DNA of 62,604 nucleotides, taken from IMG/VR virus record IMGVR_UViG_3300027898_000008, positions 1 through 62,604 of that record; one strand, written 5' to 3'. Of the stretch, positions 1 through 62,604 are shown one piece after another. Made by a program: the position numbers and the translations under genes. Every line of letters begins with the position of its first letter. Position 1 is the first letter of the stretch. The DNA is from a virus. The notes under the pieces are model-generated. The model had not been told where the DNA came from. It searched no databases and worked only from the letters and a program-made list of their open reading frames with translations.

Positions 1-11
1 AAGCCCACTGG

Positions 12-86
12 TTGTGCGAGAGAGGATTGAACTCCCGACCTATCCCGTATCAGGGGACCGCTCTAAGACCACTGAGCTACCGCACA
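12..86 (-). tRNA. tRNA-Ile (GAT)
   Basis: Read on the minus strand this folds as a complete cloverleaf. The acceptor TGTGCGG pairs with TCGCACA, the D stem is GCTC/GAGC, the anticodon stem GTCCC/GGGAT carries loop CTGATAC (anticodon GAT), and the T arm has loop TTCAATC. The discriminator is A. The next three bases read CCA, so this is one of the few genes here that may encode its own 3' end, although the CCA may also be chance. Confidence 0.9.
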
Positions 87-99
87 TCGTTACTACTCG

Positions 100-175
100 T
101 AGCGGCGGCGGGATTTGAACCCGCGATCCCTTGGTTATGAGCCAAGTGCCGTAGACCAGACTGGGCCACACCGCA
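100..175 (-). tRNA. tRNA with CAT anticodon (Met or Ile2)
   Basis: Cloverleaf on the minus strand: anticodon stem CTTGG/CCAAG with loop CTCATAA (anticodon CAT) and T arm GCGGG/CCCGC. The acceptor TGCGGTG pairs with CGCCGCT except for a T:T mismatch at 1:72. A 1:72 mismatch is typical of initiator tRNA, but the three G:C pairs expected in an initiator anticodon stem are absent. Elongator Met or lysidine-type Ile remain possible. No CCA is encoded; the trailer starts CGAGTAGTAA. Confidence 0.88.
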
Positions 176-231
176 TCGATTTACTTCAACCAGGACTGTT
201 ATTTTCCATTTCAATCCTTTCCGTTCTACCG

Positions 232-276
232 GCTTCTCCCCGGCAGGCTGTTCGGGCCTTGACGCGGGGGAGAAGC
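232..276. repeat. 10-bp inverted repeat between tRNA genes
   Basis: Bases 232-241 (GCTTCTCCCC) are the exact inverse of 267-276, with a 25-base loop. It lies in the 106-base spacer between tRNA-Met and tRNA-His. It could form an RNA hairpin separating tRNAs during processing, or be the relic of a decayed tRNA. No U-run follows on either strand, so it is not a convincing terminator. Apart from this hairpin I see nothing in 176-281. Confidence 0.5.
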
Positions 277-281
277 ACTAG

Positions 282-355
282 GGTGAAAGACGAGGTTCGA
301 ACTCGCTTCTTCCGGGGTCACATCCCGGCGTTCATCCACATGAACTTCTATCACC
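282..355 (-). tRNA. tRNA-His (GTG)
   Basis: The anticodon stem CCGGG/CCCGG carries loop ATGTGAC (anticodon GTG), with D stem GTTC/GAAC and T loop TTCGAAC. An extra 5' G opposes C73, as expected for tRNA-His. The acceptor has one T:T mismatch and position 8 is A instead of U, so the tRNA is slightly degenerate. No CCA is encoded. The 110 bases upstream (356-465) show no tRNA or gene that I can support. Confidence 0.85.
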
Positions 356-465
356 ATGTATCGTCTCTCCGATTGTCACCGATTATTCCTGGTTCGGTTT
401 CCAGATTATTGGAACGGTCCCACATCTACATCGTACTACAGGGCAAACCGCCTGTCAAGTCTTTT

Positions 466-675
466 TCAGGTCCCGGTAAAGAACGCCGCAACGAAGCCCC
501 ACATAAATGCTGTGTGATACCCCATCCAAGCGTGCCCAAGGGCACCCATGATGATCATAATCCAGAAGCCCCAGAAAAGGGCGCCTAGAGTCAGACCAAT
601 AACCGCGAAGAATAGCAAAATGAAAATAGCTACAATCCCGCCACCAACCAACCCAGCTACTTTGGCAAAAAACAT
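466..675 (-). CDS. small two-helix membrane protein
   Basis: This encodes 69 residues, mostly hydrophobic, with about two transmembrane stretches (roughly residues 5-35 and 38-66, the second broken by Gly-His-Ala-Trp). The start at 675 is chosen because AGGAGG lies four bases upstream; an ATG further upstream lacks such a site. A promoter at 704-732 precedes it, so the gene probably heads a short transcript that ends in tRNA-His, tRNA-Met and tRNA-Ile. I do not recognise the family. Membrane-acting roles such as superinfection immunity or a holin accessory are possible but unsupported. Confidence 0.75.
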   Translation of the reverse strand: MFFAKVAGLVGGGIVAIFILLFFAVIGLTLGALFWGFWIMIIMGALGHAWMGYHTAFMWGFVAAFFTGT

Positions 676-703
676 AAAGCCTCCTATCCGTTCAGATAGA
701 AAC

Positions 704-732
704 AACATACCACATTTTAAGCAGCACGTCAA
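704..732 (-). promoter_or_regulatory. sigma70-like promoter for 466-675 and three tRNAs
   Basis: On the minus strand TTGACG (727-732) is followed after 17 bases by TATGTT (704-709). Predicted transcription start is about 697, leaving a leader of roughly 20 bases with a Shine-Dalgarno site. The stretch 733-881 upstream holds short hairpins (for example GAGGT/ACCTC near 775) but no gene that I can support. Confidence 0.65.
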
Positions 733-881
733 GTACGTCTTCGCAGGGAAGACAGAAATCGAATCCACCTTGGAGGTTTTGGAGACCTCTTGTTCACCTT
801 GAACACTTCCCTATATAGGCCGTCTCTCCGGCATGTCACGTTTTTCGGGTCGATCAACTCCCCCGGTCCAACGTCCGGTAG

Positions 882-962
882 TCGAAGAGGAGGGATTTGA
901 ACCCCCACGCCCGAAGGCCACTGGGTTACAGCCAGCTAGGCCACCTACTGCCCAACTCTTCG
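882..962 (-). tRNA. tRNA-Tyr (GTA), class II
   Basis: The acceptor CGAAGAG pairs perfectly with CTCTTCG. The anticodon stem GCTGG/CCAGT carries loop CTGTAAC (anticodon GTA). A long variable arm (GCC-TTC-GGGC) follows, as bacterial tRNA-Tyr has, and then T loop TTCAAAT. The discriminator is A and no CCA is encoded. Confidence 0.92.
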
Positions 963-973
963 TTGTTACTACG

Positions 974-1046
974 CTCCAGTTAATGGGTTCGAACCATTCT
1001 ATCACGGTTAACAGCCGCGCACATTCGCCAAGATTGTTAAACTGGA
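974..1046 (-). tRNA. tRNA-Asn (GTT)
   Basis: The acceptor TCCAGTT pairs with AACTGGA, the anticodon stem CGCGG/CCGTG carries loop CTGTTAA (anticodon GTT), and the T loop is TTCGAAC. The D stem is short (ACA/TGT). Discriminator G fits Asn. No CCA is encoded; the trailer is CGTAGTAAC. Confidence 0.88.
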
Positions 1047-1103
1047 ATGACCTTTCCGCACGCACGGGCATGATACGGAATTTCCGTAGTGCGTTTTACT
1101 TCG

Positions 1104-1177
1104 TCCTCCCGTTGGGGTACGATCCCAAAGCCCTGAGCTTAAAAGGCTCCCGCTCTATCCGTTTGAGCTACAAGAGG
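1104..1177 (-). tRNA. tRNA-Lys (TTT)
   Basis: The acceptor CCTCTTG pairs with CGGGAGG (two G:U), D stem GCTC/GAGC, anticodon stem GGAGC/GCTCA with loop CTTTTAA (anticodon TTT). The T loop is ATCGTAC, an A for the usual first T, as also seen in the tRNA-Gly(GCC) of this array. Trailer CGAAGTAA; no CCA. Confidence 0.9.
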
Positions 1178-1181
1178 TTGG

Positions 1182-1252
1182 TTCTCCTACGCGGTGCTGC
1201 CCCGCGCTCCTGACCTTAAGAGGGTCGCACATCACTGCAATGCTTTAGGAGA
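1182..1252 (-). tRNA. tRNA-Lys (CTT), degenerate T loop
   Basis: The acceptor TCTCCTA pairs perfectly with TAGGAGA, and GACC/GGTC closes an anticodon loop CTCTTAA (anticodon CTT). The T-arm position holds a perfect 5-bp stem CGCGG/CCGCG, but its loop is GGCAGCA and lacks the conserved TTC and A. The bases after discriminator A read CCA. The overall architecture supports a tRNA; the non-canonical T loop makes function uncertain. Confidence 0.65.
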
Positions 1253-1276
1253 ATGACTTTACTTCTTACTTCGTGG

Positions 1277-1347
1277 TCGGGTGTGCGAGAATCGAACGCG
1301 CGCCCAAAGGTTCCAAACCTAAGATTCTGCCACTATAATAACACCCG
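1277..1347 (-). tRNA. tRNA-Pro (TGG)
   Basis: The acceptor CGGGTGT pairs with ACACCCG, T loop TTCGATT, anticodon loop TTTGGAA (anticodon TGG). The anticodon stem is weak: three good pairs AGG/CCT followed by two T:T mismatches. The bases after discriminator A read CCA and then CGAAGTAA, so the trailer motif shared by other genes here sits three bases later. Confidence 0.75.
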
Positions 1348-1353
1348 ATGGTA

Positions 1354-1444
1354 CTACATACTTCGAACATGGGGGTGCTCTACCAACTGAGCTACACAAG
1401 ACCGAAGCCAAGTAACGGGACTCGAACCCGCGACCTCCCCCTCG
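1354..1444 (-). pseudogene. two tRNA halves in swapped order (decayed or permuted tRNA)
   Basis: On the minus strand a 3' tRNA half comes first (anticodon-stem GGGGG, variable AGGTC, T arm GCGGG/CCCGT with loop TTCGAGT, then TACTTGGC). It is followed after a few bases by a 5' half (TCTTGTG, TA, D stem GCTC/GAGC, then A and CCCCC). The CCCCC of the 5' half could pair with the GGGGG of the 3' half, which is the order of a circularly permuted tRNA gene. The acceptor strands pair poorly, with two central T:T mismatches. The simpler reading is two deletion remnants. Confidence 0.5.
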
Positions 1445-1518
1445 CGCCAGTAGCGGGTTTCGATCCCAGCTGCCTTTCGATTGACAATCGAATGCTCTCC
1501 CAAGTGAGCTATACCGGC
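1445..1518 (-). tRNA. tRNA-Asp (GTC)
   Basis: The acceptor GCCGGTA pairs with TACTGGC, D stem GCTC/GAGC, anticodon stem TTCGA/TCGAA with loop TTGTCAA (anticodon GTC). The T arm has a GGG/CCC core with loop ATCGAAA and a mismatched outer pair. Discriminator G fits Asp. No CCA. Confidence 0.9.
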
Positions 1519-1526
1519 TTGTTTTA

Positions 1527-1677
1527 CTACAACTTCAAGTGTTTCCTTATGGAGTTGTCGCTTACTCCAAGAATTCTTCCTACTTCCATAAAACTATTTG
1601 TCTCTAACAACTTTAGTATCTCCGAATCTTCTGGCCATTCTATTTTTGTCTTACGTCCTTTTTTATCTTTGGAAAAG
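1527..1677 (-). pseudogene. C-terminal remnant of HNH homing endonuclease
   Basis: Downstream of tRNA-Ser the minus strand encodes about 50 residues. They contain IEWPEDSEILKLLE followed by the helix-turn-helix LGVSDNSIRKHLK and a stop. This is the typical C-terminal DNA-binding module of phage HNH homing endonucleases. The HNH catalytic part is missing and the reading frame opens only inside the tRNA-Ser gene, with no plausible ribosome site. I read it as what is left of a mobile endonuclease gene once inserted between tRNA genes. Confidence 0.7.
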
Positions 1678-1761
1678 CGGAAAGAAGAGGTGTCGATCCC
1701 CCGAGTGTTACCTCGTGTCCTAGTTTTCAAGACTAGTTACCTGGCCGCAGGTATACTTTCC
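1678..1761 (-). tRNA. tRNA-Ser (TGA), class II
   Basis: The anticodon stem CTAGT/ACTAG carries loop CTTGAAA (anticodon TGA), with D stem ACCT/AGGT and a long variable arm closed by CGAG/CTCG. The T loop is ATCGACA. The acceptor GGAAAG pairs with CTTTCC, with a mismatch at 7:66. Discriminator G fits Ser. No CCA. Confidence 0.88.
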
Positions 1762-1816
1762 ATTGTTGAAGCGTCCGGGGCTGACTCCCGACAAGATCTG
1801 CATGATTTCCGCATCG

Positions 1817-1888
1817 CACTGTTAGAGAGAATTGAACTCTCCTTACTTGGTTGAGAACCAAGCGTCTTCACCAATAGACGATAACAGC
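1817..1888 (-). tRNA. tRNA-Glu (CTC)
   Basis: The acceptor GCTGTTA pairs with TAACAGT, D stem GTCT/AGAC, anticodon stem CTTGG/CCAAG with loop TTCTCAA (anticodon CTC), T arm GAGAG/CTCTC with loop TTCAATT. Discriminator G, no CCA. The 55 bases after it (1762-1816) hold a T-arm-like hairpin (TCGGG/CCCGG with a 7-base loop), possibly another tRNA relic. Confidence 0.9.
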
Positions 1889-1896
1889 AAGTAAAA

Positions 1897-1975
1897 GTGC
1901 AGACTGATTAGGCCGTAAGTCTCAGCACCTGTCCTGTGTTAATCACTCCACAGGCGATACAGTATCGACATGCAC
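1897..1975 (-). ncRNA. cloverleaf-like RNA of unknown identity
   Basis: This 79-base stretch of the tRNA array folds on the minus strand into four helices. A terminal stem GTGCA/TGCAC encloses hairpins GATA/TATC, CCTGTG/CACAGG (10-base loop) and GACT/AGTC (12-base loop). Arm order and length resemble a tRNA, but no 7-base anticodon loop or T loop can be found. It may be a strongly diverged tRNA or a tRNA-like RNA. Confidence 0.4.
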
Positions 1976-1979
1976 TTCG

Positions 1980-2051
1980 CAGCCCCAGCAGGATTTGAAC
2001 CTGCTCCTTCGACTTGAAAGGCCGAAGTACTAACCCATATACTATGGGGCC
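1980..2051 (-). tRNA. tRNA-Glu (TTC)
   Basis: The acceptor GGCCCCA pairs with TGGGGCT, anticodon stem TCGGC/GTCGA with loop CTTTCAA (anticodon TTC) extended by two more pairs, T arm GCAGG/CCTGC with loop TTCAAAT. Discriminator G, trailer CGAAGTGC, no CCA. Confidence 0.9.
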
Positions 2052-2056
2052 ATGTT

Positions 2057-2128
2057 AGATGTTGGGTTGCCAATCCTATTGCTTCTTCCCCGCGTGGCTA
2101 GCGCAGTATCCCTCGAGGGGAAACAACT
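2057..2128 (-). ncRNA. possible degenerate tRNA
   Basis: This gap between two tRNA genes has exactly tRNA length (72). Its ends pair (AGTTGTT with AACATCT, six of seven), and a central stem CTGCG/CGCGG carries a 7-base loop CTAGCCA. The D region is only a 3-bp hairpin and no T arm can be drawn. A decayed tRNA is the likely explanation; confidence is low. Confidence 0.25.
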
Positions 2129-2137
2129 TACACCTAG

Positions 2138-2209
2138 AGTCTCAGGCGGGGTACGATCCCGCGACCTCCTACTTGGCAAGCAGGCGTTCTTCCGCTGAAC
2201 TACTAAGAC
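2138..2209 (-). tRNA. tRNA-Gly (GCC)
   Basis: The acceptor GTCTTAG pairs with CTGAGAC, D stem GTTC/GAAC, anticodon stem CCTGC/GTAGG with loop TTGCCAA (anticodon GCC), T arm GCGGG/CCCGC with loop ATCGTAC. Discriminator T, no CCA. Confidence 0.92.
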
Positions 2210-2220
2210 ATATTACTTCG

Positions 2221-2293
2221 ACCGTCAGACCCGATTTGAACGGGCGCTACCTACTTGGAAGGAAGGTGTGCTTGCCGCTGACACTACTAACGG
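2221..2293 (-). tRNA. tRNA-Gly (TCC)
   Basis: The acceptor CCGTTAG pairs with CTGACGG, anticodon stem CCTTC/GTAGG (one T:T) with loop CTTCCAA (anticodon TCC), T loop TTCAAAT. Discriminator T, trailer CGAAGTAA, no CCA. Confidence 0.9.
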
Positions 2294-2305
2294 ATTGTTA
2301 CTGCG

Positions 2306-2377
2306 TGCCATTTGAGAGAATCGAACTCCCGGCTTCTAAGTTACCAACTTAGCGTTCCACCACTGAACTAAAAAGGC
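2306..2377 (-). tRNA. tRNA-Thr (GGT)
   Basis: Anticodon stem CTAAG/CTTAG with loop TTGGTAA (anticodon GGT), D stem GTTC/GAAC, T arm GGGAG/CTCTC. The acceptor GCCTTTT pairs with AAATGGC except one T:T. Discriminator A, trailer CGCAGTAA, no CCA. Confidence 0.9.
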
Positions 2378-2388
2378 ATGTCACTGCG

Positions 2389-2459
2389 TTCCCCCGGACG
2401 GATTCGAACCGCCGCCTCTGAATTACGAATCCAGAGTTCTCCCGCTAAACTACAAGGGA
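2389..2459 (-). tRNA. tRNA-Thr (CGT)
   Basis: The acceptor TCCCTTG pairs with CGGGGGA, anticodon loop TTCGTAA (anticodon CGT) on stem CTGGA/TTCAG, T loop TTCGAAT. Discriminator A, trailer CGCAGTGA, no CCA. Confidence 0.9.
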
Positions 2460-2464
2460 CTGCG

Positions 2465-2537
2465 TGCCGCTAACAGGATTCGAACCCATGACCTGACGAT
2501 TACAAATCGCCTGCTCTACCACCTGAGCTACAACGGC
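2465..2537 (-). tRNA. tRNA-Thr (TGT)
   Basis: The acceptor GCCGTTG pairs with TAGCGGC, D stem GCTC/GAGC, anticodon stem GGCGA/TCGTC with loop TTTGTAA (anticodon TGT), T loop TTCGAAT. It is the first tRNA after the array promoter; transcription should start only a few bases before its 5' end. Trailer CGCAGT, no CCA. Confidence 0.92.
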
Positions 2538-2545
2538 ATATTTAC

Positions 2546-2574
2546 ACTATACTACAACATCTCGAGCTTGTCAA
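2546..2574 (-). promoter_or_regulatory. strong promoter of the main tRNA array
   Basis: TTGACA (2569-2574) and TATAGT (2546-2551) on the minus strand are separated by exactly 17 bases, the best sigma70-like match in the window. The predicted start is about 2540, just ahead of tRNA-Thr(TGT). It would transcribe the tightly packed array running down to about position 880. Confidence 0.8.
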
Positions 2575-2587
2575 GCAGAAATACAAA

Positions 2588-2641
2588 AAGCCAGTGGCAC
2601 TCTTCCAGTCCCCTCCCGAACTGAAAAACCACCACTGGCTT
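2588..2641 (-). terminator. Rho-independent terminator after tRNA-Met(2674-2745)
   Basis: A 10-bp perfect inverted repeat (AAGCCAGTGG with CCACTGGCTT) is followed on the minus strand by a T-run. It ends the transcript carrying gene 2755-3078 and the adjacent tRNA, and isolates it from the array promoter at 2546-2574. Confidence 0.7.
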
Positions 2642-2673
2642 AAAGATTTGCTTCCTATTGGGAAGACTTTTAG

Positions 2674-2745
2674 TGGCGGATACGAGATTTGCACTCGTGA
2701 CCTAAAGCTTATGAAGCTCCCGCGCTACTACTGCGCCAATCCGCT
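2674..2745 (-). tRNA. tRNA with CAT anticodon, A:C at 1:72
   Basis: Cloverleaf with D stem GCGC/GCGC, anticodon stem GGAGC/GCTTT, loop TTCATAA (anticodon CAT), T arm ACGAG/CTCGT with loop TGCAAAT. Six acceptor pairs form, but position 1:72 is A:C. Such a mismatch recalls initiator tRNA, yet the GGG/CCC anticodon stem is missing. It lies nine bases after the stop of 2755-3078 and is probably co-transcribed with it. Confidence 0.88.
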
Positions 2746-2754
2746 ACGAGTGCT

Positions 2755-3078
2755 TTACTTCAGATCTTTACTTCCTACTGCGGGTGTTACAGGTGGTACA
2801 ACTGCGGGGGTCGGAGCGGGCGCCGGGGCCGGATTAGACTTTGGCTGGGGGAGCAAACCGAGCAACCAACCAAGCGACGGGAACTTCGTTTCCAGCCACA
2901 GGATTGCTCCGAAGTAGGCAGGTGTCCCGATGGTTGCGATATATGTAAACGTCGCACCGTGGAATCCACCGATTTTAACGGTGATCCATGCAACAATGGT
3001 TGACACGATAGCCGACACAAACCCTCGAAGGGCTGTTCGGACAACGGTGGTGTTAAGTACGTTTAGTGGAGATGTCAT
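2755..3078 (-). CDS. membrane protein with proline-rich tail
   Basis: This encodes 107 residues. Two hydrophobic segments (about residues 18-38 and 42-62) are followed by a tail of Pro-Ala repeats (about 76-100). That topology is seen in small phage holins and other envelope proteins, but no family motif is evident. The ATG at 3078 lies six bases after a -10 box, so the mRNA should be leaderless. The gene is transcribed away from the late genes together with a tRNA. Confidence 0.7.
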   Translation of the reverse strand: MTSPLNVLNTTVVRTALRGFVSAIVSTIVAWITVKIGGFHGATFTYIATIGTPAYFGAILWLETKFPSLGWLLGLLPQPKSNPAPAPAPTPAVVPPVTPAVGSKDLK

Positions 3079-3084
3079 GCTCTA

Positions 3085-3113
3085 AAGATATCACACCTAA
3101 TTCTTTTTGTCAA
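3085..3113 (-). promoter_or_regulatory. leaderless promoter for 2755-3078
   Basis: TTGACA (3108-3113), 17 bases, TATCTT (3085-3090), then six bases to the ATG at 3078. The mRNA would begin at or next to the start codon. Its -35 faces that of the divergent promoter at 3131, the two being embedded in GTCAAGG/CCTTGAC inverted arms. Confidence 0.75.
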
Positions 3114-3130
3114 GGGTTTAGAAGGAAACC

Positions 3131-3159
3131 TTGACTTCTTTATTCAAACCTGCTATTCT
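3131..3159 (+). promoter_or_regulatory. leaderless promoter for 3166-3555
   Basis: TTGACT (3131-3136), 17 bases, TATTCT (3154-3159), six bases, then the ATG at 3166. Geometry is identical to the divergent promoter at 3085-3113. No Shine-Dalgarno site precedes the gene. Confidence 0.75.
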
Positions 3160-3165
3160 TAGTGC

Positions 3166-3555
3166 ATGACAAAGAAGATCGTGCGCCGCTATAAGTCGGG
3201 TAAAGCCAGTGTGGTGCTTGCACATATGGATTCTGATTCTCTGACTTACCGCAACATCGGCGTTCCTCAGATTGTTCCCCTATACGCTGACTTCGATGTA
3301 TCCAACCCCGTTGGGCGCGCACATTTGCGCCCCAAAAAAGAAGGTTTAGTGTATGCAATCGTTGACCTTGATTCTATTTACCGAGCCCAGCATGGTAGCA
3401 GTCCTGCCGTCATCCTAGCCGTTACAGGCGCTCAGCGAGTTACAGAAGATGGAATTCAATACCTGCAGAATGGTGTTGTAACTGCTGCTTCCATTGTGAA
3501 TGAGAAAATGTGGAACGACATCTACAAAGATAAGGAGAACGAAGATGTGGTATGA
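3166..3555 (+). CDS. hypothetical protein, leaderless
   Basis: This encodes 129 residues, soluble, with a basic N-terminus (MTKKIVRRYKSGK) and mixed alpha/beta character. I recognise no family. It is the first gene of the rightward transcript leading towards terminase and overlaps the next gene by 11 bases. Expression from a promoter with no leader suggests an early or moderately expressed product. Confidence 0.75.
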   Translation: MTKKIVRRYKSGKASVVLAHMDSDSLTYRNIGVPQIVPLYADFDVSNPVGRAHLRPKKEGLVYAIVDLDSIYRAQHGSSPAVILAVTGAQRVTEDGIQYLQNGVVTAASIVNEKMWNDIYKDKENEDVV

Positions 3556-3766
3556 AATAGTTGCTCTAGCGTACGCTCTTATAGCCCTTCTTTTAGTATG
3601 GAGAAATTCTGTGCTGTGCAATAGAGATCGCGCTGAGCTTTTCAAGACTAAAGGCATTAACACTGATTTTGCTCAGTTCATTCCAATGATCGTCCGTGAT
3701 GCCTTGCTTTTCCCGTTCCTCATCTTGTGGTATGGTTTGTACGCTTGGTTTAAGGCGCTCGAGTAA
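3545..3766 (+). CDS. small membrane protein
   Basis: This encodes 73 residues. A hydrophobic N-terminal helix (about residues 4-20) and a second hydrophobic segment (about 48-68) flank a charged middle. The start at 3545 has AAGGAG nine bases upstream and overlaps the end of the previous gene. The stop overlaps the next start (TAATG), indicating translational coupling. No family recognised. Confidence 0.75.
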   Translation: MWYEIVALAYALIALLLVWRNSVLCNRDRAELFKTKGINTDFAQFIPMIVRDALLFPFLILWYGLYAWFKALE

Positions 3767-4137
3767 TGAGCACAATTCTTGAATGTCCAAAATGCGGGAT
3801 CAACCGAGACTCAGATGATATCATCATTACTTGGGAGCACAATCGCCAACCCGGAGTCAACTACTCTGTTAAGAAAACGGTAAGAGCTACTATCCAAACT
3901 TCGTATTCAGCGATGGATGATGAAGAGACTCTTATTCACACGTGTGGGCTTTGCGAGTACGAATGGTCTGAGCCTGTTCTGGACTATCCTGTCGTAGAGA
4001 AAACGCAGAACGACCTAACGCCTCAGTTCACGTACCCAATAGGAGAAACCAAGATTTTCCCTACCTTTGCTGATCGTGACGACATTGGCATGATGGGTGA
4101 AGCACATTTCGAGTTCATGCGCCATGTCAAAGACTAA
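3766..4137 (+). CDS. zinc-ribbon hypothetical protein
   Basis: This encodes 123 residues with two cysteine pairs, CPKC (about 8-11) and CGLC (about 60-63), that should bind one zinc. The first part resembles a two-strand zinc ribbon interrupted by a charged insert; the C-terminal half has no recognisable motif. Small zinc-binding proteins of this kind are abundant in actinophages and their function is unknown. Start overlaps the preceding stop. Confidence 0.75.
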   Translation: MSTILECPKCGINRDSDDIIITWEHNRQPGVNYSVKKTVRATIQTSYSAMDDEETLIHTCGLCEYEWSEPVLDYPVVEKTQNDLTPQFTYPIGETKIFPTFADRDDIGMMGEAHFEFMRHVKD

Positions 4138-4204
4138 TCGGGGCTGTTCCATAGAAGAACGTTTTCTTTCTAAGGTTGAAAAGAAAAGAACTGCCGTTTT
4201 ATGA
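4124..4204 (+). CDS. possible 26-residue peptide
   Basis: An ATG inside the end of the zinc-ribbon gene opens a 26-codon frame. It bridges the whole gap and stops with ATGA overlap on the resolvase start at 4201. The product is basic and lysine-rich. Its value may be to carry ribosomes across the gap, since the resolvase gene has no clear Shine-Dalgarno site of its own. It could be chance. Confidence 0.4.
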   Translation: MSKTNRGCSIEERFLSKVEKKRTAVL

Positions 4205-4554
4205 GCAAGGCCCGCCAAAAAGGAACAGCATTCGAAAACGATGTGCTGGCTTTTCTCCAGACTTGGTTCCCTGACGCAAAACGAACTGAGTTTAGTTCAC
4301 CGCTTGGGGATCTTGCCGGTATGCCTATTGTGCTAGAGTGCAAAAATCAAAAAACCATGACTCTTCCCGCTTGGCTTGATCAGGCACGAAAGTCTGGCGA
4401 GAAAACTGGGTTACCCTTTGCCATCGTTCACAAGCGTGCGCGTGCAAACGTTTCCAAGACTTACGTAACATTTGAGTTAGACCAACTCGCACCACTGCTT
4501 CGTATCATTGCTGATCACCAGGAGCCTAAAGCCTTGACTATTGAAGAATCGTAG
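4201..4554 (+). CDS. Holliday-junction-resolvase-like PD-(D/E)XK nuclease
   Basis: This encodes 117 residues. N-terminal KGTAFENDV, then DLAGMPIVLECKNQK gives the E...D...ExK pattern of PD-(D/E)XK nucleases; D39, E47 and K49 are approximate catalytic positions. In actinophages proteins of this size and motif are annotated as Holliday junction resolvases. It would resolve branched DNA before packaging, which fits its place ahead of terminase. Exact substrate specificity is inferred. Confidence 0.7.
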   Translation: MSKARQKGTAFENDVLAFLQTWFPDAKRTEFSSPLGDLAGMPIVLECKNQKTMTLPAWLDQARKSGEKTGLPFAIVHKRARANVSKTYVTFELDQLAPLLRIIADHQEPKALTIEES

Positions 4555-4573
4555 GATAGTCTTAAGTATCGAA

Positions 4574-4591
4574 TGAAGGTCCTCTCACCTT
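4574..4591 (+). other. short hairpin between resolvase and 4616 gene
   Basis: GAAGGT and ACCTTC form a 6-bp stem with a 6-base loop in the 61-base gap. No U-run follows, so it is more likely an RNA processing or pausing element than a terminator. Confidence 0.35.
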
Positions 4592-4615
4592 CCCGCAACT
4601 TTCGGGGAGCTACAA

Positions 4616-5230
4616 GTGGCACAGGGACTCAACCAACGAGCACAAGCTCGAGTTAAAAGACTTGCATCTAGTCTCGAGACTTTGAATAAAACGCTTTCAA
4701 AGATTAGAGTCGGTGATCTTGAGGAGCTATGTCGCAGGGACATGATCCCCGTCACTTTGTCTAATTCAGGGTCTTCGGCTGGATTTGCTGTGTCGCGCAG
4801 TGGAGGTAGCCCCTCTTCTTCGTCTCCTACAGAGCGTGCTGTTATTGCTAAGTACAGTAGTCGTGGCGACGGACCCGACTTTGAACGCACTGTCAAGGAC
4901 CCACTAAGGGATGATCTGAAGAAGATCGAGCGTTGGATATTCGACGCAGAGAACCTTATGCGTCAAGCTGAAGAGCTAATTATCTACGTCCGTGATGGAG
5001 TTGAGAAGAAGCGTGGTCGTGAAACTTCTACTCCATGTGAAATCTGCGAGATCTTGCCCGCCGTTAAAACGGCCATGTGCATGACTTGTTATCAAACTTG
5101 GATTGATGCCGGTGCCCCAGATCGTGGTCGCTACCGTGCTTACCATCTCGCGCTGCGTTCATCTGACGGCCATCTTTTGGTCTCTGATCCCCCTCCCGCG
5201 CGCTACTCTACACAAACCCTTGACATTTAA
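4616..5230 (+). CDS. hypothetical protein with CxxC...CxxC motif
   Basis: This encodes 204 residues from a GTG start with GGGGAG eight bases upstream. The N-terminal third is helical and basic, then a Ser/Gly-rich linker. A second helical part (about 97-130) leads to a zinc-finger-like CEIC...CMTC (about 142-160). Its place just before terminase suggests a DNA-binding packaging or regulatory role, but no small-terminase signature is visible. Confidence 0.7.
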   Translation: MAQGLNQRAQARVKRLASSLETLNKTLSKIRVGDLEELCRRDMIPVTLSNSGSSAGFAVSRSGGSPSSSSPTERAVIAKYSSRGDGPDFERTVKDPLRDDLKKIERWIFDAENLMRQAEELIIYVRDGVEKKRGRETSTPCEICEILPAVKTAMCMTCYQTWIDAGAPDRGRYRAYHLALRSSDGHLLVSDPPPARYSTQTLDI

Positions 5231-5233
5231 GGA

Positions 5234-5446
5234 ATGGCTGCTATAGTTATGACTAAGACTCGCCACAATAATGCATCGAGTAACCCACGATCAAAAGCTC
5301 CCACGGTAGAAGAGTTATCTCTCCTTGGTTTTGAGCAATGGCAGATTGCCATAATCAAACAGTACCCTCCGTCTGCCCAATGGGTAGCACATGATGAATT
5401 CATTCGCCGCATTATGAGCGATGAAGACACCAACGACGGGTTCTAG
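5234..5446 (+). CDS. hypothetical protein
   Basis: This encodes 70 residues, starting either at ATG 5234 (TAAGG close upstream) or at ATG 5249. The region SKAPTVEELSLLGFEQWQI could be a helix-turn-helix-like segment. No family recognised. It is followed after seven bases by the next gene, which has its own ribosome site. Confidence 0.6.
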   Translation: MAAIVMTKTRHNNASSNPRSKAPTVEELSLLGFEQWQIAIIKQYPPSAQWVAHDEFIRRIMSDEDTNDGF

Positions 5447-5453
5447 GAGACAT

Positions 5454-5708
5454 ATGGAAAACGAAGACAAGATCTTTGACGATCTCGTACACAGCGCTGG
5501 CAATATCATGTCACCGTCCGAGATCGCTGCCCGTGAAGAAATGGGTGATGAGGCTTATGAAAAGCTTCAGACTTACATTGAGACGAACCAAGAGCTTGGT
5601 TTACAGCAAGTGGAAGCACGTACCCGCTACATCAATGGGCTGGCGTTCCTCTACGAAAGCATCGGCTACGCAATAGAGCGATTTGCGAATAAGTACCTAG
5701 GTAGTTAA
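5454..5708 (+). CDS. acidic helical protein before terminase
   Basis: This encodes 84 residues, rich in Glu and predicted almost fully alpha-helical. TAGGAG lies seven bases before ATG 5454. Its stop overlaps the terminase start (TAATG), so the two are translationally coupled. The position is where many phages keep the small terminase subunit, but length and sequence give no proof. Confidence 0.7.
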   Translation: MENEDKIFDDLVHSAGNIMSPSEIAAREEMGDEAYEKLQTYIETNQELGLQQVEARTRYINGLAFLYESIGYAIERFANKYLGS

Positions 5709-7231
5709 TGGCTAATTTTGGTGACTTCATTTCTAAGAACGTTCTACCCCCTGAGGTAGACACCTTCAAGATCTTGAGCTATACTCCTAGCCCTCGTCAA
5801 AAAGTCTTTCACGATGCTTCCAAAGAACACATCTACGGCATCCTCTACGGGGGAGCAGCCGGTGGAGGTAAGAGCTGCGCGTTCCTCATGGACGCCATCT
5901 ACAACGCAATGAACTATCCGGGTATCCGTATCGGCTGCTTGCGTCGTACATACCCTGAACTCGAGGAATCTTTCATTGCTCCTCTTGGCGCTAAATGGAA
6001 ATACGCTATTCAATTGGGTGCACGTTGGAATGGCACAAAAAGACTTTTGACATTTCCCAATGGTTCGGTAATCAACTTCATCTACGCTGAAACAGTTCAA
6101 GACGTCTCTCGTATTCAGGGGTCTGAGTACCAAGCTTTCTACATTGACGAAGGCGCCCTCATGTTGCCTGCTGTAATCCAGCAGATTGAAGAGCGTTTAC
6201 GTAGTGGTGACAAGCTTATTCCTGTCATCGGTATGCGTATCTCGAGCAACCCCGGTGGCCCCTCGCACAAGTATCTTAAAGACCGCTTCATCACACCGAC
6301 GAAGCTGGGCAAGATCCACTACTTTGAAGAGATTAAAGGTACTAACGAGACCAACGAGATTGCTTTCATTCCCGCTAAAGTAACGGATAACCCGCACTTG
6401 AACGAGAGTTACGAAAACGTTCTCAACAACATCGCTGATCCTCAGCGTCGTGCAGCTATGCGTGACGGCGACTGGGACGCAATGGTGGGACAGTTCTTCA
6501 CACAGTGGAGCCGTTCACGCCACACGGTTAATGCGTTTGAAATTCCAAAAGAATGGCCTCGCTACTGTGGAATTGACTATGGTTTCGCTGCGCCTTGGGC
6601 TGTTCTTTGGGTAGCACCTGACAACGATGGGCGACTGTGGGCATACCGCGAAATCGTTTCAGCCGGTGTTCAGGCTACTGAGCAGGCGCAATACATTCTC
6701 GCTGCCGAGAAAGCTTCCGGCGAACCTGATGTAATCCGTGTCGCTGACCCTTCTATGTGGGGTAGCCGCGGAACCCCTTTGTCCATCGCAGATCACTATG
6801 GTCTTGAGGGATGTGGAATTTACAAAGCAGATAACGACCGCATAAACGGTTGGTCTGTATGCCATCAGTACCTTAACGATGGTCCTGCTTGCGACATCCA
6901 CAGAGCAATGGGTTGGAAGACTTGTCCTATGTTTCACGTATTCGAAGAGACGTGCCCTACGTTCATCGAAACGATCCCCGCCCTACCGCGTAACCCTCTC
7001 AAGCCAGATGACGCAGCAACGGTCAATGTTGAAGACCACATCGCTGACGCCTGGAGATATGTGTGCATGTCCGTAGGGACTTATGCGCGCCCCGTTTTTT
7101 ACGATGACTCACCGGAAGCTGAAAAGCCTATTAAGTCTGAAGAGAAGGCCGAGGCAGGACCAATCAAACCCGCCCAGAACTACGCCGAATTGTTTGGCGG
7201 AAACTGGTTCAGCCCTTTTGGAGAAAGTTAA
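5708..7231 (+). CDS. terL: terminase large subunit
   Basis: This encodes 507 residues. The ATPase domain has Walker A GGAAGGGKS (48-56) and Walker B FYIDE (about 144-149). The C-terminal nuclease domain shows GIDYGF (about 288), ADPSMWG and EDHIADAWRY (about 440), the acidic residues of an RNase H-like fold. It cuts concatemeric DNA and drives it through the portal into the prohead. The length is usual for the family. The portal gene follows after three bases. Confidence 0.95.
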   Translation: MANFGDFISKNVLPPEVDTFKILSYTPSPRQKVFHDASKEHIYGILYGGAAGGGKSCAFLMDAIYNAMNYPGIRIGCLRRTYPELEESFIAPLGAKWKYAIQLGARWNGTKRLLTFPNGSVINFIYAETVQDVSRIQGSEYQAFYIDEGALMLPAVIQQIEERLRSGDKLIPVIGMRISSNPGGPSHKYLKDRFITPTKLGKIHYFEEIKGTNETNEIAFIPAKVTDNPHLNESYENVLNNIADPQRRAAMRDGDWDAMVGQFFTQWSRSRHTVNAFEIPKEWPRYCGIDYGFAAPWAVLWVAPDNDGRLWAYREIVSAGVQATEQAQYILAAEKASGEPDVIRVADPSMWGSRGTPLSIADHYGLEGCGIYKADNDRINGWSVCHQYLNDGPACDIHRAMGWKTCPMFHVFEETCPTFIETIPALPRNPLKPDDAATVNVEDHIADAWRYVCMSVGTYARPVFYDDSPEAEKPIKSEEKAEAGPIKPAQNYAELFGGNWFSPFGES

Positions 7232-7234
7232 CCT

Positions 7235-8797
7235 ATGGCTCTTTCATCCTTCAGAACTGAAATTGCAGAGATTGGGAATCAGTATGATTCTCAGTTCGAA
7301 GAAGGCCGTGGTAAGTCTGAGCCAAAGCGTAGCGGTTTCGCTACCGACATTCCCATTGGCGGATCGACGGAATGGAACGCTGGCGGCGCTGGTACATCCG
7401 GTAGCCTCAGTCGTGAGACATTCATGCTCCAGTTGCTTCAGGCTTACCTTACCTGCACTTGGTCATCGTCTGCTATCGATACCATTGCCCGCACCGCAAC
7501 CGCTGGTGGCCTAGAGGTAGTGCCTTTGGGCGGCATCTACTCTGATCTTAAGCCTATCAGTGCGACTCCTGAAGTCAAGGAAGTTCAAGAGCTTCTTAAC
7601 TATGTCAACCCTCGTGATGACATCCGTCAGTTGATGCGCGGCGTCATTACTGACCTTGAGATCTTTGGCGACTCATTCACTGAAGTTGTGTGGAAAATGG
7701 GAAAGCCCGTCGCTCTGTACCCTCTTGACGCGACTACCATGACAATCCTTGCAGACGAGCACGGAATCGTTAAAGGCTATTACCAGAAGACGAAGACAAA
7801 TCGTACTGCATACTTTGCGACCAACGAAGTTATCCACGTGACCCTTGGCGGTGCTGGTGACACGTTGTATGGTGTGTCCCCTACGCAGAAATTGATTTTG
7901 CCGATCACAACTTGGCTCTTTGCCGGTTCGTTGATGCGCGAGACATTCAAGCGCGGTGACCCGATGCGTGCATGGGTTGACTGGCCTATCGCTCTACCTG
8001 AAGCCGAGATGAAGCGTCTGCAACAGCAGTACGCAATTCGCAACCTTGGCCCTAAGAATATTGGTAACCTCTTCGAGACAAAGGGTGGTGCCATTGTTAA
8101 AGAACTGGGTGTAAACCAGATCAACAACTGGCTTGCTACATTGCAAGAGCGTCGTGACGAAATCCTATCTGGATACGGTGTGCCGCCCTCAAAAGTTGGT
8201 GTAATTGAAGCCGGTAACATCGGTGGTGGTACAGGAACTTCTCAAGAGAAGATGTTCCGCGTCAACACTATCGGTCCTCTTCAAGAGCTAGTTCTCGAGA
8301 AGTTCTCTTTTGCTCTTCTTTACCAAGCCTACGGTGTCAAAGACTGGATTCTTAAATTCGGTGTTGTTGACTGGCGTGACGATGAAACCATTGAGTTGAT
8401 TCGTGACCAGCGTATCCGCAACGGTACATGGACACTTAACAAGGCTCGTGCCGATATCGGTGAGCCGCCTGTCGAAGGTGGAGATGAGCCTGTCTTGGTT
8501 GACCGTCAGAACATGGTTCTGTGGAAGCACCTTGAGGACTTGTCAGAAGCCAACTTGGAAGCCGCTCAGGCTCTTTCTAACCCTCCTGTTCCCGGCGCCG
8601 CACCTTCTAGTGCTGGTACCCAGAGCAAGAAAACTGGTAAGAATGCCATGAAAGGTCCTGTGACCAACCCCGGAGCCGTAAAAGCAAAGACGGTTGCTAA
8701 GCAGGGTCAAAAGGCTACACCACAGGCCGCACCGGCATCACCGGGCGGATCTGAATCATTCGAGGAAGACGACGATTATGACGACGACTCCGAGTAA
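7235..8797 (+). CDS. portal protein
   Basis: This encodes 520 residues. The central part has features of phage portal proteins: an early helical region, the beta-rich PLDATTMTI/GYYQKT segment, and the GNIGGGTGTSQEK loop before helical crown regions. The tail (about 450-520) is low-complexity, Lys/Pro/Ala then acidic. It forms the dodecameric ring at the capsid vertex that docks terminase and neck. The order terminase-portal-protease-capsid supports the call. Confidence 0.9.
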   Translation: MALSSFRTEIAEIGNQYDSQFEEGRGKSEPKRSGFATDIPIGGSTEWNAGGAGTSGSLSRETFMLQLLQAYLTCTWSSSAIDTIARTATAGGLEVVPLGGIYSDLKPISATPEVKEVQELLNYVNPRDDIRQLMRGVITDLEIFGDSFTEVVWKMGKPVALYPLDATTMTILADEHGIVKGYYQKTKTNRTAYFATNEVIHVTLGGAGDTLYGVSPTQKLILPITTWLFAGSLMRETFKRGDPMRAWVDWPIALPEAEMKRLQQQYAIRNLGPKNIGNLFETKGGAIVKELGVNQINNWLATLQERRDEILSGYGVPPSKVGVIEAGNIGGGTGTSQEKMFRVNTIGPLQELVLEKFSFALLYQAYGVKDWILKFGVVDWRDDETIELIRDQRIRNGTWTLNKARADIGEPPVEGGDEPVLVDRQNMVLWKHLEDLSEANLEAAQALSNPPVPGAAPSSAGTQSKKTGKNAMKGPVTNPGAVKAKTVAKQGQKATPQAAPASPGGSESFEEDDDYDDDSE

Positions 8798-8936
8798 CGG
8801 AAAAGAGCAGCAGCCAATGGCTGGACAGCTCATGGGAGATCTTATCATCCTGCCAGGTGGCGGTATGCAAGTAACTCCATACGCTGGATTGACCGCAGCT
8901 AAGGCTGCAGCATTGGTGCAGAAGCAGGTTGGCTAG
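8778..8936 (+). CDS. small head protein sharing a peptide with the capsid N-terminus
   Basis: This encodes 52 residues. ATG 8778 lies inside the portal's last codons in another frame; the stop overlaps the next GTG start. The C-terminus reads LTAAKAAALVQKQVG, almost the same as LTAAGAAALVQKQID at residues 9-23 of the major capsid protein, although the underlying codons differ. That suggests both bind the same partner, for example the scaffold, portal or protease. Function otherwise unknown. Confidence 0.7.
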   Translation: MTTTPSNGKEQQPMAGQLMGDLIILPGGGMQVTPYAGLTAAKAAALVQKQVG

Positions 8937-9421
8937 TGTCAAATTACCTTGGACAAGCTGGAGCGTATGCACTCCACAAGAAGTACAAGGCAGGATCACA
9001 GACTTATTCTCAGATCGAAGCCGAACGTACCAACTTGATGAAAGCTCGAGAGGCAAAGGGAAAAGCCCGAACATCAGCTCACAAAGTCACCCCTGATTTT
9101 CATCGCAGCACCGCAGCTACACGTGCTTCTTCTGCCCGTGATCGTGCTTTAAATATGAAGGACATCAACCGAGCACCCGGTCATCCCCTTGGGGATCGCT
9201 GGATGCACTATGAAAAGCGAGCAAAGATTCGCAAACCACGCATTACAGGTCGATACAAGAAGTTCGTCTCTGTAATTGGTCCCGGCAGATTTGATAGTCG
9301 TACCCACTGGGGAAAGGCTCGGAAGCCATCCCCCTTCCACAAGGTGCTTAAGCCTCGAAAGAAACGTTTTAAGCATCAGACTCATTGGCGCACCCGTGGC
9401 CATGTTGTCATACCAAGATAA
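8936..9421 (+). CDS. basic hypothetical head-region protein
   Basis: This encodes 161 residues from GTG 8936, very rich in Lys, Arg and His, especially residues 95-161. Such charge suggests contact with DNA or an internal capsid position. No family recognised. It sits between portal and protease, where myoviruses often carry internal head or scaffold-associated proteins. Confidence 0.7.
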   Translation: MSNYLGQAGAYALHKKYKAGSQTYSQIEAERTNLMKAREAKGKARTSAHKVTPDFHRSTAATRASSARDRALNMKDINRAPGHPLGDRWMHYEKRAKIRKPRITGRYKKFVSVIGPGRFDSRTHWGKARKPSPFHKVLKPRKKRFKHQTHWRTRGHVVIPR

Positions 9422-9444
9422 TCTATTTCTTAAGGAGAGTGCGA

Positions 9445-11199
9445 GTGTCTAATATCTCCACTAAAGCGGCCACTATTGGTGGTACTTTTCTCCGCCCCGG
9501 TGTTTCCAAGAATAAGCGTCTCTATACAAAAGAGAACATTGGAAAAGCCGTAGCGCGAATGAATGAGTCAATTCAAAGTGGCAAAGGCCTCAAGCTCAAC
9601 ATGGCTACTAGCCACGCAAAGGCTTACGAAGACGACGCCCTCTCAACTGTTGGAATCATCACCAAGGTTTGGCAAGAAGAGGACGGCTCAGCAAAGTTTG
9701 ACGCTGATATTCTCAATACTAGTCGTGGTCGTGACATTGCGGTAGGTGCAGTTGGAGGAGCCCTCAAAGGCATTTCAATTCGCGGCGGCTGGATGAGCGC
9801 TCCTGTAAAGGTTGAATACGAAAGCGAAACTGTCACTACTTCTAGTGACATGTCTGTTGTCGGTATCGACTTTACTCACCGCCCCGGTGTCGAAGGTGCT
9901 GAAGTTGAGTACGCTTCATTCGTTGAGTCTGTTGAAAAGAACGACCCTAACGCCATCTTCGAATCACTTGATGATGTATCAGTTCTTGAGGTCTTTGAAG
10001 AGGAAGATCCCCGCACCGAGGAAGACGTTATCCGAGAAGCTGTGTCAGACGCTGTTCAGACAATTCTCGAAGCCGCTGACAAGACTCCTTATGGTGACGT
10101 AAAGTACGCGGACCCCGGATACCAGAGTGACAAGAAGAAGCGCTATCCGATCAACACCGAAGCTCACGTTCGTGCCGCATGGGCATACATCAACGTAGCT
10201 TCTAACGCCTCCGCTTACAGCTCAAGCCAACTTGCTCGAGTTAAGTCTCGTATCAAGAGTGCGGCTAAAAAGTTTGGCATCAACGTCACTGAGGACTTTG
10301 AAAACCTCGTGAGCGATATGCAAGACATTATTGAGGCATACGTCTCTATGAGCATTGACAATGGCGCCGGAACCGTTAACGTTTCTGGCTACACCAATGA
10401 CGCGGGCAAGCTACACGCTGTTGCCATGCGAGTTGCTGCCACTGCAATTACTGCTCTTACCACTCTTGACCCGGATGCTGATGGCGACATCGATATTCCT
10501 GGTGGAGATACTGACAGCGATGTCAACCCTACAAAGGAAAGCGTCGTTGACGGTTCCACCTGTTTGCTTTGCTCCGCTCCGCTTGTGGAGGGGAACTTGT
10601 ATTGCCCAATGTGCGGATCACCCGTACCGACCGCTGAATCACCAGATTCAGAAAACGTTCAGACCAATAAGGAGAATGCCATGACGGCTTCTAACGAAAC
10701 TCAAGCTGAAGTGGTAGTAGAGACTGCTCCCGCTACTGCTCCCGCCCTCACTGCAGCTGACATCGCTACCATCGTAGCCGAGGCCATCGCTGTTTCCAAG
10801 GCTGCTGACGCCGCTGCTCTTGCAGAGGCAACCGCCATCGCTGATGCTGAGGCCGCTGCTGTTGCAGAGGCTGCTGCCATCGAGGCCGCTAAGCCAAAGA
10901 CCTACACCCTTGAGGAAACTCAAGCCATGATTGCCGAAGCCGCAAAGCAGGCAGTCGCTGAGGCCGCAGCTGTTGCTGTTGCTGACTACCGTGGCGGAAA
11001 TGTTACTCGCAAGGGCGTTGTAGGGACCAGCCAGGTTGCTGCAGGATTCTCGCTTAGCGAGGACGACGAGCTAGACCCGGCTGCGCTAGCCGAGATGAGC
11101 CCTTCGGACTTCCGTAAGGTTTCCGGCGCCGCTTGGAGCAACCAGCCTTCATTCCGTGCCCGCTTTGCCAAGGCCGACGCAATGGTCAACGGCTACTAA
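9445..11199 (+). CDS. prohead protease fused to scaffold
   Basis: This encodes 584 residues from GTG 9445 (AAGGAG upstream). Residues 1-170 resemble a phage capsid maturation protease: conserved ATSHAKAYED with a candidate catalytic His and GALKGISIRGGW with a candidate Ser. Residues about 210-280 match the domain I know as DUF6582 (YADPGYQ...KKRYPINTEAHVRAAW). Next come a zinc ribbon CLLC...CPMC (about 373-390) and a long Ala/Glu-rich helical scaffold region. An in-frame internal start at 10681 probably yields the scaffold alone. Confidence 0.85.
   Translation: MSNISTKAATIGGTFLRPGVSKNKRLYTKENIGKAVARMNESIQSGKGLKLNMATSHAKAYEDDALSTVGIITKVWQEEDGSAKFDADILNTSRGRDIAVGAVGGALKGISIRGGWMSAPVKVEYESETVTTSSDMSVVGIDFTHRPGVEGAEVEYASFVESVEKNDPNAIFESLDDVSVLEVFEEEDPRTEEDVIREAVSDAVQTILEAADKTPYGDVKYADPGYQSDKKKRYPINTEAHVRAAWAYINVASNASAYSSSQLARVKSRIKSAAKKFGINVTEDFENLVSDMQDIIEAYVSMSIDNGAGTVNVSGYTNDAGKLHAVAMRVAATAITALTTLDPDADGDIDIPGGDTDSDVNPTKESVVDGSTCLLCSAPLVEGNLYCPMCGSPVPTAESPDSENVQTNKENAMTASNETQAEVVVETAPATAPALTAADIATIVAEAIAVSKAADAAALAEATAIADAEAAAVAEAAAIEAAKPKTYTLEETQAMIAEAAKQAVAEAAAVAVADYRGGNVTRKGVVGTSQVAAGFSLSEDDELDPAALAEMSPSDFRKVSGAAWSNQPSFRARFAKADAMVNGY
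10681..11199 (+). CDS. nested in-frame scaffolding protein
   Basis: ATG 10681 lies in the same frame as the protease gene and has AAGGAG at ideal spacing upstream. It would give 172 residues: an Ala/Glu-rich helical rod (about 20-105) and a C-terminal region ending near the protease stop. This mirrors lambda C/Nu3, where the scaffold is translated separately from the 3' part of the protease gene. The zinc ribbon ends just before this start, marking a domain border. Confidence 0.7.
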   Translation: MTASNETQAEVVVETAPATAPALTAADIATIVAEAIAVSKAADAAALAEATAIADAEAAAVAEAAAIEAAKPKTYTLEETQAMIAEAAKQAVAEAAAVAVADYRGGNVTRKGVVGTSQVAAGFSLSEDDELDPAALAEMSPSDFRKVSGAAWSNQPSFRARFAKADAMVNGY

Positions 11200-11245
11200 G
11201 AACTACAACTTCAACCAACTTTTTACTCAACAAGGAGAATAGCCC

Positions 11246-12778
11246 ATGGCTAACGATCTACAAGAAGCATTAACTGCTGCAGGGGCTGCTGCCCTTGTGC
11301 AGAAGCAAATTGACCCAGTGTTGCTCGAGTACCAGCGCCGTTACGCGCCGCTCGTTCGTGCACTGCCGTCAGAGAAGTGGGGCTCAACGGTCTACTACTT
11401 CACCAAGCGCACGCAGAACCCTGCTGGTGGTTTCGTAGGTGACGGTGGCGCACGCCCTGTTGCTACGTCAACCTACGTGCAGGAAAACTTTCAGGTCAAG
11501 TTGCTCCAGAGCGTCGGTGCTATCACCGGTTACGCTCAGGCCGTAACTTCGAACCAGATCGGTGACCTCCGTGCCCGTGAAATCGAAGGCGCTGCAAAGG
11601 GCCTTTACTGGGACATTGAGAACGCTCTCGTGTGGGGTGCTGCTACTCCTACCGTGAACGGTCCTTACCCCCAGTTCGACGGACTTGACGTTATCTTCTC
11701 GTCATTCTCTTCTTCTGCAACCGGTGGCCCTTCACAGGGTGTCGGTGGTGGTGGAATCGACAACTACGGTGGTGCCACTTCTTGGGGCGCTCCGGGCTTC
11801 AGCCCTTGGGTTGACAGCATCGACCAGAACGTAATCAATGGCGCCGTTGGTGGCGTATCGGGTTACCTGTCGTACGGTCTGATGGACCAAGCGATTGACC
11901 TTCTGGAAAACAACGTTGCCGAGCCTGTTGACAGTGCCGAGTGGATGTTCGTTCTGTCGCCCTCAGCTCAGAGTCGCCTTGCTCAGCTTTCGCTGATCAA
12001 CCAGCGCTTCGAGTCGAAGGTTCAGATTGAGCCCGGTCTAATCGTGGACAGCTACCGTGGAATCCCGCTTGTCAAGACCTCGTTCTTGTCACCGCGTACC
12101 AACCAGATGGGCACCGTTGTGGCCACTGCTAACGGTACCGGTACCCTTGCGGCTACCTACCACTACCGTGTTGCTCCTGTCATCGCCCGTTTTGGAGAAA
12201 TCCAGGCTTCTGTCGATGCATCAGCTACACCGGCTACCACTGGTGTCTCACTGACGTTCTCAACCCCTTCGGGTCCTGAGGGTCTTCAGCCTACTCACTT
12301 CAAGGTGTACCGTGGCTCATCGTCAACCAACCAGACCCTTCTGGGTTACGTTGACGCGAGCTTCTTGGACGCATCTTCAGTGATCTGGCCGACTACCAAG
12401 ATCTTTGACAACGGTACTACGCTTGTCGCCTACAACGGCACCAACGTTCAGGCTTCGCCGCCTGCGTCGTATGTCTACACGAACGCTGGTATGCAGCCTC
12501 TTACCTCTTCTGGTGAGCAGAGCATCTACCTGATCTCGCGTGACGCTAGCAACATTGTGCGTCCGTTCGTTCGTGAGATGCGTACTGTTGACCTGTACCC
12601 AACCACTGCATCGCCTGACAGCCTGCCGTTCGCCTTCGTTACTGACTGCACTCTTGCCGTCCGTGCCACGAAGTACGGTGTGCGTATTGCCAACGTGATC
12701 TGTGCTCTGGACCGCACTGCTGGTAACGGTGTGATCCCAACCAACGCTAGCTACACCCCTAGCTTCGGTGCTGAGTAA
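11246..12778 (+). CDS. major capsid protein
   Basis: This encodes 510 residues with AAGGAG ten bases before ATG 11246. The N-terminal arm, the early beta segment around GGFVGDGGARP and the AEWMFVLSP/RFESKVQIEPGLIVDSYRGIPLV region are typical of HK97-fold capsid proteins of myoviruses. About residues 284-411 look like an inserted beta-sandwich domain (YHYRVAPV..., HFKVYRGSS), which may project from the shell. Codon use is biased to C-ending codons, as expected for high expression. Confidence 0.88.
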   Translation: MANDLQEALTAAGAAALVQKQIDPVLLEYQRRYAPLVRALPSEKWGSTVYYFTKRTQNPAGGFVGDGGARPVATSTYVQENFQVKLLQSVGAITGYAQAVTSNQIGDLRAREIEGAAKGLYWDIENALVWGAATPTVNGPYPQFDGLDVIFSSFSSSATGGPSQGVGGGGIDNYGGATSWGAPGFSPWVDSIDQNVINGAVGGVSGYLSYGLMDQAIDLLENNVAEPVDSAEWMFVLSPSAQSRLAQLSLINQRFESKVQIEPGLIVDSYRGIPLVKTSFLSPRTNQMGTVVATANGTGTLAATYHYRVAPVIARFGEIQASVDASATPATTGVSLTFSTPSGPEGLQPTHFKVYRGSSSTNQTLLGYVDASFLDASSVIWPTTKIFDNGTTLVAYNGTNVQASPPASYVYTNAGMQPLTSSGEQSIYLISRDASNIVRPFVREMRTVDLYPTTASPDSLPFAFVTDCTLAVRATKYGVRIANVICALDRTAGNGVIPTNASYTPSFGAE

Positions 12779-12793
12779 GCACTAACAAGTTCT

Positions 12794-12838
12794 AAAGCTG
12801 GCGGGGGGTTACCCATTCCTCCACCCCCCGCCAGCTTT
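12794..12838 (+). terminator. strong hairpin terminator after capsid gene
   Basis: Bases 12794-12809 and 12823-12838 form a perfect 16-bp GC-rich stem with a 13-base loop, followed by TTT-GG-TTT. It lies 16 bases after the capsid stop. Because structural genes continue downstream without an obvious new promoter, it probably works as a partial terminator or 3' stabiliser that raises the level of capsid mRNA. Confidence 0.8.
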
Positions 12839-12861
12839 GGTTTAAACACGAGAGGAATAAA

Positions 12862-13152
12862 ATGGTTTTTATTGCCAAGTCTGAACCGGGCGGGGCTCTT
12901 GGGCACGTTTGGGAATCCGCTGGTGCAGAAGGTGCCGTCGAAGTAGACGACTACACTGCTTACCACTTGCTACAGGTACCCGACGAGATGTTTTTCGCCG
13001 TTAAGCCTAAAATTGCAGAAGTAAAGATCGAAGAAGTAACGGTTGAAGAAACGCCTAAGCCAAAAGCAAAGGCAAAGAAGACCGCCGAAACACCCGAGAC
13101 TTCAGTTGACGAACTAAGTCAAGCACTTAACGAAGCAAACGGCGCACGCTAA
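12862..13152 (+). CDS. small head protein with Lys/Glu tail
   Basis: This encodes 96 residues with AGGAAT before ATG 12862. The N-terminal half is a compact domain. The C-terminal half consists of Val-Glu then Lys-Ala-rich low-complexity sequence (about 50-75) and a short helix. Genes in this position often encode head decoration or head-tail junction proteins. Not recognised. Confidence 0.7.
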   Translation: MVFIAKSEPGGALGHVWESAGAEGAVEVDDYTAYHLLQVPDEMFFAVKPKIAEVKIEEVTVEETPKPKAKAKKTAETPETSVDELSQALNEANGAR

Positions 13153-13166
13153 TCTAGGAGAAGCCA

Positions 13167-13841
13167 ATGGCTACAGACATCGACCAGCCAACACTTGCAT
13201 CTGTCGATGACTTCCAGAAGCGTTTCATAGAACTAGCAAGGGATGCCGATCCCGAACTCATTCAAGATGCCCTTGAGGATGCTACACAGCACCTTGAAGA
13301 TCGCACTGGAAGACGACTTGCTCCGTTCACCGGACACGTCTACCAAGACCGTTTGTCCGGTATTGACCCTAATGAATTGGGGTCAGATGTAGGTATGCCT
13401 ATGGACATTTATGGTTCATTGGGTATGAGCATGGCTAACGCTTTTGGACAAAGTAGTTTGATCCGCCATTTCTGGCTTGATCATTTCGCACCAACTCGCC
13501 CAGAACTTTGGACCTATAATGTTCAGTCGATTCAGCTATACCGTACGTATGGAGACACGCAGCCTATTGATTTTGCTCACGGCGGGTTGTTGGGTCCTGA
13601 CTCCACCGATGGCCACTGTTGGCTTCGCATCGGTACATTTGCCCCCGAGGGAACACGTATTCAAGTCATCTATGACGGTGGATACACTAAAGGGACTCCG
13701 CCATCGCTACGACGCGCTTGCCTCCTTCAGGCAGCTAAGTTTTTGATTCTCGAGGCAGAGCCGCAGAACCGCCGTGACATGAACTTGGACGAGATCGATA
13801 CACAGATCGCAATGATTATTGGTCCTTGGATTAGAGGATAG
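13167..13841 (+). CDS. head-tail connector (adaptor-like)
   Basis: This encodes 224 residues. The start DDFQKRFIELARDADPELIQDALEDATQHLEDRTGRRL is the helical opening of gp6/gp15-like head-tail connector proteins, which sit under the portal ring. The later LLQAAKFLILEAE helix fits as well. AGGAG precedes the start. The next gene follows after two bases, in the usual neck-gene order. Confidence 0.75.
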   Translation: MATDIDQPTLASVDDFQKRFIELARDADPELIQDALEDATQHLEDRTGRRLAPFTGHVYQDRLSGIDPNELGSDVGMPMDIYGSLGMSMANAFGQSSLIRHFWLDHFAPTRPELWTYNVQSIQLYRTYGDTQPIDFAHGGLLGPDSTDGHCWLRIGTFAPEGTRIQVIYDGGYTKGTPPSLRRACLLQAAKFLILEAEPQNRRDMNLDEIDTQIAMIIGPWIRG

Positions 13842-13843
13842 TC

Positions 13844-14410
13844 ATGGGTAGCAATTATGCCAAGGGTAGAGTGTACATCACTGGACTTGACAAACTTGAA
13901 GCCTATCTAGGAATCGTGCAAAAGCGTTTACTTGATGCTCGCCCTGTTCTAAAAGAAATTGCTGTCATGTTTTCCGCCATGGAAGCACAACGTTTTGCAT
14001 CGCAAGGTGCATCTAATTTTGGAACTTCAACATGGTCCAACATAACGCAAGCTACGCAGACTCGCCGTGGTTACCCTGACCGCAAAGGTGGGGTGGCTCC
14101 AGGGGGCTACACCGCTCTAGACGCACACGGTTTTCTAAAAGAAGCAGCTATCAACCCAACAATCGAATACTCTGATGTTGGTAGTAAAATGATGAATCTT
14201 ACTATCGATCCCGCTAGCAAGGGTTCGAGAACTACATACCGACGCAACGGAAACGTCAACTACGGGGCGGTCCAAGAATCAGGTGATTCGCACACTCCTC
14301 AGCGCATGTTCGTGGAGATTACTCCTCAGTTCAGACTTATGGCTAAGAACATTGCAGCCAATTACTTTCTTGCCAAAGAGGGTAAGGATCTCATCCCGGT
14401 TAAATACTAA
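13844..14410 (+). CDS. neck protein, gpG/virion-morphogenesis-like
   Basis: This encodes 188 residues. The arrangement MEAQRFASQG...WSNITQATQTRRG...LDAHGFLKEA recalls the phage virion morphogenesis family (Mu gpG/HK97 gp10 type), which helps complete tail or neck. The match is from motif spacing only. It lies between connector and tail-terminator genes. Confidence 0.65.
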   Translation: MGSNYAKGRVYITGLDKLEAYLGIVQKRLLDARPVLKEIAVMFSAMEAQRFASQGASNFGTSTWSNITQATQTRRGYPDRKGGVAPGGYTALDAHGFLKEAAINPTIEYSDVGSKMMNLTIDPASKGSRTTYRRNGNVNYGAVQESGDSHTPQRMFVEITPQFRLMAKNIAANYFLAKEGKDLIPVKY

Positions 14411-14418
14411 GGAGCACT

Positions 14419-15096
14419 ATGGCTGACAATGACGCGCCGTGGTGGTCTACTTGGAACCTTTCTTACGCCGACAGCGAATTTGGCGACATCTATGGTGGTG
14501 GCTCTGTTCAAGAAGCTTTCTACACCACTCTCCAGACTTGGTGGCCTACATACGTAGCCGAAGTTAACCGCAAACTTGGTGCATCGATCCTCGAAGTCCC
14601 TGTGGAATATCGATTCCGCCCCGACTATCGCACTCTTCCCCGAGAAGCAAGCGCCGCAATTCTTGTCACTGTTCCAGGCACCATTGGGAAGCCCGAAGTT
14701 TTTCAAGCTGGCGTTCGTGCACAATGGACAGTTGATGTAATTATCTTTGTCTATGGCACTCAAGATTGGCAAGAGACTCAAGCACTGACATACGCTTACG
14801 CTGCTTGCCTGCGAACATTGATTCTTCAACAGCGTGACCTAGGCGGTTTTGCTCAAAGCACTACTTGGGACAGCGAAAAATACTTAGAAGGCGAGCACAG
14901 CGGTACCCGTACTACTGGAGTTGCTAACCTCACTTTCACAGTCAGCCTTGGCAACGTAACCGATGTTTATGGTGGCCCACCAGACCCACTATACACGGCA
15001 CCTGGCAACCCAACAGGCCCAACAACATTGCCGCTGGCCGAACAGCCAACAGTCACAGTCGCAAAGCCAATTATTATCAAGGAACCAATAGTATGA
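14419..15096 (+). CDS. tail terminator/completion-like protein
   Basis: This encodes 225 residues. The core (about 55-150: VEYRFRP...AQWTVDVIIFVYGT...QALTYAYAACLRTLI) has the beta-sheet plus helix pattern of tail completion proteins. The C-terminal 40 residues are Pro/Thr-rich. AAGGAG precedes the start and the gene overlaps the next by four bases. The context, immediately before sheath and tube, fits a tail terminator that caps the tube. Confidence 0.65.
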   Translation: MADNDAPWWSTWNLSYADSEFGDIYGGGSVQEAFYTTLQTWWPTYVAEVNRKLGASILEVPVEYRFRPDYRTLPREASAAILVTVPGTIGKPEVFQAGVRAQWTVDVIIFVYGTQDWQETQALTYAYAACLRTLILQQRDLGGFAQSTTWDSEKYLEGEHSGTRTTGVANLTFTVSLGNVTDVYGGPPDPLYTAPGNPTGPTTLPLAEQPTVTVAKPIIIKEPIV

Positions 15097-15347
15097 GTCA
15101 ATTAAAAGTCTTGGTACAAACATCCCACGTCATTCAAGACGATAAAGGGGCACATATGTCACCAGGCTACATGTACTCTGTCAAAGATTCCGAACGCATC
15201 CAGCAGTTCATTTCAGAAGGCGACCTTACCGTTATTCTCGAGACCGAAGTTGAGTCCGCCGAAGAAACGCTTAAGAAGTCTGCCCCCAAAATTCTCAAGA
15301 ATCAGGTAACTGATTCCGTAAACCTACAGGAGACCTCTAATGGCTAA
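15093..15347 (+). CDS. small tail-region protein
   Basis: This encodes 84 residues overlapping both neighbours (ATGA with the terminator, eight bases with the sheath gene). It has a small N-terminal beta-rich domain and a charged C-terminal helix. Not recognised. Its tight coupling to the sheath gene suggests co-production with tail proteins. Confidence 0.65.
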   Translation: MSQLKVLVQTSHVIQDDKGAHMSPGYMYSVKDSERIQQFISEGDLTVILETEVESAEETLKKSAPKILKNQVTDSVNLQETSNG

Positions 15348-16890
15348 CTCAGCCCCAGGCGTTAACATCAACATCCTAAATGCCGCTACCACTCCGGCAA
15401 GCCAGTCTTCTACTTCGAACTGGTTTGTTCTTGGAATGGCAGCTGGACCAGCCGGTGTTGCTGTTCCTATCAAGTCGATGTCTGACTTCACCAACTACTT
15501 TGGCCAGATCATCAATGGTGGTCTTACTGGTCGTTACACACTTAACGCTACTGTTGACTCAACCCTTCTTTACGACTCCCTTGACGTGTTCTTCCGCGAA
15601 GGTGGATCATCTGCTTGGGTTTCTCGAGTGCAGCCTACTTCGAGCGGTGTAGCCGCTACTTCCACCACAACCGGTGGTAAGTTCTTGTTGACCGCTACTG
15701 GTAAGGGAACATGGGCCAACTCGTCTATCGCTTCTGCAGCCGGTCTTATCCTTACCCTAACCGCTTCTACCGTTGGTGCCGTTACTGTGCAGACGGCTGT
15801 ACTCGCTTACAACGGTGTCACTTTGGCTACCACGTCAGGGATTGTTACCGACACTGACGTTGTTAACTGGATCAACTCGCTTCCCGGCTACCAGTCAATG
15901 TGTGTAGCTTCTTCGCAGGCCGGTACAACTGTTTTGCCTGCTTCGGGCTCTTCAGTTTCGGTTTATTTGACTGGTGGCACAGACGTTGCTGTTGCTGACG
16001 CCGACTCTGCTCCCGCCCTTGCTGTCTTTACCGACACCTTTGGCCCCGGTCAGGTTTCGTACCCCGGTGTCACCACTTCGACAGTGTACACCAATCTTGC
16101 TAACCACTGCCAGACCTTTGGCCGTGTTGCATTCTTGGACGGTGCCAACACCCCGACAGCCAACACTTTGCTGACTGCATCTTCAACCTTACAGACCTCA
16201 GCTACCGACTCGTCATACGCAGCGTTCTTCGCTCCTTGGCTGATTGTTCCGGGTTATGTCAACACCAACCCTGCTGTTCTTACCAGCACTGTTTTCAACC
16301 GTACCGTTCCCCCTTGCGCTCTTGCCGCCGCTCTTGTTTCGGTCTCTGACCAGAACAACGACTGCAACGTCCCTGCAGCTGGTACAACTCACGGTGCTTC
16401 AAAGTACGCCATCAACTTGACACAGAGCTACATCGTGTCAGACCGTGCCAACTTGAACAACGCTGGTATCAATGTTATCCGTAACGTACCTAACGTCAAC
16501 GTCATCGCTCTCTACGGTTTCCGCTCAGCTTCGTACTTGCCTCTGTGGGCCAACTTGGCTAACGTTCGTTTCCGTATGCAGATGACTCGTGACCTCGATG
16601 CAATTGGCGAGCAGTTCGTCTTCAACGAGATCGATGGTAAGGGGCAGATCTTTGCCGCTTTCAACGGTTCGCTTGCTGGCCAGCTTCAGTCTTACTGGCT
16701 GCGCGGTTCGCTGTACGGTCTGAACCCCGAGAACTCGTTCAACGTTGTTACAGACGGTACCGTCAACACACCTACGACCATCGCCGCTGGACAGCTTAAC
16801 GCCAGCATCAACGTTCGTATGTCGCCGTTCGCTGAGTTCGTGACAATCAACATCACGAAGTACCTTGCCAACGTCAACATCCCCGTTTAA
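15340..16890 (+). CDS. tail sheath protein
   Basis: This encodes 516 residues with CAGGAG before ATG 15340. The N-terminus (PGVNINILNAATTPAS...NWFVLGMAAGPAGVAVPIKSMSDFTNYFG) and the C-terminus (LANVRFRMQMTRDLDAIGEQFVFNEID...FAEFVTINITKYLANV) are hallmark regions of contractile sheath proteins. They provide the strand-exchange arms. A variable Thr/Val-rich domain (about 110-200) lies on the outside. It defines the phage as a myovirus. Confidence 0.95.
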   Translation: MANSAPGVNINILNAATTPASQSSTSNWFVLGMAAGPAGVAVPIKSMSDFTNYFGQIINGGLTGRYTLNATVDSTLLYDSLDVFFREGGSSAWVSRVQPTSSGVAATSTTTGGKFLLTATGKGTWANSSIASAAGLILTLTASTVGAVTVQTAVLAYNGVTLATTSGIVTDTDVVNWINSLPGYQSMCVASSQAGTTVLPASGSSVSVYLTGGTDVAVADADSAPALAVFTDTFGPGQVSYPGVTTSTVYTNLANHCQTFGRVAFLDGANTPTANTLLTASSTLQTSATDSSYAAFFAPWLIVPGYVNTNPAVLTSTVFNRTVPPCALAAALVSVSDQNNDCNVPAAGTTHGASKYAINLTQSYIVSDRANLNNAGINVIRNVPNVNVIALYGFRSASYLPLWANLANVRFRMQMTRDLDAIGEQFVFNEIDGKGQIFAAFNGSLAGQLQSYWLRGSLYGLNPENSFNVVTDGTVNTPTTIAAGQLNASINVRMSPFAEFVTINITKYLANVNIPV

Positions 16891-16926
16891 TTAACCCACT
16901 TTTTCTGAATCTTTAAGGAGATTTCA

Positions 16927-17361
16927 ATGGCTACAGACACAAACTTTAGTACCTATGGTGGCGAGCAGCAGTGGCTTGCGTCACTCAACGTTAACGGCGT
17001 TGACTACGGCAACTTCGACAAGTTCAGCGGTGGCGATGCAGTTGCGTCGGTATCTAAGTTCCGTCCTGCTGGTATGGGTCCTGAGCGTACTTACTTGGCT
17101 TTGCCGGTATTCGCTAACATCACACTCACCAAGGCGTTTGTCCAGACCGACTACGCCATCCAGAACACACTTCGTAACTTGGTAGGGGCAGCACAGGCAA
17201 CTGTGAAGATCACTCCCTTGAATGACGCTGGAAAGCCTTGGGGTACACCGCGTACTTACACCGGGCGCATCGAAGCCGTCAAGGACGGTAACACCGACTC
17301 AACATCAAATGCTGTCCGTACTTGGATGGTTGACGTTGTTGTGGAGACTGTTGCCAACTAA
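16927..17361 (+). CDS. tail tube protein
   Basis: This encodes 144 residues with AAGGAG seven bases before the ATG. A compact beta-rich protein directly after the sheath gene; size and order match myovirus inner tube proteins, which stack as hexamers around the tape measure. Mostly C-ending codons suggest high expression. Confidence 0.85.
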   Translation: MATDTNFSTYGGEQQWLASLNVNGVDYGNFDKFSGGDAVASVSKFRPAGMGPERTYLALPVFANITLTKAFVQTDYAIQNTLRNLVGAAQATVKITPLNDAGKPWGTPRTYTGRIEAVKDGNTDSTSNAVRTWMVDVVVETVAN

Positions 17362-17388
17362 TCGCAGTAACAAAACCATTGGAGGAAT

Positions 17389-17967
17389 ATGGTAGATTTC
17401 AAAATTGAAGGTGACATTGACACGTCTGAAGACGAAAACACTTGGGCAGCTGTAGCCCCCAATGTGGAAACGCTATCAGCTCCATCAGAGCAGACTGTCT
17501 CAACACCCCTTCGTTCACTAAAGGATCGTCGTACGCAGATCGTTACTGACCTGTACACCGACTTGCGCGTTCCCCGTTGGGAGAACCCTCAGATCTTTGT
17601 TCGCTTCAACCCCATCAACACGACGAAGATGAATGCTAGCCTCAAGCAGCGTTCTAACTCCAAGGTTGCTGACTGGCCGTTGCGTGCAAACACTGACGTG
17701 CTTGTTGATTCGTGCATCGGCATCTACGCTGTCTACGAAGACGACCCTGAAGTGAAGCTTTCACTCCGCGATGGTGACTCACACGGCTCATGGACCAAGT
17801 TTGACCCAGACCTTTGCGATGCCCTTGGCATCAATCCCGGTGACAAGGATCAGACCGTTCAGGCAGTCAAGGGTCTCTACTTCACCGATGGCGACATTGT
17901 TGATGCAGCAGAGCGTTTGCTCCGTTTCTCAAACATCTCGAACGACGAGGCTGACGGGCTTTTTTAG
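17389..17967 (+). CDS. tail assembly chaperone (short form, G-like)
   Basis: This encodes 192 residues with GGAGG before ATG 17389. It lies between tube and tape measure, where the G chaperone is found. It ends at TAG 17965-17967, right after the run CTTTTTT. Tail chaperones bind the tape measure during assembly and are absent from mature virions. Confidence 0.85.
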   Translation: MVDFKIEGDIDTSEDENTWAAVAPNVETLSAPSEQTVSTPLRSLKDRRTQIVTDLYTDLRVPRWENPQIFVRFNPINTTKMNASLKQRSNSKVADWPLRANTDVLVDSCIGIYAVYEDDPEVKLSLRDGDSHGSWTKFDPDLCDALGINPGDKDQTVQAVKGLYFTDGDIVDAAERLLRFSNISNDEADGLF

Positions 17968-18191
17968 AAGGCCTGAAGGATGATCCATACATTGAGCAAG
18001 CGGCGTACGCTTTAACTCAAGGCATGGACCCCATCGAGTTCTTGAGCCAGCAGCGTGACGATCATCTAATCCGTCTGGCCATCCTTCAGAAGGCCATCGA
18101 CATCGACGGAAAGAAAACCATTGATGAAATCGATCTTCTGTCCAAGAAGGTTGGTTTTGAAACCGCACGCATCTTGTCCAAGATGTTCTAA
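17389..18191 (+). CDS. tail assembly chaperone (frameshifted GT-like long form)
   Basis: Slipping back one base in CTTTTTT (17959-17965) avoids the TAG and opens the -1 frame for 75 more codons, to TAA 18189-18191. The extension begins LEGLKDDPYIEQAAY, ends ARILSKMF and is highly charged and helical. The extension has no start codon or ribosome site of its own, so it can only be made by frameshifting. This is the conserved G/GT strategy. The slip is at a Phe codon next to the stop. Confidence 0.8.
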
Positions 18192-18218
18192 CCACTCCGT
18201 CTCACAATCTCAGGCGGC

Positions 18219-18256
18219 AAAGAGACCGCTGCTCCTTCTGGGGTGGCGGTCTTTTT
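18219..18256 (+). terminator. Rho-independent terminator before tape measure
   Basis: AGACCGC (18223-18229) pairs with GCGGTCT (18246-18252), extended by outer A:T and G:U pairs and followed by TTTTTG. It sits between the frameshifted chaperone stop and the tape-measure ATG. It probably reduces tape-measure transcription relative to sheath and tube, which are needed in far greater number. Confidence 0.7.
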
Positions 18257-18269
18257 GTTTAAGGAAAAC

Positions 18270-21200
18270 ATGACTGAAGAAATCATTGGCATTGGCGTAA
18301 ATGTAAACGGTGGTACCACCGCAGCCGGTGAGATCGGCAAAGTTGGTGACGCCCTTGGAGCAATGGGTGATAAGGCCATTGTTGCTGCTGATGGTCTTGA
18401 TAAAGTAGCAGCCGCCAACGACCGAGTTAGTGCCAGCATGAAGGTTGGCGGTCGTAACATCATTGTTATGCGAGACGCCGAAGACACGCTCAATGCAGTT
18501 ATGGGCAAGACAACCAGTGTCATGGATTCAGCTGCTGCCGCTACTGATCGATACTCTGCTGCAGCAGATACCGCCGCAGTTTCTGCAGAACGTCTGATGG
18601 CTTCGCAAGAGGCTATGGCTGCTAAGCAGGCTGAGATCGCTATCAACACTCAGGTGGCTAACGACGCTCTTGGTAAGACCTACGTTGGTATGAGCAAGCT
18701 CGAGCAGCTCGGCACGCCAGCAATCATGAAAGCTGCTACTTGGAGTATCCTTGGTGTCGGCGGTGTCGCCTATGAGGGCATCAAGCAGTACATGAACTTC
18801 AACAAACTGATCACGCAGACTATCACACAGGCCGGTGTGTCTCCATCCAACATGGGTGCATTGACTACAATGGCCGAAACGATTTCTAAGATGACGGGTG
18901 TCAATCTTAACGACGTGGCTAACAACATTTACCGTGTTGCGTCGGGTACAGCTTCTTGGAATGCTGGTCTCGGATCAACAATGAAGCAATTGCAAGACAT
19001 CACAACTTCTGTTACTAAGCTCCAGGTATTGGGTAACGTTCCGGCTGGTGCCGCATCAGAACAAGCGGCTCGAGTTATTACAGCTCTTGTCAACTCAAAC
19101 ATTGTTGGCGTTGGAAACAGTTCAGATAAAGCTGCTGCTTTGATTAACGCTGCCGTTGGTTCTGGTGACATGCGCCTTGCGGACCTTGTGCCGGGTATTG
19201 GTCGCGGTGTTCTTCAGTCAGCTAAAGCTAACGGTGTAAGCGCCAAGGACATGCTTGCATGGATCGCTTTGCAGACTTCTATGGGTACTACAGCTAGCGT
19301 TGCCGGTAACTACGTTAAGACCGGTATCAACCTTCTCGCCAACCCGTCTGCACAGGGTGTTCTTGCTGAGTCCATGATTGGTATCAAGCCTGGTGAGATG
19401 CAAGGCATCATCGCTGGTCCTGGTGGGCTGCAAGCCGCTGTATCTGTTTTCAACGAAGCCGTCAAAAAGCTTACAATTTCATCTAACTTTGTTGGTTACC
19501 GAACAAGCACTGGTAACGCGCGCGCTGGTGGAACTGGTGAAGCCGCAGCCCTTAACAAGCTTCAGACATGGATGGTTGGCGAGATGCCTGCTGTTGTTCT
19601 GAAGCAGTGGGAGCACGGTGGAAGCGCCGCTTCTGGTGGATTGACCCCAGCCAACCTCCAGTGGATCACTGACTTGATTATGACCAAAGCTTTCGGTGGA
19701 TCAAAGCAATTCGCTACCATGGCCGCTATCTTGAAGAACCCTCAATTGCTTGCGGGTATCGAAACGTCTATCGGGAACAAGAGCAGTGTCGCGTCGATGA
19801 ACGCTGCATATGCTATTGCGTCTAACACTCCATCACAGAGATTCCACAAAGACCTAGCAGCAATTCAGGTTGACCTTGTTAACGCTGGAAAAGCTTTGTA
19901 CCCGGCGACCATAAAACTGGTCGATGGATTTACATGGCTATTCAGTCACATCACTTCTTGGAAGCCAGCTCTTCTTGAAATAGGCGCTGCCATGACCGCT
20001 GTCGTAGCAGTTGCTGCTGCAGTGAAGATCTCTCAGCTCGGTACTGGCGCAATGGCGATGTATGGTGGGCTTTTGACAAAAATGAATCCCAGCGGCACGT
20101 CTGGTGGATATTTCCGTGCAGCGTATCAAGCTAAGACTGCTGGTACGATTGCTGACCTAGGTGCAGCGATTCGTGCCACGGGTGCAGAAGAGACCATCGC
20201 AATCAAAGACGGAGATGCTGGGATTACTGGTGCGGTTCGGGAAGGCGCAACTGAGACTGTAGATGCACTTCGTGGAGTGCAAGCAACTCTTGCTGAAGGA
20301 CTTGGTGTAAGAAACGTTGGTAGTCTTACTGGTGCAGCTAGCAAAATCCAATCAACTGGAATTATGGGTAATGGCGAAAACATTGCAGGATTTAATAAAG
20401 GGCTTGCAGACCTTAACAAAAATGGTGCTGGCATTTTGCCAATGCCTGTCCAAGCAGGTGAGTACGGGCCACGGTCTCCCGCCCAAAGACTCTGGATGGA
20501 AAACAAAGCTACAGCTGCAATGATGGCTAGTGCGCCCGGCAGCGCTGCGTTCCAAGCTGAAATGGCAGCACGCAATTCGGGGGTTTTGGGAGCACGAGAT
20601 CTTCAAAACACTTTTGTTCCTCCTTTCGTGATTCCAGAAGCAGCTGCAACAGAAGCAACTACGATAGCCAAAACTGGGAGCAGCGTTCTCTCTGGAATTA
20701 AAGGCCTCGGCGTAGGCGCTCTTGGCCTTGTTGGTGGACCTATCGGACTAGCAATGATCGCTTCAACCGTTCTGCCGCTTGCTGTACCTTTCATGATGAA
20801 GGGTATCAGCGCTATGAGCCACTGGTTCGGCGGGGCACAAAATGCAAACTCCATAGCCCTTAGTTCCATATCTCACCCTCTCGTTCAAACTGCTTCACAA
20901 TATACTTCAACTATTGATTCTTACAAAAAGCAAATTGCTCAATTAAATAATCAAGGGTACAACCCATTAACTGCAACTGCAGCTGAGACAGCGCAATGGC
21001 AGAATTTGCATATGAAACTTAACACCGCTCAAGGTGGCCTTGCTGGACTGAACCCAGCACAGCAAATGGCTCAAATCAAAAATGCATGGGCTATCTCTAA
21101 CAACGCAGGGATTGCTAACCTTCTTTCCGACACAGCCGCTGGCGGTCAATACAACTTTGGCAAGTCATTCAACATGTCTCTTAATTCTATGCCTGCATAC

Positions 21201-21947
21201 ATGATGGGAAGCATTATGAGCGGTTTGAGCGGTGATGTGAATGCCCTTGGCAACATTCCAGGTGCAAAACAACTTCGTGAAGAAATTGCAGGAGCAACAG
21301 GAAAAGGTAAAAACTACATTTCATTGAGTGGTTTGACACCTGGACAACTGACAACGAAAATTAATGCTCAAGTTGCGGCCCTACTTTCTAGCAACCAAGG
21401 ACTTCTTGCAACACCCGAAGGCCAAGCTGCTTTGGTAGGCAACAAAGTTGTAAAAGATTACGCTGGATATATCGCTGCTCAAGGGACAATTTCAACTCAA
21501 GCAAACTATGGAAACCTTGCACAGTCTTTGACTCTTAGCGGTCTTAACAACTCTAATAGTGCTCAAAGAGAAATGTCGGCACAAAACATTGCTGCAAAAC
21601 TTGTTGGTCTTGCCCAATCAGATTTGATTCGAGCAGGGCAACAAGGGTCAGACGCTGGCGCTAGAAATCTGTATCTTGCTGCGTCTAAAAAGGCCGCAGC
21701 CGAAGCGATAGCATTTGAGCAACTTCACACAGAAATGATCAATAAACTTGATGGTCAAAAGATTGACAAGGGTAGCATAAAAGCGTTGGCTTTGGAAATC
21801 ACTAATCAACAGCGTCAACTCTACAAGGATCTAAAACTTACTGGTGGAGATATTGGCATGGCCTTCTCAGCAGCTCTTGGTGTATCTGGTGCTACACTGG
21901 CAAAAATTGTCAACAACGCAAATGCAACTACTGGTGCAAGGAAATAA
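18270..21947 (+). CDS. tail tape measure protein
   Basis: This encodes 1225 residues, the longest protein here, with AAGGA before ATG 18270; an upstream GTG lies inside the terminator stem and is rejected. Helical, Ala/Gly/Asn-rich. Residues about 130-370 resemble the conserved TMP domain (MNFNKLITQTITQAGVS..., DMRLADLVPGIGRGVLQSA). Hydrophobic segments lie near 570-590 and 815-850. By the usual 1.5 angstrom per residue the tail would be about 180 nm. Confidence 0.92.
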   Translation: MTEEIIGIGVNVNGGTTAAGEIGKVGDALGAMGDKAIVAADGLDKVAAANDRVSASMKVGGRNIIVMRDAEDTLNAVMGKTTSVMDSAAAATDRYSAAADTAAVSAERLMASQEAMAAKQAEIAINTQVANDALGKTYVGMSKLEQLGTPAIMKAATWSILGVGGVAYEGIKQYMNFNKLITQTITQAGVSPSNMGALTTMAETISKMTGVNLNDVANNIYRVASGTASWNAGLGSTMKQLQDITTSVTKLQVLGNVPAGAASEQAARVITALVNSNIVGVGNSSDKAAALINAAVGSGDMRLADLVPGIGRGVLQSAKANGVSAKDMLAWIALQTSMGTTASVAGNYVKTGINLLANPSAQGVLAESMIGIKPGEMQGIIAGPGGLQAAVSVFNEAVKKLTISSNFVGYRTSTGNARAGGTGEAAALNKLQTWMVGEMPAVVLKQWEHGGSAASGGLTPANLQWITDLIMTKAFGGSKQFATMAAILKNPQLLAGIETSIGNKSSVASMNAAYAIASNTPSQRFHKDLAAIQVDLVNAGKALYPATIKLVDGFTWLFSHITSWKPALLEIGAAMTAVVAVAAAVKISQLGTGAMAMYGGLLTKMNPSGTSGGYFRAAYQAKTAGTIADLGAAIRATGAEETIAIKDGDAGITGAVREGATETVDALRGVQATLAEGLGVRNVGSLTGAASKIQSTGIMGNGENIAGFNKGLADLNKNGAGILPMPVQAGEYGPRSPAQRLWMENKATAAMMASAPGSAAFQAEMAARNSGVLGARDLQNTFVPPFVIPEAAATEATTIAKTGSSVLSGIKGLGVGALGLVGGPIGLAMIASTVLPLAVPFMMKGISAMSHWFGGAQNANSIALSSISHPLVQTASQYTSTIDSYKKQIAQLNNQGYNPLTATAAETAQWQNLHMKLNTAQGGLAGLNPAQQMAQIKNAWAISNNAGIANLLSDTAAGGQYNFGKSFNMSLNSMPAYMMGSIMSGLSGDVNALGNIPGAKQLREEIAGATGKGKNYISLSGLTPGQLTTKINAQVAALLSSNQGLLATPEGQAALVGNKVVKDYAGYIAAQGTISTQANYGNLAQSLTLSGLNNSNSAQREMSAQNIAAKLVGLAQSDLIRAGQQGSDAGARNLYLAASKKAAAEAIAFEQLHTEMINKLDGQKIDKGSIKALALEITNQQRQLYKDLKLTGGDIGMAFSAALGVSGATLAKIVNNANATTGARK

Positions 21948-21951
21948 GTAA

Positions 21952-22734
21952 ATGTCTAAATCGATTACTCACGACAAATCGCTTCTTGTTCTTACGCCTT
22001 CTTCACCAAATGGGTCATATCGTCCCGTTATTTTGGGAATTGCTGGCGATCCTACTTTTAGCCAAGCTGGTGGTTCGGGTGGATGGCAGATTGTAGAACG
22101 CCCAAAGCAAATTGCCGCTACGCAATGGTATGACCGTGCGCCATTTCAGATCTCGATTCCATGCATCATTGACCCTACAGCAACGCTGTCACCCTACAGA
22201 CCTGATGACGATATTCGTGAAATGCTGTCGTGGCTCAGTGCGCCGAGCATTAGCTCCAACGTCATCCAGCCTCCAACTATTAAGATAAGTGGTCCCGTTT
22301 TGGGAACTGATCTGACTTGGGTTGCTTATTCTATATCCATGGACGCGGCTTTGCGTGCGGGTACAAATGGATTTGTTGAGTATGGTCGCCGCAACAAAGT
22401 TATTGGTCAGACCTATTCACCTGGCGCTGTAATGCAACAGCACACTACAGTGGTACTTTACGAATACAATCCACCATTTCCTTCTTCAACTAACACTTCT
22501 TCTCCCGCCCAAGTTGCGCGTCGTAATCTAAAGACAGCCTCTACTCGTTCCTATGTAGTCAAGGCGAATGACACATTAGCTCAAATTGCAGCGCAGCAAA
22601 TGGGCAAAGCTAGCACATCAAACGAACAAGCAATAATTGATGCAAACGCTGGAGACAAAACTCTTAGCTTACGTAGCCCCAATCAGATTCTTTCTTCTCT
22701 GGTAGGAAGAACAATTAAGATCCCGGTAGCTTAA
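21952..22734 (+). CDS. LysM-containing baseplate/hub protein
   Basis: This encodes 260 residues. The N-terminal 180 residues form an uncharacterised beta-rich domain. The C-terminus (about 200-258: SYVVKANDTLAQIAAQQMG...IKIPV) is a LysM-type motif as in T4 gp53/P2 gpX-like hub proteins. LysM modules contact peptidoglycan or lock hub subunits. It lies directly between tape measure and hub genes. Confidence 0.8.
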   Translation: MSKSITHDKSLLVLTPSSPNGSYRPVILGIAGDPTFSQAGGSGGWQIVERPKQIAATQWYDRAPFQISIPCIIDPTATLSPYRPDDDIREMLSWLSAPSISSNVIQPPTIKISGPVLGTDLTWVAYSISMDAALRAGTNGFVEYGRRNKVIGQTYSPGAVMQQHTTVVLYEYNPPFPSSTNTSSPAQVARRNLKTASTRSYVVKANDTLAQIAAQQMGKASTSNEQAIIDANAGDKTLSLRSPNQILSSLVGRTIKIPVA

Positions 22735-22735
22735 C

Positions 22736-23863
22736 GTGTTTGGTACAAGCATACCAGCGACTAACAAGTCTGCCACATCTTCAACAATAATTAAAACTGA
22801 ACCTCCGGGGGCAACTGGAGTATCACCAGCGGGTGCTTATCCTGTTACTGGTTTTGGGCAATGGGGATTGCAGGATTTGCGATTTGTTAATCCAACAACT
22901 CGAGAAGAAACTGTATTGACAACGGATTATCGTGAAGCAATTACGGACATCATTTACGAAAAGAATATGAGTGGCGTTACAACTCTTACCCTTCAAGCAA
23001 ATGACCCTAACCGTACTTTGTTAAAGAACCTTGTAGCTCAAGGAACGGAAATAACTTTGAACGATGGCGGGCAAAAGATCCGCTTCTCCCTGAGTCAGTA
23101 CACCAAGGCCTCCGATCAGGTCCAAATGGCTTTTGAATCTAGCACTGTTTATAGACTTCGCAATCAACGCAACTCAACTGGAACAGTAACAACAACGGTA
23201 AGTACGGGCGTAACAGAATTTGTAGCCAGCCTCGTCTACGCTTTGAATTACAACAACTCTCCTTATGAAACGGTTGGATTTGTTGGTCCTGACTACGCAA
23301 CGATTTGGAGCGAGTTGACTGGAAACGCCGGTAAGGCGATTGTCAAAGTTGGTTTAGGTCGCGGAACAACAACAGACCCTTTCGAAGATTCGTGGACATG
23401 CATGAGCCGCATCGCATCATCTGTTGGCTGGCGTTTATGGGAGAACAACAACACTGTTTACTTTGGCCCTGATGAATATTGGCTGGGTATCCTTAATAAG
23501 AACCCTCAAGGATTATCTGTTCCTCCAATCAATTCGATCATGGGTACGCTGTCGCCAATTCCTGTGATGCAAGAGTTTGGTACCGACATCATGCTTATTG
23601 ACTTCGACTGGGATGTACAGAAGCCCTACGCGCAAGGTACTGTTACCTGCATGTTGGAGAACTGGAAATATGACATCGGTGAGATAGTGCAGACAGTTGG
23701 GCTCGGACCAGCTAACGGTGATTGGATTGTGTACAGCATCCAGCGTGACTTGTTCTCTCCGCAAGCCACTATGACTCTTCAAGTGCCTATGCCGTTCGCA
23801 TCTGTGTATGATCCTAATTCCTTGCCTTTGCAACCATTCCCACTAATAACAAAGTTGGCCTAA
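22736..23863 (+). CDS. baseplate hub protein (gpD/gp27-like)
   Basis: This encodes 375 residues from GTG 22736. Position after the LysM protein and before the spike candidate, the mixed beta content and segments such as TDIIYEKNMSGVTTLTLQANDPN suggest the tail hub that forms the tube-like ring under the tape measure. No catalytic motif is seen. The call rests on gene order and size. Confidence 0.65.
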   Translation: MFGTSIPATNKSATSSTIIKTEPPGATGVSPAGAYPVTGFGQWGLQDLRFVNPTTREETVLTTDYREAITDIIYEKNMSGVTTLTLQANDPNRTLLKNLVAQGTEITLNDGGQKIRFSLSQYTKASDQVQMAFESSTVYRLRNQRNSTGTVTTTVSTGVTEFVASLVYALNYNNSPYETVGFVGPDYATIWSELTGNAGKAIVKVGLGRGTTTDPFEDSWTCMSRIASSVGWRLWENNNTVYFGPDEYWLGILNKNPQGLSVPPINSIMGTLSPIPVMQEFGTDIMLIDFDWDVQKPYAQGTVTCMLENWKYDIGEIVQTVGLGPANGDWIVYSIQRDLFSPQATMTLQVPMPFASVYDPNSLPLQPFPLITKLA

Positions 23864-23864
23864 T

Positions 23865-24281
23865 ATGGGTAGAAGTCAATCTTCTAGCACACGATTTCAA
23901 GAAGATTCCAACATCCTTTATCACCACTTGGTGGACGCGGAACAAATCAAAGGGATATATTACGGCACTGTCTTGCAGACTGACGTAAGTATTGCCTTGG
24001 GCGCAGGTTCCCCAATACCCACTGGCACCATGACCATCAGTATTCCCAACTTGGGTAACAACCACGTATCTGACCCTATCCCTTATCCTTCTAGGGTAGC
24101 TCCTGCTCTTGGATCTCAAGTTGCTGTTGGTTTCGATTCAAGAAACAACCCTATCGTTTTAGCAATCTATGGTGGAGTTGTGGGTGCCAGCGGAACCGTA
24201 ACACTTGCTTCTTTAGGTCTTCACACAGGTTCTCTTACTTTCGTTAACGGTTTGATCACCGCGTTTACCGCCCCAGCTTAA
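23865..24281 (+). CDS. baseplate spike/OB-fold-like protein
   Basis: This encodes 138 residues. After a polar N-terminus, residues about 30-110 (YYGTVLQTDVSIALG...GSQVAVGFDSRNNPIVLAIYGG) have the pattern of the OB-fold of gpV/gp5-type spikes, which mount the membrane-piercing tip on the hub. The C-terminus is Gly/Thr-rich and beta-prone. There is no long beta-helix, so the spike would be short or completed by another protein. Confidence 0.6.
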   Translation: MGRSQSSSTRFQEDSNILYHHLVDAEQIKGIYYGTVLQTDVSIALGAGSPIPTGTMTISIPNLGNNHVSDPIPYPSRVAPALGSQVAVGFDSRNNPIVLAIYGGVVGASGTVTLASLGLHTGSLTFVNGLITAFTAPA

Positions 24282-24285
24282 ACCC

Positions 24286-24313
24286 TTGCTTTTCTGAGAT
24301 TATCTGCTATCAT
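24286..24313 (+). promoter_or_regulatory. candidate promoter before 24341 gene
   Basis: TTGCTT (24286-24291), 16 bases, TATCAT (24308-24313) in the 59-base gap. It would start transcription about 20 bases before ATG 24341, which lacks a good Shine-Dalgarno site. The -35 match is moderate. Confidence 0.4.
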
Positions 24314-24340
24314 TATGACTAGATTGGACTTTTAACACTC

Positions 24341-25057
24341 ATGACACAACCAATCTCTAATCTCGTAGCCACATGGATACCCGGAACTGGCATACAGCTC
24401 ACGTGGACACCAGCCCCGGATGACTCTAATGTTTCACACTACGAAATTTATGCTCTTGAAAACGTTCTGTCGTACACCCCTTCTTGGAACTTGATCGGAA
24501 CTTCTTTACCGCTGACTACTGCTAGTGGATATGCTAGCAACAGCCAAGCAACTGCAACAATCGGCGTCTATCCTCCGGCATCTTCATTTGTTGTACCTCT
24601 TTCCACTATGGCAACTTTGTTCGCTTCAGGTGGCGTGGCTCCGACATCGTTGGCTTTCAGCGTCATTCATCGCATCGATGCCAGCAATGTTGCCAGCACG
24701 GCTGTTAGCGTTTCCGCTTTTCAGCAGCCAAAGAATCAGGCCTTTGGTGCCCCGCATCTTACAAACAACATCGCTTTAGATCCATTTGGTCAATTTACAA
24801 CCACTGCTCAAGATTCATATTCTGAAATAGCTAATTCTGTTGGAATGTTTTTAGGAACGATCAAAGGTCAAAGAACCGTTGTCCCCAACTATGGTGTTGA
24901 TGATATGCCGCTTAATCAATTGGACGTAACTCAAATTCAAAGCGATCTGAATAAGGCTGAAGACAGAGCTAACGCTCTTGTTGATGTTACATACGACGCT
25001 TACAACAATGCGACCCTCAGCGTACGGGTACAAGCCGGTCAGGGAGGCATACAATAA
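24341..25057 (+). CDS. baseplate protein with fibronectin-III-like domain
   Basis: This encodes 238 residues. The opening (ISNLVATWIPGTGIQLTWTPAPDDSNVSHYEIYAL) is a clear Fn3-like strand pattern. The middle is a second beta-rich part and the last 70 residues are helical. It is coupled to the J gene (TAATG). Ig/Fn3-like domains on virion proteins often aid surface adhesion. Exact place in the baseplate is unknown. Confidence 0.7.
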   Translation: MTQPISNLVATWIPGTGIQLTWTPAPDDSNVSHYEIYALENVLSYTPSWNLIGTSLPLTTASGYASNSQATATIGVYPPASSFVVPLSTMATLFASGGVAPTSLAFSVIHRIDASNVASTAVSVSAFQQPKNQAFGAPHLTNNIALDPFGQFTTTAQDSYSEIANSVGMFLGTIKGQRTVVPNYGVDDMPLNQLDVTQIQSDLNKAEDRANALVDVTYDAYNNATLSVRVQAGQGGIQ

Positions 25058-27762
25058 TGGGTTACATTAGCCTTCCGGTTGTCACTGACAGTGACGTTCT
25101 CGTACAGCAAGCATTAGCTAATATCGCTGCAGCAATCCCTGGCTGGGTACCTCGTGAAGGTAACCTTGAGGTACTTGTGCTCGAGCAAATGGCTCTCATG
25201 GCGGCAGAAGCGGCCACAGTAGCGTCCAACGTTCCTGATGAAATCTTTGCTTATTTCGGTGGTCTTGTTGGCATTAACCCAATCCCAGGTACACTTGAAA
25301 CCATTCAAGTAACTTGGAATTTGATCAACCCTGCCACGGGTAGCCCTGGTTACCAAATTCCTGCTGGAACTGTCCTTGGATTTTACTTTGCCGGTGCTTC
25401 ATATCAATTCAAAACTATGTCAGACGCGGTTATCGCCACAGGTTTGTCCAGCATCTCCCTAACTCTTCAAGCCGTTACTGCTGGTTCCGCTTATGACCTT
25501 GATGCACTTGCCGCTAGTAGTTCTCTCAATCTATCTACACAATATCTTCAACTTATTAACCCTGATCCCTTGGTTTCAAACGTCATCATTACTTCAACAC
25601 CGGGGACCAATTCCGCTCTCGTTCTTGGCACCGATGCTGAGACAACCTCGTCTTACCTAAACCGTTTGAACGCTCAGCTCCAACTCCTTGCCCCGCGTCC
25701 GATCACCCCAAGCGATTACGCTATCTTTGCTCAGAATGTTGCTGGCATATATCGTGCAGTGGCTCTTGACGGTATAAACCCATTCACCAACTGGCTGTCA
25801 GCGGCTAACGCAAACCTAACACTAGCAACATCCATGCCTTCTGGATGGACTGGAGTTGGCAACGGTACCGCTGGAGCAGACACTCTAACTGCGCCTGGAA
25901 CATCACCAAACAACTATGTCGCTGCCACCACAACGGCAGCAGCTCTCGCCGCTAACGTTCCCTTTCAGGCCGCAACAATTGTTGGGGCCACAAGCGTAGT
26001 AGCGTTGATTGGTACCGGTGGTCTTGGAACATTCAGTACAACAGCTAGTGCAGCTAACCCCACGGTAATTTCGATTATCGATGCCACCAATGGCAACGAA
26101 ATAGCTATTGCTACTACTGTTGGAGCGGCCACTGGATCTGGTTCGGGCACTCAGCAAATCCTTACCCTTGCTGCCCCTCTTCAGTACATTCACGGTACCT
26201 CAGCAACTATTACTATCCTTCAAGGAGCCATGCTTCCTCTTGCGGGTGCTGCTCCCGGCGCTGCTGGGATGCTTGCCCCTAATGCAAAGTATTACCTTGC
26301 GTCAACAGTCGTACAGTGCGGCACAGATACCACAGGTACGGCCATTCCTTACCTCGTAGCACAGTGCACATACCTTGACGGATCAACTCGCACGTTTTCG
26401 TCGGCTCAGAAAATTGGTAGCACTCTATACGATTACACGGCTGATCAGAAAAACATCATCTGCACAATCCCTGTTTCCAACTCTAACTCTTCATACTTGG
26501 CTCCAGGAGCAACAGGTGTCTACACAGCGCTCAAGCCGACTCTTGCATCAGTACAGCTATTCGTTGTTTGGGCAACTCAAGGTTTAACAAAAACTCACTT
26601 CATTTTTTACAACGATTTGTCGGCGGTAAATTTCCGATTTGACGGTGATGACAACCCGTTAATTTCTACGAGTAATTGGAACTTTGTTTTTGACTCCAAC
26701 ATGGCGGCTTTGTTTTTCGGCAACGCTGTCTTAGCTTCTTGGACGATCCCATCACCGATCATTACGATACCCGGATTTGGCATTCAATATCTTGGGACGG
26801 GTTCTGCGCTTGCTTCTCCATTGACTTGCATTTCTCCGATCTTCAACTTGTCTAATAATCAAAGCGACATTGTTGGAACAAGTCGAACTTACACTGCATT
26901 TGCAACGGTTGACTCATCGTATGCAGGATCGACTTACGGCAACATCATTGTCGAAGTATGGGACATGAGTACCGGCGCCATTCTAACAACGTTGCCAGGA
27001 CCAACCAACGTTATTGTCTCGCCCACATCTGCTGGTGTTACAAGCCTTGTAGTGCCGTTTACGCTTACTTCGCCGCGAGATGTTGAAGTACGAGTAATCT
27101 TCAACACAGGACTAAACGTTCCTTTGAACTCGAGCGTACTTGTAACCAACATTGGAATTATGAGCGGAAACGTAAGCGCCGCTAATGTTGTGGCTAACAA
27201 CGATGTTGGCGCCACATGGACTCCTGGTGGGCTGTATTCCACTCAAGCATTTAACTATCCACGCCAAGTATCAATATGCCCAATTGACTCTAACGGTATA
27301 GGCGTAACTGATTTGATTCAAGACAACTTGACAAATTATCTCTCTGCTCATCGTGAGGTCAATTTCACAATTAACATTCTTCAGCCAAGTTACGTTCCCA
27401 TTGATGTTCAATGGACTGGATACATTATTCCTGGTTATGTTGCATCGACGGTTCAGGCAAATGTCAACACAGCTATTCGAGCATTTCTCACCCCCGCCAC
27501 GTGGGCTCTTGGGTCAAGCAGTCCCCCTTCTTGGGATGGGTCTCAAACAACTATTCGTGTGTTTGACATTGCCAGCGTGATTGGTCTTGTTGAGGGGATG
27601 GGAAGCATCGTTTCTGTAACTACCCGTCAGTCATACCCCACGTCAGGCGCTTATGGAACCACCGACATTGTTATGACTGGAATAGCAACTCTTCCTTTAG
27701 CTAATAATGTCACCGGCAACCTGTTGGAGAACGCTGCTTCAGCATATAGTGGATTGAGCTAA
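25057..27762 (+). CDS. baseplate J-like protein
   Basis: This encodes 901 residues. The N-terminal third (VLEQMALMAAEAATVASNVPDEIFAYFGGLVGI...AGTVLGF..., AETTSSYLNRLNAQLQLLAPRPITPSDYAIFA) is a typical baseplate J domain. It is interrupted by a long beta-rich, Ala/Thr/Gly-rich insert (about 255-735). The J-type C-terminus returns (VNFTINILQPSYVPIDVQWTGYI, about 765-900). J proteins form the wedge that triggers sheath contraction. The insert makes it about twice the size of P2 gpJ-type proteins and probably carries surface domains. Confidence 0.88.
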   Translation: MGYISLPVVTDSDVLVQQALANIAAAIPGWVPREGNLEVLVLEQMALMAAEAATVASNVPDEIFAYFGGLVGINPIPGTLETIQVTWNLINPATGSPGYQIPAGTVLGFYFAGASYQFKTMSDAVIATGLSSISLTLQAVTAGSAYDLDALAASSSLNLSTQYLQLINPDPLVSNVIITSTPGTNSALVLGTDAETTSSYLNRLNAQLQLLAPRPITPSDYAIFAQNVAGIYRAVALDGINPFTNWLSAANANLTLATSMPSGWTGVGNGTAGADTLTAPGTSPNNYVAATTTAAALAANVPFQAATIVGATSVVALIGTGGLGTFSTTASAANPTVISIIDATNGNEIAIATTVGAATGSGSGTQQILTLAAPLQYIHGTSATITILQGAMLPLAGAAPGAAGMLAPNAKYYLASTVVQCGTDTTGTAIPYLVAQCTYLDGSTRTFSSAQKIGSTLYDYTADQKNIICTIPVSNSNSSYLAPGATGVYTALKPTLASVQLFVVWATQGLTKTHFIFYNDLSAVNFRFDGDDNPLISTSNWNFVFDSNMAALFFGNAVLASWTIPSPIITIPGFGIQYLGTGSALASPLTCISPIFNLSNNQSDIVGTSRTYTAFATVDSSYAGSTYGNIIVEVWDMSTGAILTTLPGPTNVIVSPTSAGVTSLVVPFTLTSPRDVEVRVIFNTGLNVPLNSSVLVTNIGIMSGNVSAANVVANNDVGATWTPGGLYSTQAFNYPRQVSICPIDSNGIGVTDLIQDNLTNYLSAHREVNFTINILQPSYVPIDVQWTGYIIPGYVASTVQANVNTAIRAFLTPATWALGSSSPPSWDGSQTTIRVFDIASVIGLVEGMGSIVSVTTRQSYPTSGAYGTTDIVMTGIATLPLANNVTGNLLENAASAYSGLS

Positions 27763-27763
27763 A

Positions 27764-29050
27764 ATGACGATACCAGTCAGTTACGCCACTCAGCAAATCT
27801 ATCAAGCTGTGCCACAAAATATTCAGGACCAAGACGCTGCTTCAGGCTACCCACTTTACTATTACTTGTACGGTATCTGCCAATCGATTGATCGCCTTGA
27901 CACCTTAATGATTGATAACATGGGGGCCGGAGTATGCGTTACGCCTACCACTCTTGAAGGTCTTGAAATTTCTGAGTCGTATCTTTTAAACGCAATTACG
28001 TCTTCAGAGACAACGATGACCATCTTTGGTACGGATACAACGTGGAATCAGGTTCCCACTGCGTCCAACTTTGTCGTGCAAATAGAAAACGAAAATATCC
28101 TCGTTCCAGGCGGTTCTTACAACTGGTCTGCTGTCAGCGTCACTCTTTCTGGTTTGACGCGCGGCTATCAAAATACTGTTGCTGTTTCACATGCTGCAAG
28201 CACAGGGGCTAATGGCACAATCGATCTCGAGGATTACTCTGGTGCCCCCGGCTGGTCTCAAATCTTAGATATACGACGCTGCCCTCAGTACGCTCTTCCT
28301 TGGTTAAGCCAGTTCATTGGATCTAATGTAACGCAAAACAACACTTTGACGTATCAGCAGATCCAAAACAAAATGGCAACACGTTCTGGGTTCCAGCGTG
28401 CCACCACTGCTTCTATAATTGCTGAAATGGTGAACGTTGTTAACGTCACTACTGCGTCTCCAACACCTATGCTTGCTAGCCAAGTAATTGTTCTTGAAAA
28501 CACCGAGCTTTTGGCTGCTGATGGAGGAGCACTCGGTGCAGCTATTACGACAACTGGCGCAACTTCGATTACAATCACTAACACTGATTCTTCATGGGGA
28601 AGTCTTGGGTCAAATACAAGTTTTGTTATTACCGTAGACGCTGAAAAAATCTCTATTCCTAAGGGAAATTACAACTGGATGGCATCACCAGTTACCATCA
28701 CTGGTGTAACACGTGGATACGGTGGGACAACAGCAGCAACTCATTTGATCAATGCTCCTGTAACTTTGAGTGGCGGTGGAGTGGTATACGGATACAACGC
28801 TTACGCCATGACTATCTTGATCCCGGCTTCTTTTTACAACCTTTTCACTTACGCAAGTCTTTTGACATCAGCAGTTGCTGCTGGGTATGCAGGAACATAC
28901 ACGGGAGTTATTGCGTACATCACTGCAAAACTTGGTGGATACTACATCGACCTTTCTGGTGGGGTGTTCCCGGTTTCAACGTCACAATTCATTAATTTCA
29001 TTTACCGTTATCGCCCAGCGGGAATTCAAACCTTTATCGGAGGTTACTAG
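27764..29050 (+). CDS. tail protein I-like with duplicated beta domain
   Basis: This encodes 428 residues. The scaffold (MDNMGAG..., ILDIRRCPQYALPWLSQFIG...MATRSGFQRATTASIIAEM) matches P2 gpI-like wedge proteins. Two copies of an approximately 70-residue domain, about 78-147 and 264-331, interrupt it. They share T-DT-W, PxGxYNW and GxTRGY motifs. Gene order J then I is the rule in myovirus baseplates. The duplicated modules are unusual and may be surface-exposed. Confidence 0.8.
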   Translation: MTIPVSYATQQIYQAVPQNIQDQDAASGYPLYYYLYGICQSIDRLDTLMIDNMGAGVCVTPTTLEGLEISESYLLNAITSSETTMTIFGTDTTWNQVPTASNFVVQIENENILVPGGSYNWSAVSVTLSGLTRGYQNTVAVSHAASTGANGTIDLEDYSGAPGWSQILDIRRCPQYALPWLSQFIGSNVTQNNTLTYQQIQNKMATRSGFQRATTASIIAEMVNVVNVTTASPTPMLASQVIVLENTELLAADGGALGAAITTTGATSITITNTDSSWGSLGSNTSFVITVDAEKISIPKGNYNWMASPVTITGVTRGYGGTTAATHLINAPVTLSGGGVVYGYNAYAMTILIPASFYNLFTYASLLTSAVAAGYAGTYTGVIAYITAKLGGYYIDLSGGVFPVSTSQFINFIYRYRPAGIQTFIGGY

Positions 29051-30517
29051 ATGGCCACAGGACTTACATCCAGACAGGGAATCCTATACCCCCTTGCAGC
29101 TGACCCTGCTAACATCGCTACAGACATGCAGAACATCGCACAATACTGCGACACTAATTTCATTCCCTATACTCAAAGTGCGGCCACGACTCCTCCATCA
29201 ACAACCATTTCCGGTTCCATTTGGTGGTGCACCAATACTTCCGTAACTTGGTATGGAATGAATTACTACAATGGTAGCTCTTGGATTAACATTGGTGTTG
29301 ACCCCGTGTATTACGGATCTACCACTCCGACAACACCGTACATCAGCATGGTTTGGGTGAACACCAACACCACGAGCCCAAGCATTCAGGTTTACAATGG
29401 AACCTCTTGGATTTCTATACTCCCCGGCACCAACACTGCGGGGCTTTCACCGGTTTCGAGCGGATCTGGATGGGTTGCTGGTGTTCCTACGGACAGCACC
29501 AAAGTTGCTTTGAGCAATTACAATGTTTCTGGTAAAAATGCTTTGATCAATGGTGCAATGGAAATATGGCAACGCCTTGTGTATCCTGCAACTTCTTTTA
29601 GCCTTGCAGCCAGTACGATCACTTACACTGCAGACCGATGGGCTGCTTATGTAGCTGGAACGGGATATACAGTAAGCAATGTTGCTCCTTCTTTGACAAC
29701 ATACACGAATAATGCTCGAGTGCAAAGAAACTTAGGAAATCCTTCTACGTCAGTACCATTTTTTTCGCAATCAATTGGAACACTTAATTCATATCGTTTT
29801 GCTGGTCAGCAAGTTACTATTTCTTTTTGGGCAAGAGCCGGATCTAACTATTCGTCATTGTCAAATGCTTTGACGGTTCAGTTAATTTCTGGAACAGGTT
29901 CAGACCAAAATGTTTTAAATGGTGGTTTTACCGGTGCAACAAACGTTGTTAACTCAACGGCAACTTTGACAACTTCATGGCAACAGTTTTCTTTTACTGG
30001 AACTGTTTCTGGAGCCGCAAGCCAACTGGGCATAATGTTTTTTTACACACCCGTTGGTACGGCTGGGTCAAACGATTACTATGACATTACGGGAATTCAA
30101 GTAGAAATTGGATCATCTCTAACGGCTTTTTCTCGTCACTCAGGTTCATATCAAGAAGAACTTATCTGTTGTCAATTCTATTTTCAAGCTCTTCAAAATT
30201 ACACATATGGAGTTTGGGGATCTGGAACAATTATTGGAACGGTTGGGTCTTCATCAACTACTGGATATGTGTATGTTCCTTTTCCAGTTACAATGCGAGC
30301 TATACCTACATTTACGTTAGCTCCATTTTCACAATTTTTAGTAATACCCGGAAGCATTTCGATTACAGCTCTTTCTGCTGGTGGCCCTACTGGCGGCACA
30401 TCTACAAGAGGCGTAAACCTTGTTGTCACAACAACTTCTGTTAACGCAGGCACAGGAATACTCTTGCAAGATGCGGGTGGAAATACATCTTACGTATTTG
30501 CAAACTCAGAAATTTAA
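29051..30517 (+). CDS. tail fibre protein
   Basis: This encodes 488 residues. The N-terminus has Trp/Tyr-rich repeats (WYGMNYYNGSSWINIG, VYNGTSWISI). The middle carries NALINGAMEIWQRL...YTADRWAAY..., a motif of phage fibre/receptor-binding proteins followed by a carbohydrate-binding-like beta-sandwich. Near 378, EELICCQFYFQ is followed by a beta-rich tip. It follows baseplate I, the place of host-recognition proteins, and starts immediately after the previous stop. Confidence 0.8.
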   Translation: MATGLTSRQGILYPLAADPANIATDMQNIAQYCDTNFIPYTQSAATTPPSTTISGSIWWCTNTSVTWYGMNYYNGSSWINIGVDPVYYGSTTPTTPYISMVWVNTNTTSPSIQVYNGTSWISILPGTNTAGLSPVSSGSGWVAGVPTDSTKVALSNYNVSGKNALINGAMEIWQRLVYPATSFSLAASTITYTADRWAAYVAGTGYTVSNVAPSLTTYTNNARVQRNLGNPSTSVPFFSQSIGTLNSYRFAGQQVTISFWARAGSNYSSLSNALTVQLISGTGSDQNVLNGGFTGATNVVNSTATLTTSWQQFSFTGTVSGAASQLGIMFFYTPVGTAGSNDYYDITGIQVEIGSSLTAFSRHSGSYQEELICCQFYFQALQNYTYGVWGSGTIIGTVGSSSTTGYVYVPFPVTMRAIPTFTLAPFSQFLVIPGSISITALSAGGPTGGTSTRGVNLVVTTTSVNAGTGILLQDAGGNTSYVFANSEI

Positions 30518-30551
30518 AACTTAATAATTTGATTAAAGAAATAGGACAAAC

Positions 30552-31271
30552 ATGGCTAAATACCCTAAGGCGATATGGACACCTGCCGCCGCGACCAACC
30601 ACGGTGGACCCATCGGCAAGATAACTCTTGGCGTTATGCACATCGAGCAAGGAACTGAATCTGGCACCAACGCTTGGTTCAAAAATCCTGCTGCTCAAGT
30701 TTCTTCACACTTTGGTGTCGGTAAAGACGGAAAAGTCTACCAGTTTGTCGATACATCCGTTACCGCATGGGCTGAAGTAAATTACAATGGCCAAGCTATT
30801 TCTATAGAGCATGAAGGCATGAGTGGTACGCCTCTAACTCCACAGCAGATTGCCGCTGACGAAGATCTATACGTGTGGATATATCACACTCACGGAGTTC
30901 CGTTGGCACGCACTACTGACCCTACTAAATCGGGTTGGATTGGGCACGGAGAACTTGGGGTTGAAGGTGGCAATCACATTAGCTGTCCTGGCGCCCCCAT
31001 CCTTGCACAAATAAACACCATCATAGCTGGGGCTAAAACTAAGCTGAGCACGCCAAACCCATCTTCAGCACAATTGGCAGCACACGGATACGTTTTGTTG
31101 TCAAACCCAGTTGAAGCCGCTCTAGCCACCAAAAATGGTTGGGCTATTTTTGTGTGGAATGGAGTTGGATTTTCCAATGCCCCCGCCAGCCTGCCAGTTG
31201 GCACTCACGAATACGCTTCTAAGAATTACAAGACTCACAATCCTGCTGTTGCTGCACCCCTAGGAGAGTAG
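30552..31271 (+). CDS. endolysin, N-acetylmuramoyl-L-alanine amidase
   Basis: This encodes 239 residues with AGGAC before the ATG. Residues 20-165 form an Amidase_2 (T7-lysozyme type) domain: the HIEQGTESGTNAWF...SSHFGVGKDGKVYQFV motif, His30 and a later His-x2-Ser-Cys-Pro-Gly as zinc ligands. The C-terminal 75 residues (SAQLAAHGYVLLSNPVEAALATKNGWAIFVW) are probably a wall-binding domain. It cleaves the peptide from peptidoglycan glycan at lysis; it needs a holin, candidates for which follow. Confidence 0.88.
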   Translation: MAKYPKAIWTPAAATNHGGPIGKITLGVMHIEQGTESGTNAWFKNPAAQVSSHFGVGKDGKVYQFVDTSVTAWAEVNYNGQAISIEHEGMSGTPLTPQQIAADEDLYVWIYHTHGVPLARTTDPTKSGWIGHGELGVEGGNHISCPGAPILAQINTIIAGAKTKLSTPNPSSAQLAAHGYVLLSNPVEAALATKNGWAIFVWNGVGFSNAPASLPVGTHEYASKNYKTHNPAVAAPLGE

Positions 31272-31273
31272 TC

Positions 31274-31837
31274 ATGTTTGCAGAATCATTCTGGGTCTGG
31301 TCAAATACAGGGCTCGGATACATAGTCAACGTCTTCTTCTTCGTCGGTGGTATTGTATCAACAATCGCTTTCGTTGATAGGCGCCACCGCAAAAACGAAG
31401 AAAAACGTGATTCTGAACGTGACGCCGAAATAGAAACAGCAGTCGAAGCCAAGGTAACAGAGAGCATAACTAAACTCATGGAGGGCGTTGATTCTGCAAT
31501 TGAAAAAAGTGTTCGAGAAGAAATCGGAGAGTTGAAAACAGCTGTAGCAGAAGTTCAAAGTGAAGTACGCTACAACGGTGGATCAACTATGAAAGACTCG
31601 CAACGCCGTTTAGAAGCGTCTCAGTCCACAATACTCTTAGCTCTTGATGCACTTCAAGAAGGTCAAACCTTGCAGCGCGACATCCTCAATAATCAAGTCA
31701 TTCTTATGGGTGTCCAAAAGAATATGATCGAAAAGATTGATTCTCGTCAAGATTCTGATGCAAAGGTAGCTATTAAATTCGGAGAACAAATGGCTAACCA
31801 CCTTGGATGGCACGCTGCTAAAAGAGGAGACAGCTAA
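31274..31837 (+). CDS. membrane-anchored coiled-coil protein
   Basis: This encodes 187 residues. One transmembrane helix (about 8-32) is followed by a long charged helical region (about 36-185), mostly Glu/Lys heptads. Located between endolysin and a multi-helix membrane protein, it may be a lysis accessory or holin partner. No family motif. Its stop overlaps the next start. Confidence 0.7.
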   Translation: MFAESFWVWSNTGLGYIVNVFFFVGGIVSTIAFVDRRHRKNEEKRDSERDAEIETAVEAKVTESITKLMEGVDSAIEKSVREEIGELKTAVAEVQSEVRYNGGSTMKDSQRRLEASQSTILLALDALQEGQTLQRDILNNQVILMGVQKNMIEKIDSRQDSDAKVAIKFGEQMANHLGWHAAKRGDS

Positions 31838-32199
31838 TGTTGATGTGGCTCGTTGTGCTTGCTGGTGCCTGCATGGCAGTTCAAGATACGTTGAATGCTC
31901 TTAAAGTTCAAGCTCTTAGCCGCAATCACGGTTTGGCCGCTTCAATCATAGATGCTTTTTTGTGGGGCGCAACGATCACGGGAACAACAATTGCCGTTTT
32001 TGCTTTTCATGGAAACAATTGGGCAGAAAAAATCACTTTGATTGTTTCAGTTGTTGTAGGAACATTTATCGGAAACATTTCTGGTTCACGTTTGGGAAAG
32101 AAATTCATTAAAGATGCAGAAAACATTTCACAAGATGATCGCATAACAGCATTAGAGAACAAAATTCAAGAGATCACTTCGGGAGGAAAAGAATGGTAG
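31837..32199 (+). CDS. putative holin (multi-helix membrane protein)
   Basis: This encodes 120 residues. Three or four hydrophobic helices (about 2-20, 28-55, 62-82) are followed by a charged C-terminal coiled coil (about 90-115). That layout and the location two genes after the endolysin suggest a holin, which would permeabilise the membrane to release the amidase. Sequence alone does not prove it. Confidence 0.55.
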   Translation: MLMWLVVLAGACMAVQDTLNALKVQALSRNHGLAASIIDAFLWGATITGTTIAVFAFHGNNWAEKITLIVSVVVGTFIGNISGSRLGKKFIKDAENISQDDRITALENKIQEITSGGKEW

Positions 32200-32924
32200 A
32201 CATGAGAGAAGCAGGCCTTCGAGGCAAGCTACCGGCAAAGCATCTTCTAACAACGTCGCTTCGTGACTACATGAAGGTTAGCTTGCCTTCTACACCAACT
32301 TCAGTTGATTACGGTCCTCGTGTTCCTAATTATCCGATGGCCCTTAATGACCAATTGGGGATTTGTACCATTGCTGGTGCCATCCACTTGCTTCAGCTCC
32401 AATACGCTGAGATCGGTGAAGTTTTTGACTACCCCGGTGACGATGCCACGCGTACCGAATACTTTTCGGAAACGGGCGGTGTGGATAGTGGTTGTGTAGA
32501 AACCTCGGTTCTCAACAAGTGGTCTACGACAGGTTTGTTTGGCACAAAGCTTGCTGCTTGGATTCCGGTCAACCCTCGTGACGAACAGGAAATGCGTGCT
32601 GCTATCTATCTCTTTGGTGGAGTGTACTTGGGGGTTGAGCTTCCATCTAACGCCGAAGAGCAATTCGAAAAGCACGAATCATGGCATCTTACTATTCCGC
32701 GTGGTCGCCCAGTTGGAGGTCATTGCATAGTAGGATCTGGATACAATCGTGAAGGCGTCAACGTCATTACATGGGGCGAAGAAACTGTTGCAACGTGGGA
32801 CTGGATGGACAAATATTGCTCTGAGGCTTACGTTGTAATTCCTCAGGCGTTTGTTGAAGCCGATCATGGACCAATCTACAAGATTGATATTGAAACCCTA
32901 CAAGCTGACCTTAAGTTGTTCTAA
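32193..32924 (+). CDS. papain-like cysteine-peptidase-fold protein
   Basis: This encodes 243 residues. LNDQLGICTIAGAIHLLQ supplies a Gln-x-Cys-like active site on a helix (Gln about 54, Cys about 57). GGHCIVGSGYN supplies the His, and the following ITWGEE strand the third position. These are the order and spacing of papain-fold peptidases (C1/C39-like). Similar proteins occur in actinophage lysis or virion regions. It could cut peptidoglycan cross-links or host surface proteins; the substrate is unknown. Confidence 0.65.
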   Translation: MVDMREAGLRGKLPAKHLLTTSLRDYMKVSLPSTPTSVDYGPRVPNYPMALNDQLGICTIAGAIHLLQLQYAEIGEVFDYPGDDATRTEYFSETGGVDSGCVETSVLNKWSTTGLFGTKLAAWIPVNPRDEQEMRAAIYLFGGVYLGVELPSNAEEQFEKHESWHLTIPRGRPVGGHCIVGSGYNREGVNVITWGEETVATWDWMDKYCSEAYVVIPQAFVEADHGPIYKIDIETLQADLKLF

Positions 32925-33472
32925 TGGCCTACACCCCCAAGCCCGGTGACGCTGTATTTGCACGCACCAAGACAACATATGGTGTACTTATTCGTGGCGC
33001 ACAAGCGCTGCGTTGGTGGCAAGGACGCGACTGGAATCACATGGCCATCGTAGTACGTGTAGACCCTGACGGTACTGTATGGTGCCTTCAAATGGTCAAG
33101 AAATGCACTCTTGTCAAGCTCGAAGATGTTGCTAAGGGAGGGCACGTTAAAATCGTTCCCATACCTGATGATGTAGATGCAAATCGTGCGGTTGCTTATG
33201 CGTACAAACAATTGGGCATCGATTATGGTGTTGCCACAATTGTGAGCGTAGCCATAAATCTAGCACTGCCACGCTTTCTCAATTTTGATTTTACCCGCCC
33301 AGGAACTTTAATTTGTTCTGGCCTCGTAGCAAGAAGTTGGGAACATGGAGGATGGGATTGCCCCGTTTCTCCATTTCAAATTACACCAGGTCAGTTTGAC
33401 CAAATAATGGGCGGTGGGGGAACCCCCGTTTATCACTCTTTAGGAGAAAACAATGTCTACAGAAGTCTTTAA
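32924..33472 (+). CDS. permuted NlpC/P60-like cysteine hydrolase
   Basis: This encodes 182 residues. The motif WNHMAIVVRVDPDG gives a His early, while GTLICSGLVARSWEHGGW gives the Cys late. This is the circularly permuted order of YiiX/YaeF-type NlpC/P60 proteins. Such enzymes hydrolyse peptidoglycan peptides or acyl/amide bonds. It overlaps the stop of the preceding peptidase gene, so the two are co-translated. Confidence 0.65.
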   Translation: MAYTPKPGDAVFARTKTTYGVLIRGAQALRWWQGRDWNHMAIVVRVDPDGTVWCLQMVKKCTLVKLEDVAKGGHVKIVPIPDDVDANRAVAYAYKQLGIDYGVATIVSVAINLALPRFLNFDFTRPGTLICSGLVARSWEHGGWDCPVSPFQITPGQFDQIMGGGGTPVYHSLGENNVYRSL

Positions 33473-33884
33473 CAACACCGTGTTCACGCCGCCAACAGTA
33501 CACGCAATGTTCTATGATCCCATTTCTACAAACATCAGTCATTTTGATGGCAAAGTCCAGAATGTAATCACTCCTGCTACAACGGCACCAGCTACCCCCG
33601 CTGCTGGAACTGCGCCCACCCTTTCCTCCGGTGTTGCAACTCAAAATGCGGCTTCAGTTGCCGGTGAATACTATGTGTCTATTACAGGAGCTGCCTCTGG
33701 AACAGTCAAGATCGATGTTGGCGCTACCTCGGCTTGCACCACAAATGTTGTTCCTGTCGTCACGGGCAACGGCGTAAACTCAAACACCTTCCTTGTCAAA
33801 GTTCCAGCTGCTTGGTATATCAAGGTGACGGTTGTTAACTGCACCATCGTTAACCCTGTACCTGTAGTTCTAGGCGTATTTTAG
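33453..33884 (+). CDS. beta-rich structural protein
   Basis: This encodes 143 residues with AGGAG seven bases before ATG 33453, which lies inside the end of the previous gene. Composition is Ala/Thr/Val/Pro-rich with an APATPAAGTAPT linker (about 45-60). The rest is predicted beta strands with two Cys. It may be a virion decoration or fibre-tip protein. Not recognised. Confidence 0.65.
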   Translation: MSTEVFNNTVFTPPTVHAMFYDPISTNISHFDGKVQNVITPATTAPATPAAGTAPTLSSGVATQNAASVAGEYYVSITGAASGTVKIDVGATSACTTNVVPVVTGNGVNSNTFLVKVPAAWYIKVTVVNCTIVNPVPVVLGVF

Positions 33885-33891
33885 GATCAAC

Positions 33892-34350
33892 ATGACGAAA
33901 CCTGACGTAGCTGCCCATTCTGGCAGCATAACTAACAGGTACACGGTTCACTATCCAGCGCACCCTCCGCGCTCTGGAGATCCCCACTACAAGGACTTCA
34001 ACGCAATCCACCGAGCGTGGAAAAAGGACCCTGAAAAGTGGCAGTGTGCTATTGGCAAACACCGTAATGACTTTTCTGAATGCTCATTAGAAAAACCGCT
34101 TGAGCTTCACCATGCACATGTTGAGTTTTCTCTTGAGAATGGCGTAGATCTTGCGTGGCTTGAGGTAGATTACCCTGGCATCTCAGATCCTGCTTCAATT
34201 GGGGCTTGGATCGAGTCGGCGCCCAACCTAATGGTTCTGTGTGTCCACCACCACCGTGGATCAGGTGGTATCCATCACGCAAGCGCTTCCGACTTCGAAG
34301 CCGAACGTTACGTTAGGGGACTCATTACTGATGCTCCCAAAAAGCTCTAA
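33892..34350 (+). CDS. HNH-like (His-Me finger) nuclease
   Basis: This encodes 152 residues. Paired motifs WQCAIGKHRNDFSEC, LELHHAHVEF (about 64-73) and NLMVLCVHHHRGSGGIHHA (about 108-126) form the two-strand/one-helix metal site of HNH nucleases with extra His. It is compact, without a separate DNA-binding domain, as in actinophage HNH proteins found near structural genes. It could be a free-standing homing endonuclease or a packaging helper. Confidence 0.65.
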   Translation: MTKPDVAAHSGSITNRYTVHYPAHPPRSGDPHYKDFNAIHRAWKKDPEKWQCAIGKHRNDFSECSLEKPLELHHAHVEFSLENGVDLAWLEVDYPGISDPASIGAWIESAPNLMVLCVHHHRGSGGIHHASASDFEAERYVRGLITDAPKKL

Positions 34351-34366
34351 AGCTTAGCACCAATCA

Positions 34367-34394
34367 TTGACTTTTGAGCAAGATGTAGTAAAAT
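34367..34394 (+). promoter_or_regulatory. promoter for the adhesion/decoration block
   Basis: TTGACT (34367-34372), 16 bases, TAAAAT (34389-34394) in the 116-base gap after the HNH gene. The resulting leader of about 65 bases ends in AAGGAGA before the GTG start at 34467. Confidence 0.65.
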
Positions 34395-34466
34395 TAGGTC
34401 ACTACGTGTCCTGATTCTAAGAACGCGAACGTTGGAAACAACTCCGCCCTCAACAAGGAGACCAAA

Positions 34467-35042
34467 GTGTCTTTAACTTACTTGACAGCCGCTGTCGCCA
34501 ATGCGATGGTGGAGACTGCTTACCCGTCCAACACGATTTCGCACACCGCGTCTGCTACTAACGGTACCACAACTCTAACCTTCACTGCTTCTGAGGCTCT
34601 GAGCATTTCGGTTGGCATGACGGTTACTGGTGCAGGTATTACATCAGGTGGACTTGTCGTTACCAACCCCGGAACTGGGGTTGTGACAATCTCCGGTACT
34701 ATCACCACCCTGACCGCTTCTTCATACGTATTCACACTTTCACCATACGCTTCGCTTCACACAACGACTCCGGGTAACACTGGCGCCGCTGAAGTATCTG
34801 GTGGATCTTACGCACGTCAAACCATCGCATTCGGTGCCCCTGCATCGGGTGTCAAGACATCTACCACTGCTCAGAACTGGACTAACATGCCCGCTGTCAC
34901 CGTTGGATACTTCGGGTTCTGGACGGCTGTCACTGCTGGTACATGGATCGGTGGCGGCATTTTGGGATCATCTCTAACCGTTCCTTCGGGAGCAACTGTC
35001 GCCGCCGCCATCGGTGCCATCACAGCGACAGTTTCGGGTTGA
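34467..35042 (+). CDS. putative virion decoration protein
   Basis: This encodes 191 residues from GTG 34467 with AAGGAG upstream. Ala/Thr/Gly/Val-rich, strongly beta, with a motif SVGMTVTGAGITSGGLVVTNPGTGV (about 48-72, in part) typical of phage beta-sandwich/fibre repeats. No catalytic residues. Heads a separately promoted block of surface-type proteins. Confidence 0.65.
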   Translation: MSLTYLTAAVANAMVETAYPSNTISHTASATNGTTTLTFTASEALSISVGMTVTGAGITSGGLVVTNPGTGVVTISGTITTLTASSYVFTLSPYASLHTTTPGNTGAAEVSGGSYARQTIAFGAPASGVKTSTTAQNWTNMPAVTVGYFGFWTAVTAGTWIGGGILGSSLTVPSGATVAAAIGAITATVSG

Positions 35043-35063
35043 TCAGGACTATAGGAGAAAATC

Positions 35064-35339
35064 ATGAGCGCAGAAATTAAAGCCAAAAAGACTTACATTC
35101 GTGACAATGAAGACGGTACACCTTTCTTCAACTACGACTTTACGGATGTCATCAATGTTGACACTCACGCCATCATTCTGACTGGCCCCATTCAGGGTCC
35201 CATCCACATGGAAGACGGCACTGTGTACAACGTCACTGACTTTGCTATTGCCGTAAAGCACGAGCACAACGATGAAGTAACTGGGAAGATTCAGGAAGCA
35301 CACAAAGTTTCTGGTACCTTCACACAAGACGCGGAATAA
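35064..35339 (+). CDS. small hypothetical protein
   Basis: This encodes 91 residues with AGGAG before ATG 35064, rich in Asp, Glu, His and Thr and probably a small beta domain. Its stop overlaps the next start, so it is translationally coupled to the GH16 gene. Not recognised. Confidence 0.65.
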   Translation: MSAEIKAKKTYIRDNEDGTPFFNYDFTDVINVDTHAIILTGPIQGPIHMEDGTVYNVTDFAIAVKHEHNDEVTGKIQEAHKVSGTFTQDAE

Positions 35340-36037
35340 TGACATGGCCGGTTAACGGTCGTTCCCTGCCGACCACACCTGCTGGATGGAAACTTGAATT
35401 TTCAGATAGCTTTGATGGTTCCTCTTTGGATACCAATAAATGGTGGCACTGGGGAGGCCAACCAGGCGGTGAATCGAACGCTTGGTGGCAAGATGATCAT
35501 GTCATCATTAGCGACTCGCTGCTAAGGCTAAAGAATACAGGTCCAACCGTTCTAAAGAATGGTAAAATAGGATACGTTTCTGGTGGTGTGGGATCACAAT
35601 TCTCTCAAACTTATGGTAGATATACTTGGCGAGCCCGAGTAGCGGCTGGTGCTGGAATAAGCTCTATAGCTTTGCTCTGGCCGTCTGGAAATGTATTTTG
35701 GCCACTGGCAGGAGAAATAGACATGCTCGAGACCGGGCCTACTTCTAACGCTGTCAACAACATGTCTTCGACAATACACTATGGTGCAAACAATTCTCAA
35801 CAGCAACAACACGTTAAGGGAATAGATTTTACCAAGTGGCATGTTTACGATGGTATATGGGAAGAAGGATCATTTACTTTGTCAATTGATGGCAAGCAAG
35901 TAGCTTCGTTCGTAGGCACTTTTATTCCAAACGGCCCTATGCGTTTTGATCTACAATCTGAATTTATTGGTGGCGGCACTCCCCCAACAACCTGTTTCTA
36001 CGACATTGATTGGGTTGCAATCTACTCTAAGGTGTAA
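35339..36037 (+). CDS. GH16-type glycanase/lectin-fold protein
   Basis: This encodes 232 residues. The start LEFSDSFDGSSLDTNKWWHWGG, the later GRYTWRARVAAGAG and the catalytic signature GEIDMLETG (Glu126, Asp128, Glu131) identify a GH16 concanavalin-like beta-glucanase fold. The active-site triad is intact. It probably depolymerises a host surface or capsular glycan. It ends two bases before another fibre-like gene and so belongs to the adsorption block. Confidence 0.82.
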   Translation: MTWPVNGRSLPTTPAGWKLEFSDSFDGSSLDTNKWWHWGGQPGGESNAWWQDDHVIISDSLLRLKNTGPTVLKNGKIGYVSGGVGSQFSQTYGRYTWRARVAAGAGISSIALLWPSGNVFWPLAGEIDMLETGPTSNAVNNMSSTIHYGANNSQQQQHVKGIDFTKWHVYDGIWEEGSFTLSIDGKQVASFVGTFIPNGPMRFDLQSEFIGGGTPPTTCFYDIDWVAIYSKV

Positions 36038-36038
36038 C

Positions 36039-37085
36039 ATGGCGCTAACAATACCTAATCTCGAATCATCGCCTACCTTTGATGGTCAAGTTGTTTTTGA
36101 TGCTACCGATCTTGCCGCATTCTTAGCAAGCGAAACGGGAACTGGCGTCATATCGGGCATGACTTGCACTCCAAACACGGGCATGACGATTTCTATTGCG
36201 GCAGGAACCTTTATCATCAATGGTGTCCAGAACACCTATGCAGGTGGCACGGGCGTGGCAACCATTGGCGCAGCGTCCACTTATGATCGCAAAGACATTG
36301 TTAGCATCAACGCTGCGGGCACTATCACCGTCACGGCGGGAACACCTGGGACCGTTGCGGGTTGGACACGCGCATCAAGCGCGCTACCTCCTGTAAAACC
36401 ATCCATACCGGCTAGCAACATCATCCTTTGCGAAGTGTACGTTGCATCGACCACAAGCACCATTGCTACCGGAAATATCGTGGACAAAACAACGCTGTGC
36501 AGCCCCGTACTACCATCACTCGGTGTTGCGGGGCAAGTGGCAGGCGTCAACGCCGCCGCTAATGGCTTGCAGTTTCGTAGCGCAACTCCCACCACGATTC
36601 CCACCGCCTTGCAGTCGCTCACCGCGAGTTCCGACAACATCCTCACGGGTGGCGTCGTCGCGCTCTCTCTTGGCGACATCTATGTGGGAATGTGCGTGGA
36701 GTGGGACGTGCAACTCATCAAGACTGCCGCTGGAACAGCCACATGGTCGATGTACGTCCGCGTCGGTACGACGACTGCGGGTGCCACAACCGATACCGCC
36801 GTTGCAACGTGGACCTCGGGCACGAACACCGCCGCCATTGACCAGTCTTCGATTCGAGTAAAGGCGCGTTGCACTTCCATCTCCGCAGGTGTCGCCACCT
36901 TTGCTTGCGCGGCTTTCGCACAAAACGAACTCACGACCGCGACTGGTCTTGGCTTGTTTGCTTCGCCAATCCCCGGCTCAACGGCAACAGTAACCGTTTC
37001 CACGGCACAGTCGATTCACCTTGATATAACGCCGGGTGCTAGTGCAGTAATGACGGCGGCAACTTTTGTGACGAGGGCAGGATAA
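36039..37085 (+). CDS. fibre/appendage protein, GC-rich
   Basis: This encodes 348 residues from ATG 36039. Beta-rich, Ala/Thr/Gly-rich; an N-terminal region (GTGVISGMTCTPNTGMTISIAAGTFIINGV) resembles phage fibre trunk domains and the C-terminus is a jelly-roll-like domain. From about 36240 the third codon positions become much richer in G and C than in neighbouring genes, a sign of recent transfer. The next gene follows with a one-base overlap. Confidence 0.7.
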   Translation: MALTIPNLESSPTFDGQVVFDATDLAAFLASETGTGVISGMTCTPNTGMTISIAAGTFIINGVQNTYAGGTGVATIGAASTYDRKDIVSINAAGTITVTAGTPGTVAGWTRASSALPPVKPSIPASNIILCEVYVASTTSTIATGNIVDKTTLCSPVLPSLGVAGQVAGVNAAANGLQFRSATPTTIPTALQSLTASSDNILTGGVVALSLGDIYVGMCVEWDVQLIKTAAGTATWSMYVRVGTTTAGATTDTAVATWTSGTNTAAIDQSSIRVKARCTSISAGVATFACAAFAQNELTTATGLGLFASPIPGSTATVTVSTAQSIHLDITPGASAVMTAATFVTRAG

Positions 37086-37456
37086 TGACACAGTACACAG
37101 TAGGACAGGTGCTCCCCAACGGCGAAACGGTTGTAAGCGATGCGATCACCAACTACCCAGATGGCTCGATATTGGAGCAGATGACAGACAGCGCGGGTAA
37201 CACCGAGAACGTGACCACGCCCTCTCCCGCGCAGGTAGCGCAGGATAGCGCCATGGCTACTGCTATTGCTAACCTGCAAACGCTACTCACTACGATGGGT
37301 CCGGCTATTGCTCAAGGACAAACTGACCTTGTAACGCTTGCTTCATCGACGGACCCACTTGCGTCTATTGTTGCCCGCAACATCCAGGCATCACTTGCTC
37401 TAGCGCAAGCCATTCAAGACGCGCTCACGGTTCTTCAACTTATCCCGGCAGGATAG
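37085..37456 (+). CDS. small fibre-associated protein
   Basis: This encodes 123 residues. N-terminal 45 residues are a small beta domain (TVGQVLPNGETVVSDAITN), the rest Ala/Leu-rich helix. It shares the GC-rich composition of the preceding gene at its start. It may be a chaperone or attachment protein for the neighbouring fibres. Not recognised. Confidence 0.65.
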   Translation: MTQYTVGQVLPNGETVVSDAITNYPDGSILEQMTDSAGNTENVTTPSPAQVAQDSAMATAIANLQTLLTTMGPAIAQGQTDLVTLASSTDPLASIVARNIQASLALAQAIQDALTVLQLIPAG

Positions 37457-37459
37457 CTC

Positions 37460-40135
37460 GTGGGCACGGTAGTTCAGCAAAGCGACACGGGCGCTTCCTA
37501 CATTACCTCTGGCTCTTCCGGCACTATCTTAGCCTCTAACCCGTCAATCGGTAACGCTGTCGTTGTTGCTATCCTGGTCCAGTCTTCAACTAACAGCGAC
37601 ATCATTTCTGTCACTTCACCCATTGGTACGTTCACAAAAATCAAAGCCAACGGCTACTCTTCTCTTTATGAAATAGAAGTGTGGGCGTGTAGTGCGGCCA
37701 CGGGGTCTGGCAATACAATCACCGTGACAACGACTGGAGCGGCTTCGTGGACCGCTCAAGGTAGCGAACTTTTAGGTACTCTTGCCAGCACCTATGCTGG
37801 TGCAAGCAACGGGTTATCGGGGACTTCTATCACTGGCGTGGTCACGCCTTTGTCAATTGGTGATTTTGCTTTTGTCGCCTGTTCCGCTACTTATGGTTTG
37901 ACTTCAGCTCCTACTTCACCCTGGACCAGTTACGCGGGGTCGAACCTGTGGGGAACGACCCACAACTACGAAACCACTTACCAGTTCGCATCCTCAACTT
38001 CTGCTCAAACAGCCACTTTCCCGATGTCAGGTTCTGGCAACATGGCAACTGTTTCGTTTGGCGGAACTCTAATCCCGGCAAACCACAACGCACCCACTTA
38101 CGGCATGATGCTGGGCAATGGATTTATGGGTGCGGGTGGCCTGGGCGGTGGAGGAGTTGGCACTTTAATTGCTACGGGGAATGCTGCATCTTCGTTCGTA
38201 GCTGCCGTAACCGCTGTGACAGTTATTCCAACAAGCGGAAATATTTCGGCTGCATTTACTACTTCTGTTTCTCCTGTATTGAAATTTCCTACAACAGGTA
38301 ATGCTATTGGATCTTACGTTGCAACTTCGACAATGGCGGTTACAGTCACCACTGCCGGTGACAATGTTTCCACTAGCTTTTTAGCTTCCTTAACTCCGTT
38401 GGTGCAAATCCCGCTAACGGCTAATGAAGCATTTTCGTTTGTTGCATCAGGGTCTGGGCTAATAACTGTCAACGCTTCAGGCAACTCATCTTCTAGTTTA
38501 ATTGATGCAATGTCCCCCATCGTGGTTATGCCAACGTCAGAGTCTCTTAGTGCCTCATTCGTTGCTTCCACAACACCGCTTGTTTTAATCCCTGCAACGG
38601 CCAATCTTTTGTCTTCATTTTTGGGAACATTTGCTGGAGTTGTTAAATTCCCTGCTACAGCTGGGATGACTGCAACCTTATCCAACTCTTTGACCTCACT
38701 TATTTTGGTACCAGCAACGGCCAACATGGCAAGTTCGTTTGTATCTGCTGGAACAGGAACAACATCCTCTTCTGCCACTGGTAACGTTGTTTCTAGTTTC
38801 ATCGGATCTATTACGCCGCTCGAGATATTGCCTACTTCTGCCAACATGGCATCATCTTATCTCGCAGCTTCGACTCCGTTAATAGTGATGTCCGACACGG
38901 CTAGTCTAGTTGGGTCTTTCTCTGCGGCGTTGACTGCAGTGACTAAAATGATTGCTACTGGTAACGCTGTAAGCACATATCTTTCAAGTTTGACTCCGTT
39001 GGCAATTGTTCCATTAACGGCCAACCTGTCTTCATCTGCGCTTTTGTCTAGCAACCTTTCTCTGGTTCTTTCCGCTTCCAATTCAGCTACAAGCGTCGTC
39101 ATAACTAGCACGGGTGTTGTGGTGGGGCTTTTCTTTACTGGCAATATATCCTCATCATTCGTTACATCAATTGCTCCACTGTTGAAACTGTATGCTACGG
39201 CAAATGTGAATGGTGCATATTTGGCAACTGGCGCAATGCTTCAGCCGATTACGTCAGCGCCCGTAACAGCAACGCTCGTTAATGCGGCCACGCCTACAGT
39301 CATTACAAACGCAACCGGTAATGTGGTAGTATCATCAACTTCATCTGCCACGGGTGTTGTCACCCAAAGCGCTACTGCGTCGTCTAACAGTTCTTTTGTA
39401 ACGTCAATGACAGGTCTTGTAAAAGTTCCTGCAACTTCAGGGTTAACCGCATCTCTTGTTGAGGCCATCACCCCAACGGTACGTGTATCTTTAACGGGCG
39501 CAGTTACCACGACATACATTGCTAATTTGGCTCCCGTGGTCAATGTTCCCTTTACCGGCAACATGTACTCTTCATATGTCACGTCGATCACTAGCACAGT
39601 TTTGGTTCCTGGGTCTGGCAATGTGGCTGTTAGCCAAGTATCTACTGTCGCCCCCACTATCACTGTTAATCTTTCCAGTGGTCTTAGTTCTAATCTGCTT
39701 CTTCAGTCAAGCCCTGTTACAAATTTAATAGCTTCAAGCAATGAATCAATTAACTTCCAAGCTTCTGGGACCATTAACAGTAACACAAATGCGGCAGGAG
39801 CGTCTTCTGCTCAATGGGTCGCCAATGGTAGTGCTCAACTTTCTCTTTCACCATCTGGAACAAATTCATTGTTCAACGCCGTGCTTTCACCTTCAATTGG
39901 TTTGAACCCGTCAAGCATCTATGTGTCATTCTCATCTTCAATGGTACTCAGCGTCACCGTATTTTCTAATCCTGGTACGGTGAAGCCAGGGTTTATTACT
40001 GCCCAAGTTGGCGGAGGGTTCTTGACTGCAAGCGTAGCGTCTGATTACAGTACAGCTCAAGTTGACGGCGGGTTCATAACCGCACCACTTAAAAACGATC
40101 TCAAAACTGCCCTTGTGGGCGGCGGATTCCACTAG
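37460..40135 (+). CDS. long fibre with 20-residue repeats
   Basis: This encodes 891 residues from GTG 37460. Residues about 1-215 are a beta domain. Then about 28 tandem repeats of 20 residues follow (nucleotides about 38170-39915), consensus G-N-x-x-S-S-F-V-x-S-x-T-P-L-V-x-x-P-A-T. A C-terminal part has three GGGF/DGGF units (GFITAQVGGGF, YSTAQVDGGF, LKTALVGGGF). A regular 20-residue period suggests a parallel beta-helix rod. It is probably a surface appendage; no enzymatic motif is seen. Confidence 0.75.
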   Translation: MGTVVQQSDTGASYITSGSSGTILASNPSIGNAVVVAILVQSSTNSDIISVTSPIGTFTKIKANGYSSLYEIEVWACSAATGSGNTITVTTTGAASWTAQGSELLGTLASTYAGASNGLSGTSITGVVTPLSIGDFAFVACSATYGLTSAPTSPWTSYAGSNLWGTTHNYETTYQFASSTSAQTATFPMSGSGNMATVSFGGTLIPANHNAPTYGMMLGNGFMGAGGLGGGGVGTLIATGNAASSFVAAVTAVTVIPTSGNISAAFTTSVSPVLKFPTTGNAIGSYVATSTMAVTVTTAGDNVSTSFLASLTPLVQIPLTANEAFSFVASGSGLITVNASGNSSSSLIDAMSPIVVMPTSESLSASFVASTTPLVLIPATANLLSSFLGTFAGVVKFPATAGMTATLSNSLTSLILVPATANMASSFVSAGTGTTSSSATGNVVSSFIGSITPLEILPTSANMASSYLAASTPLIVMSDTASLVGSFSAALTAVTKMIATGNAVSTYLSSLTPLAIVPLTANLSSSALLSSNLSLVLSASNSATSVVITSTGVVVGLFFTGNISSSFVTSIAPLLKLYATANVNGAYLATGAMLQPITSAPVTATLVNAATPTVITNATGNVVVSSTSSATGVVTQSATASSNSSFVTSMTGLVKVPATSGLTASLVEAITPTVRVSLTGAVTTTYIANLAPVVNVPFTGNMYSSYVTSITSTVLVPGSGNVAVSQVSTVAPTITVNLSSGLSSNLLLQSSPVTNLIASSNESINFQASGTINSNTNAAGASSAQWVANGSAQLSLSPSGTNSLFNAVLSPSIGLNPSSIYVSFSSSMVLSVTVFSNPGTVKPGFITAQVGGGFLTASVASDYSTAQVDGGFITAPLKNDLKTALVGGGFH

Positions 40136-40142
40136 GAGAACC

Positions 40143-40505
40143 ATGGCACTCAACACAATAACCACTGTGCAGTACGGGACTGCTATTGAGTTCTATACCG
40201 AAGACCCTTTTACGGCTCTCGATGGTGTGACACTTGTCGATCCTGACACTGTTACATTTACTTTTTCTATCGAAGGAGACGCTACTTCTCCTCACACGTA
40301 TTTGTTCACGCGCGGCATCGGTGATCTAACTGGAACCATCGTGCGAGACAGCGTTGGGGTTTACCACGCAATTATTAGAACAATCTTGTTCACAGCTGGA
40401 ATCTGGACCTATACTTGGTCATGCGCCCCATCGAATAGCGTTCACCTTGATCTCACAAGCACTGAAGTAGTAGCAACCCCAAGAACTGTAAACGTACAAA
40501 ACTAA
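40143..40505 (+). CDS. beta-sandwich structural protein
   Basis: This encodes 120 residues with AGGAG before ATG 40143. Short beta strands with DPDTVTFTFSIEGD and GIWTYTWSC resemble Ig-like phage domains. It is the last gene of the rightward structural block; the following 68 bases hold a promoter and no visible terminator. Confidence 0.65.
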   Translation: MALNTITTVQYGTAIEFYTEDPFTALDGVTLVDPDTVTFTFSIEGDATSPHTYLFTRGIGDLTGTIVRDSVGVYHAIIRTILFTAGIWTYTWSCAPSNSVHLDLTSTEVVATPRTVNVQN

Positions 40506-40521
40506 TTACACCAAGAATCAC

Positions 40522-40550
40522 TTGATTAATCCCTCTTTGTCTGCTAGAAT
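40522..40550 (+). promoter_or_regulatory. promoter for 40574-42656
   Basis: TTGATT (40522-40527), 17 bases, TAGAAT (40545-40550). The short leader contains AAGGAGG just before the TTG start at 40574. Confidence 0.7.
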
Positions 40551-40573
40551 ACATCTAGAGATAAGGAGGGATT

Positions 40574-40831
40574 TTGAGTCAGATTGACCTAAGCATTTTC
40601 AAGCCTCGCGCTGGTTGCATCATTGGCAATCTTCCATTTACTGATGAACAAAGAGATTTGTTTGATGCAGTCATGGAAGCAGACCGTGAAGAATATCCTA
40701 CATCCAACATACTCAGAATTTTGAGGGACGAGTGGCATTTAAACGCAAAATCCACTTCATTAAAATCTCATCGCAACAAAGAATGTCTTTGCTACACTTA
40801 TCAATCCCTTCCCGACACGGAGACTACATGA
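40574..40831 (+). CDS. small protein, possible helix-turn-helix
   Basis: This encodes 85 residues from TTG 40574 with a strong AAGGAGG six bases upstream. The middle FTDEQRDLFDAVMEADREEYPTSNILRILRDEWHL could form a three-helix DNA-binding unit. It overlaps the phosphoesterase gene by ATGA, indicating coupling. Family not recognised. Confidence 0.65.
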   Translation: MSQIDLSIFKPRAGCIIGNLPFTDEQRDLFDAVMEADREEYPTSNILRILRDEWHLNAKSTSLKSHRNKECLCYTYQSLPDTETT

Positions 40832-42162
40832 CTGATGTTCTAGATTCCTTCCGCCGCACTACTCGAGTCAAGGAAGAACCCAGCTCCTCATCTGTCAGCT
40901 GGGGGAAAGATGGCGATGGGTCTGCACTCTTTCAAGGTGCCAAGGAAGTCCCGTCTGATGCAGACATCCGTGCACTGATTGAACATACTGGTAAGAACCC
41001 TGACGATTATCACTGGGACATCACATCAGTCTCTTGGAACTCTGCCGCATGGCACCGCAGCGAAGAGGTTGCCGCTGAAGGCAAAGCGCACTCCGCTCAC
41101 ACTTCGCCATCGTGCGTTGTAAAGATCCGTATTGTTCGCAAAACGGAATTGGATGAGCTATCTCGAGAAATCGTTCAAGCTCCACCCCTAAAAGTACAGA
41201 TTCAATCTTCTTACAAGCTTCCTAAGCGTCGTGGGATTGATGATTTAGAGTGCGCTGTCATTTACGCTGACTCACAGATGTGGTATTTCCAAGACTACGA
41301 TGGCAATTGGATTCCTACTCATGACGAGGCCGCTTTAGACATCGGACTTCAGATTACCGCCGATGTTGAAGCAGAGCACGGTATCGACACCATGGTTGAT
41401 CTAGGAGACCTTGGGGACTTCCCGACTGTTTCAACTCACAATTCGCCTATGGCCATGACCCTTCATGCTTCTACCAACATGACTATCAAGAGAATTGGTC
41501 GATTAATGGCAGAGCGTAGTGCCTTGTCACCGAATGCTAAGCGTCGTCGCTGGCTGCGTGGTAACCACGAGCAGCGTTGGACCGATTGGCTTGCCAACAA
41601 TGCTTCCCACCTTGTGGGGCTACAGCGTGCTGGTGACGACGAAGAATTCCCTGTTTTAAGTCTTCAGTACCTGACTCGAGCGGAAGAAAATGGATGGGTT
41701 TTAGGCGAGCGTAGCTACCCAAACGATGTCTTTTGGCTCAATGACAACACACGTTGCATCCACGGCACCATTGGAAAAACTCAGGTCGGCACCACGCTTA
41801 ACGAATACTTGCGAGAAGAAGTCAACACCATCGCTGGACACACTCCACACGCCGGGATTGCTTACCGCACTATCGCTCGAAACGGCAAGACACGTACCTA
41901 TGTGGCTTGCACTCCGGGTGGATTCATGCGTACTGATGGCAAGGTTCCTTCAGGTTCAAATAAGAACACTGATCGTGGACAACCAAGTGAGACAGACGGC
42001 GTTGCTTGGGAGCAGGGAATGGCTGTAATTTTCTACTCTCCTGGCGAAGGTGCCACTGTGCCACAAATCGAACACATCCCGATCTTTAATGGCAAGGCTG
42101 TTTGGCGTGGTAAAATTTACACAGCCCGTTGCGATGTCAACGGTAATCCTTTGGAAGTTTAG
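40828..42162 (+). CDS. calcineurin-like metallophosphoesterase
   Basis: This encodes 444 residues. VDLGDLGDF (about 189-197), RGNHEQRW (about 263-270) and GHTPHAG (about 341-347) are metallophosphoesterase motifs for a two-metal centre. About 150 residues precede the catalytic domain and may be regulatory. Phage enzymes of this kind act on nucleotides, nucleic acid ends or phosphoproteins; the substrate is unknown. A role in DNA/RNA end processing would fit the nearby genes. Confidence 0.82.
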   Translation: MTDVLDSFRRTTRVKEEPSSSSVSWGKDGDGSALFQGAKEVPSDADIRALIEHTGKNPDDYHWDITSVSWNSAAWHRSEEVAAEGKAHSAHTSPSCVVKIRIVRKTELDELSREIVQAPPLKVQIQSSYKLPKRRGIDDLECAVIYADSQMWYFQDYDGNWIPTHDEAALDIGLQITADVEAEHGIDTMVDLGDLGDFPTVSTHNSPMAMTLHASTNMTIKRIGRLMAERSALSPNAKRRRWLRGNHEQRWTDWLANNASHLVGLQRAGDDEEFPVLSLQYLTRAEENGWVLGERSYPNDVFWLNDNTRCIHGTIGKTQVGTTLNEYLREEVNTIAGHTPHAGIAYRTIARNGKTRTYVACTPGGFMRTDGKVPSGSNKNTDRGQPSETDGVAWEQGMAVIFYSPGEGATVPQIEHIPIFNGKAVWRGKIYTARCDVNGNPLEV

Positions 42163-42163
42163 C

Positions 42164-42397
42164 ATGGAACTGAGTAACGAAGAACAAATCGCTGCACTCA
42201 AGCTCGAGAACGAGGATTTAAAAGATCGCGTTACTAGACTAGAGGGTTGTGTGTATGGGCTTCAAGCCGTGGTGGAGATCCTTAGGCGTGAAAAAGCTCA
42301 GCCTTGGATTCAGCCTTTTCCTTGGACTCTACCTAACATTCCATACATCGGCACGCCACAAGCCCCCTACACAATTTGGTCTCAAACAAGTGGCTGA
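42164..42397 (+). CDS. coiled-coil protein
   Basis: This encodes 77 residues from ATG 42164. Residues 1-45 form a clear Leu/Glu/Lys coiled coil, followed by a Pro/Trp-rich tail. Overlaps the next gene by eight bases. Unknown function. Confidence 0.6.
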   Translation: MELSNEEQIAALKLENEDLKDRVTRLEGCVYGLQAVVEILRREKAQPWIQPFPWTLPNIPYIGTPQAPYTIWSQTSG

Positions 42398-42656
42398 GGA
42401 GAAGTACGATGAGTCACGCAAAAACACTACGCCACAAAATGTGGCTTCGGTTGCACGTATGCGTAAAGAAACTGGAGACACTCGAGAATGGGTGCAGTGT
42501 TTGATCTGTGGTGACTTGTGTCCACAAGACGCTTACGGGGTTCATGACGCACACATAACTTGCACTTACTCAAAGAAGGGCAAGCGCATCATGAAACTTC
42601 AGAGAGCCGAGGAGAAGAAAGAACTACTGGCCGATGTTAGACCCGGACTCTTCTAG
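42390..42656 (+). CDS. zinc-finger-like protein
   Basis: This encodes 88 residues from GTG 42390, the start overlapping the previous stop. The motif CLICGDLC...HITC (about 41-62) could bind zinc. The C-terminus is Lys/Glu-rich. The gene runs 33 bases into the convergent WhiB gene, tail to tail, with no terminator in between. Confidence 0.6.
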   Translation: MAEEKYDESRKNTTPQNVASVARMRKETGDTREWVQCLICGDLCPQDAYGVHDAHITCTYSKKGKRIMKLQRAEEKKELLADVRPGLF

Positions 42657-42989
42657 GGCCTCAGACTCCATTAATTTCTCCCACGCCTCTTCTCCTGTAA
42701 GCCCATCAATGATCCACTCTCTGCGTTGGTCAGGGGTGCTCCCTCCCCACACACCGTGTTCATCGCTAATCGACATAGCGTGTAAGAAGCATGTCTTTTG
42801 TACCGGGCAACGGCGGCAGACTGCTAAACCTTTTTTGATAAAAGGAGCCTGCCCTTGTCCGGGGAAGAACCATTCACCGGGGCTTTCTTCTTCAATGCAT
42901 GTCGCGTCGTTGTAAAAGCTGGGGCGCGCGCGCTTAAAGATCTCAATAAACTGCGCGAGCTCCCAATCTTCAAAGGTAAAGTTACTCAC
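42624..42989 (-). CDS. WhiB-family Fe-S regulator
   Basis: This encodes 121 residues from GTG 42989, preferred because AGGTG lies eight bases upstream. Four cysteines in WhiB order: ATC, then CRRCPVQKTC, followed by GVWGG (the beta-turn motif) and a basic/acidic tail. WhiB proteins bind a [4Fe-4S] cluster and the sigma factor region 4. A phage copy may redirect host transcription or block host WhiB, as known for mycobacteriophage TM4 WhiB. Last gene of a leftward operon. Confidence 0.9.
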   Translation of the reverse strand: MSNFTFEDWELAQFIEIFKRARPSFYNDATCIEEESPGEWFFPGQGQAPFIKKGLAVCRRCPVQKTCFLHAMSISDEHGVWGGSTPDQRREWIIDGLTGEEAWEKLMESEALEESGSNIGQ

Positions 42990-43140
42990 GGTTACGCACC
43001 TGATTTGCATGTACTGCTGCTACTATACGAGCTTCTTCCGGCGTGTCAACCTTGATGTTCCAAGGGCACGTCATGCATGTTAAAGTCCATTTCCCGTTAA
43101 CGGGGTAAATGATTACGTAAGGGCGAGCTAATAATGTCAT
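42982..43140 (-). CDS. 52-residue CxxC protein
   Basis: ATG 43140 overlaps the stop of the HNH gene (ATGA) and the gene ends eight bases inside the WhiB start, so all three are coupled. The product starts with a beta segment, carries CMTC (22-25), and ends in a helix. It may be a small zinc or Fe-S partner. No homologue recognised. Confidence 0.7.
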   Translation of the reverse strand: MTLLARPYVIIYPVNGKWTLTCMTCPWNIKVDTPEEARIVAAVHANQVRNRE

Positions 43141-43505
43141 GCCAGGAGGCCCTTCTTTTCTGCTTCGGGATCTCTATCAGTAATCAGTGTGTGACAAACA
43201 CGGCATACAGCACGGAAATTAGAATCATTTTCGTCAATAGGAACTACGTTGCCGCCAAGGGAACGGGGTAAGATCTCATCAACGTCAACCGATTCACCTT
43301 GACACCCACGTAGGTTAGCCGCACACATTGGGTGATCTGCAAGAAACTTAATGACAAAAGGGATTCTTTCCTTTGCATAAAATTCAGCAGTCTTTTTGGA
43401 CCTTTGCGGTAGTCGTGAATTCGACTCCAGCGGGGGTCCTTTTTTTAATTCTTTGCCACGTGACAGGCCCACACCCAGTTGTAGTGGAGTGCGCTTCAAG
43501 GTCAT
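43137..43505 (-). CDS. HNH-like protein with altered catalytic site
   Basis: This encodes 122 residues from ATG 43505. Cys pairs (CAANLRGC; CRVC) frame VDVDEILPRSLGG and CHTLITD, the HNH zinc-finger architecture common in actinophages. The usual VDVHEI carries the first catalytic His; here that residue is Asp, so cleavage may be lost or altered. A -10-like TACTAT lies five bases before the ATG, compatible with a leaderless start, though no good -35 is seen. Confidence 0.75.
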   Translation of the reverse strand: MTLKRTPLQLGVGLSRGKELKKGPPLESNSRLPQRSKKTAEFYAKERIPFVIKFLADHPMCAANLRGCQGESVDVDEILPRSLGGNVVPIDENDSNFRAVCRVCHTLITDRDPEAEKKGLLA

Positions 43506-43561
43506 AGACCATAGTAACATGTACGTCAAGGCTATGCACTCGTTAAATCTGAATCTTATGT

Positions 43562-43720
43562 TCAGTGTGTAAAGCTAGCGCCCAATTCTTCCTGCAGCAA
43601 ACTGTTTAGGCGCCCAATTTCAGCAAGACGCGCTTTTAGAAGTTCATTTTCTTTGAACAAAACCATGTTCTCTCGCTCAATGCTGCGTGTGTATTCTTCT
43701 TGATCTTCTTCGTAGCTCAT
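43562..43720 (-). CDS. 52-residue coiled-coil protein
   Basis: Starts with TAATG overlap on the preceding gene. Almost entirely helical with Leu/Glu/Arg heptads (about 12-47). Short coiled-coil proteins like this usually dimerise or act as adaptors. Unknown function. The 56 bases after it (43506-43561) hold no gene. Confidence 0.65.
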   Translation of the reverse strand: MSYEEDQEEYTRSIERENMVLFKENELLKARLAEIGRLNSLLQEELGASFTH

Positions 43721-44100
43721 TACACTCCCATGTCTCGGTAGTTAGCGCCCAACGAACGAAGGGCATCTAATCTCATGCGAATCGACAATAGCGCCTGTCG
43801 CGTGGCGTTTTCTTTTGCTGCTGTAAGCAACATAGCAAGCCTTTTGTCAGCCGTGTTGCTGGTAGCAATATCTTCGGCTATGTCAGCAGTCATTTTTACA
43901 CCATCAAATGATGATTCTGTTCGTGCAATCAATCGCTCAGAAGCAAATGAGTTTTTAAAATCTGCTTCAGCTATTGCTGCGGCATCTAGATCTAAACGGT
44001 ATTGAGCAGTTAATTGTTCTTGCTGAAAGATGGCTTTTGTTATACCAGCTTCAATACGCTCTCGAGACAAAATGCCGATTTCAATGTGTTCATTTGACAT
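43720..44100 (-). CDS. helical hypothetical protein
   Basis: This encodes 126 residues from ATG 44100 with AGGA upstream. Ala/Glu/Leu-rich and predicted fully alpha-helical, with no hydrophobic or metal-binding motif. The stop overlaps the next start. Not recognised. Confidence 0.65.
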   Translation of the reverse strand: MSNEHIEIGILSRERIEAGITKAIFQQEQLTAQYRLDLDAAAIAEADFKNSFASERLIARTESSFDGVKMTADIAEDIATSNTADKRLAMLLTAAKENATRQALLSIRMRLDALRSLGANYRDMGV

Positions 44101-44111
44101 TGCAGTTCCTG

Positions 44112-44315
44112 TCAATTTTCAGGTGTACTAAGAGCATTTGTGCGTGAACCAAATCTAAATGCTTTTGCTGGATCTTTCTGGTTGAGTAAGTTACAGACTT
44201 TGCCTCTGGTAATCTTGCATTCGTCTGTCTTGCGGACGTTCCCTTTACGATTGTGATCTCTTACATCACGTTTGCAGATTGGGCATTTTCGAACATCGTA
44301 ACTAATTTGACTCAT
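44112..44315 (-). CDS. small zinc-finger protein
   Basis: This encodes 67 residues from ATG 44315. CPIC near the N-terminus and two further Cys (about 33 and 41) could bind zinc; otherwise very basic, compatible with nucleic-acid binding. Coupled by ATGA overlap to the gene before it. Confidence 0.65.
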   Translation of the reverse strand: MSQISYDVRKCPICKRDVRDHNRKGNVRKTDECKITRGKVCNLLNQKDPAKAFRFGSRTNALSTPEN

Positions 44316-44443
44316 TTTTTTATCCTCTGTTGTCCTTTGCCGCATTGCATACAGTGACGCCTGTAACCACGAAACCTTTTTGGTTCCTCAACCCATGACG
44401 ACCACCTATGAAATCCAAGACGACAGATAGGATGATACGTCAT
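44312..44443 (-). CDS. 43-residue C-H-C-C protein
   Basis: ATG 44443 opens a 43-codon frame that ends with ATGA overlap on the next gene. The sequence has CRLGFHRW followed by CMQCGKGQQR, a small zinc-binding layout repeatedly seen in phage mini-proteins, and is strongly basic. The precise coupling supports a real gene. Confidence 0.65.
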   Translation of the reverse strand: MTYHPICRLGFHRWSSWVEEPKRFRGYRRHCMQCGKGQQRIKK

Positions 44444-44456
44444 GGGCTGAGTCTTT

Positions 44457-45047
44457 CTACTTGGTACGAATGTTGACGGTTGATGGGCCTGTCAAATGGA
44501 TAGAACCGTTAGACCACACTGCGGGGCCAGAAACTGTCTGGACAAAACCTTCCCAATAGTCGATGTAAGTATGACCGCTGGGGTTTACACAAACAACGTA
44601 AGTTCCTGTTGAAGCTCCGGTGTACACGCCAGTGGGATCGACCTGAGCAATGGGTACTGATGCTCCGCCATTTGGATACGGGTCTTCAACGATCTGCTGA
44701 GGGTTAGTCAGCTGGGTGTCAGCGGCTAAAGGGAACCCAATGGAAGGGCAACTCATCGTCGGGTTTGTGACGCCTTGGTTGAAGAAAAACGTAGTCGTCT
44801 GCGTAGTAGTAGCCTGAGCTGTCTCAACCGCAATCAACGTTGCACGAAGCTGACTGTACGTATACAGAGGCGTTGGCTCAGCCTTCTGCAACTGCACAAG
44901 AGCATTCGCTGATGCGCTTTGGTCGTTCTTAACCGCGCTTGTCTGATTGGACGGGCTACCGTTTCCACATGCCGCAAGAATGAGCCCTGCCGACAAGATA
45001 GCTGCTGTTAGTCCTCCAACTTTCTTAAACTTTTGATTTAATTTCAC
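44457..45047 (-). CDS. lipoprotein
   Basis: This encodes 196 residues from GTG 45047 with AAAGGAG upstream. Signal peptide with basic start, hydrophobic core and lipobox LAAC (about 24-27), so it should be lipid-anchored on the outer face of the membrane. The mature part is Thr/Gln/Ser-rich; the last 60 residues are beta-rich (YVVCVNPSGHTYIDYWEGFVQTV). A role in superinfection exclusion or modification of the infected cell envelope is plausible. Not homologous to anything I recognise. Confidence 0.75.
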   Translation of the reverse strand: MKLNQKFKKVGGLTAAILSAGLILAACGNGSPSNQTSAVKNDQSASANALVQLQKAEPTPLYTYSQLRATLIAVETAQATTTQTTTFFFNQGVTNPTMSCPSIGFPLAADTQLTNPQQIVEDPYPNGGASVPIAQVDPTGVYTGASTGTYVVCVNPSGHTYIDYWEGFVQTVSGPAVWSNGSIHLTGPSTVNIRTK

Positions 45048-45056
45048 TTTTCTCCT

Positions 45057-45416
45057 TTACGAGCAGTTGGTTGAGTTGAATGATACAAGATCAACTGGTA
45101 GGGTGGATGTTACATTGCTAATCAGGGCACAAGCTTGAGTCGTTTCGACTGCCGACTGCGCCTGAAGACTTGCTATTTCTGATTGGGGTGTTGCGGGTGA
45201 GTTGATTTGTGAATTGATGGTGTAGATCTCTGACACTAGAGTGCGTGATTCTTGAATGTCCGCTGTCTGCGCTGCCAACCCATTCTGGGTGATAACTGCG
45301 TTGTGGTTTGCAGAACTGTTTGCCATCCACCAGTTCAATTGCCATCCACCGATTGCAATACCGACGATAATAGCAATGGAAGCAATACCTGCAAGAATTA
45401 CCTTAAGTGGATTCAT
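45057..45416 (-). CDS. membrane-anchored exported protein
   Basis: This encodes 119 residues. One N-terminal transmembrane or signal-anchor segment (about 5-28), then a Ser/Thr/Gln/Ala-rich helical region outside with two Cys near the end that could form a disulphide. Its start overlaps the SSB stop (TAATG). It sits next to the lipoprotein and may work with it. Confidence 0.7.
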   Translation of the reverse strand: MNPLKVILAGIASIAIIVGIAIGGWQLNWWMANSSANHNAVITQNGLAAQTADIQESRTLVSEIYTINSQINSPATPQSEIASLQAQSAVETTQACALISNVTSTLPVDLVSFNSTNCS

Positions 45417-45850
45417 TAGAAAGGCTCCTCGTCAAAGGCATACTGGGTTGGCTGAGCTGGCGCAGGCGCTCGGTAGGTTGAGGCGCCAGCAGCACGTTCA
45501 TTTTTGGTGATAACCGCTGTAGCAAAACGTAGCGATGGTCCTGCAAAATTGGCGACAATCTCTACGGCTGTTCCTTCGGTGCCATCATTACGCTGGTACT
45601 TTCGTACCTCTTGACGACCTTGTACGCCAACCATGTAGCCTTTGTTAATGCTGGTCGCAAGGTTTTCAGCCAACGAGCCAAAAGCCACTACATCATAGAA
45701 CGATGTGGTCTCTTTGTCTTCTTCGCCGTTCTTGCCCTTCACGCGGTAATTCTCCGCGATCCCAAACTTCAACACAGCTGCACCAGAGTTGGCAAACGTT
45801 AGCTCTGGCGTTCGTGTAACGTTACCTTCGATGAAAATTGAACTTGACAT
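45416..45850 (-). CDS. ssb: single-stranded DNA-binding protein
   Basis: This encodes 144 residues with AGGAGC before ATG 45850. The OB-fold begins IFIEGNVTRTPELTFANSGAAVLKFGIAENYR and continues with FYDVVAFGSLAENLATSINKGYMVGVQGRQEVRKYQ. The acidic tip FDEEPF at the C-terminus is the site that recruits SSB partners. It coats single-stranded DNA during replication and recombination and sits next to the annealing protein, its usual partner. Confidence 0.93.
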   Translation of the reverse strand: MSSSIFIEGNVTRTPELTFANSGAAVLKFGIAENYRVKGKNGEEDKETTSFYDVVAFGSLAENLATSINKGYMVGVQGRQEVRKYQRNDGTEGTAVEIVANFAGPSLRFATAVITKNERAAGASTYRAPAPAQPTQYAFDEEPF

Positions 45851-45859
45851 TTTATGCTC

Positions 45860-46690
45860 CTATGACTGGCCCGCGAGGGACTTGAGTTTGGTGATGATTG
45901 GCTTGGCTTGGTCGAACGTAAGGCTTTCACCCACGGCCTTCCAGTTCATTCCGGTGTAGTCCATGTGAGTATTCTCTGCAATGAACTTGATAGTCTGAAT
46001 GTCGTCCCAGTTTGGCTGAAGGGTCTTGTGAGTAATAGCCCAAATCATACGGATCTGATTCTCACTAGCCATCTTGGCCCCGTTAACATTTGCTGGTGCG
46101 CTTCCAGCTGAAGCAATAGTTGTGCTCATTGCGGGTGTAGCAGCAGGTGCGGGTGTAGCAGCAGGTGCGGGCGCAGGCGCAGGGCGCGGGGCTGGCGCGG
46201 GAGCCGGGACTGAAGCAGCAACAGGAGTCGGGGCTGCAATTGGTTCGTTAGAAACCTTAGCCCCAACAGAGTCGGGGTCAGGGTCACCAGTGATGATGTG
46301 AAAAGTGTACTTGTACATGTACTTCTCCGCATAAGAGACAGCTGCACTCATGGCCTTGTCGTTAGGCGACTCGGCTTCACCCACCATAGTGACAACAACG
46401 TCGTCACCTTCAGGCCCGGTCAACGTGTAGTCAATAAGAACGGAAGCAAAATGAGTCCCACGTGTCAGTACGCCGCTTTCTACCTTTTCTGTATCCCACG
46501 ACTTGTACTCGCGCACTGCGGGCAAAATAGTTAGACCATGGCGAATCAACAATGGGGAGATCAAGGTTGTCATCTGATCAACACCAACCACTCGGTAAGC
46601 TCTGCCCTCTTCAGTGAAAATAGGCATGTCCCGCGTTACCACTCCGATGTCAGCCATTACGGCCAAAATCGTGTCATGTACTGTAGCCAC
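45860..46690 (-). CDS. ERF-family single-strand annealing protein
   Basis: This encodes 276 residues from GTG 46690 (AAAGGA upstream). The ERF core covers about 1-150: ADIGVVTRD..., YRVVGVDQMTTLISPLLIRHGLTILPAV, MVGEAESPNDKAMSAAVSYAEKYMYKYTF. A Pro/Ala repeat linker (about 165-205) leads to a C-terminal helical domain. It anneals complementary single strands, replacing or assisting RecA. Its partners here are SSB and the YqaJ exonuclease. Confidence 0.88.
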   Translation of the reverse strand: MATVHDTILAVMADIGVVTRDMPIFTEEGRAYRVVGVDQMTTLISPLLIRHGLTILPAVREYKSWDTEKVESGVLTRGTHFASVLIDYTLTGPEGDDVVVTMVGEAESPNDKAMSAAVSYAEKYMYKYTFHIITGDPDPDSVGAKVSNEPIAAPTPVAASVPAPAPAPRPAPAPAPAATPAPAATPAMSTTIASAGSAPANVNGAKMASENQIRMIWAITHKTLQPNWDDIQTIKFIAENTHMDYTGMNWKAVGESLTFDQAKPIITKLKSLAGQS

Positions 46691-46716
46691 TCTAATCCTT
46701 TCGTTTGTTCTTGAAC

Positions 46717-46745
46717 ATGATATCATGGTTTAATACCGCTGTCAA
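46717..46745 (-). promoter_or_regulatory. promoter for ERF-SSB operon
   Basis: On the minus strand TTGACA (46740-46745), 17 bases, TATCAT (46717-46722). Predicted start about 46710, a 20-base leader containing the ribosome site. Confidence 0.75.
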
Positions 46746-46746
46746 G

Positions 46747-46998
46747 CTAATCTTCTTCTTCTTCGTAATCTTCTTCGTTCATGTCAGTAGTAGCATACTG
46801 AAACCCAGCCATGGTGGAAATAAGGATCTTACGGTCGTCTTCAAAAAGATTAAATTCATCAATTTCTTTGTCACTAACAATCCACACTGAAGCTTCCGCG
46901 TAATCGTATGAACCGTTTTCGTTAGGCTCGAGTACGACTACTTCGGCATTGGGTGGAACCGACATTAACATCTGAATCATCTGAACAGCAGTAGTCAT
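46747..46998 (-). CDS. acidic hypothetical protein
   Basis: This encodes 83 residues from ATG 46998 with GGAG upstream; overlaps the preceding stop by one base. It begins with helix MTTAVQMIQMLMSVPPNAEVVVLEP and ends in a run of Glu/Asp. Unknown; acidic small proteins can be DNA mimics, but nothing here proves it. Confidence 0.6.
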   Translation of the reverse strand: MTTAVQMIQMLMSVPPNAEVVVLEPNENGSYDYAEASVWIVSDKEIDEFNLFEDDRKILISTMAGFQYATTDMNEEDYEEEED

Positions 46999-47186
46999 TA
47001 TAGGCTCCGGGGGGTAAAGGACTTGATCATGCCCTGAGTAATTTGCTCGTAGCATGTCGTTCCACCAGCATCCCTCTCATAGCACAAGCGGGCATTAACT
47101 AGAACGTTGCCAGCATACTTTCCTGTCACTGCAACGCCACCCGGTGCGGGGTCTGCCCCACACAATACGCATCGATGATCACTCAT
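46998..47186 (-). CDS. small zinc-finger protein
   Basis: This encodes 62 residues with AGGTAG before ATG 47186. CVLCG near the start and two later Cys form a possible zinc site. Overlaps neighbours on both sides, so it is part of the recA-led operon. Function unknown. Confidence 0.65.
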   Translation of the reverse strand: MSDHRCVLCGADPAPGGVAVTGKYAGNVLVNARLCYERDAGGTTCYEQITQGMIKSFTPRSL

Positions 47187-47277
47187 CTTCTACCTCCAAA
47201 TCGGTTCGGTTGAGCCATAGCCCAAATGCTAAAGTCAAAATGATTACCACTAATGCTTCTGCAATTCTAATTGCCAT
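47179..47277 (-). CDS. 32-residue single-helix membrane peptide
   Basis: ATG 47277 with TAGGAG seven bases upstream opens a 32-codon frame. Residues 5-22 are hydrophobic and the C-terminus is acidic. It overlaps the next start by eight bases and fills the gap after the exonuclease gene. A tiny membrane protein of unknown role. Confidence 0.6.
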   Translation of the reverse strand: MAIRIAEALVVIILTLAFGLWLNRTDLEVEDE

Positions 47278-47284
47278 TTCACTC

Positions 47285-48343
47285 CTACTTGATTAGAAGG
47301 GTACGCGACCCCGGTGTTTCACGTACAAACTGTGCGTATACTTCAGGCATTTCTGTTTCAAACCGTTTGGCATCAAATGTCTTTCGGTCTTGCCCCGCTC
47401 TAAAAGTAAGGAGAAGTTCACCATCGTACGTAGCTGATTCGGCATCGCCTAAAGCTGCAACAATCTTTGAACGTAGTTCTTTTTCATGTGCGGTAGCACG
47501 CTTTGTGGCATCCTTGGCAATGGTAAACTCTTCAATGAGTAAAGCGAACTCTGCAGTGCCATCAAACGTTTTTCCTTCAGAGTGGCGGGGAAATCTTGCG
47601 GCAAGCAATTCTTCCGTCGCATCAGAACCATCAATCTCAGGCTCGATCTTGAACGTAACAAGATCCCAAAATTGCTCTTCAGCAATCTTGATATCGTTTG
47701 CCGTATCATCATCCCACAAAATGTGGTCGTCGGGTCTTTTCCCCATTCCGCGAACGATGATAGTAGGATCTTGGCCTGGGGCAAAGCAAAGAAATGTGAC
47801 GTGATCAACATTAATACCGATTGATTGAAGGACAATGACGTAGTGATATCCTTGGACCATGTAAGATTCGGGAACTTTTCCCTTTTCCCATGCTTTACGA
47901 TTTCCCATGGTAGCAACACCGGTTGTCTTGCATTCAACGATGTCCAAGATTCCGGGTGGGGGGGTCAACTCCTTCCAGACGGTAACAACACCAGCAGGAA
48001 ATTGCTCGGATGGCTCAACCTCAACGTAGTCCAAGTTGGCGTACATGAAACTTGTTTCTTCGTCTCCGCTCCAAATCAATACAGGCCATTCTACAATCGC
48101 CTTGCCAGTGTCAGCTGCATACGCTTGGGCAATGATAGGCTCTAGAATGTGACCCCACTTGGTGGCCTCATTTCCCGTGAAGGATCGCTCAACGGTGTGA
48201 GTCTTTTCACTCCAAAGCTGGAAAGCGGAGTTATAGCGATTTACTCCTACAATTGTGCCCGCATCGGAGCCCCCAATTCCACCTTCACGAAGTTTTAGCC
48301 ACTCTTCCTGGGATTTATCCCATGTTGACACTATGTTAGTCAC
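47285..48343 (-). CDS. YqaJ-type exonuclease
   Basis: This encodes 352 residues from GTG 48343. GIGGSDAGTIVGVNRY (about 22-37) and DIVECKTTG (about 133-141, the E-x-K) are YqaJ/lambda-exonuclease motifs of a PD-(D/E)XK fold. It digests one strand from duplex ends and hands single strands to the ERF annealing protein. Encoding it with RecA and ERF completes a recombination module. C-terminal helices (about 270-352) are extra. Confidence 0.85.
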   Translation of the reverse strand: MTNIVSTWDKSQEEWLKLREGGIGGSDAGTIVGVNRYNSAFQLWSEKTHTVERSFTGNEATKWGHILEPIIAQAYAADTGKAIVEWPVLIWSGDEETSFMYANLDYVEVEPSEQFPAGVVTVWKELTPPPGILDIVECKTTGVATMGNRKAWEKGKVPESYMVQGYHYVIVLQSIGINVDHVTFLCFAPGQDPTIIVRGMGKRPDDHILWDDDTANDIKIAEEQFWDLVTFKIEPEIDGSDATEELLAARFPRHSEGKTFDGTAEFALLIEEFTIAKDATKRATAHEKELRSKIVAALGDAESATYDGELLLTFRAGQDRKTFDAKRFETEMPEVYAQFVRETPGSRTLLIK

Positions 48344-48566
48344 TTAGAACCCTCCTGTCATTGTAGCGCCTCATAGCACCTTCTCTCCTACATACTACAC
48401 ATTCTCGCCAGCCACGTCTAATAATTGTTGTCTCTTCTGAATATACATGGCCGTTATTGCACTCCGTCTTTTTGGAATTTACTCCAGAAGCACCAAGTCC
48501 ACGAAGAAGATTTTCTTTTTGAGTCACAGCCTCAATAACAACTGGCTTCTTGCGATACTTGGTCAT
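48336..48566 (-). CDS. small Cys/His protein
   Basis: This encodes 76 residues from ATG 48566, TAATG overlap. Begins MTKYRKKPVVIEA, a motif common in short phage proteins; then CNNGHVY...ECVVCRR, the layout of a zinc knuckle. Probably nucleic-acid binding. Unknown function. Confidence 0.65.
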   Translation of the reverse strand: MTKYRKKPVVIEAVTQKENLLRGLGASGVNSKKTECNNGHVYSEETTIIRRGWRECVVCRREGAMRRYNDRRVLSD

Positions 48567-48793
48567 TACCTACCTTTCTTAACTCTGATCGATCTGGCCA
48601 CACCTTCATCGAAGGATACTCGCCCTCCATCGCGGAGGTTCTTGCACACAGCATACACGGTCCCAAGAGGAATACCAGTAATTTCTTGAAGGTTTCTGTA
48701 ACTAGGCCCGTACGTGTGCTCCTCATACCAGCTAGCAATAGCGTCGATGATTGACTCTTCGTTCTCCTTCTTCTTACTCAGGAACTTGGACAT
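48566..48793 (-). CDS. LexA-like winged-helix protein
   Basis: This encodes 75 residues from ATG 48793, inside the 3' end of recA with its AAGGAG in recA codons. ESIIDAIASWYEEHTYGPSYRNLQEITGIPLGTVYAVCKNLRDGGRVSFDEG is the LexA N-terminal domain pattern, helix-turn-helix plus wing. The self-cleaving protease domain of LexA is absent. It may bind SOS-type operators and modulate host or phage damage genes. Confidence 0.75.
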   Translation of the reverse strand: MSKFLSKKKENEESIIDAIASWYEEHTYGPSYRNLQEITGIPLGTVYAVCKNLRDGGRVSFDEGVARSIRVKKGR

Positions 48794-49787
48794 CAATGGT
48801 CTCCTTAACTCGAGATAGAATCTCGTCATACATGATCGGATTGTCAACAAGGAATGCAATAGCCTTAGGTCTACCTTGACCGATCTGCTCGCCCTCATAA
48901 TTGTACCAAGCGCCAGACTTCTTGATGATTCCCATCTCAGTGGCAACGTCCACCAAGCAGTTCTCTTTAGGAACTCCTTGACCGTAAATGATGTCGAATT
49001 CTGCAACCTTGTAAGCGGGCGCAACCTTGTTCTTTACCACCTTGATCTTTGTGCGGTTGCCGATTACGTCATCACCATCTTTGATTTGTTCTCCGCGACG
49101 GATGTCCATGCGAACAGATGAGTAGAACTTCAAGGCACGTCCACCACTGGTAGTTTCCGGCGAACCATAGACGACACCGATCTTGTCGCGGATCTGATTG
49201 ATGAAGAATACTGTTGTGCCTGACTTGGACGCAGATCCGACGATACGACGCAGACCTTGGCTTAAAAGACGAGCAACCAAACCAATGTGGTTTTCACCAA
49301 TCTCTCCCTCCAAAGACGCGCGCGGCTCCATAACAGATACGGAGTCAACGATGATGACCCCCACCTTGCCACTCTCGCATAGCATGTTCACGATAGACAA
49401 AACTTGCTCGGCTGTTTCTGGTTGCGACAAGAGAAGGTTGTCAACGTCCACGCCCACTGCACGCATGTACTCAGGGTCCAAAGCGTACTCGATGTCAACG
49501 TATGCAGCGACAAGTCCAGCGGCTTGGGCGGCGGCAACTACGTGCAAAGCAACGGTTGATTTACCAGATGATTCGGGTCCGTAAATTTCTACGATACGCC
49601 CCTTTGGAAGGCCACCAATGCCCAAAGCCAGGTCTAGGGGAAGAATATCGCTGGGGTTAGCTTCAACCCTCGCTATGTCAGTGTCCCCCATACGCATGAT
49701 GGTCTCGGCACCAAACAATTCCTTGATCTCCGTTAGCGTTGCCTCGAGAGAGGCATCCTTGGACGACGTTCGTTTCTTAGTGGCCAT
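48774..49787 (-). CDS. recA: RecA recombinase
   Basis: This encodes 337 residues from ATG 49787 (AAGGAG upstream). Walker A GPESSGKST (70-78), VIIVDSVSVMEP (about 138-149), and the RecA signature TGRALKFYSSVR region; NQIRDKIG follows. It is slightly shorter at the C-terminus than bacterial RecA. It promotes strand exchange and would support recombination-dependent replication and repair. Phage-borne bacterial-type RecA is less usual than UvsX types. Confidence 0.95.
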   Translation of the reverse strand: MATKKRTSSKDASLEATLTEIKELFGAETIMRMGDTDIARVEANPSDILPLDLALGIGGLPKGRIVEIYGPESSGKSTVALHVVAAAQAAGLVAAYVDIEYALDPEYMRAVGVDVDNLLLSQPETAEQVLSIVNMLCESGKVGVIIVDSVSVMEPRASLEGEIGENHIGLVARLLSQGLRRIVGSASKSGTTVFFINQIRDKIGVVYGSPETTSGGRALKFYSSVRMDIRRGEQIKDGDDVIGNRTKIKVVKNKVAPAYKVAEFDIIYGQGVPKENCLVDVATEMGIIKKSGAWYNYEGEQIGQGRPKAIAFLVDNPIMYDEILSRVKETIDVQVPE

Positions 49788-49813
49788 CGGCACTCCTTAA
49801 TAGATCTGAACCA

Positions 49814-49843
49814 ATGTTAGCACATACGGTCTTCTCCTGTCAA
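49814..49843 (-). promoter_or_regulatory. recA operon promoter
   Basis: Minus strand TTGACA (49838-49843), 18 bases, TAACAT (49814-49819). Its -35 is only two bases from the -35 of the divergent promoter, forming the palindrome GTCAAGCTTGAC. A factor bound there would control both directions. Confidence 0.7.
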
Positions 49844-49845
49844 GC

Positions 49846-49874
49846 TTGACTTCTACATAATTGTCCTGTACAAT
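49846..49874 (+). promoter_or_regulatory. leaderless promoter of helicase/replication operon
   Basis: TTGACT (49846-49851), 17 bases, TACAAT (49869-49874), six bases, ATG 49881. No Shine-Dalgarno site. Divergent partner of the recA promoter. Confidence 0.75.
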
Positions 49875-49880
49875 GGCTCA

Positions 49881-51719
49881 ATGGCTATCACTTCCCCCGC
49901 ATCATATTCCGCATGGGTTGACCGTGACGAGATCCTAATCAAGTATAAATTTGACAAAGATTACGTTAACGATTGCCGTGCCATTCGAAGCCGTCGATGG
50001 GACGGAACGTTAAATCACTTCTCAGTGAACGATGCTCATCACGTCCGCGAGCTGACCCGCAAATGGGGGATACCCATTTCTTTGGACATTGAGAACCTTC
50101 CCACTTTTAACGACCCCCTAGACCCCGTTGCTCTTGAAGCCACTAAAGCTCAGAAAGATAACGCTCGGGAACTTTACGAACAATCAACGATGTTGGAATG
50201 GCCTGAGTTTGAGATCCCCGGCCTCGTAAAACCCCTTCACCCTTACCAGCGTGCTGGTGTTGCCTACATGCAACGTGTGCGTCGATGCATCTTGGGAGAC
50301 CAGATGGGTCTTGGAAAGACTACCCAAGCTATTTCCACAGTTGTTCTAGATCAATCGTTACCGGTTGTCATTGCCAGCAAAAACCGATTGAAAGAAACAA
50401 TTCGTGAAGACATCCTTTCTTTCTATCCCAACCTCAAAATTTCTGTCGTCAATGGGGGTGCGCTTAAAGACATTCCAAAATCTGATGTGATCATTGTCAA
50501 TTATGACATTGTTTCGCAAAGACTTCCCGACATTTTTAATCACGGGTTCAATTCTCTCATTGTTGACGAATCGCACTACATCAAGAATGGAAAGCGCATT
50601 TCTCGATGCCCTATTTGCAGCAACAAGCTTCGTGCAATTAACTCTGTGAATTGCCCCTCTTGCGGGGCGAGGGGAATCAAACCTAAATCACGTTGGTCTG
50701 TGCGTCGAACTGATGCAGTAATGCAATTAGCTCACTCTCTTCCTGACAACAACCTCATTATGCTTCTCACTGGTACGGCAATTAACATACGTCCGGGGGA
50801 GCTGGTTCGCCAGTTGGAGTGCATTAACCGTCTTAAGGTGTTCGGTGGCGAGTGGAAATTTCGCCAGCGTTATTGCCCTGACAACAAGACTGCTCAGAAT
50901 CTTAAAGAACTCAACACAAAACTCCGCGAAAATTGCTATGTTCGCCGTCGCACCCGTGACGTTTATGGACAGCTCCCTCCAGTGCAGAACTCAATCCAAA
51001 GAATGATTCTTTCAAAGGAACAGAGGGCTCGCTACAAAGAAATCGAAGACGATGTAGTTCATTACTTGTCAAACAAAGCTCGTCAACGTGCCATAGATGT
51101 TGGAGAGCATGGGCACACCGCGTACTGGAACAAACGCCGCGCTGTTGAGCGTGCTGAAGCACTCATTCGAGTTAACGTTCTTCGATCCGTCATTGCGGAA
51201 ATAAAGATGGAAGCGATGCAAGACTGGATTAATAACTTCTTGGAATCGGGTGATGAGAAGATGGTGGTATTCGCTAACAAGATCAGTGTTGTCGATGGTA
51301 TCTACGAAGCGCACCGTGATGTTGCTGTCAAGGTCCGGGGAGATGTCACCAATAAAGACGCTCTAGCTGCAACTCATTCATTTCAAGAAGAGGACTGGTG
51401 CAGAATGTGGGTAGCCAACTTGCAATCTGGCAAGGAAGGATTTACACTAACTGAGTCGAAGCATGTGGTATTCTGTGAGCCTGAGTGGTCACCGACATAT
51501 CACGCTCAGGGTGTTGGTCGCGTCTACGGTCGTGCCAATAACCCTCACGGCGCAACTGCTTACTGGTTGCTCGCGGAAGACACAATTGACTTTGACATGT
51601 ACGAGCTACTTCAAGAGCGTCAGGTCGTGATCGATGCAGTGCTGGACGGCGAAGAGGATACCGCCGAACAGGAGTCAATGCAGAATGCACTTATCGAACT
51701 ATTAGAAAAGAGGAACTAG
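49881..51719 (+). CDS. SNF2/DEAD-like DNA helicase
   Basis: This encodes 612 residues. An N-terminal 110 residues precede LHPYQRAGVAYM and Walker A GDQMGLGKTT (about 139-148). Then LIVDESHYIKN (motif II) and a zinc insertion CPIC...CPSC (about 245-263). LLTGTAI and the C-terminal lobe follow (GKEGFTLTESKHVVFCEPEWSPTYHAQGVGRVYGR, motifs V-VI). It remodels branched DNA, like T4 UvsW, or displaces proteins. First gene of the replication operon. Confidence 0.88.
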   Translation: MAITSPASYSAWVDRDEILIKYKFDKDYVNDCRAIRSRRWDGTLNHFSVNDAHHVRELTRKWGIPISLDIENLPTFNDPLDPVALEATKAQKDNARELYEQSTMLEWPEFEIPGLVKPLHPYQRAGVAYMQRVRRCILGDQMGLGKTTQAISTVVLDQSLPVVIASKNRLKETIREDILSFYPNLKISVVNGGALKDIPKSDVIIVNYDIVSQRLPDIFNHGFNSLIVDESHYIKNGKRISRCPICSNKLRAINSVNCPSCGARGIKPKSRWSVRRTDAVMQLAHSLPDNNLIMLLTGTAINIRPGELVRQLECINRLKVFGGEWKFRQRYCPDNKTAQNLKELNTKLRENCYVRRRTRDVYGQLPPVQNSIQRMILSKEQRARYKEIEDDVVHYLSNKARQRAIDVGEHGHTAYWNKRRAVERAEALIRVNVLRSVIAEIKMEAMQDWINNFLESGDEKMVVFANKISVVDGIYEAHRDVAVKVRGDVTNKDALAATHSFQEEDWCRMWVANLQSGKEGFTLTESKHVVFCEPEWSPTYHAQGVGRVYGRANNPHGATAYWLLAEDTIDFDMYELLQERQVVIDAVLDGEEDTAEQESMQNALIELLEKRN

Positions 51720-51860
51720 ATGTACGGTTTCAGTCGTAGAAGTCTCACCAGACGAGCTGTAAGGGGTCTAATAGGCCCGCAAAAGCGAAGCAGGGGGGCA
51801 AGGGTGGTAGTGGACATTGCGGGCCGTACGGCTCAATACAAGAGCTTGGGTGGTAAGTAG
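51720..51860 (+). CDS. 46-residue basic protein
   Basis: ATG directly follows the helicase stop and the frame ends directly before the initiator's ATG, filling the gap exactly. The first 30 residues are very rich in Arg (MYGFSRRSLTRRAVRG), ending in a short beta-like tail. Likely a nucleic-acid-binding mini-protein. Exact abutment supports it being a gene. Confidence 0.65.
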   Translation: MYGFSRRSLTRRAVRGLIGPQKRSRGARVVVDIAGRTAQYKSLGGK

Positions 51861-52781
51861 ATGAGCATTTATGTAATGATGACAGTGTTTGAGACAACAA
51901 AACTTACATCATCTGAGAAGCTAGTGGCTCTTTCTTTAGCAGACAACGCCCGCGATGATGGTGGCTCTGTGTACCCCGGAATTTCCACAACTTCTGACAA
52001 GACTGCTTTGTCGGAAAGAACTGTTCAGAGGATTCTAAGATCACTAGAGGAAAAGGGAGTTCTTGCCGTACAAAAACAATCGACAAACAATTTTCCTACG
52101 GTTTACAAATTCCTTCTTTCCGATGACCGTAAGCACCTTGCTGTTGATGATCCTAGGGGTGACGTGGTGACGCCCCCAGATAGTTTAGGGGTGACATTGA
52201 CGACAGTTGGGGGTGACATTGACGACAGTTGGGGGTGTCATGGTGTCACCCAAAACATTAATAAACCATCAATAGAACCAACTACATCAACTGGCGTTGA
52301 TGCACCCGTCTCCTCGAGAGCTAAAAACGATTACTCCGAGGACTTCGAAAAGTTCTGGTCGCTTTATCCTCGAAAGAAGATGAAGCAGGTTGCTTTTGAC
52401 AAGTTTAAGTCCCGTTTGCGAGCAGGTGATTCCATCGAAGAGATCTTTGCGGCGACCAAGCGGTATTTCATGCAATGTAAGGACAACGGTACGGAGGAAG
52501 AGTTTATTTTACACCCCGCCACGTTCTTGGCTAAGGATCGTTGGAAAGAATACCTGCCCGCATCAGAGGTTATGGACTGTGAAACGATGTTTGAGGCAAT
52601 GGCTTACGATGCTTACGATGCGGACCAAGAGTGGTACGATTCGAAGTCGGGGGAGACGACACTTGACAACCCAGCTATGAGAGGCTACAATAGGCCTGTG
52701 AACTCCGAGGGTCAGATGATCGACCAAGATGGGTTATCTTACAAGTTGGATGCACAAGGCACCCGACACTACATCGATTAG
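51861..52781 (+). CDS. replication initiator (lambda-O-like layout)
   Basis: This encodes 306 residues. Residues 1-85 are a winged-helix domain (LTSSEKLVALSLADNA..., LSERTVQRILRSLEEKGVLAV). A linker (about 95-150) is encoded by the iteron cluster. The C-terminal part (about 155-235: DFEKFWSLYPRKKMKQVAFDKFKSRL...HPATFLAKDRWKEYL) is a module found in phage/plasmid replication proteins. It should bind the origin in its own gene and load the DnaB-like helicase encoded at 53435. Confidence 0.78.
   Translation: MSIYVMMTVFETTKLTSSEKLVALSLADNARDDGGSVYPGISTTSDKTALSERTVQRILRSLEEKGVLAVQKQSTNNFPTVYKFLLSDDRKHLAVDDPRGDVVTPPDSLGVTLTTVGGDIDDSWGCHGVTQNINKPSIEPTTSTGVDAPVSSRAKNDYSEDFEKFWSLYPRKKMKQVAFDKFKSRLRAGDSIEEIFAATKRYFMQCKDNGTEEEFILHPATFLAKDRWKEYLPASEVMDCETMFEAMAYDAYDADQEWYDSKSGETTLDNPAMRGYNRPVNSEGQMIDQDGLSYKLDAQGTRHYID
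52156..52270 (+). other. iteron cluster, probable replication origin
   Basis: GGGGTGAC occurs at 52156, 52188 and 52210 and as GGGGTGTC at 52232, the last three exactly 22 bases apart. The 52188 and 52210 copies are identical over 22 bases. The first copy and the last are each part of short palindromes. An AT-rich stretch follows (52251-52265). Because 22 is not a multiple of three, the repeat is kept at DNA level, not protein level. This matches lambda, where iterons lie inside gene O. Confidence 0.7.
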
Positions 52782-52788
52782 GAGAGAC

Positions 52789-53046
52789 ATGAATACATTC
52801 TGGCTAGCGTTCGGCATATTCTGGACCATGATGGGTCTTGTTCTTGTTTTTGCCGGTATCGTTACGCGGGACAAGAGACCAAAGAATGTAAACGACATCA
52901 TCGATGCAGCTTTTGATCCTGACGTTGAAGATATGCTTGAGTCAATTCGCCAAGGGATGTACGGAAGCGGTGAATTGCCTAATTCAAATGCCGAGTTGGC
53001 ACAATTAGCCTATGAGTTTTTGACTGAATGGGCGATGAGAGGTTGA
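52789..53046 (+). CDS. membrane-anchored small protein
   Basis: This encodes 85 residues from ATG 52789 (AGGAGA upstream). One N-terminal transmembrane helix (about 3-26), then an acidic cytoplasmic helical part. Overlaps the ferredoxin gene. It could tether replication or redox partners to the membrane; no evidence for function. Confidence 0.65.
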   Translation: MNTFWLAFGIFWTMMGLVLVFAGIVTRDKRPKNVNDIIDAAFDPDVEDMLESIRQGMYGSGELPNSNAELAQLAYEFLTEWAMRG

Positions 53047-53243
53047 GGGTCTGGATAGACAAAGATCTTTGTACCGGGGACGGCATTTGTGAGCAATTGT
53101 GCCCTTCCGTTTTCATCATTGCTGACGATGGGCTGGCATACGTTATAGAAGGAAGCAGCGTGAACGAAAAAAACATCAATCAAGTTGATGAAGCCATCGA
53201 GAAGTGTCCTGGCGAGTGTATTTTTTTGGATAGCGATGGGTAA
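53028..53243 (+). CDS. ferredoxin
   Basis: This encodes 71 residues from ATG 53028 (a TTG at 53043 overlapping the previous stop is an alternative). The motif C-T-G-D-G-I-C-E-Q-L-C-P and, 30 residues later, K-C-P-G match single-cluster ferredoxins of Actinobacteria ([3Fe-4S] or [4Fe-4S]). Such ferredoxins feed electrons to P450s and other oxygenases. No oxidase or reductase is seen in this window, so the partner must be a host enzyme or lie elsewhere. Confidence 0.85.
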   Translation: MGDERLRVWIDKDLCTGDGICEQLCPSVFIIADDGLAYVIEGSSVNEKNINQVDEAIEKCPGECIFLDSDG

Positions 53244-53442
53244 AAATACACGTAAACCAAAGATTAATGGTGTGCCTGTAGTAAACGCTCGCTTTGAATG
53301 CGGCTGGCATGATCCCGTGTTGCGCGGGCCACTCAGACGTGGTAAGGTAGAAGTGGCACACGAACAAGCACGTAAGGACTGGGAAAGCCATAACCTTGCT
53401 GTGCACAATAACCGATTAGGAGAATTGGAAGACCTTGATTAA
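53236..53442 (+). CDS. small basic hypothetical protein
   Basis: This encodes 68 residues from ATG 53236, within the end of the ferredoxin gene. Basic N-terminus (MGKNTRKPKING), FECGWHDPV in the middle and a helical C-terminus. Stop overlaps the next TTG start. Not recognised. Confidence 0.65.
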   Translation: MGKNTRKPKINGVPVVNARFECGWHDPVLRGPLRRGKVEVAHEQARKDWESHNLAVHNNRLGELEDLD

Positions 53443-54670
53443 TCTTTATGACCAATCAGCAGAAGAGTCTGTCCTGGGAGCAATGCTTCTCCGCAGGGAA
53501 GCCGTCATGGAAGCCATTGATATTGTAGAAGCATCAGATTTTTACAATCCAAGTCACGCTTCGATCTTTCAAGCTATGGAAGATTTGTTTGCTGAAGGCA
53601 CTGTTATTGACTACACTACCGTTGCATCCAAGGTCGGCGGGGAAGACATTATCAGCAGGCTATCTAATATGCAGATGAATACCCCGAGCGCTGGTACTAA
53701 CGCCGTAACTGCGTATGCACGTATTGTTTATGACAAAGCAATCGCTCGAAAGATCTTTCGTCAGATTGAAGAAGCTCGAGAGGGTATCATTAATGGAGAC
53801 GACCCATACCAGTTGTCAGATGACCTTGAGCACGCTCTTACTACCATGGGTTCAGCTCATGCCAATGAGATCGAGTCAGTGACATTGGACGAACTCCAAG
53901 CCACCGTGACAGACCTAGAGGATGACGTAATCATTCCCGGTATGTTGAACCGTGAGTGGAGAACTATCATTGTTGCGCCTGAAGGCATGGGCAAGTCAAC
54001 CATCCTGCGTGCCATTTCCATCACTTCGTCTCAAGGCCTTCACCCATTTTCTCACCGCGACATCAAGCCAATCCGTGTTCTCATTGTGGACCTCGAGAAC
54101 CCTAAGGAGGCAATTCTCGAGACGGGTATGGAGCTGATGAAATACGTGAAGATGTGGTCTAAGGATTATGATCCCTCGCGCTTGCGTATTTTCCGACGAC
54201 CTGCTGGGATCGATCTGCGTAGGGCTAAAGATCGCGCGGACTTGCGACGAGAGATAGGTTTCCACAAGCCTGACCTAGTGTGCATTGGCCCCGTTATTAA
54301 GATGTATCAGAAGAAGGGTGGGGAGTCCTACGAAGATTCAGCTGATGCAGCGATGGCTGAGTTAGACCAGTTGCGTACTCGATACGGCTTTGCACTTCTT
54401 CTTGAACACCACGCGGCCAAGGGGAGCAAGGGAGAGCGTGACATGACGCCGTTTGGCTCTCAGCGATGGATGAGTTGGCCTGATGCAGGTAAGGGTCTTT
54501 ATCCCAACAAGGATGACCCTACCCGTATGCGCGTTGACACTTTCCGTGGTGACCGTCTTCGGGGAATTGCTTGGCCTGATGAGATCATTCGTGATAAGCA
54601 GTGGCTTATTACAGGACGATGGACTAATGGGATACCTGAAGGTATCGGACAGCCGGGGAGACAAAAATGA
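53435..54670 (+). CDS. DnaB/RepA-like replicative helicase
   Basis: This encodes 411 residues from TTG 53435. The N-terminal domain (DQSAEESVLGAMLLRREAVMEAIDIVEASDFYNPSHASIFQAM) is that of DnaB. The C-terminal RecA-like ATPase has APEGMGKST (about 178-186), VLIVDLENP (about 212-220) and LLEHHAAKG. The mix of DnaB N-domain and RepA-type ATPase is typical of actinophage helicases. It unwinds DNA at the fork; the initiator upstream is its likely loader. Confidence 0.85.
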   Translation: MINLYDQSAEESVLGAMLLRREAVMEAIDIVEASDFYNPSHASIFQAMEDLFAEGTVIDYTTVASKVGGEDIISRLSNMQMNTPSAGTNAVTAYARIVYDKAIARKIFRQIEEAREGIINGDDPYQLSDDLEHALTTMGSAHANEIESVTLDELQATVTDLEDDVIIPGMLNREWRTIIVAPEGMGKSTILRAISITSSQGLHPFSHRDIKPIRVLIVDLENPKEAILETGMELMKYVKMWSKDYDPSRLRIFRRPAGIDLRRAKDRADLRREIGFHKPDLVCIGPVIKMYQKKGGESYEDSADAAMAELDQLRTRYGFALLLEHHAAKGSKGERDMTPFGSQRWMSWPDAGKGLYPNKDDPTRMRVDTFRGDRLRGIAWPDEIIRDKQWLITGRWTNGIPEGIGQPGRQK

Positions 54671-55233
54671 CAGTAGTCGTAGCAGCTGTAACGAAAAGAG
54701 ACGGAGTTGTCATGGCATGTGACTCAGAGATTTCTTACGGTTGGAACAAAGACAATGACGGTTGGAACAAAATATGGGTTGACGACCGCAATAACTTTTT
54801 GATCGGCGGGTGCGGGAGCATCAGGGCAATGCAGATATTTAAATACTGGGTCCAGCTTCCTCAAAACAATGGTGATGATCCAGAGAAGTTTGGCGTTGAA
54901 CAAGTAACTCCAATTGTTAGACACGAACTTGGAGAGCACGGAGCCCTTTATCAAAACAAGAAATCAGAGTATTTTGAAGGTGGATTCATGGTTTCTTGGG
55001 GTAATGAATTAATGTCAGTTGATTCAGATTTTGGAATTTTTGTACCTTCTAGCGGAAGACACGCTATAGGATCGGGTCAAGCAGAAGCCTTAGGACACCT
55101 TGGCAACACTGGCCCGTGGTCCAAGGCAGACGTTATTGAAGCAGCGCGCAAAGCCACACTCACCGCCGTTGGTGTAGGTGGCCCTTTGTGGGTTGGAACT
55201 ACTAAGTCAATGGAGATAGTGCAAGTTGTTTAA
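54667..55233 (+). CDS. proteasome/HslV-like Ntn hydrolase
   Basis: This encodes 188 residues. After removal of Met1 the N-terminal Thr leads TVVVAAVTKRDGVVMACDSE, matching HslV and proteasome beta subunits. Thr1, Asp18 and Lys34 fall where the catalytic Thr1-Asp17-Lys33 lie. FLIGGCGSIRAMQ and HAIGSGQAEALGHL are the other conserved blocks. No ATPase (HslU/ARC) is encoded nearby. It may degrade proteins with a host unfoldase, or be a specialised Ntn hydrolase. Start overlaps the helicase stop. Confidence 0.82.
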   Translation: MTVVVAAVTKRDGVVMACDSEISYGWNKDNDGWNKIWVDDRNNFLIGGCGSIRAMQIFKYWVQLPQNNGDDPEKFGVEQVTPIVRHELGEHGALYQNKKSEYFEGGFMVSWGNELMSVDSDFGIFVPSSGRHAIGSGQAEALGHLGNTGPWSKADVIEAARKATLTAVGVGGPLWVGTTKSMEIVQVV

Positions 55234-55492
55234 AGATCTATTTGAAGGATACCGAGATGGGGCGTGCCAAAAGAGTGGAGTCAACTTCATTACCGAGGCG
55301 GTCAAACCAGATCAAGAGAAGGTTTGCAATCGTTGTCCAGTATTCAATGAGTGCTTTGAATATGCATTGCATAACGAGATATGGGACGTCTGGGCTTCAA
55401 TGGGGCCAATCAAACGCAAAAAGCTTAGGAAAAAACTTGGCATACCAGAACCTGGAATATTGCCTATGAAAAAAGAACGGAAAGCATCATGA
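55226..55492 (+). CDS. second WhiB-like Fe-S protein
   Basis: This encodes 88 residues from TTG 55226. Cys14, then CNRCPVFNEC (34-43) give the four-Cys WhiB pattern. The GVWGG turn is replaced by DVWASMG, so sigma-factor contact may differ. A basic tail (KRKKLRKKLG) could bind DNA. Overlaps both neighbours. It differs strongly from the WhiB at 42624-42989, so is not a recent duplicate. Confidence 0.82.
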   Translation: MFKDLFEGYRDGACQKSGVNFITEAVKPDQEKVCNRCPVFNECFEYALHNEIWDVWASMGPIKRKKLRKKLGIPEPGILPMKKERKAS

Positions 55493-56241
55493 ACATTACT
55501 AACGAAGAGCAAACTTCACTTTGGGAAGGACAATTTCCCGACAGAAAGATACCAGGAACTTTTGAAAAGTTGCCTGGTAAGTGTGGGGCAAAGCTTAGGG
55601 ACAAAGATCTTAAAGAGTTGGGCATCGAACGCTATTGCAACAAGCGCTCAGGAATGGGTACATCACACTTAGACACTGGAGCTTGCAAGTGGCATGGTGG
55701 GGCAACAAAGAACCACATTAAGTCAGCTTCCAAAGAGATGGTAGTTCGTCAATTTAACGAACTAGCTACGATTGCAGAAAAGCTTGGCGATGCAGCTCCC
55801 ATTGGACCGCCAGAAGTAGAAGCATTCCAGCTGGCTACTAAAGCCAAGCAGTGGATCAGCATTATCGAAACAGAGATGGACAAAATATCACATCAACTTG
55901 TCACAGAGGATCAAGCTGGGATAGAGCACGCTCGTGCCGTAATCGAAATCTGGGAACGTGGTGTTGATAGATTTCAAAGGTTCTTGGAATTCAGCATGAA
56001 GCATGACCTTCACCGCCGTGTTGTAGAGCTCGAAGAACAACAAGCATCTGTAATTGGGGCTGCGTTCATGTCAGTAATTCTTTCTCAAGACATGAAGCTT
56101 ACTGAAAGTCAAATTAGAATTGCGCGTAATTTGTTTGCCAATTCAATGAACGATTTGGGTGACCAGCTGGCGCCAACGTGGTCGGCATCACTCAGATTGA
56201 ATGACGATGACATCGTTGACGCCGAGCTGGTTGAAGACTAG
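55489..56241 (+). CDS. helical protein with HGG zinc motif
   Basis: This encodes 250 residues. The N-terminal region has CGAKLR...YCNKRSG...TGACKWHGG (about 32-71), a Cys/His motif seen in actinophage small-terminase-like and related proteins. The rest (about 80-240) is a long alpha-helical region. It could be the DNA-recognition subunit for packaging, though it lies far from terL; this is a guess. Confidence 0.6.
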   Translation: MNITNEEQTSLWEGQFPDRKIPGTFEKLPGKCGAKLRDKDLKELGIERYCNKRSGMGTSHLDTGACKWHGGATKNHIKSASKEMVVRQFNELATIAEKLGDAAPIGPPEVEAFQLATKAKQWISIIETEMDKISHQLVTEDQAGIEHARAVIEIWERGVDRFQRFLEFSMKHDLHRRVVELEEQQASVIGAAFMSVILSQDMKLTESQIRIARNLFANSMNDLGDQLAPTWSASLRLNDDDIVDAELVED

Positions 56242-56384
56242 TCCTGCTTGACGAACTGAATTGGCTTATTGCCCTTCGCCATCTTGCAATTGTGAGCCAC
56301 TTCTTTAATTAAAGTCGGCTGAGTTTCGCGCTTGTTGCATTTGGGGCAGATCCAAACGTTCATACGCTGCTTCTCGATGGCCAT
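56238..56384 (-). CDS. 48-residue zinc-ribbon protein
   Basis: ATG 56384 overlaps the upstream stop (TAATG). CPKC (13-16) and a later HNC form a possible three- or four-ligand zinc site; the rest is basic. Its stop overlaps the end of the convergent helical protein gene. Not recognised. Confidence 0.65.
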   Translation of the reverse strand: MAIEKQRMNVWICPKCNKRETQPTLIKEVAHNCKMAKGNKPIQFVKQD

Positions 56385-56728
56385 TATTCTTCATCCTCCC
56401 AATCATAGTCAAGCAAGTTGCTTGCTGCTTCGGTACAAATGTGACCAAGAAATGCGCCACGGGTAAGTGCTGCTTGAATCGGATCGTCAACCTCGTCTTC
56501 AATAAAACGAAGATAAGCGGACGAAACAATGATCATCAGACTAAGACGCTCTGCATCCAGTAACTCGATGACTTGATACGGTGTTGAATCATCGGTAATA
56601 ACTTCGTCTTGAACGCTCAATACTGAAATGCGAACTCCACGAATTGTTGCTACCAGAATCGTTTGACTTTCATCCACCGATGGCTCGCGCCACTCGTAGG
56701 AGTAAGTGTCACCAACTAAACTTCCCAC
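56384..56728 (-). CDS. acidic hypothetical protein
   Basis: This encodes 114 residues from GTG 56728, inside the previous gene's end. Beta strands in the first half, helices in the second, Asp/Glu-rich at the C-terminus. Not recognised. Confidence 0.65.
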   Translation of the reverse strand: MGSLVGDTYSYEWREPSVDESQTILVATIRGVRISVLSVQDEVITDDSTPYQVIELLDAERLSLMIIVSSAYLRFIEDEVDDPIQAALTRGAFLGHICTEAASNLLDYDWEDEE

Positions 56729-57129
56729 GTGGCCTCTTCATACCCCGGAAAATCTTGAAGCGCATAGTTGATGAGACCGTTGGCAAATTCACGCTGATCA
56801 GAAAAGTACCACGACTTCGAGAAACAACAACTGTAGAAGTAGTGTCCTACCAAACGAGCAATCGCCAGTGGGTCTTGAACTTCATTGTTGAAATCCCATA
56901 CGTACTTCTCTTGTGGTCCAGCAGCACCGACACCATTTTCAAGTTCGAACGCGGCAACGTTAGCCTCCAAAAGCCAAGCACCAAGTTCATCAGGAGTCTT
57001 AGCAACCTGACTTATCTTAGCGTCATCTCTAGTAGAGTTTTCAAAATCCAGCACCAAGACCTGATTGGCATCTAGTGACATAGCATATGTTACCATGATG
57101 TCAATCTCTCGCTTTTTTAGCAAGCTCAT
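56716..57129 (-). CDS. hypothetical protein
   Basis: This encodes 137 residues with GAGGAG before ATG 57129. VLVLDFENSTRDDAKI could be a beta strand followed by an acidic loop; Trp/Tyr/Phe-rich in the second half. First gene of a short leftward operon with its own promoter. Not recognised. Confidence 0.65.
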   Translation of the reverse strand: MSLLKKREIDIMVTYAMSLDANQVLVLDFENSTRDDAKISQVAKTPDELGAWLLEANVAAFELENGVGAAGPQEKYVWDFNNEVQDPLAIARLVGHYFYSCCFSKSWYFSDQREFANGLINYALQDFPGYEEATWEV

Positions 57130-57153
57130 ACAACTCCTCTCGTTGTTATTAAC

Positions 57154-57182
57154 AATCTACCACATTGGATCAGGGAAGTCAA
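57154..57182 (-). promoter_or_regulatory. promoter for leftward three-gene operon
   Basis: Minus strand TTGACT (57177-57182), 17 bases, TAGATT (57154-57159). Leader of about 18 bases with the ribosome site. Confidence 0.65.
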
Positions 57183-57200
57183 CCGGATGTGCCTTAAACC

Positions 57201-57225
57201 TTTGAAATCCGAAATTCGTTTCAAA
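57201..57225. promoter_or_regulatory. operator-like inverted repeat
   Basis: TTTGAAA (57201-57207) and TTTCAAA (57219-57225) are exact inverse arms 11 bases apart in the divergent intergenic region. A dimeric regulator could bind. A GGGGC-AAAAA-GCCCC hairpin lies at 57251-57265 between it and the rightward promoter. Confidence 0.45.
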
Positions 57226-57287
57226 AGTTGTCAAATCCACACCGTGGGGCGGGGCAAAAAGCCCCTAATGAACGCATGTTCGATCTA

Positions 57288-57316
57288 TTGACACGAGATG
57301 TAAAAAGTGCTAATAT
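57288..57316 (+). promoter_or_regulatory. leaderless promoter of RNA-repair operon
   Basis: TTGACA (57288-57293), 17 bases, TAATAT (57311-57316), six bases, ATG 57323. Perfect -35 and good -10. No ribosome site. Confidence 0.8.
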
Positions 57317-57322
57317 AACGGT

Positions 57323-58105
57323 ATGAACATTATACCTCCACTTCCCAAAAACACCATTATGCTTGTTGAGGTAGGCTCCACCGCCCACGGCACTGGAATT
57401 GCCGGAGGGGAAGACCACGATGAAATGGGAATCGTTGTTGAGACGGCTCGAGAAGTTCTTGGACTGACTATTGGTTTTAAGACTGTTATGCAACGAACGC
57501 AGCCAGAGGGTTTACGTTCTGGTCCTGGTGATACGGATCGCACATTGTATTCGCTACGCACGTTTCTTCATCTAACCTCACAGGGGAATCCTTCGATGTT
57601 GATGTCTCTTTGGGCGCCAATAATTGAGTGTGATAAGGCTGGGTCGCAACTTAGAGAAATGTCGTCTGCATTTATCGGTTCTCACATTATACCCCGATAC
57701 CAAGGATACATGAATTCTCAAGCAATGCGTTTGTTGGGTTTAAAGGGAAGCAGCGGTCACGGCAAGCGCGGCGGCGGGCGAAGGGAAGAGCTGATTGCTG
57801 AGCATGGGTACGACACTAAATACGCTATGCACGCCGCACGTTTGGGCTACCAGTGTATTGAGTTGCTTGAAACTAACAAACTTTCTTTGCCCATCGAAGG
57901 AGAATCTGGTCAATGGCTGAGGGATGTGCGCTACGGAAAAGTTTCGTTTGACGAATGGTGGGAACGTGTGCTATGGTTAGACCATGTTCTTGAAAACCTC
58001 AAATCCAGCGGCGATTTCCGACCGGGGCCTGACAAAAAAGCCATCGAAGACTTTTCTATTCGAACGCACAAAGCCCATTGGCCCAACAGTAGCCTCTTTG
58101 AATGA
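57323..58105 (+). CDS. RlaP-type nucleotidyltransferase
   Basis: This encodes 260 residues. VGSTAHGTGIAGGEDHDEMGI (about 17-37 in part) has the pol-beta Gly-Ser and the Asp-x-Asp pair of the PF10127/RlaP family of RNA-repair nucleotidyltransferases. Later motifs (HGKRGGGRREELI, KYAMHAARLGYQ) agree. Members accompany RNA ligases in repair cassettes. It probably adds nucleotides to damaged RNA ends. It opens an operon with the CCA enzyme; leaderless start. Confidence 0.82.
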   Translation: MNIIPPLPKNTIMLVEVGSTAHGTGIAGGEDHDEMGIVVETAREVLGLTIGFKTVMQRTQPEGLRSGPGDTDRTLYSLRTFLHLTSQGNPSMLMSLWAPIIECDKAGSQLREMSSAFIGSHIIPRYQGYMNSQAMRLLGLKGSSGHGKRGGGRREELIAEHGYDTKYAMHAARLGYQCIELLETNKLSLPIEGESGQWLRDVRYGKVSFDEWWERVLWLDHVLENLKSSGDFRPGPDKKAIEDFSIRTHKAHWPNSSLFE

Positions 58106-58175
58106 GTGCTCCACCTGCAAAGGGTGGAGGCCAGAGCCATGGGCACCATGCCCCACATGCGGAGAGGAAAGCTGA
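58098..58175 (+). CDS. 25-residue zinc-ribbon microprotein
   Basis: From TTG 58098 a short frame encodes CSTC...CPTC with 10 residues between the pairs, the minimum for one zinc site. Its stop overlaps the start of the CCA enzyme (TGATG). No ribosome site; expression would rely on coupling with the gene before. It may be real or only a bridge for ribosomes. Confidence 0.45.
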   Translation: MNECSTCKGWRPEPWAPCPTCGEES

Positions 58176-59599
58176 TGGAAGACGAAACATACGAGATTGC
58201 TTGCAAGATTGCACGCCTAGTTAAGGCCAATGGTGGCCGTGCTCTTATTGTGGGCGGTTGGGTACGTGATTTTCTTTTAGGAGTTCCATCCAACGACATC
58301 GATCTAGAGGTTTTCGGTCTTACTGAATATCAGGTTCGCACAATCATTGCTCGAAATTATCAGTTCAACGAAGTTGGTCAAGCTTTCGGTGTTTTGAAAG
58401 TAAAAGTACCTAACTCCGATGAAGTCATTGATGTGTCGCTTCCAAGAAAGGAAGTTAAGACAGGTGACGGTCACCGTGGGTTCTCAGTGGAGATCGATCC
58501 CTACATGTCTTTCTTCGATGCTTCACGCCGCCGTGATTTGACAATCAATTCCATGGGTTACGACCCGTTGGAAGGTACAATCATAGACCCCCACGGTGGA
58601 AAAAACGATATCGAATATGGTTGGATCAAGCACACTTCCGACGCTTTTTACGAAGACCCTTTGCGTGTTTTGCGCGTAGCACGGTTTGCGGCCAAGTACG
58701 ACTTTTATGTGACGCTTGCAACTATGCAGGCGTGCCAAAACATGGAAAATATGGCTGACTATTTGCCTTCAGAGCGTTTGTGGATGGAGATGGAAAAAAC
58801 CATGCTTCAAACCAATTGGCCAAGTAGGTTTTTCAGAGAGTTGAATTACTACAAGTGGCTTCGTATTTTTCCTGAAGTTAAAGCGTTGATCGGCGTGGAA
58901 CAAGACTGTGAGTGGCACCCCGAAGGCGACGTGTTTGAACACACCATGCACGCAATCGACTATTGGGCGCAAAACTTGCGTACCGGGAATAGGGACGACG
59001 ATCTTGTTGTCGGTCTGGGCGTCTTGTGCCACGACTTTGGAAAGGTGTCTACTACTGGGCTGAGCGATGGGCGTATTCGAGCTTTGGGGCACGAAGAAGC
59101 CGGTGTGGAACCAACCAAGAACTTCTTGCATCGTTTGGGTCAATATGAGTTGGCAAAGAAGATTACGCCACTGGTGGCCAACCACCTTTACCCAAATCAC
59201 TCAAGCCCGTTCACCGCTAAGGGTATTCGACGCCTATCCACCAAGGTAGATCGTTTGGATCTACTGGCTACACTGTCGCGTGCTGATGTCGCTGGTCGTC
59301 CACCGAAAGACCCGGCGCCATCTTTTTACAAGATCTCTCAGTTCGAAGAAGTCGTTAGGACTACCGATGTTCCTGTCGGGGGACCAAAGCCGTTCATTGG
59401 CGGTGACGACCTCATCGAGATAGGCATGAAGCCGGGTCCCGAGTTCAAGACAATCCTTGATCGTATCTACGAGTCCCAACTTGACGGTGAGGTAGAAGAC
59501 ATAAATCAAGCCCACGAACTTCTCTCCAAGATCCTCGTAGAGCGATATGAAACAGCTCTTAAAGAGTCCAATTACTTTCCAATTGATCAGGTAAAATAA
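58175..59599 (+). CDS. cca: CCA-adding tRNA nucleotidyltransferase with HD domain
   Basis: This encodes 474 residues from ATG 58175 (GAGAGG upstream). GGWVRDFLLG (about 27-36) and DIDLEV (41-46) are the pol-beta motifs; RRRDLTINSMGYD and DPLRVLRVARFAAKY are class II CCA-enzyme motifs. An HD domain follows (HDFGK, about 290). It adds or repairs CCA at tRNA 3' ends. Most of the 18 tRNA genes at 1-2745 lack encoded CCA, so the enzyme directly serves them. Confidence 0.92.
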   Translation: MEDETYEIACKIARLVKANGGRALIVGGWVRDFLLGVPSNDIDLEVFGLTEYQVRTIIARNYQFNEVGQAFGVLKVKVPNSDEVIDVSLPRKEVKTGDGHRGFSVEIDPYMSFFDASRRRDLTINSMGYDPLEGTIIDPHGGKNDIEYGWIKHTSDAFYEDPLRVLRVARFAAKYDFYVTLATMQACQNMENMADYLPSERLWMEMEKTMLQTNWPSRFFRELNYYKWLRIFPEVKALIGVEQDCEWHPEGDVFEHTMHAIDYWAQNLRTGNRDDDLVVGLGVLCHDFGKVSTTGLSDGRIRALGHEEAGVEPTKNFLHRLGQYELAKKITPLVANHLYPNHSSPFTAKGIRRLSTKVDRLDLLATLSRADVAGRPPKDPAPSFYKISQFEEVVRTTDVPVGGPKPFIGGDDLIEIGMKPGPEFKTILDRIYESQLDGEVEDINQAHELLSKILVERYETALKESNYFPIDQVK

Positions 59600-59608
59600 A
59601 GAAACTCA

Positions 59609-59636
59609 TTGACATCTGCAGATAGTGTGCTAGAAT
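59609..59636 (+). promoter_or_regulatory. promoter of secreted lysozyme-like gene
   Basis: TTGACA (59609-59614), 16 bases, TAGAAT (59631-59636). The leader of about 65 bases contains a mini-ORF. Confidence 0.75.
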
Positions 59637-59661
59637 GAAGTTTAACCAATAAGGAGGCCGA

Positions 59662-59685
59662 GTGAAAACAACACCCGCAACGTAA
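59662..59685 (+). CDS. leader peptide (7 codons)
   Basis: AAGGAGG is placed seven bases before GTG 59662. The frame reads Met-Lys-Thr-Thr-Pro-Ala-Thr-stop. A ribosome site this strong in front of a 7-codon frame is unlikely to be idle. It may attenuate or stabilise the downstream mRNA. No terminator hairpin is evident between it and the next gene. Confidence 0.45.
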   Translation: MKTTPAT

Positions 59686-59708
59686 CATCCCCTGAACAAA
59701 GGAGCAAC

Positions 59709-60194
59709 GTGTTAAACAAGATCAAACTTATAGCCGCCTCACTAATTCTTGCATTATCGATCATTGTAGTACCCGCTTCACCCGTGCTAGCAACAAGCAA
59801 GCCTGCACGGCATCACCTTGTGGCTCATCACAAGCCTCATTCGATCACTCCAATTGCAGTTCCTGCTCAATGGCGAAACCCCGGTGGTACCTACCCCGGA
59901 CCAACGGACCCTACGCGGTTCTTGCCGCGCATTGACCAACTGGCTTTTGATTGTATTCGATACCACGAATCACGTGATCACCTTGTAGACGGCTACGGAT
60001 CTCAAGGATGGTACCAGTTTACTGTATCAACATGGTACGCCGCAGCGCAGGCTTTGCATCTTCCACCGACGCCAAATCAGGCAAATGGTAATCAGCAAAG
60101 TTCCGCCGCTGTTTGGTACTTTCACCGCAATGGACGTTTTGGCGTTCAATGGGCGGCAGATGCGTACAGCTGTCCCGGTATTTTCTACTTTTAA
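59709..60194 (+). CDS. secreted Rpf/lytic-transglycosylase-like protein
   Basis: This encodes 161 residues from GTG 59709 (AAAGGAG upstream). Signal peptide with basic start and hydrophobic core (about 6-28, cleavage after VLA). The mature domain has FDCIRYHESRDHLVDGYGSQGWYQFTVSTWYAAA, the lysozyme-like fold of transglycosylases and Rpf, with Glu in HES as likely catalyst. It would nick the cell wall from outside, perhaps assisting release, or excluding superinfection. Also possible as cell-wall remodeller. Confidence 0.82.
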   Translation: MLNKIKLIAASLILALSIIVVPASPVLATSKPARHHLVAHHKPHSITPIAVPAQWRNPGGTYPGPTDPTRFLPRIDQLAFDCIRYHESRDHLVDGYGSQGWYQFTVSTWYAAAQALHLPPTPNQANGNQQSSAAVWYFHRNGRFGVQWAADAYSCPGIFYF

Positions 60195-60202
60195 GGAGCT
60201 AT

Positions 60203-60445
60203 ATGGTAGACCTCAACATTTTAGATGTAATTGAAGATTTACGCAATGGAGTCCAAAAAGACATTGAGAATTTAATTTCCAAGATTTTACTTGCATCTAC
60301 TATAGATGATCGTGTAGACTTAGTGGGAGATGCTGTGGTAGATGGGACGACTGAAATGTGGTCTTCCGCTCTACACATGGCCACGACACTGGAGGCATAC
60401 GCAAATGAAGAGTCAGTTGAAGGTGGGGACGAAAGTCAAAGTTAA
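60203..60445 (+). CDS. helical hypothetical protein
   Basis: This encodes 80 residues with AAGGAG before ATG 60203. All-helical, with a DVIEDLRNGVQKDIENLISKIL segment suitable for dimerisation, acidic overall. Overlaps the next gene by about 40 bases. Not recognised. Confidence 0.65.
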   Translation: MVDLNILDVIEDLRNGVQKDIENLISKILLASTIDDRVDLVGDAVVDGTTEMWSSALHMATTLEAYANEESVEGGDESQS

Positions 60446-61064
60446 TTCGAATAATCCTTTTGGATATAGTGTTCCGACTGGATCTTTTGAGACCATTATT
60501 AGTGATTTTGATGAATCCGAATATAGAAAAGTTCTTTTAGACAATCCTGATCTTCGTTCCAATGATCTTAGTGGAAGTTGGACATTTCACAATGAAGAAA
60601 TCGATTTTGTTCCTTCTTTCAAAGTTGGCGACCGTGTAATTTGCACTTCAAACGAATTTGGTCCGGATAATTACTTCTTTGTAGGAAAAGTTGGTACAGT
60701 ACATTATGTGCGTAGTAACAGCATTTTTGTCAACTTCGATTTCGAAGTTAATTTTCTAGCAGAGTGCAACGCTTCAGAACTTGACTTCGCCCCCAAGAAG
60801 TACGAAGCAGTACCAATCGACACCTTCACCATCTACCGTACTGGTGACATCTCAGACACCCACACATCTGACCAGATGAATGACCCCGACGAGCCTCAGT
60901 GCTTCGGTGTGGTCTTTCCCTCGGGAAAGACAGTCATCAACTGGGCAACCGCTGTCGCATCGGTTTCAGTGTTTGACAACTACGATGAGTTCGAGCGCAT
61001 CCACGGCCACGTTGACCCTGAAAAGGATGCCGCTTACGGTACCAAGATCGTGTGGAACAAGTAA
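60405..61064 (+). CDS. hypothetical protein with SH3/KOW-like domains
   Basis: This encodes 219 residues from ATG 60405; GTG 60423 is an alternative. Two VGTKVKV/VGDRVIC-type beta segments (about 6-30 and 73-100) resemble small SH3-like barrels. The last 90 residues form an acidic beta-rich part whose codons end far more often in C, like the highly expressed virion genes, than those of the first half. The gene may be a fusion of two origins. Function unknown. Confidence 0.6.
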   Translation: MKSQLKVGTKVKVNSNNPFGYSVPTGSFETIISDFDESEYRKVLLDNPDLRSNDLSGSWTFHNEEIDFVPSFKVGDRVICTSNEFGPDNYFFVGKVGTVHYVRSNSIFVNFDFEVNFLAECNASELDFAPKKYEAVPIDTFTIYRTGDISDTHTSDQMNDPDEPQCFGVVFPSGKTVINWATAVASVSVFDNYDEFERIHGHVDPEKDAAYGTKIVWNK

Positions 61065-61234
61065 TGAAGCGCATTATTGAAACAATCATTTTGATGGTCT
61101 TTTTAATCATCAATTTTGTGTTTTTGGGAATAGCAATTTCTATCGGAAACTTTGGTGAGATAATTCTTTTTTCGATAGGCGTAGTTATGACAGTGACATG
61201 GATTGTTGAATACCATTTGCGAAAGGATCTATAA
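61064..61234 (+). CDS. two-helix membrane peptide
   Basis: This encodes 56 residues, TAATG overlap with the preceding gene. Two hydrophobic helices (about 4-26 and 29-48), with a basic C-terminus. Unknown role. Confidence 0.65.
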   Translation: MKRIIETIILMVFLIINFVFLGIAISIGNFGEIILFSIGVVMTVTWIVEYHLRKDL

Positions 61235-61235
61235 C

Positions 61236-61925
61236 ATGGGAAGTCACATTTACCACAAGATTAACTCTATCAGGAAGCGCGTGTTAGATGGACCTGACAA
61301 AGGCCACTTTACCGGAGAATGGTCTGACCCCAACTTCGAAGAGCTCCAAGACCTTCATTGGGTGTGCAGAGAAAAGATCGACGGCACCAACATCCGTGTG
61401 CACTTGTCTTCCCTCGAGCCCGGTGATCTGTCTATTGCATTTGACGGACGTACAGATAAAGCCAATATCCCCAAGCCTTTGCTGGCGCGTTTAAACGAGT
61501 TGTTTGACACCGTTCATTACCCACAAGTAGTGTTTGATACTTTTGATCAAGGCGCCCTCGAGACCGGCGTAACTATTTACGGCGAGGGGTACGGCGCAGG
61601 AATTCAAAAGGGAGGTAACTATGGCCCCGTGGACTTTATCGTCTTCGACATACGAATCGGTCACATGTGGCTTACGGAAGAATCCATCACAGGGATCTCC
61701 TCTGCCCTCGGACTGCGGCGAGTACCTATCTACGAAAACATTCAAACTCTACGAGATGCCATCACCATCGTCTCTCGCGGAACACTACTTTCTCACTGGC
61801 CAGCATATGGTGAGGCAGAAGGGATCGTTGCGGTACCGACCTCTGGAATTCTTGATCGTCGTGGCAACCGTATTATTGCCAAAGTAAAGGGAGTAGATTT
61901 TCCAGGGCGTCATGGAAAACAATGA
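61236..61925 (+). CDS. RNA ligase
   Basis: This encodes 229 residues from ATG 61236. Motif I is EKIDGTN with Lys47 as adenylation site; FDTFDQGA and VDFIVFDIRIG fit motifs III/IIIa, GEAEGIVA motif IV and IIAKVKG motif V. This is the RNA_ligase (PF09414) family, which seals 3'-OH/5'-P RNA breaks. With the RlaP-type enzyme and CCA enzyme it completes an RNA-repair set, likely aimed at cleaved tRNAs. Confidence 0.88.
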   Translation: MGSHIYHKINSIRKRVLDGPDKGHFTGEWSDPNFEELQDLHWVCREKIDGTNIRVHLSSLEPGDLSIAFDGRTDKANIPKPLLARLNELFDTVHYPQVVFDTFDQGALETGVTIYGEGYGAGIQKGGNYGPVDFIVFDIRIGHMWLTEESITGISSALGLRRVPIYENIQTLRDAITIVSRGTLLSHWPAYGEAEGIVAVPTSGILDRRGNRIIAKVKGVDFPGRHGKQ

Positions 61926-61926
61926 C

Positions 61927-61955
61927 TTGCACCAGAAAAGAAAGTATGGTATGAT
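61927..61955 (+). promoter_or_regulatory. leaderless promoter for exonuclease/polymerase gene
   Basis: TTGCAC (61927-61932), 17 bases, TATGAT (61950-61955), five bases, ATG 61961. No ribosome site. Confidence 0.65.
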
Positions 61956-61960
61956 ATCGC

Positions 61961-62604
61961 ATGAGTAAAATTATCTATGCTTTGGATTTCGAGACCAGCA
62001 CCAATCCCGGTGACGGCCTAAATCCCACTAACCCTTTGACAAGCATTACGTCAGCGGCAATCTTCTTTGGTCCTTTGGATGCAAACGATACCAGCGTGCC
62101 TACGGGTGCATTTGCATTCGATGATCCGGTGGAAGAGCGCTTGTTGTTGACGGTACGCGATTTCTTTCAATCCCCGTGGACTAAGCCCGGAACAATCGTA
62201 ACGTGGAACGGTGCAAGCTTTGACATTGCTTTCCTAATTACCCGCGCCGCAATGCACAACATTCCGTTGTTCCAATTCCAAGCAGTTGTCCACCCTGATC
62301 GCAAGCCAAAGTATGGTGCTCTTAAGGGGCACACAGGCGGTTACGCGCTCAACTGGGGCAAGCACACGCATGCTGACATTTGGACTGCGTACAACGACAT
62401 CGCGGCTAATGCCGGTATCAAGGCAGGGCTGAAGCCTGTTGCAGAACTCCTTGGTCTTAACCCCGTAAAGGTAGACGCATCCAACATGGAGTCCCTGACA
62501 ATTCGAGAGCGCATGGACTACAATACAAGTGACGTGCAGGTAACGTATCAGCTTGCTACCATGCTGGCGGATCTTTACGAAGAGGGCGTCGTTCCCCACG
62601 AGTT
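61961..62604 (+). CDS. DnaQ/PolB-like 3'-5' exonuclease (partial)
   Basis: The 214 residues visible begin YALDFETSTNP (Exo I, Asp-x-Glu) and continue with GTIVTWNGASFDIAFLI (Exo II) and MDYNTSDVQVTYQLA (Exo III, Tyr-x3-Asp). This is the proofreading exonuclease arrangement of the ribonuclease-H-like superfamily. The frame is open at the window end. It could be a stand-alone exonuclease or the start of a family-B-like DNA polymerase. Confidence 0.8.
   Translation, partial: MSKIIYALDFETSTNPGDGLNPTNPLTSITSAAIFFGPLDANDTSVPTGAFAFDDPVEERLLLTVRDFFQSPWTKPGTIVTWNGASFDIAFLITRAAMHNIPLFQFQAVVHPDRKPKYGALKGHTGGYALNWGKHTHADIWTAYNDIAANAGIKAGLKPVAELLGLNPVKVDASNMESLTIRERMDYNTSDVQVTYQLATMLADLYEEGVVPHE

Follow-up and report, generated by a model that had tools for sequence, protein, structure and literature searches.

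The described systems closest to the protein considered here are the phage family PHROG 1040, the proteasome homologues termed AAH, and BPH, a double-ring particle that binds epoxomicin and for which no unfoldase is known (PMC5777263). AAH were defined by Fuchs, Alva and Lupas in 2021, who found no AAA+ partner occurring together with the new proteasome homologues and no actinobacterial phage with an AAH, and also described PPH, of ~140 residues and missing helix H2 (PMC8665760). Hundreds of phages already have annotated members of the family to which our protein belongs; examples from PHROG 1040 are Geobacillus virus E3 gp65, Salmonella phage S114 gp61 and Microbacterium phage Pumpernickel gp135. 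No biochemical description of any phage proteasome homologue was found in the open-access literature searched.

The gene studied here lies in the viral record IMGVR_UViG_3300027898_000008 of IMG/VR, whose entire analysed length of 62,604 nucleotides is referred to as the window. It occupies positions 54667-55233 of the plus strand as a 188-aa ORF from ATG to TAA, predicted to encode a proteasome/HslV-like Ntn hydrolase without a propeptide. No in-frame start was found upstream of the ATG at 54667, so that Thr is residue 2, and a Shine-Dalgarno-like GGGGAG at 54655-54660 on the same strand, with the ATG 6 nt downstream, is a plausible ribosome-binding site. The stop of the preceding plus-strand gene, a replicative helicase with a DnaB N-terminal domain and AAA_25 by Pfam (53435-54670), shares the bases ATGA (54667-54670) with the protease start, and the end of the protease gene overlaps by 8 bases the gene for a WhiB-like regulator (55226-55492, plus strand; Pfam Whib 5.1e-7), which begins with a TTG at 55226. 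Comparison with a 72%-identical homologue from another phage contig gave a pS of 0.88, at which synonymous sites are saturated, against a pN of 0.17; the protein is therefore maintained by selection, and the ORF is real and under strong purifying selection. An antisense reading of the gene was rejected on account of the many stops on the minus strand.

The window protein matched phrog_1040 ("peptidase HslV family") with an E value of 1.1e-13, and 20 of the 20 diverse phage members tested matched PHROG 1040. In single-sequence searches, the matches to Pfam Proteasome (E 0.085) and the NCBIfam archaeal beta model (0.013) were both below cut-off, and thus the protease identity is right but Pfam alone is insufficient to establish it. 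A single-sequence search of the PDB returned no matches; a 33-row profile built with relatives from viral contigs matched HslV best (7e-9), then BPH (1.2e-8), with 20S beta subunits ranking after these at 1.5e-4 and weaker. The AlphaFold monomer model (pLDDT 90.6, pTM 0.88) has the element order S1-S2-S3-S4-H1-H2-strands-H3-H4-strands, in which a beta-sheet core is flanked by the helix pairs H1-H4 as in proteasome-like Ntn hydrolases, and Foldseek matched it to BPH (TM 0.73), 20S beta and HslV, each with probability 1.00, as well as to many phage proteins, one of them from Gordonia phage Daredevil. These matches bear out the initial annotation, which had taken the gene for an Ntn-hydrolase subunit of proteasome/HslV type and had proposed structure prediction against HslV and proteasome beta as a check. 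As modelled, the protein is a proteasome-like N-terminal-nucleophile hydrolase, and it is a new member of an already annotated phage family, PHROG 1040, not a new kind of protein. It shares with that family its size, fold family, Met-Thr start, Thr/Asp/Lys residues, GxG block and single stand-alone gene; it differs from other members in a one-residue insertion between S1 and S2 and in belonging to its own clade of WhiB-bearing phages, outside which identity is only 23-32%. BPH (5OVS/5OVT) gave some of the best fold matches, and TM-scores were highest here; it has Thr1 in common with the window protein, but identity in the structural alignment is 18-20%. HslV shares the GSG block at low overall identity; whereas HslV proper pairs with the unfoldase HslU, no HslU-type (AAA_2) gene was found in the window contig, which is possibly incomplete.

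The predicted catalytic residues were followed through an alignment of 76 distinct phage homologues, a set dominated by one phage clade and collected with a motif pattern. Within it, the predicted nucleophile, mature Thr1 (Thr2, codon 54670-54672), is Thr in 75/76 and Ser in 1/76, and Asp19 (proteasome Asp17, codon 54721-54723) and Lys35 (proteasome Lys33, codon 54769-54771) are present in all 76, all on the plus strand, so that T2, D19 and K35 supply the proteasome-like residues and Thr/Ser1, Asp and Lys are kept together throughout. Because of the one-residue insertion, the mature numbering is T1/D18/K34 and not T1/D17/K33. Gly50 (codon 54814-54816, plus strand), assigned by alignment to Gly47 as the candidate oxyanion-hole glycine, is Gly in 69 of the 76. 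Both glycines of the GSG block (G135-S136-G137; 55069-55077, plus strand) occur in 76/76 around a middle S, T or C, an invariance that is partly an effect of the search, since the motif itself was used to find relatives. The mature N-terminal Thr and the Asp, Lys and GSG positions named in the initial annotation are thus all in place. On the other hand, the accessory 20S residues Asp166 and Ser169 are absent from the window protein and its relatives in alignments judged by eye, in which DDSATGGP of PrcB lines up with AVGVGGP of the window protein.

Among cellular proteins, the set nearest to the window clade in profile comparison was that of stand-alone homologues from rhizobia and Streptomyces (E 2e-10), ahead of a ~231-aa actinobacterial family (3e-4), BPH (8e-4) and actinobacterial PrcB (0.03). 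A tblastn search with one family member found 24 plasmid records with a homologue, mostly from rhizobia and also from Streptomyces, Paraburkholderia and Bacillus, and the plasmid homologues whose genes were read are stand-alone proteins of 180-196 aa. The distribution of AAH over rhizobia, Streptomyces, Bacillus and phages fits these nearest relatives, which are AAH-like in standing alone at ~185 aa without a propeptide; the window protein likewise lacks an N-terminal propeptide, with Thr at residue 2 and no upstream start. It would therefore be an AAH-like member, a label that we infer from the distribution of its relatives. Identity with PPH was rejected, the window protein having 188 aa and, in the AlphaFold model, a 19-residue second helix at 72-90. 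PrcB was likewise rejected as the closest relative on its profile E value; it has the general fold and the triad in common with the window protein, but possesses a propeptide and, in the loci read, adjoins alpha, Mpa and PafA-type genes. No cellular protein directly related to the window protein came out of two scans of a genome collection. Of the four loci read from the second scan, L108 and L109 encode true PrcB next to genes of Mpa/PafA/PrcA type, and L104 and L107 encode BPH-like proteins. Only 2 of the 397 actinobacterial genomes sampled had any match, the one readable match being a longer, different protein. The ~231-aa actinobacterial cellular family (L114-L127; N terminus MTVVLALRCxDGLVI..D) resembles the phage proteins in its N-terminal part but was dropped, since PrcB, and not the phage family, is its closer relative.

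The genomic setting supports the label of replication operon given in the initial annotation. The gene order is SNF2-type helicase, HTH/DnaD-like protein, ferredoxin, DnaB-N/AAA_25 helicase, protease and then WhiB, with genes for RecA, SSB, ERF, YqaJ, an RlaP-type nucleotidyltransferase and a CCA-adding-type enzyme also nearby. The homologue is likewise near replication genes in close relatives, and in several distant phages it is found near thymidylate synthase, DHFR, MazG or dCMP deaminase; a search for related phages via the neighbouring helicase genes found none. All seven contigs tested from the closest relatives have a WhiB gene, as does the window contig (8 contigs in total), in keeping with the actinobacterial phage assumed at the outset. 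Two distinct WhiB-like genes are present in the window, at 42624-43010 (minus strand) and 55226-55492 (plus strand), and in Actinomycetia phage DSL-LC01 (L088, 6001-6954) a WhiB gene is directly 3' of the same protease gene, as in the window. From its tail sheath, portal and terminase genes the window phage looks like a myovirus. Sixteen tRNA genes occupy one end of the window (9-2745), and an RNA-repair-like set of RlaP-type nucleotidyltransferase, CCA-adding-type enzyme and RNA ligase the other (57323-61925). Whereas the 2021 survey found no AAH in actinobacterial phages, the family occurs in Planktophila phages E7 and F5 (PMC10202952), Microbacterium phage Pumpernickel, Arthrobacter phages Pitbull and Hum25, Actinomycetia phage DSL-LC01 and eight WhiB-bearing contigs including the window.

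As the initial annotation had observed, the subunit has no ATPase beside it: no AAA_2-type unfoldase was found in the window contig, which may be incomplete, so that such a gene could lie outside it, and its sole weak AAA match is RecA. The search for an unfoldase in related phages, proposed in the initial annotation, did not lead to one: the AAA matches in relatives that were read individually, out of a larger set that included ~260-aa proteins, are a loader of the DnaC type (L001) and MoxR-like ATPases (L098, L101). The homologue was present in all 19 phage records examined, as a single copy in 18 and with a partial second copy in one. The view that a lone subunit without an ATPase is unusual is therefore wrong here, given these single-copy records and the partnerless homologues of Fuchs et al. 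(PMC8665760); members of this phage family generally have no partner ATPase, and because BPH forms a ring without a known unfoldase, this lack needs no special explanation. Aeromonas phage 2L372X (L093, 4001 to record end) has two adjacent family genes, gp211 and gp001, the second matching partly, and the pair might form a two-subunit particle. Escherichia phage Ecwhy_1 (L095, 1-4594) has three protease-annotated genes clustered near a Sir2-like gene, one of which matched the family profile.

Taken together, we consider it probable, though by no means assured, that the window gene encodes a predicted ATP-independent, self-compartmentalizing threonine peptidase of the AAH-like/PHROG 1040 kind, made with the replication genes. 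Removal of Met from a Met-Thr start by host methionine aminopeptidase is standard and would expose Thr1, which with Asp and Lys would form a proteasome-type active site, the fold and residues being computed and catalysis predicted from them. By analogy with BPH, the subunits most likely self-assemble into an HslV/BPH-like ring with the active sites inside, and the example of BPH together with the absent partner gene suggests that no dedicated unfoldase would be needed if substrates were unfolded or specifically docked. Co-translation with the replicative helicase and the WhiB regulator is probable, which would place the action of the enzyme during replication and host takeover, where it would most likely trim or remove particular host or phage proteins. 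Two points count against this reading, namely the absence of Asp166 and Ser169 and the possibility that the contig is partial, with an unfoldase gene elsewhere. The want of a partner gene in the contig would suit an ATP-dependent protease docked on Mpa/ARC, ClpX or ClpC1 as a host unfoldase and so redirecting host protein degradation, given that the HslV and 20S relatives work with AAA+ partners; however, PrcB is far more distant in profile than the stand-alone homologues, BPH manages without an unfoldase, and the family spans phages whose hosts have quite different unfoldases, so that we regard this as unlikely. Replacement of the host 20S beta ring through assembly with host alpha subunits, which the initial annotation had entertained, would draw on the fold shared with 20S beta subunits and on the presence of proteasomes in many actinobacteria, but the same distance from PrcB, the lack of a propeptide and the occurrence of close homologues in phages of E. 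coli and Salmonella, hosts without a 20S proteasome, make it extremely improbable. The loss of Asp166 and Ser169 would also fit a specialized, non-degrading enzyme, either a peptide ligase or a single-target processing enzyme such as connectase, an example of how proteasome homologues diversify (PMC8665760), yet the AlphaFold model lacks the two-helix insertion that marks connectase, between S3 and S4, and we think this quite unlikely.

A role in maturation of the head or virion has to be weighed against a further group of loci. The slot after the portal gene is the usual place for a head maturation protease, and in 71/71 Planktophila-type loci with upstream sequence (within L015-L086) the homologue is directly 3' of the portal gene, as at 4078-6417 in L034; the arrangement is the same on the minus strand of phage F5 (L128), at 17155-19491. 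The order in phage F5 is TerL, portal, Ntn protein, several small or unknown genes, a scaffold-like protein and the major head protein. The seven genomes of this clade that were tested, F5 and six related contigs, gave no protease of the S78 or ClpP type. Scaffold-bearing phages can manage without a head maturation protease, and portal adjacency is therefore a lead only. The window gene, on the other hand, sits in the replication region, and a separate head maturation protease is predicted for the window phage at 9385-11199, so that the Ntn gene is not needed for head maturation there; we consider it very doubtful that the window protein serves this purpose.

The preferred reading for the window protein thus remains an unfoldase-independent peptidase made with the replication genes. 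A broader scenario, which we offer as speculative and unlikely, is that actinophages took up a proteasome-like threonine protease for two settings, a replication/host-takeover operon in the window phage and its closest relatives and a portal-adjacent position in freshwater Planktophila-type phages, in which it could represent the first maturation protease of Ntn type for heads or virions. Some of the actinophages bearing the family have cultured hosts, and the function of unfoldase-less viral proteasome homologues is therefore testable; if active, these proteins would be compartment proteases that the phages make themselves, with a part in takeover or assembly.
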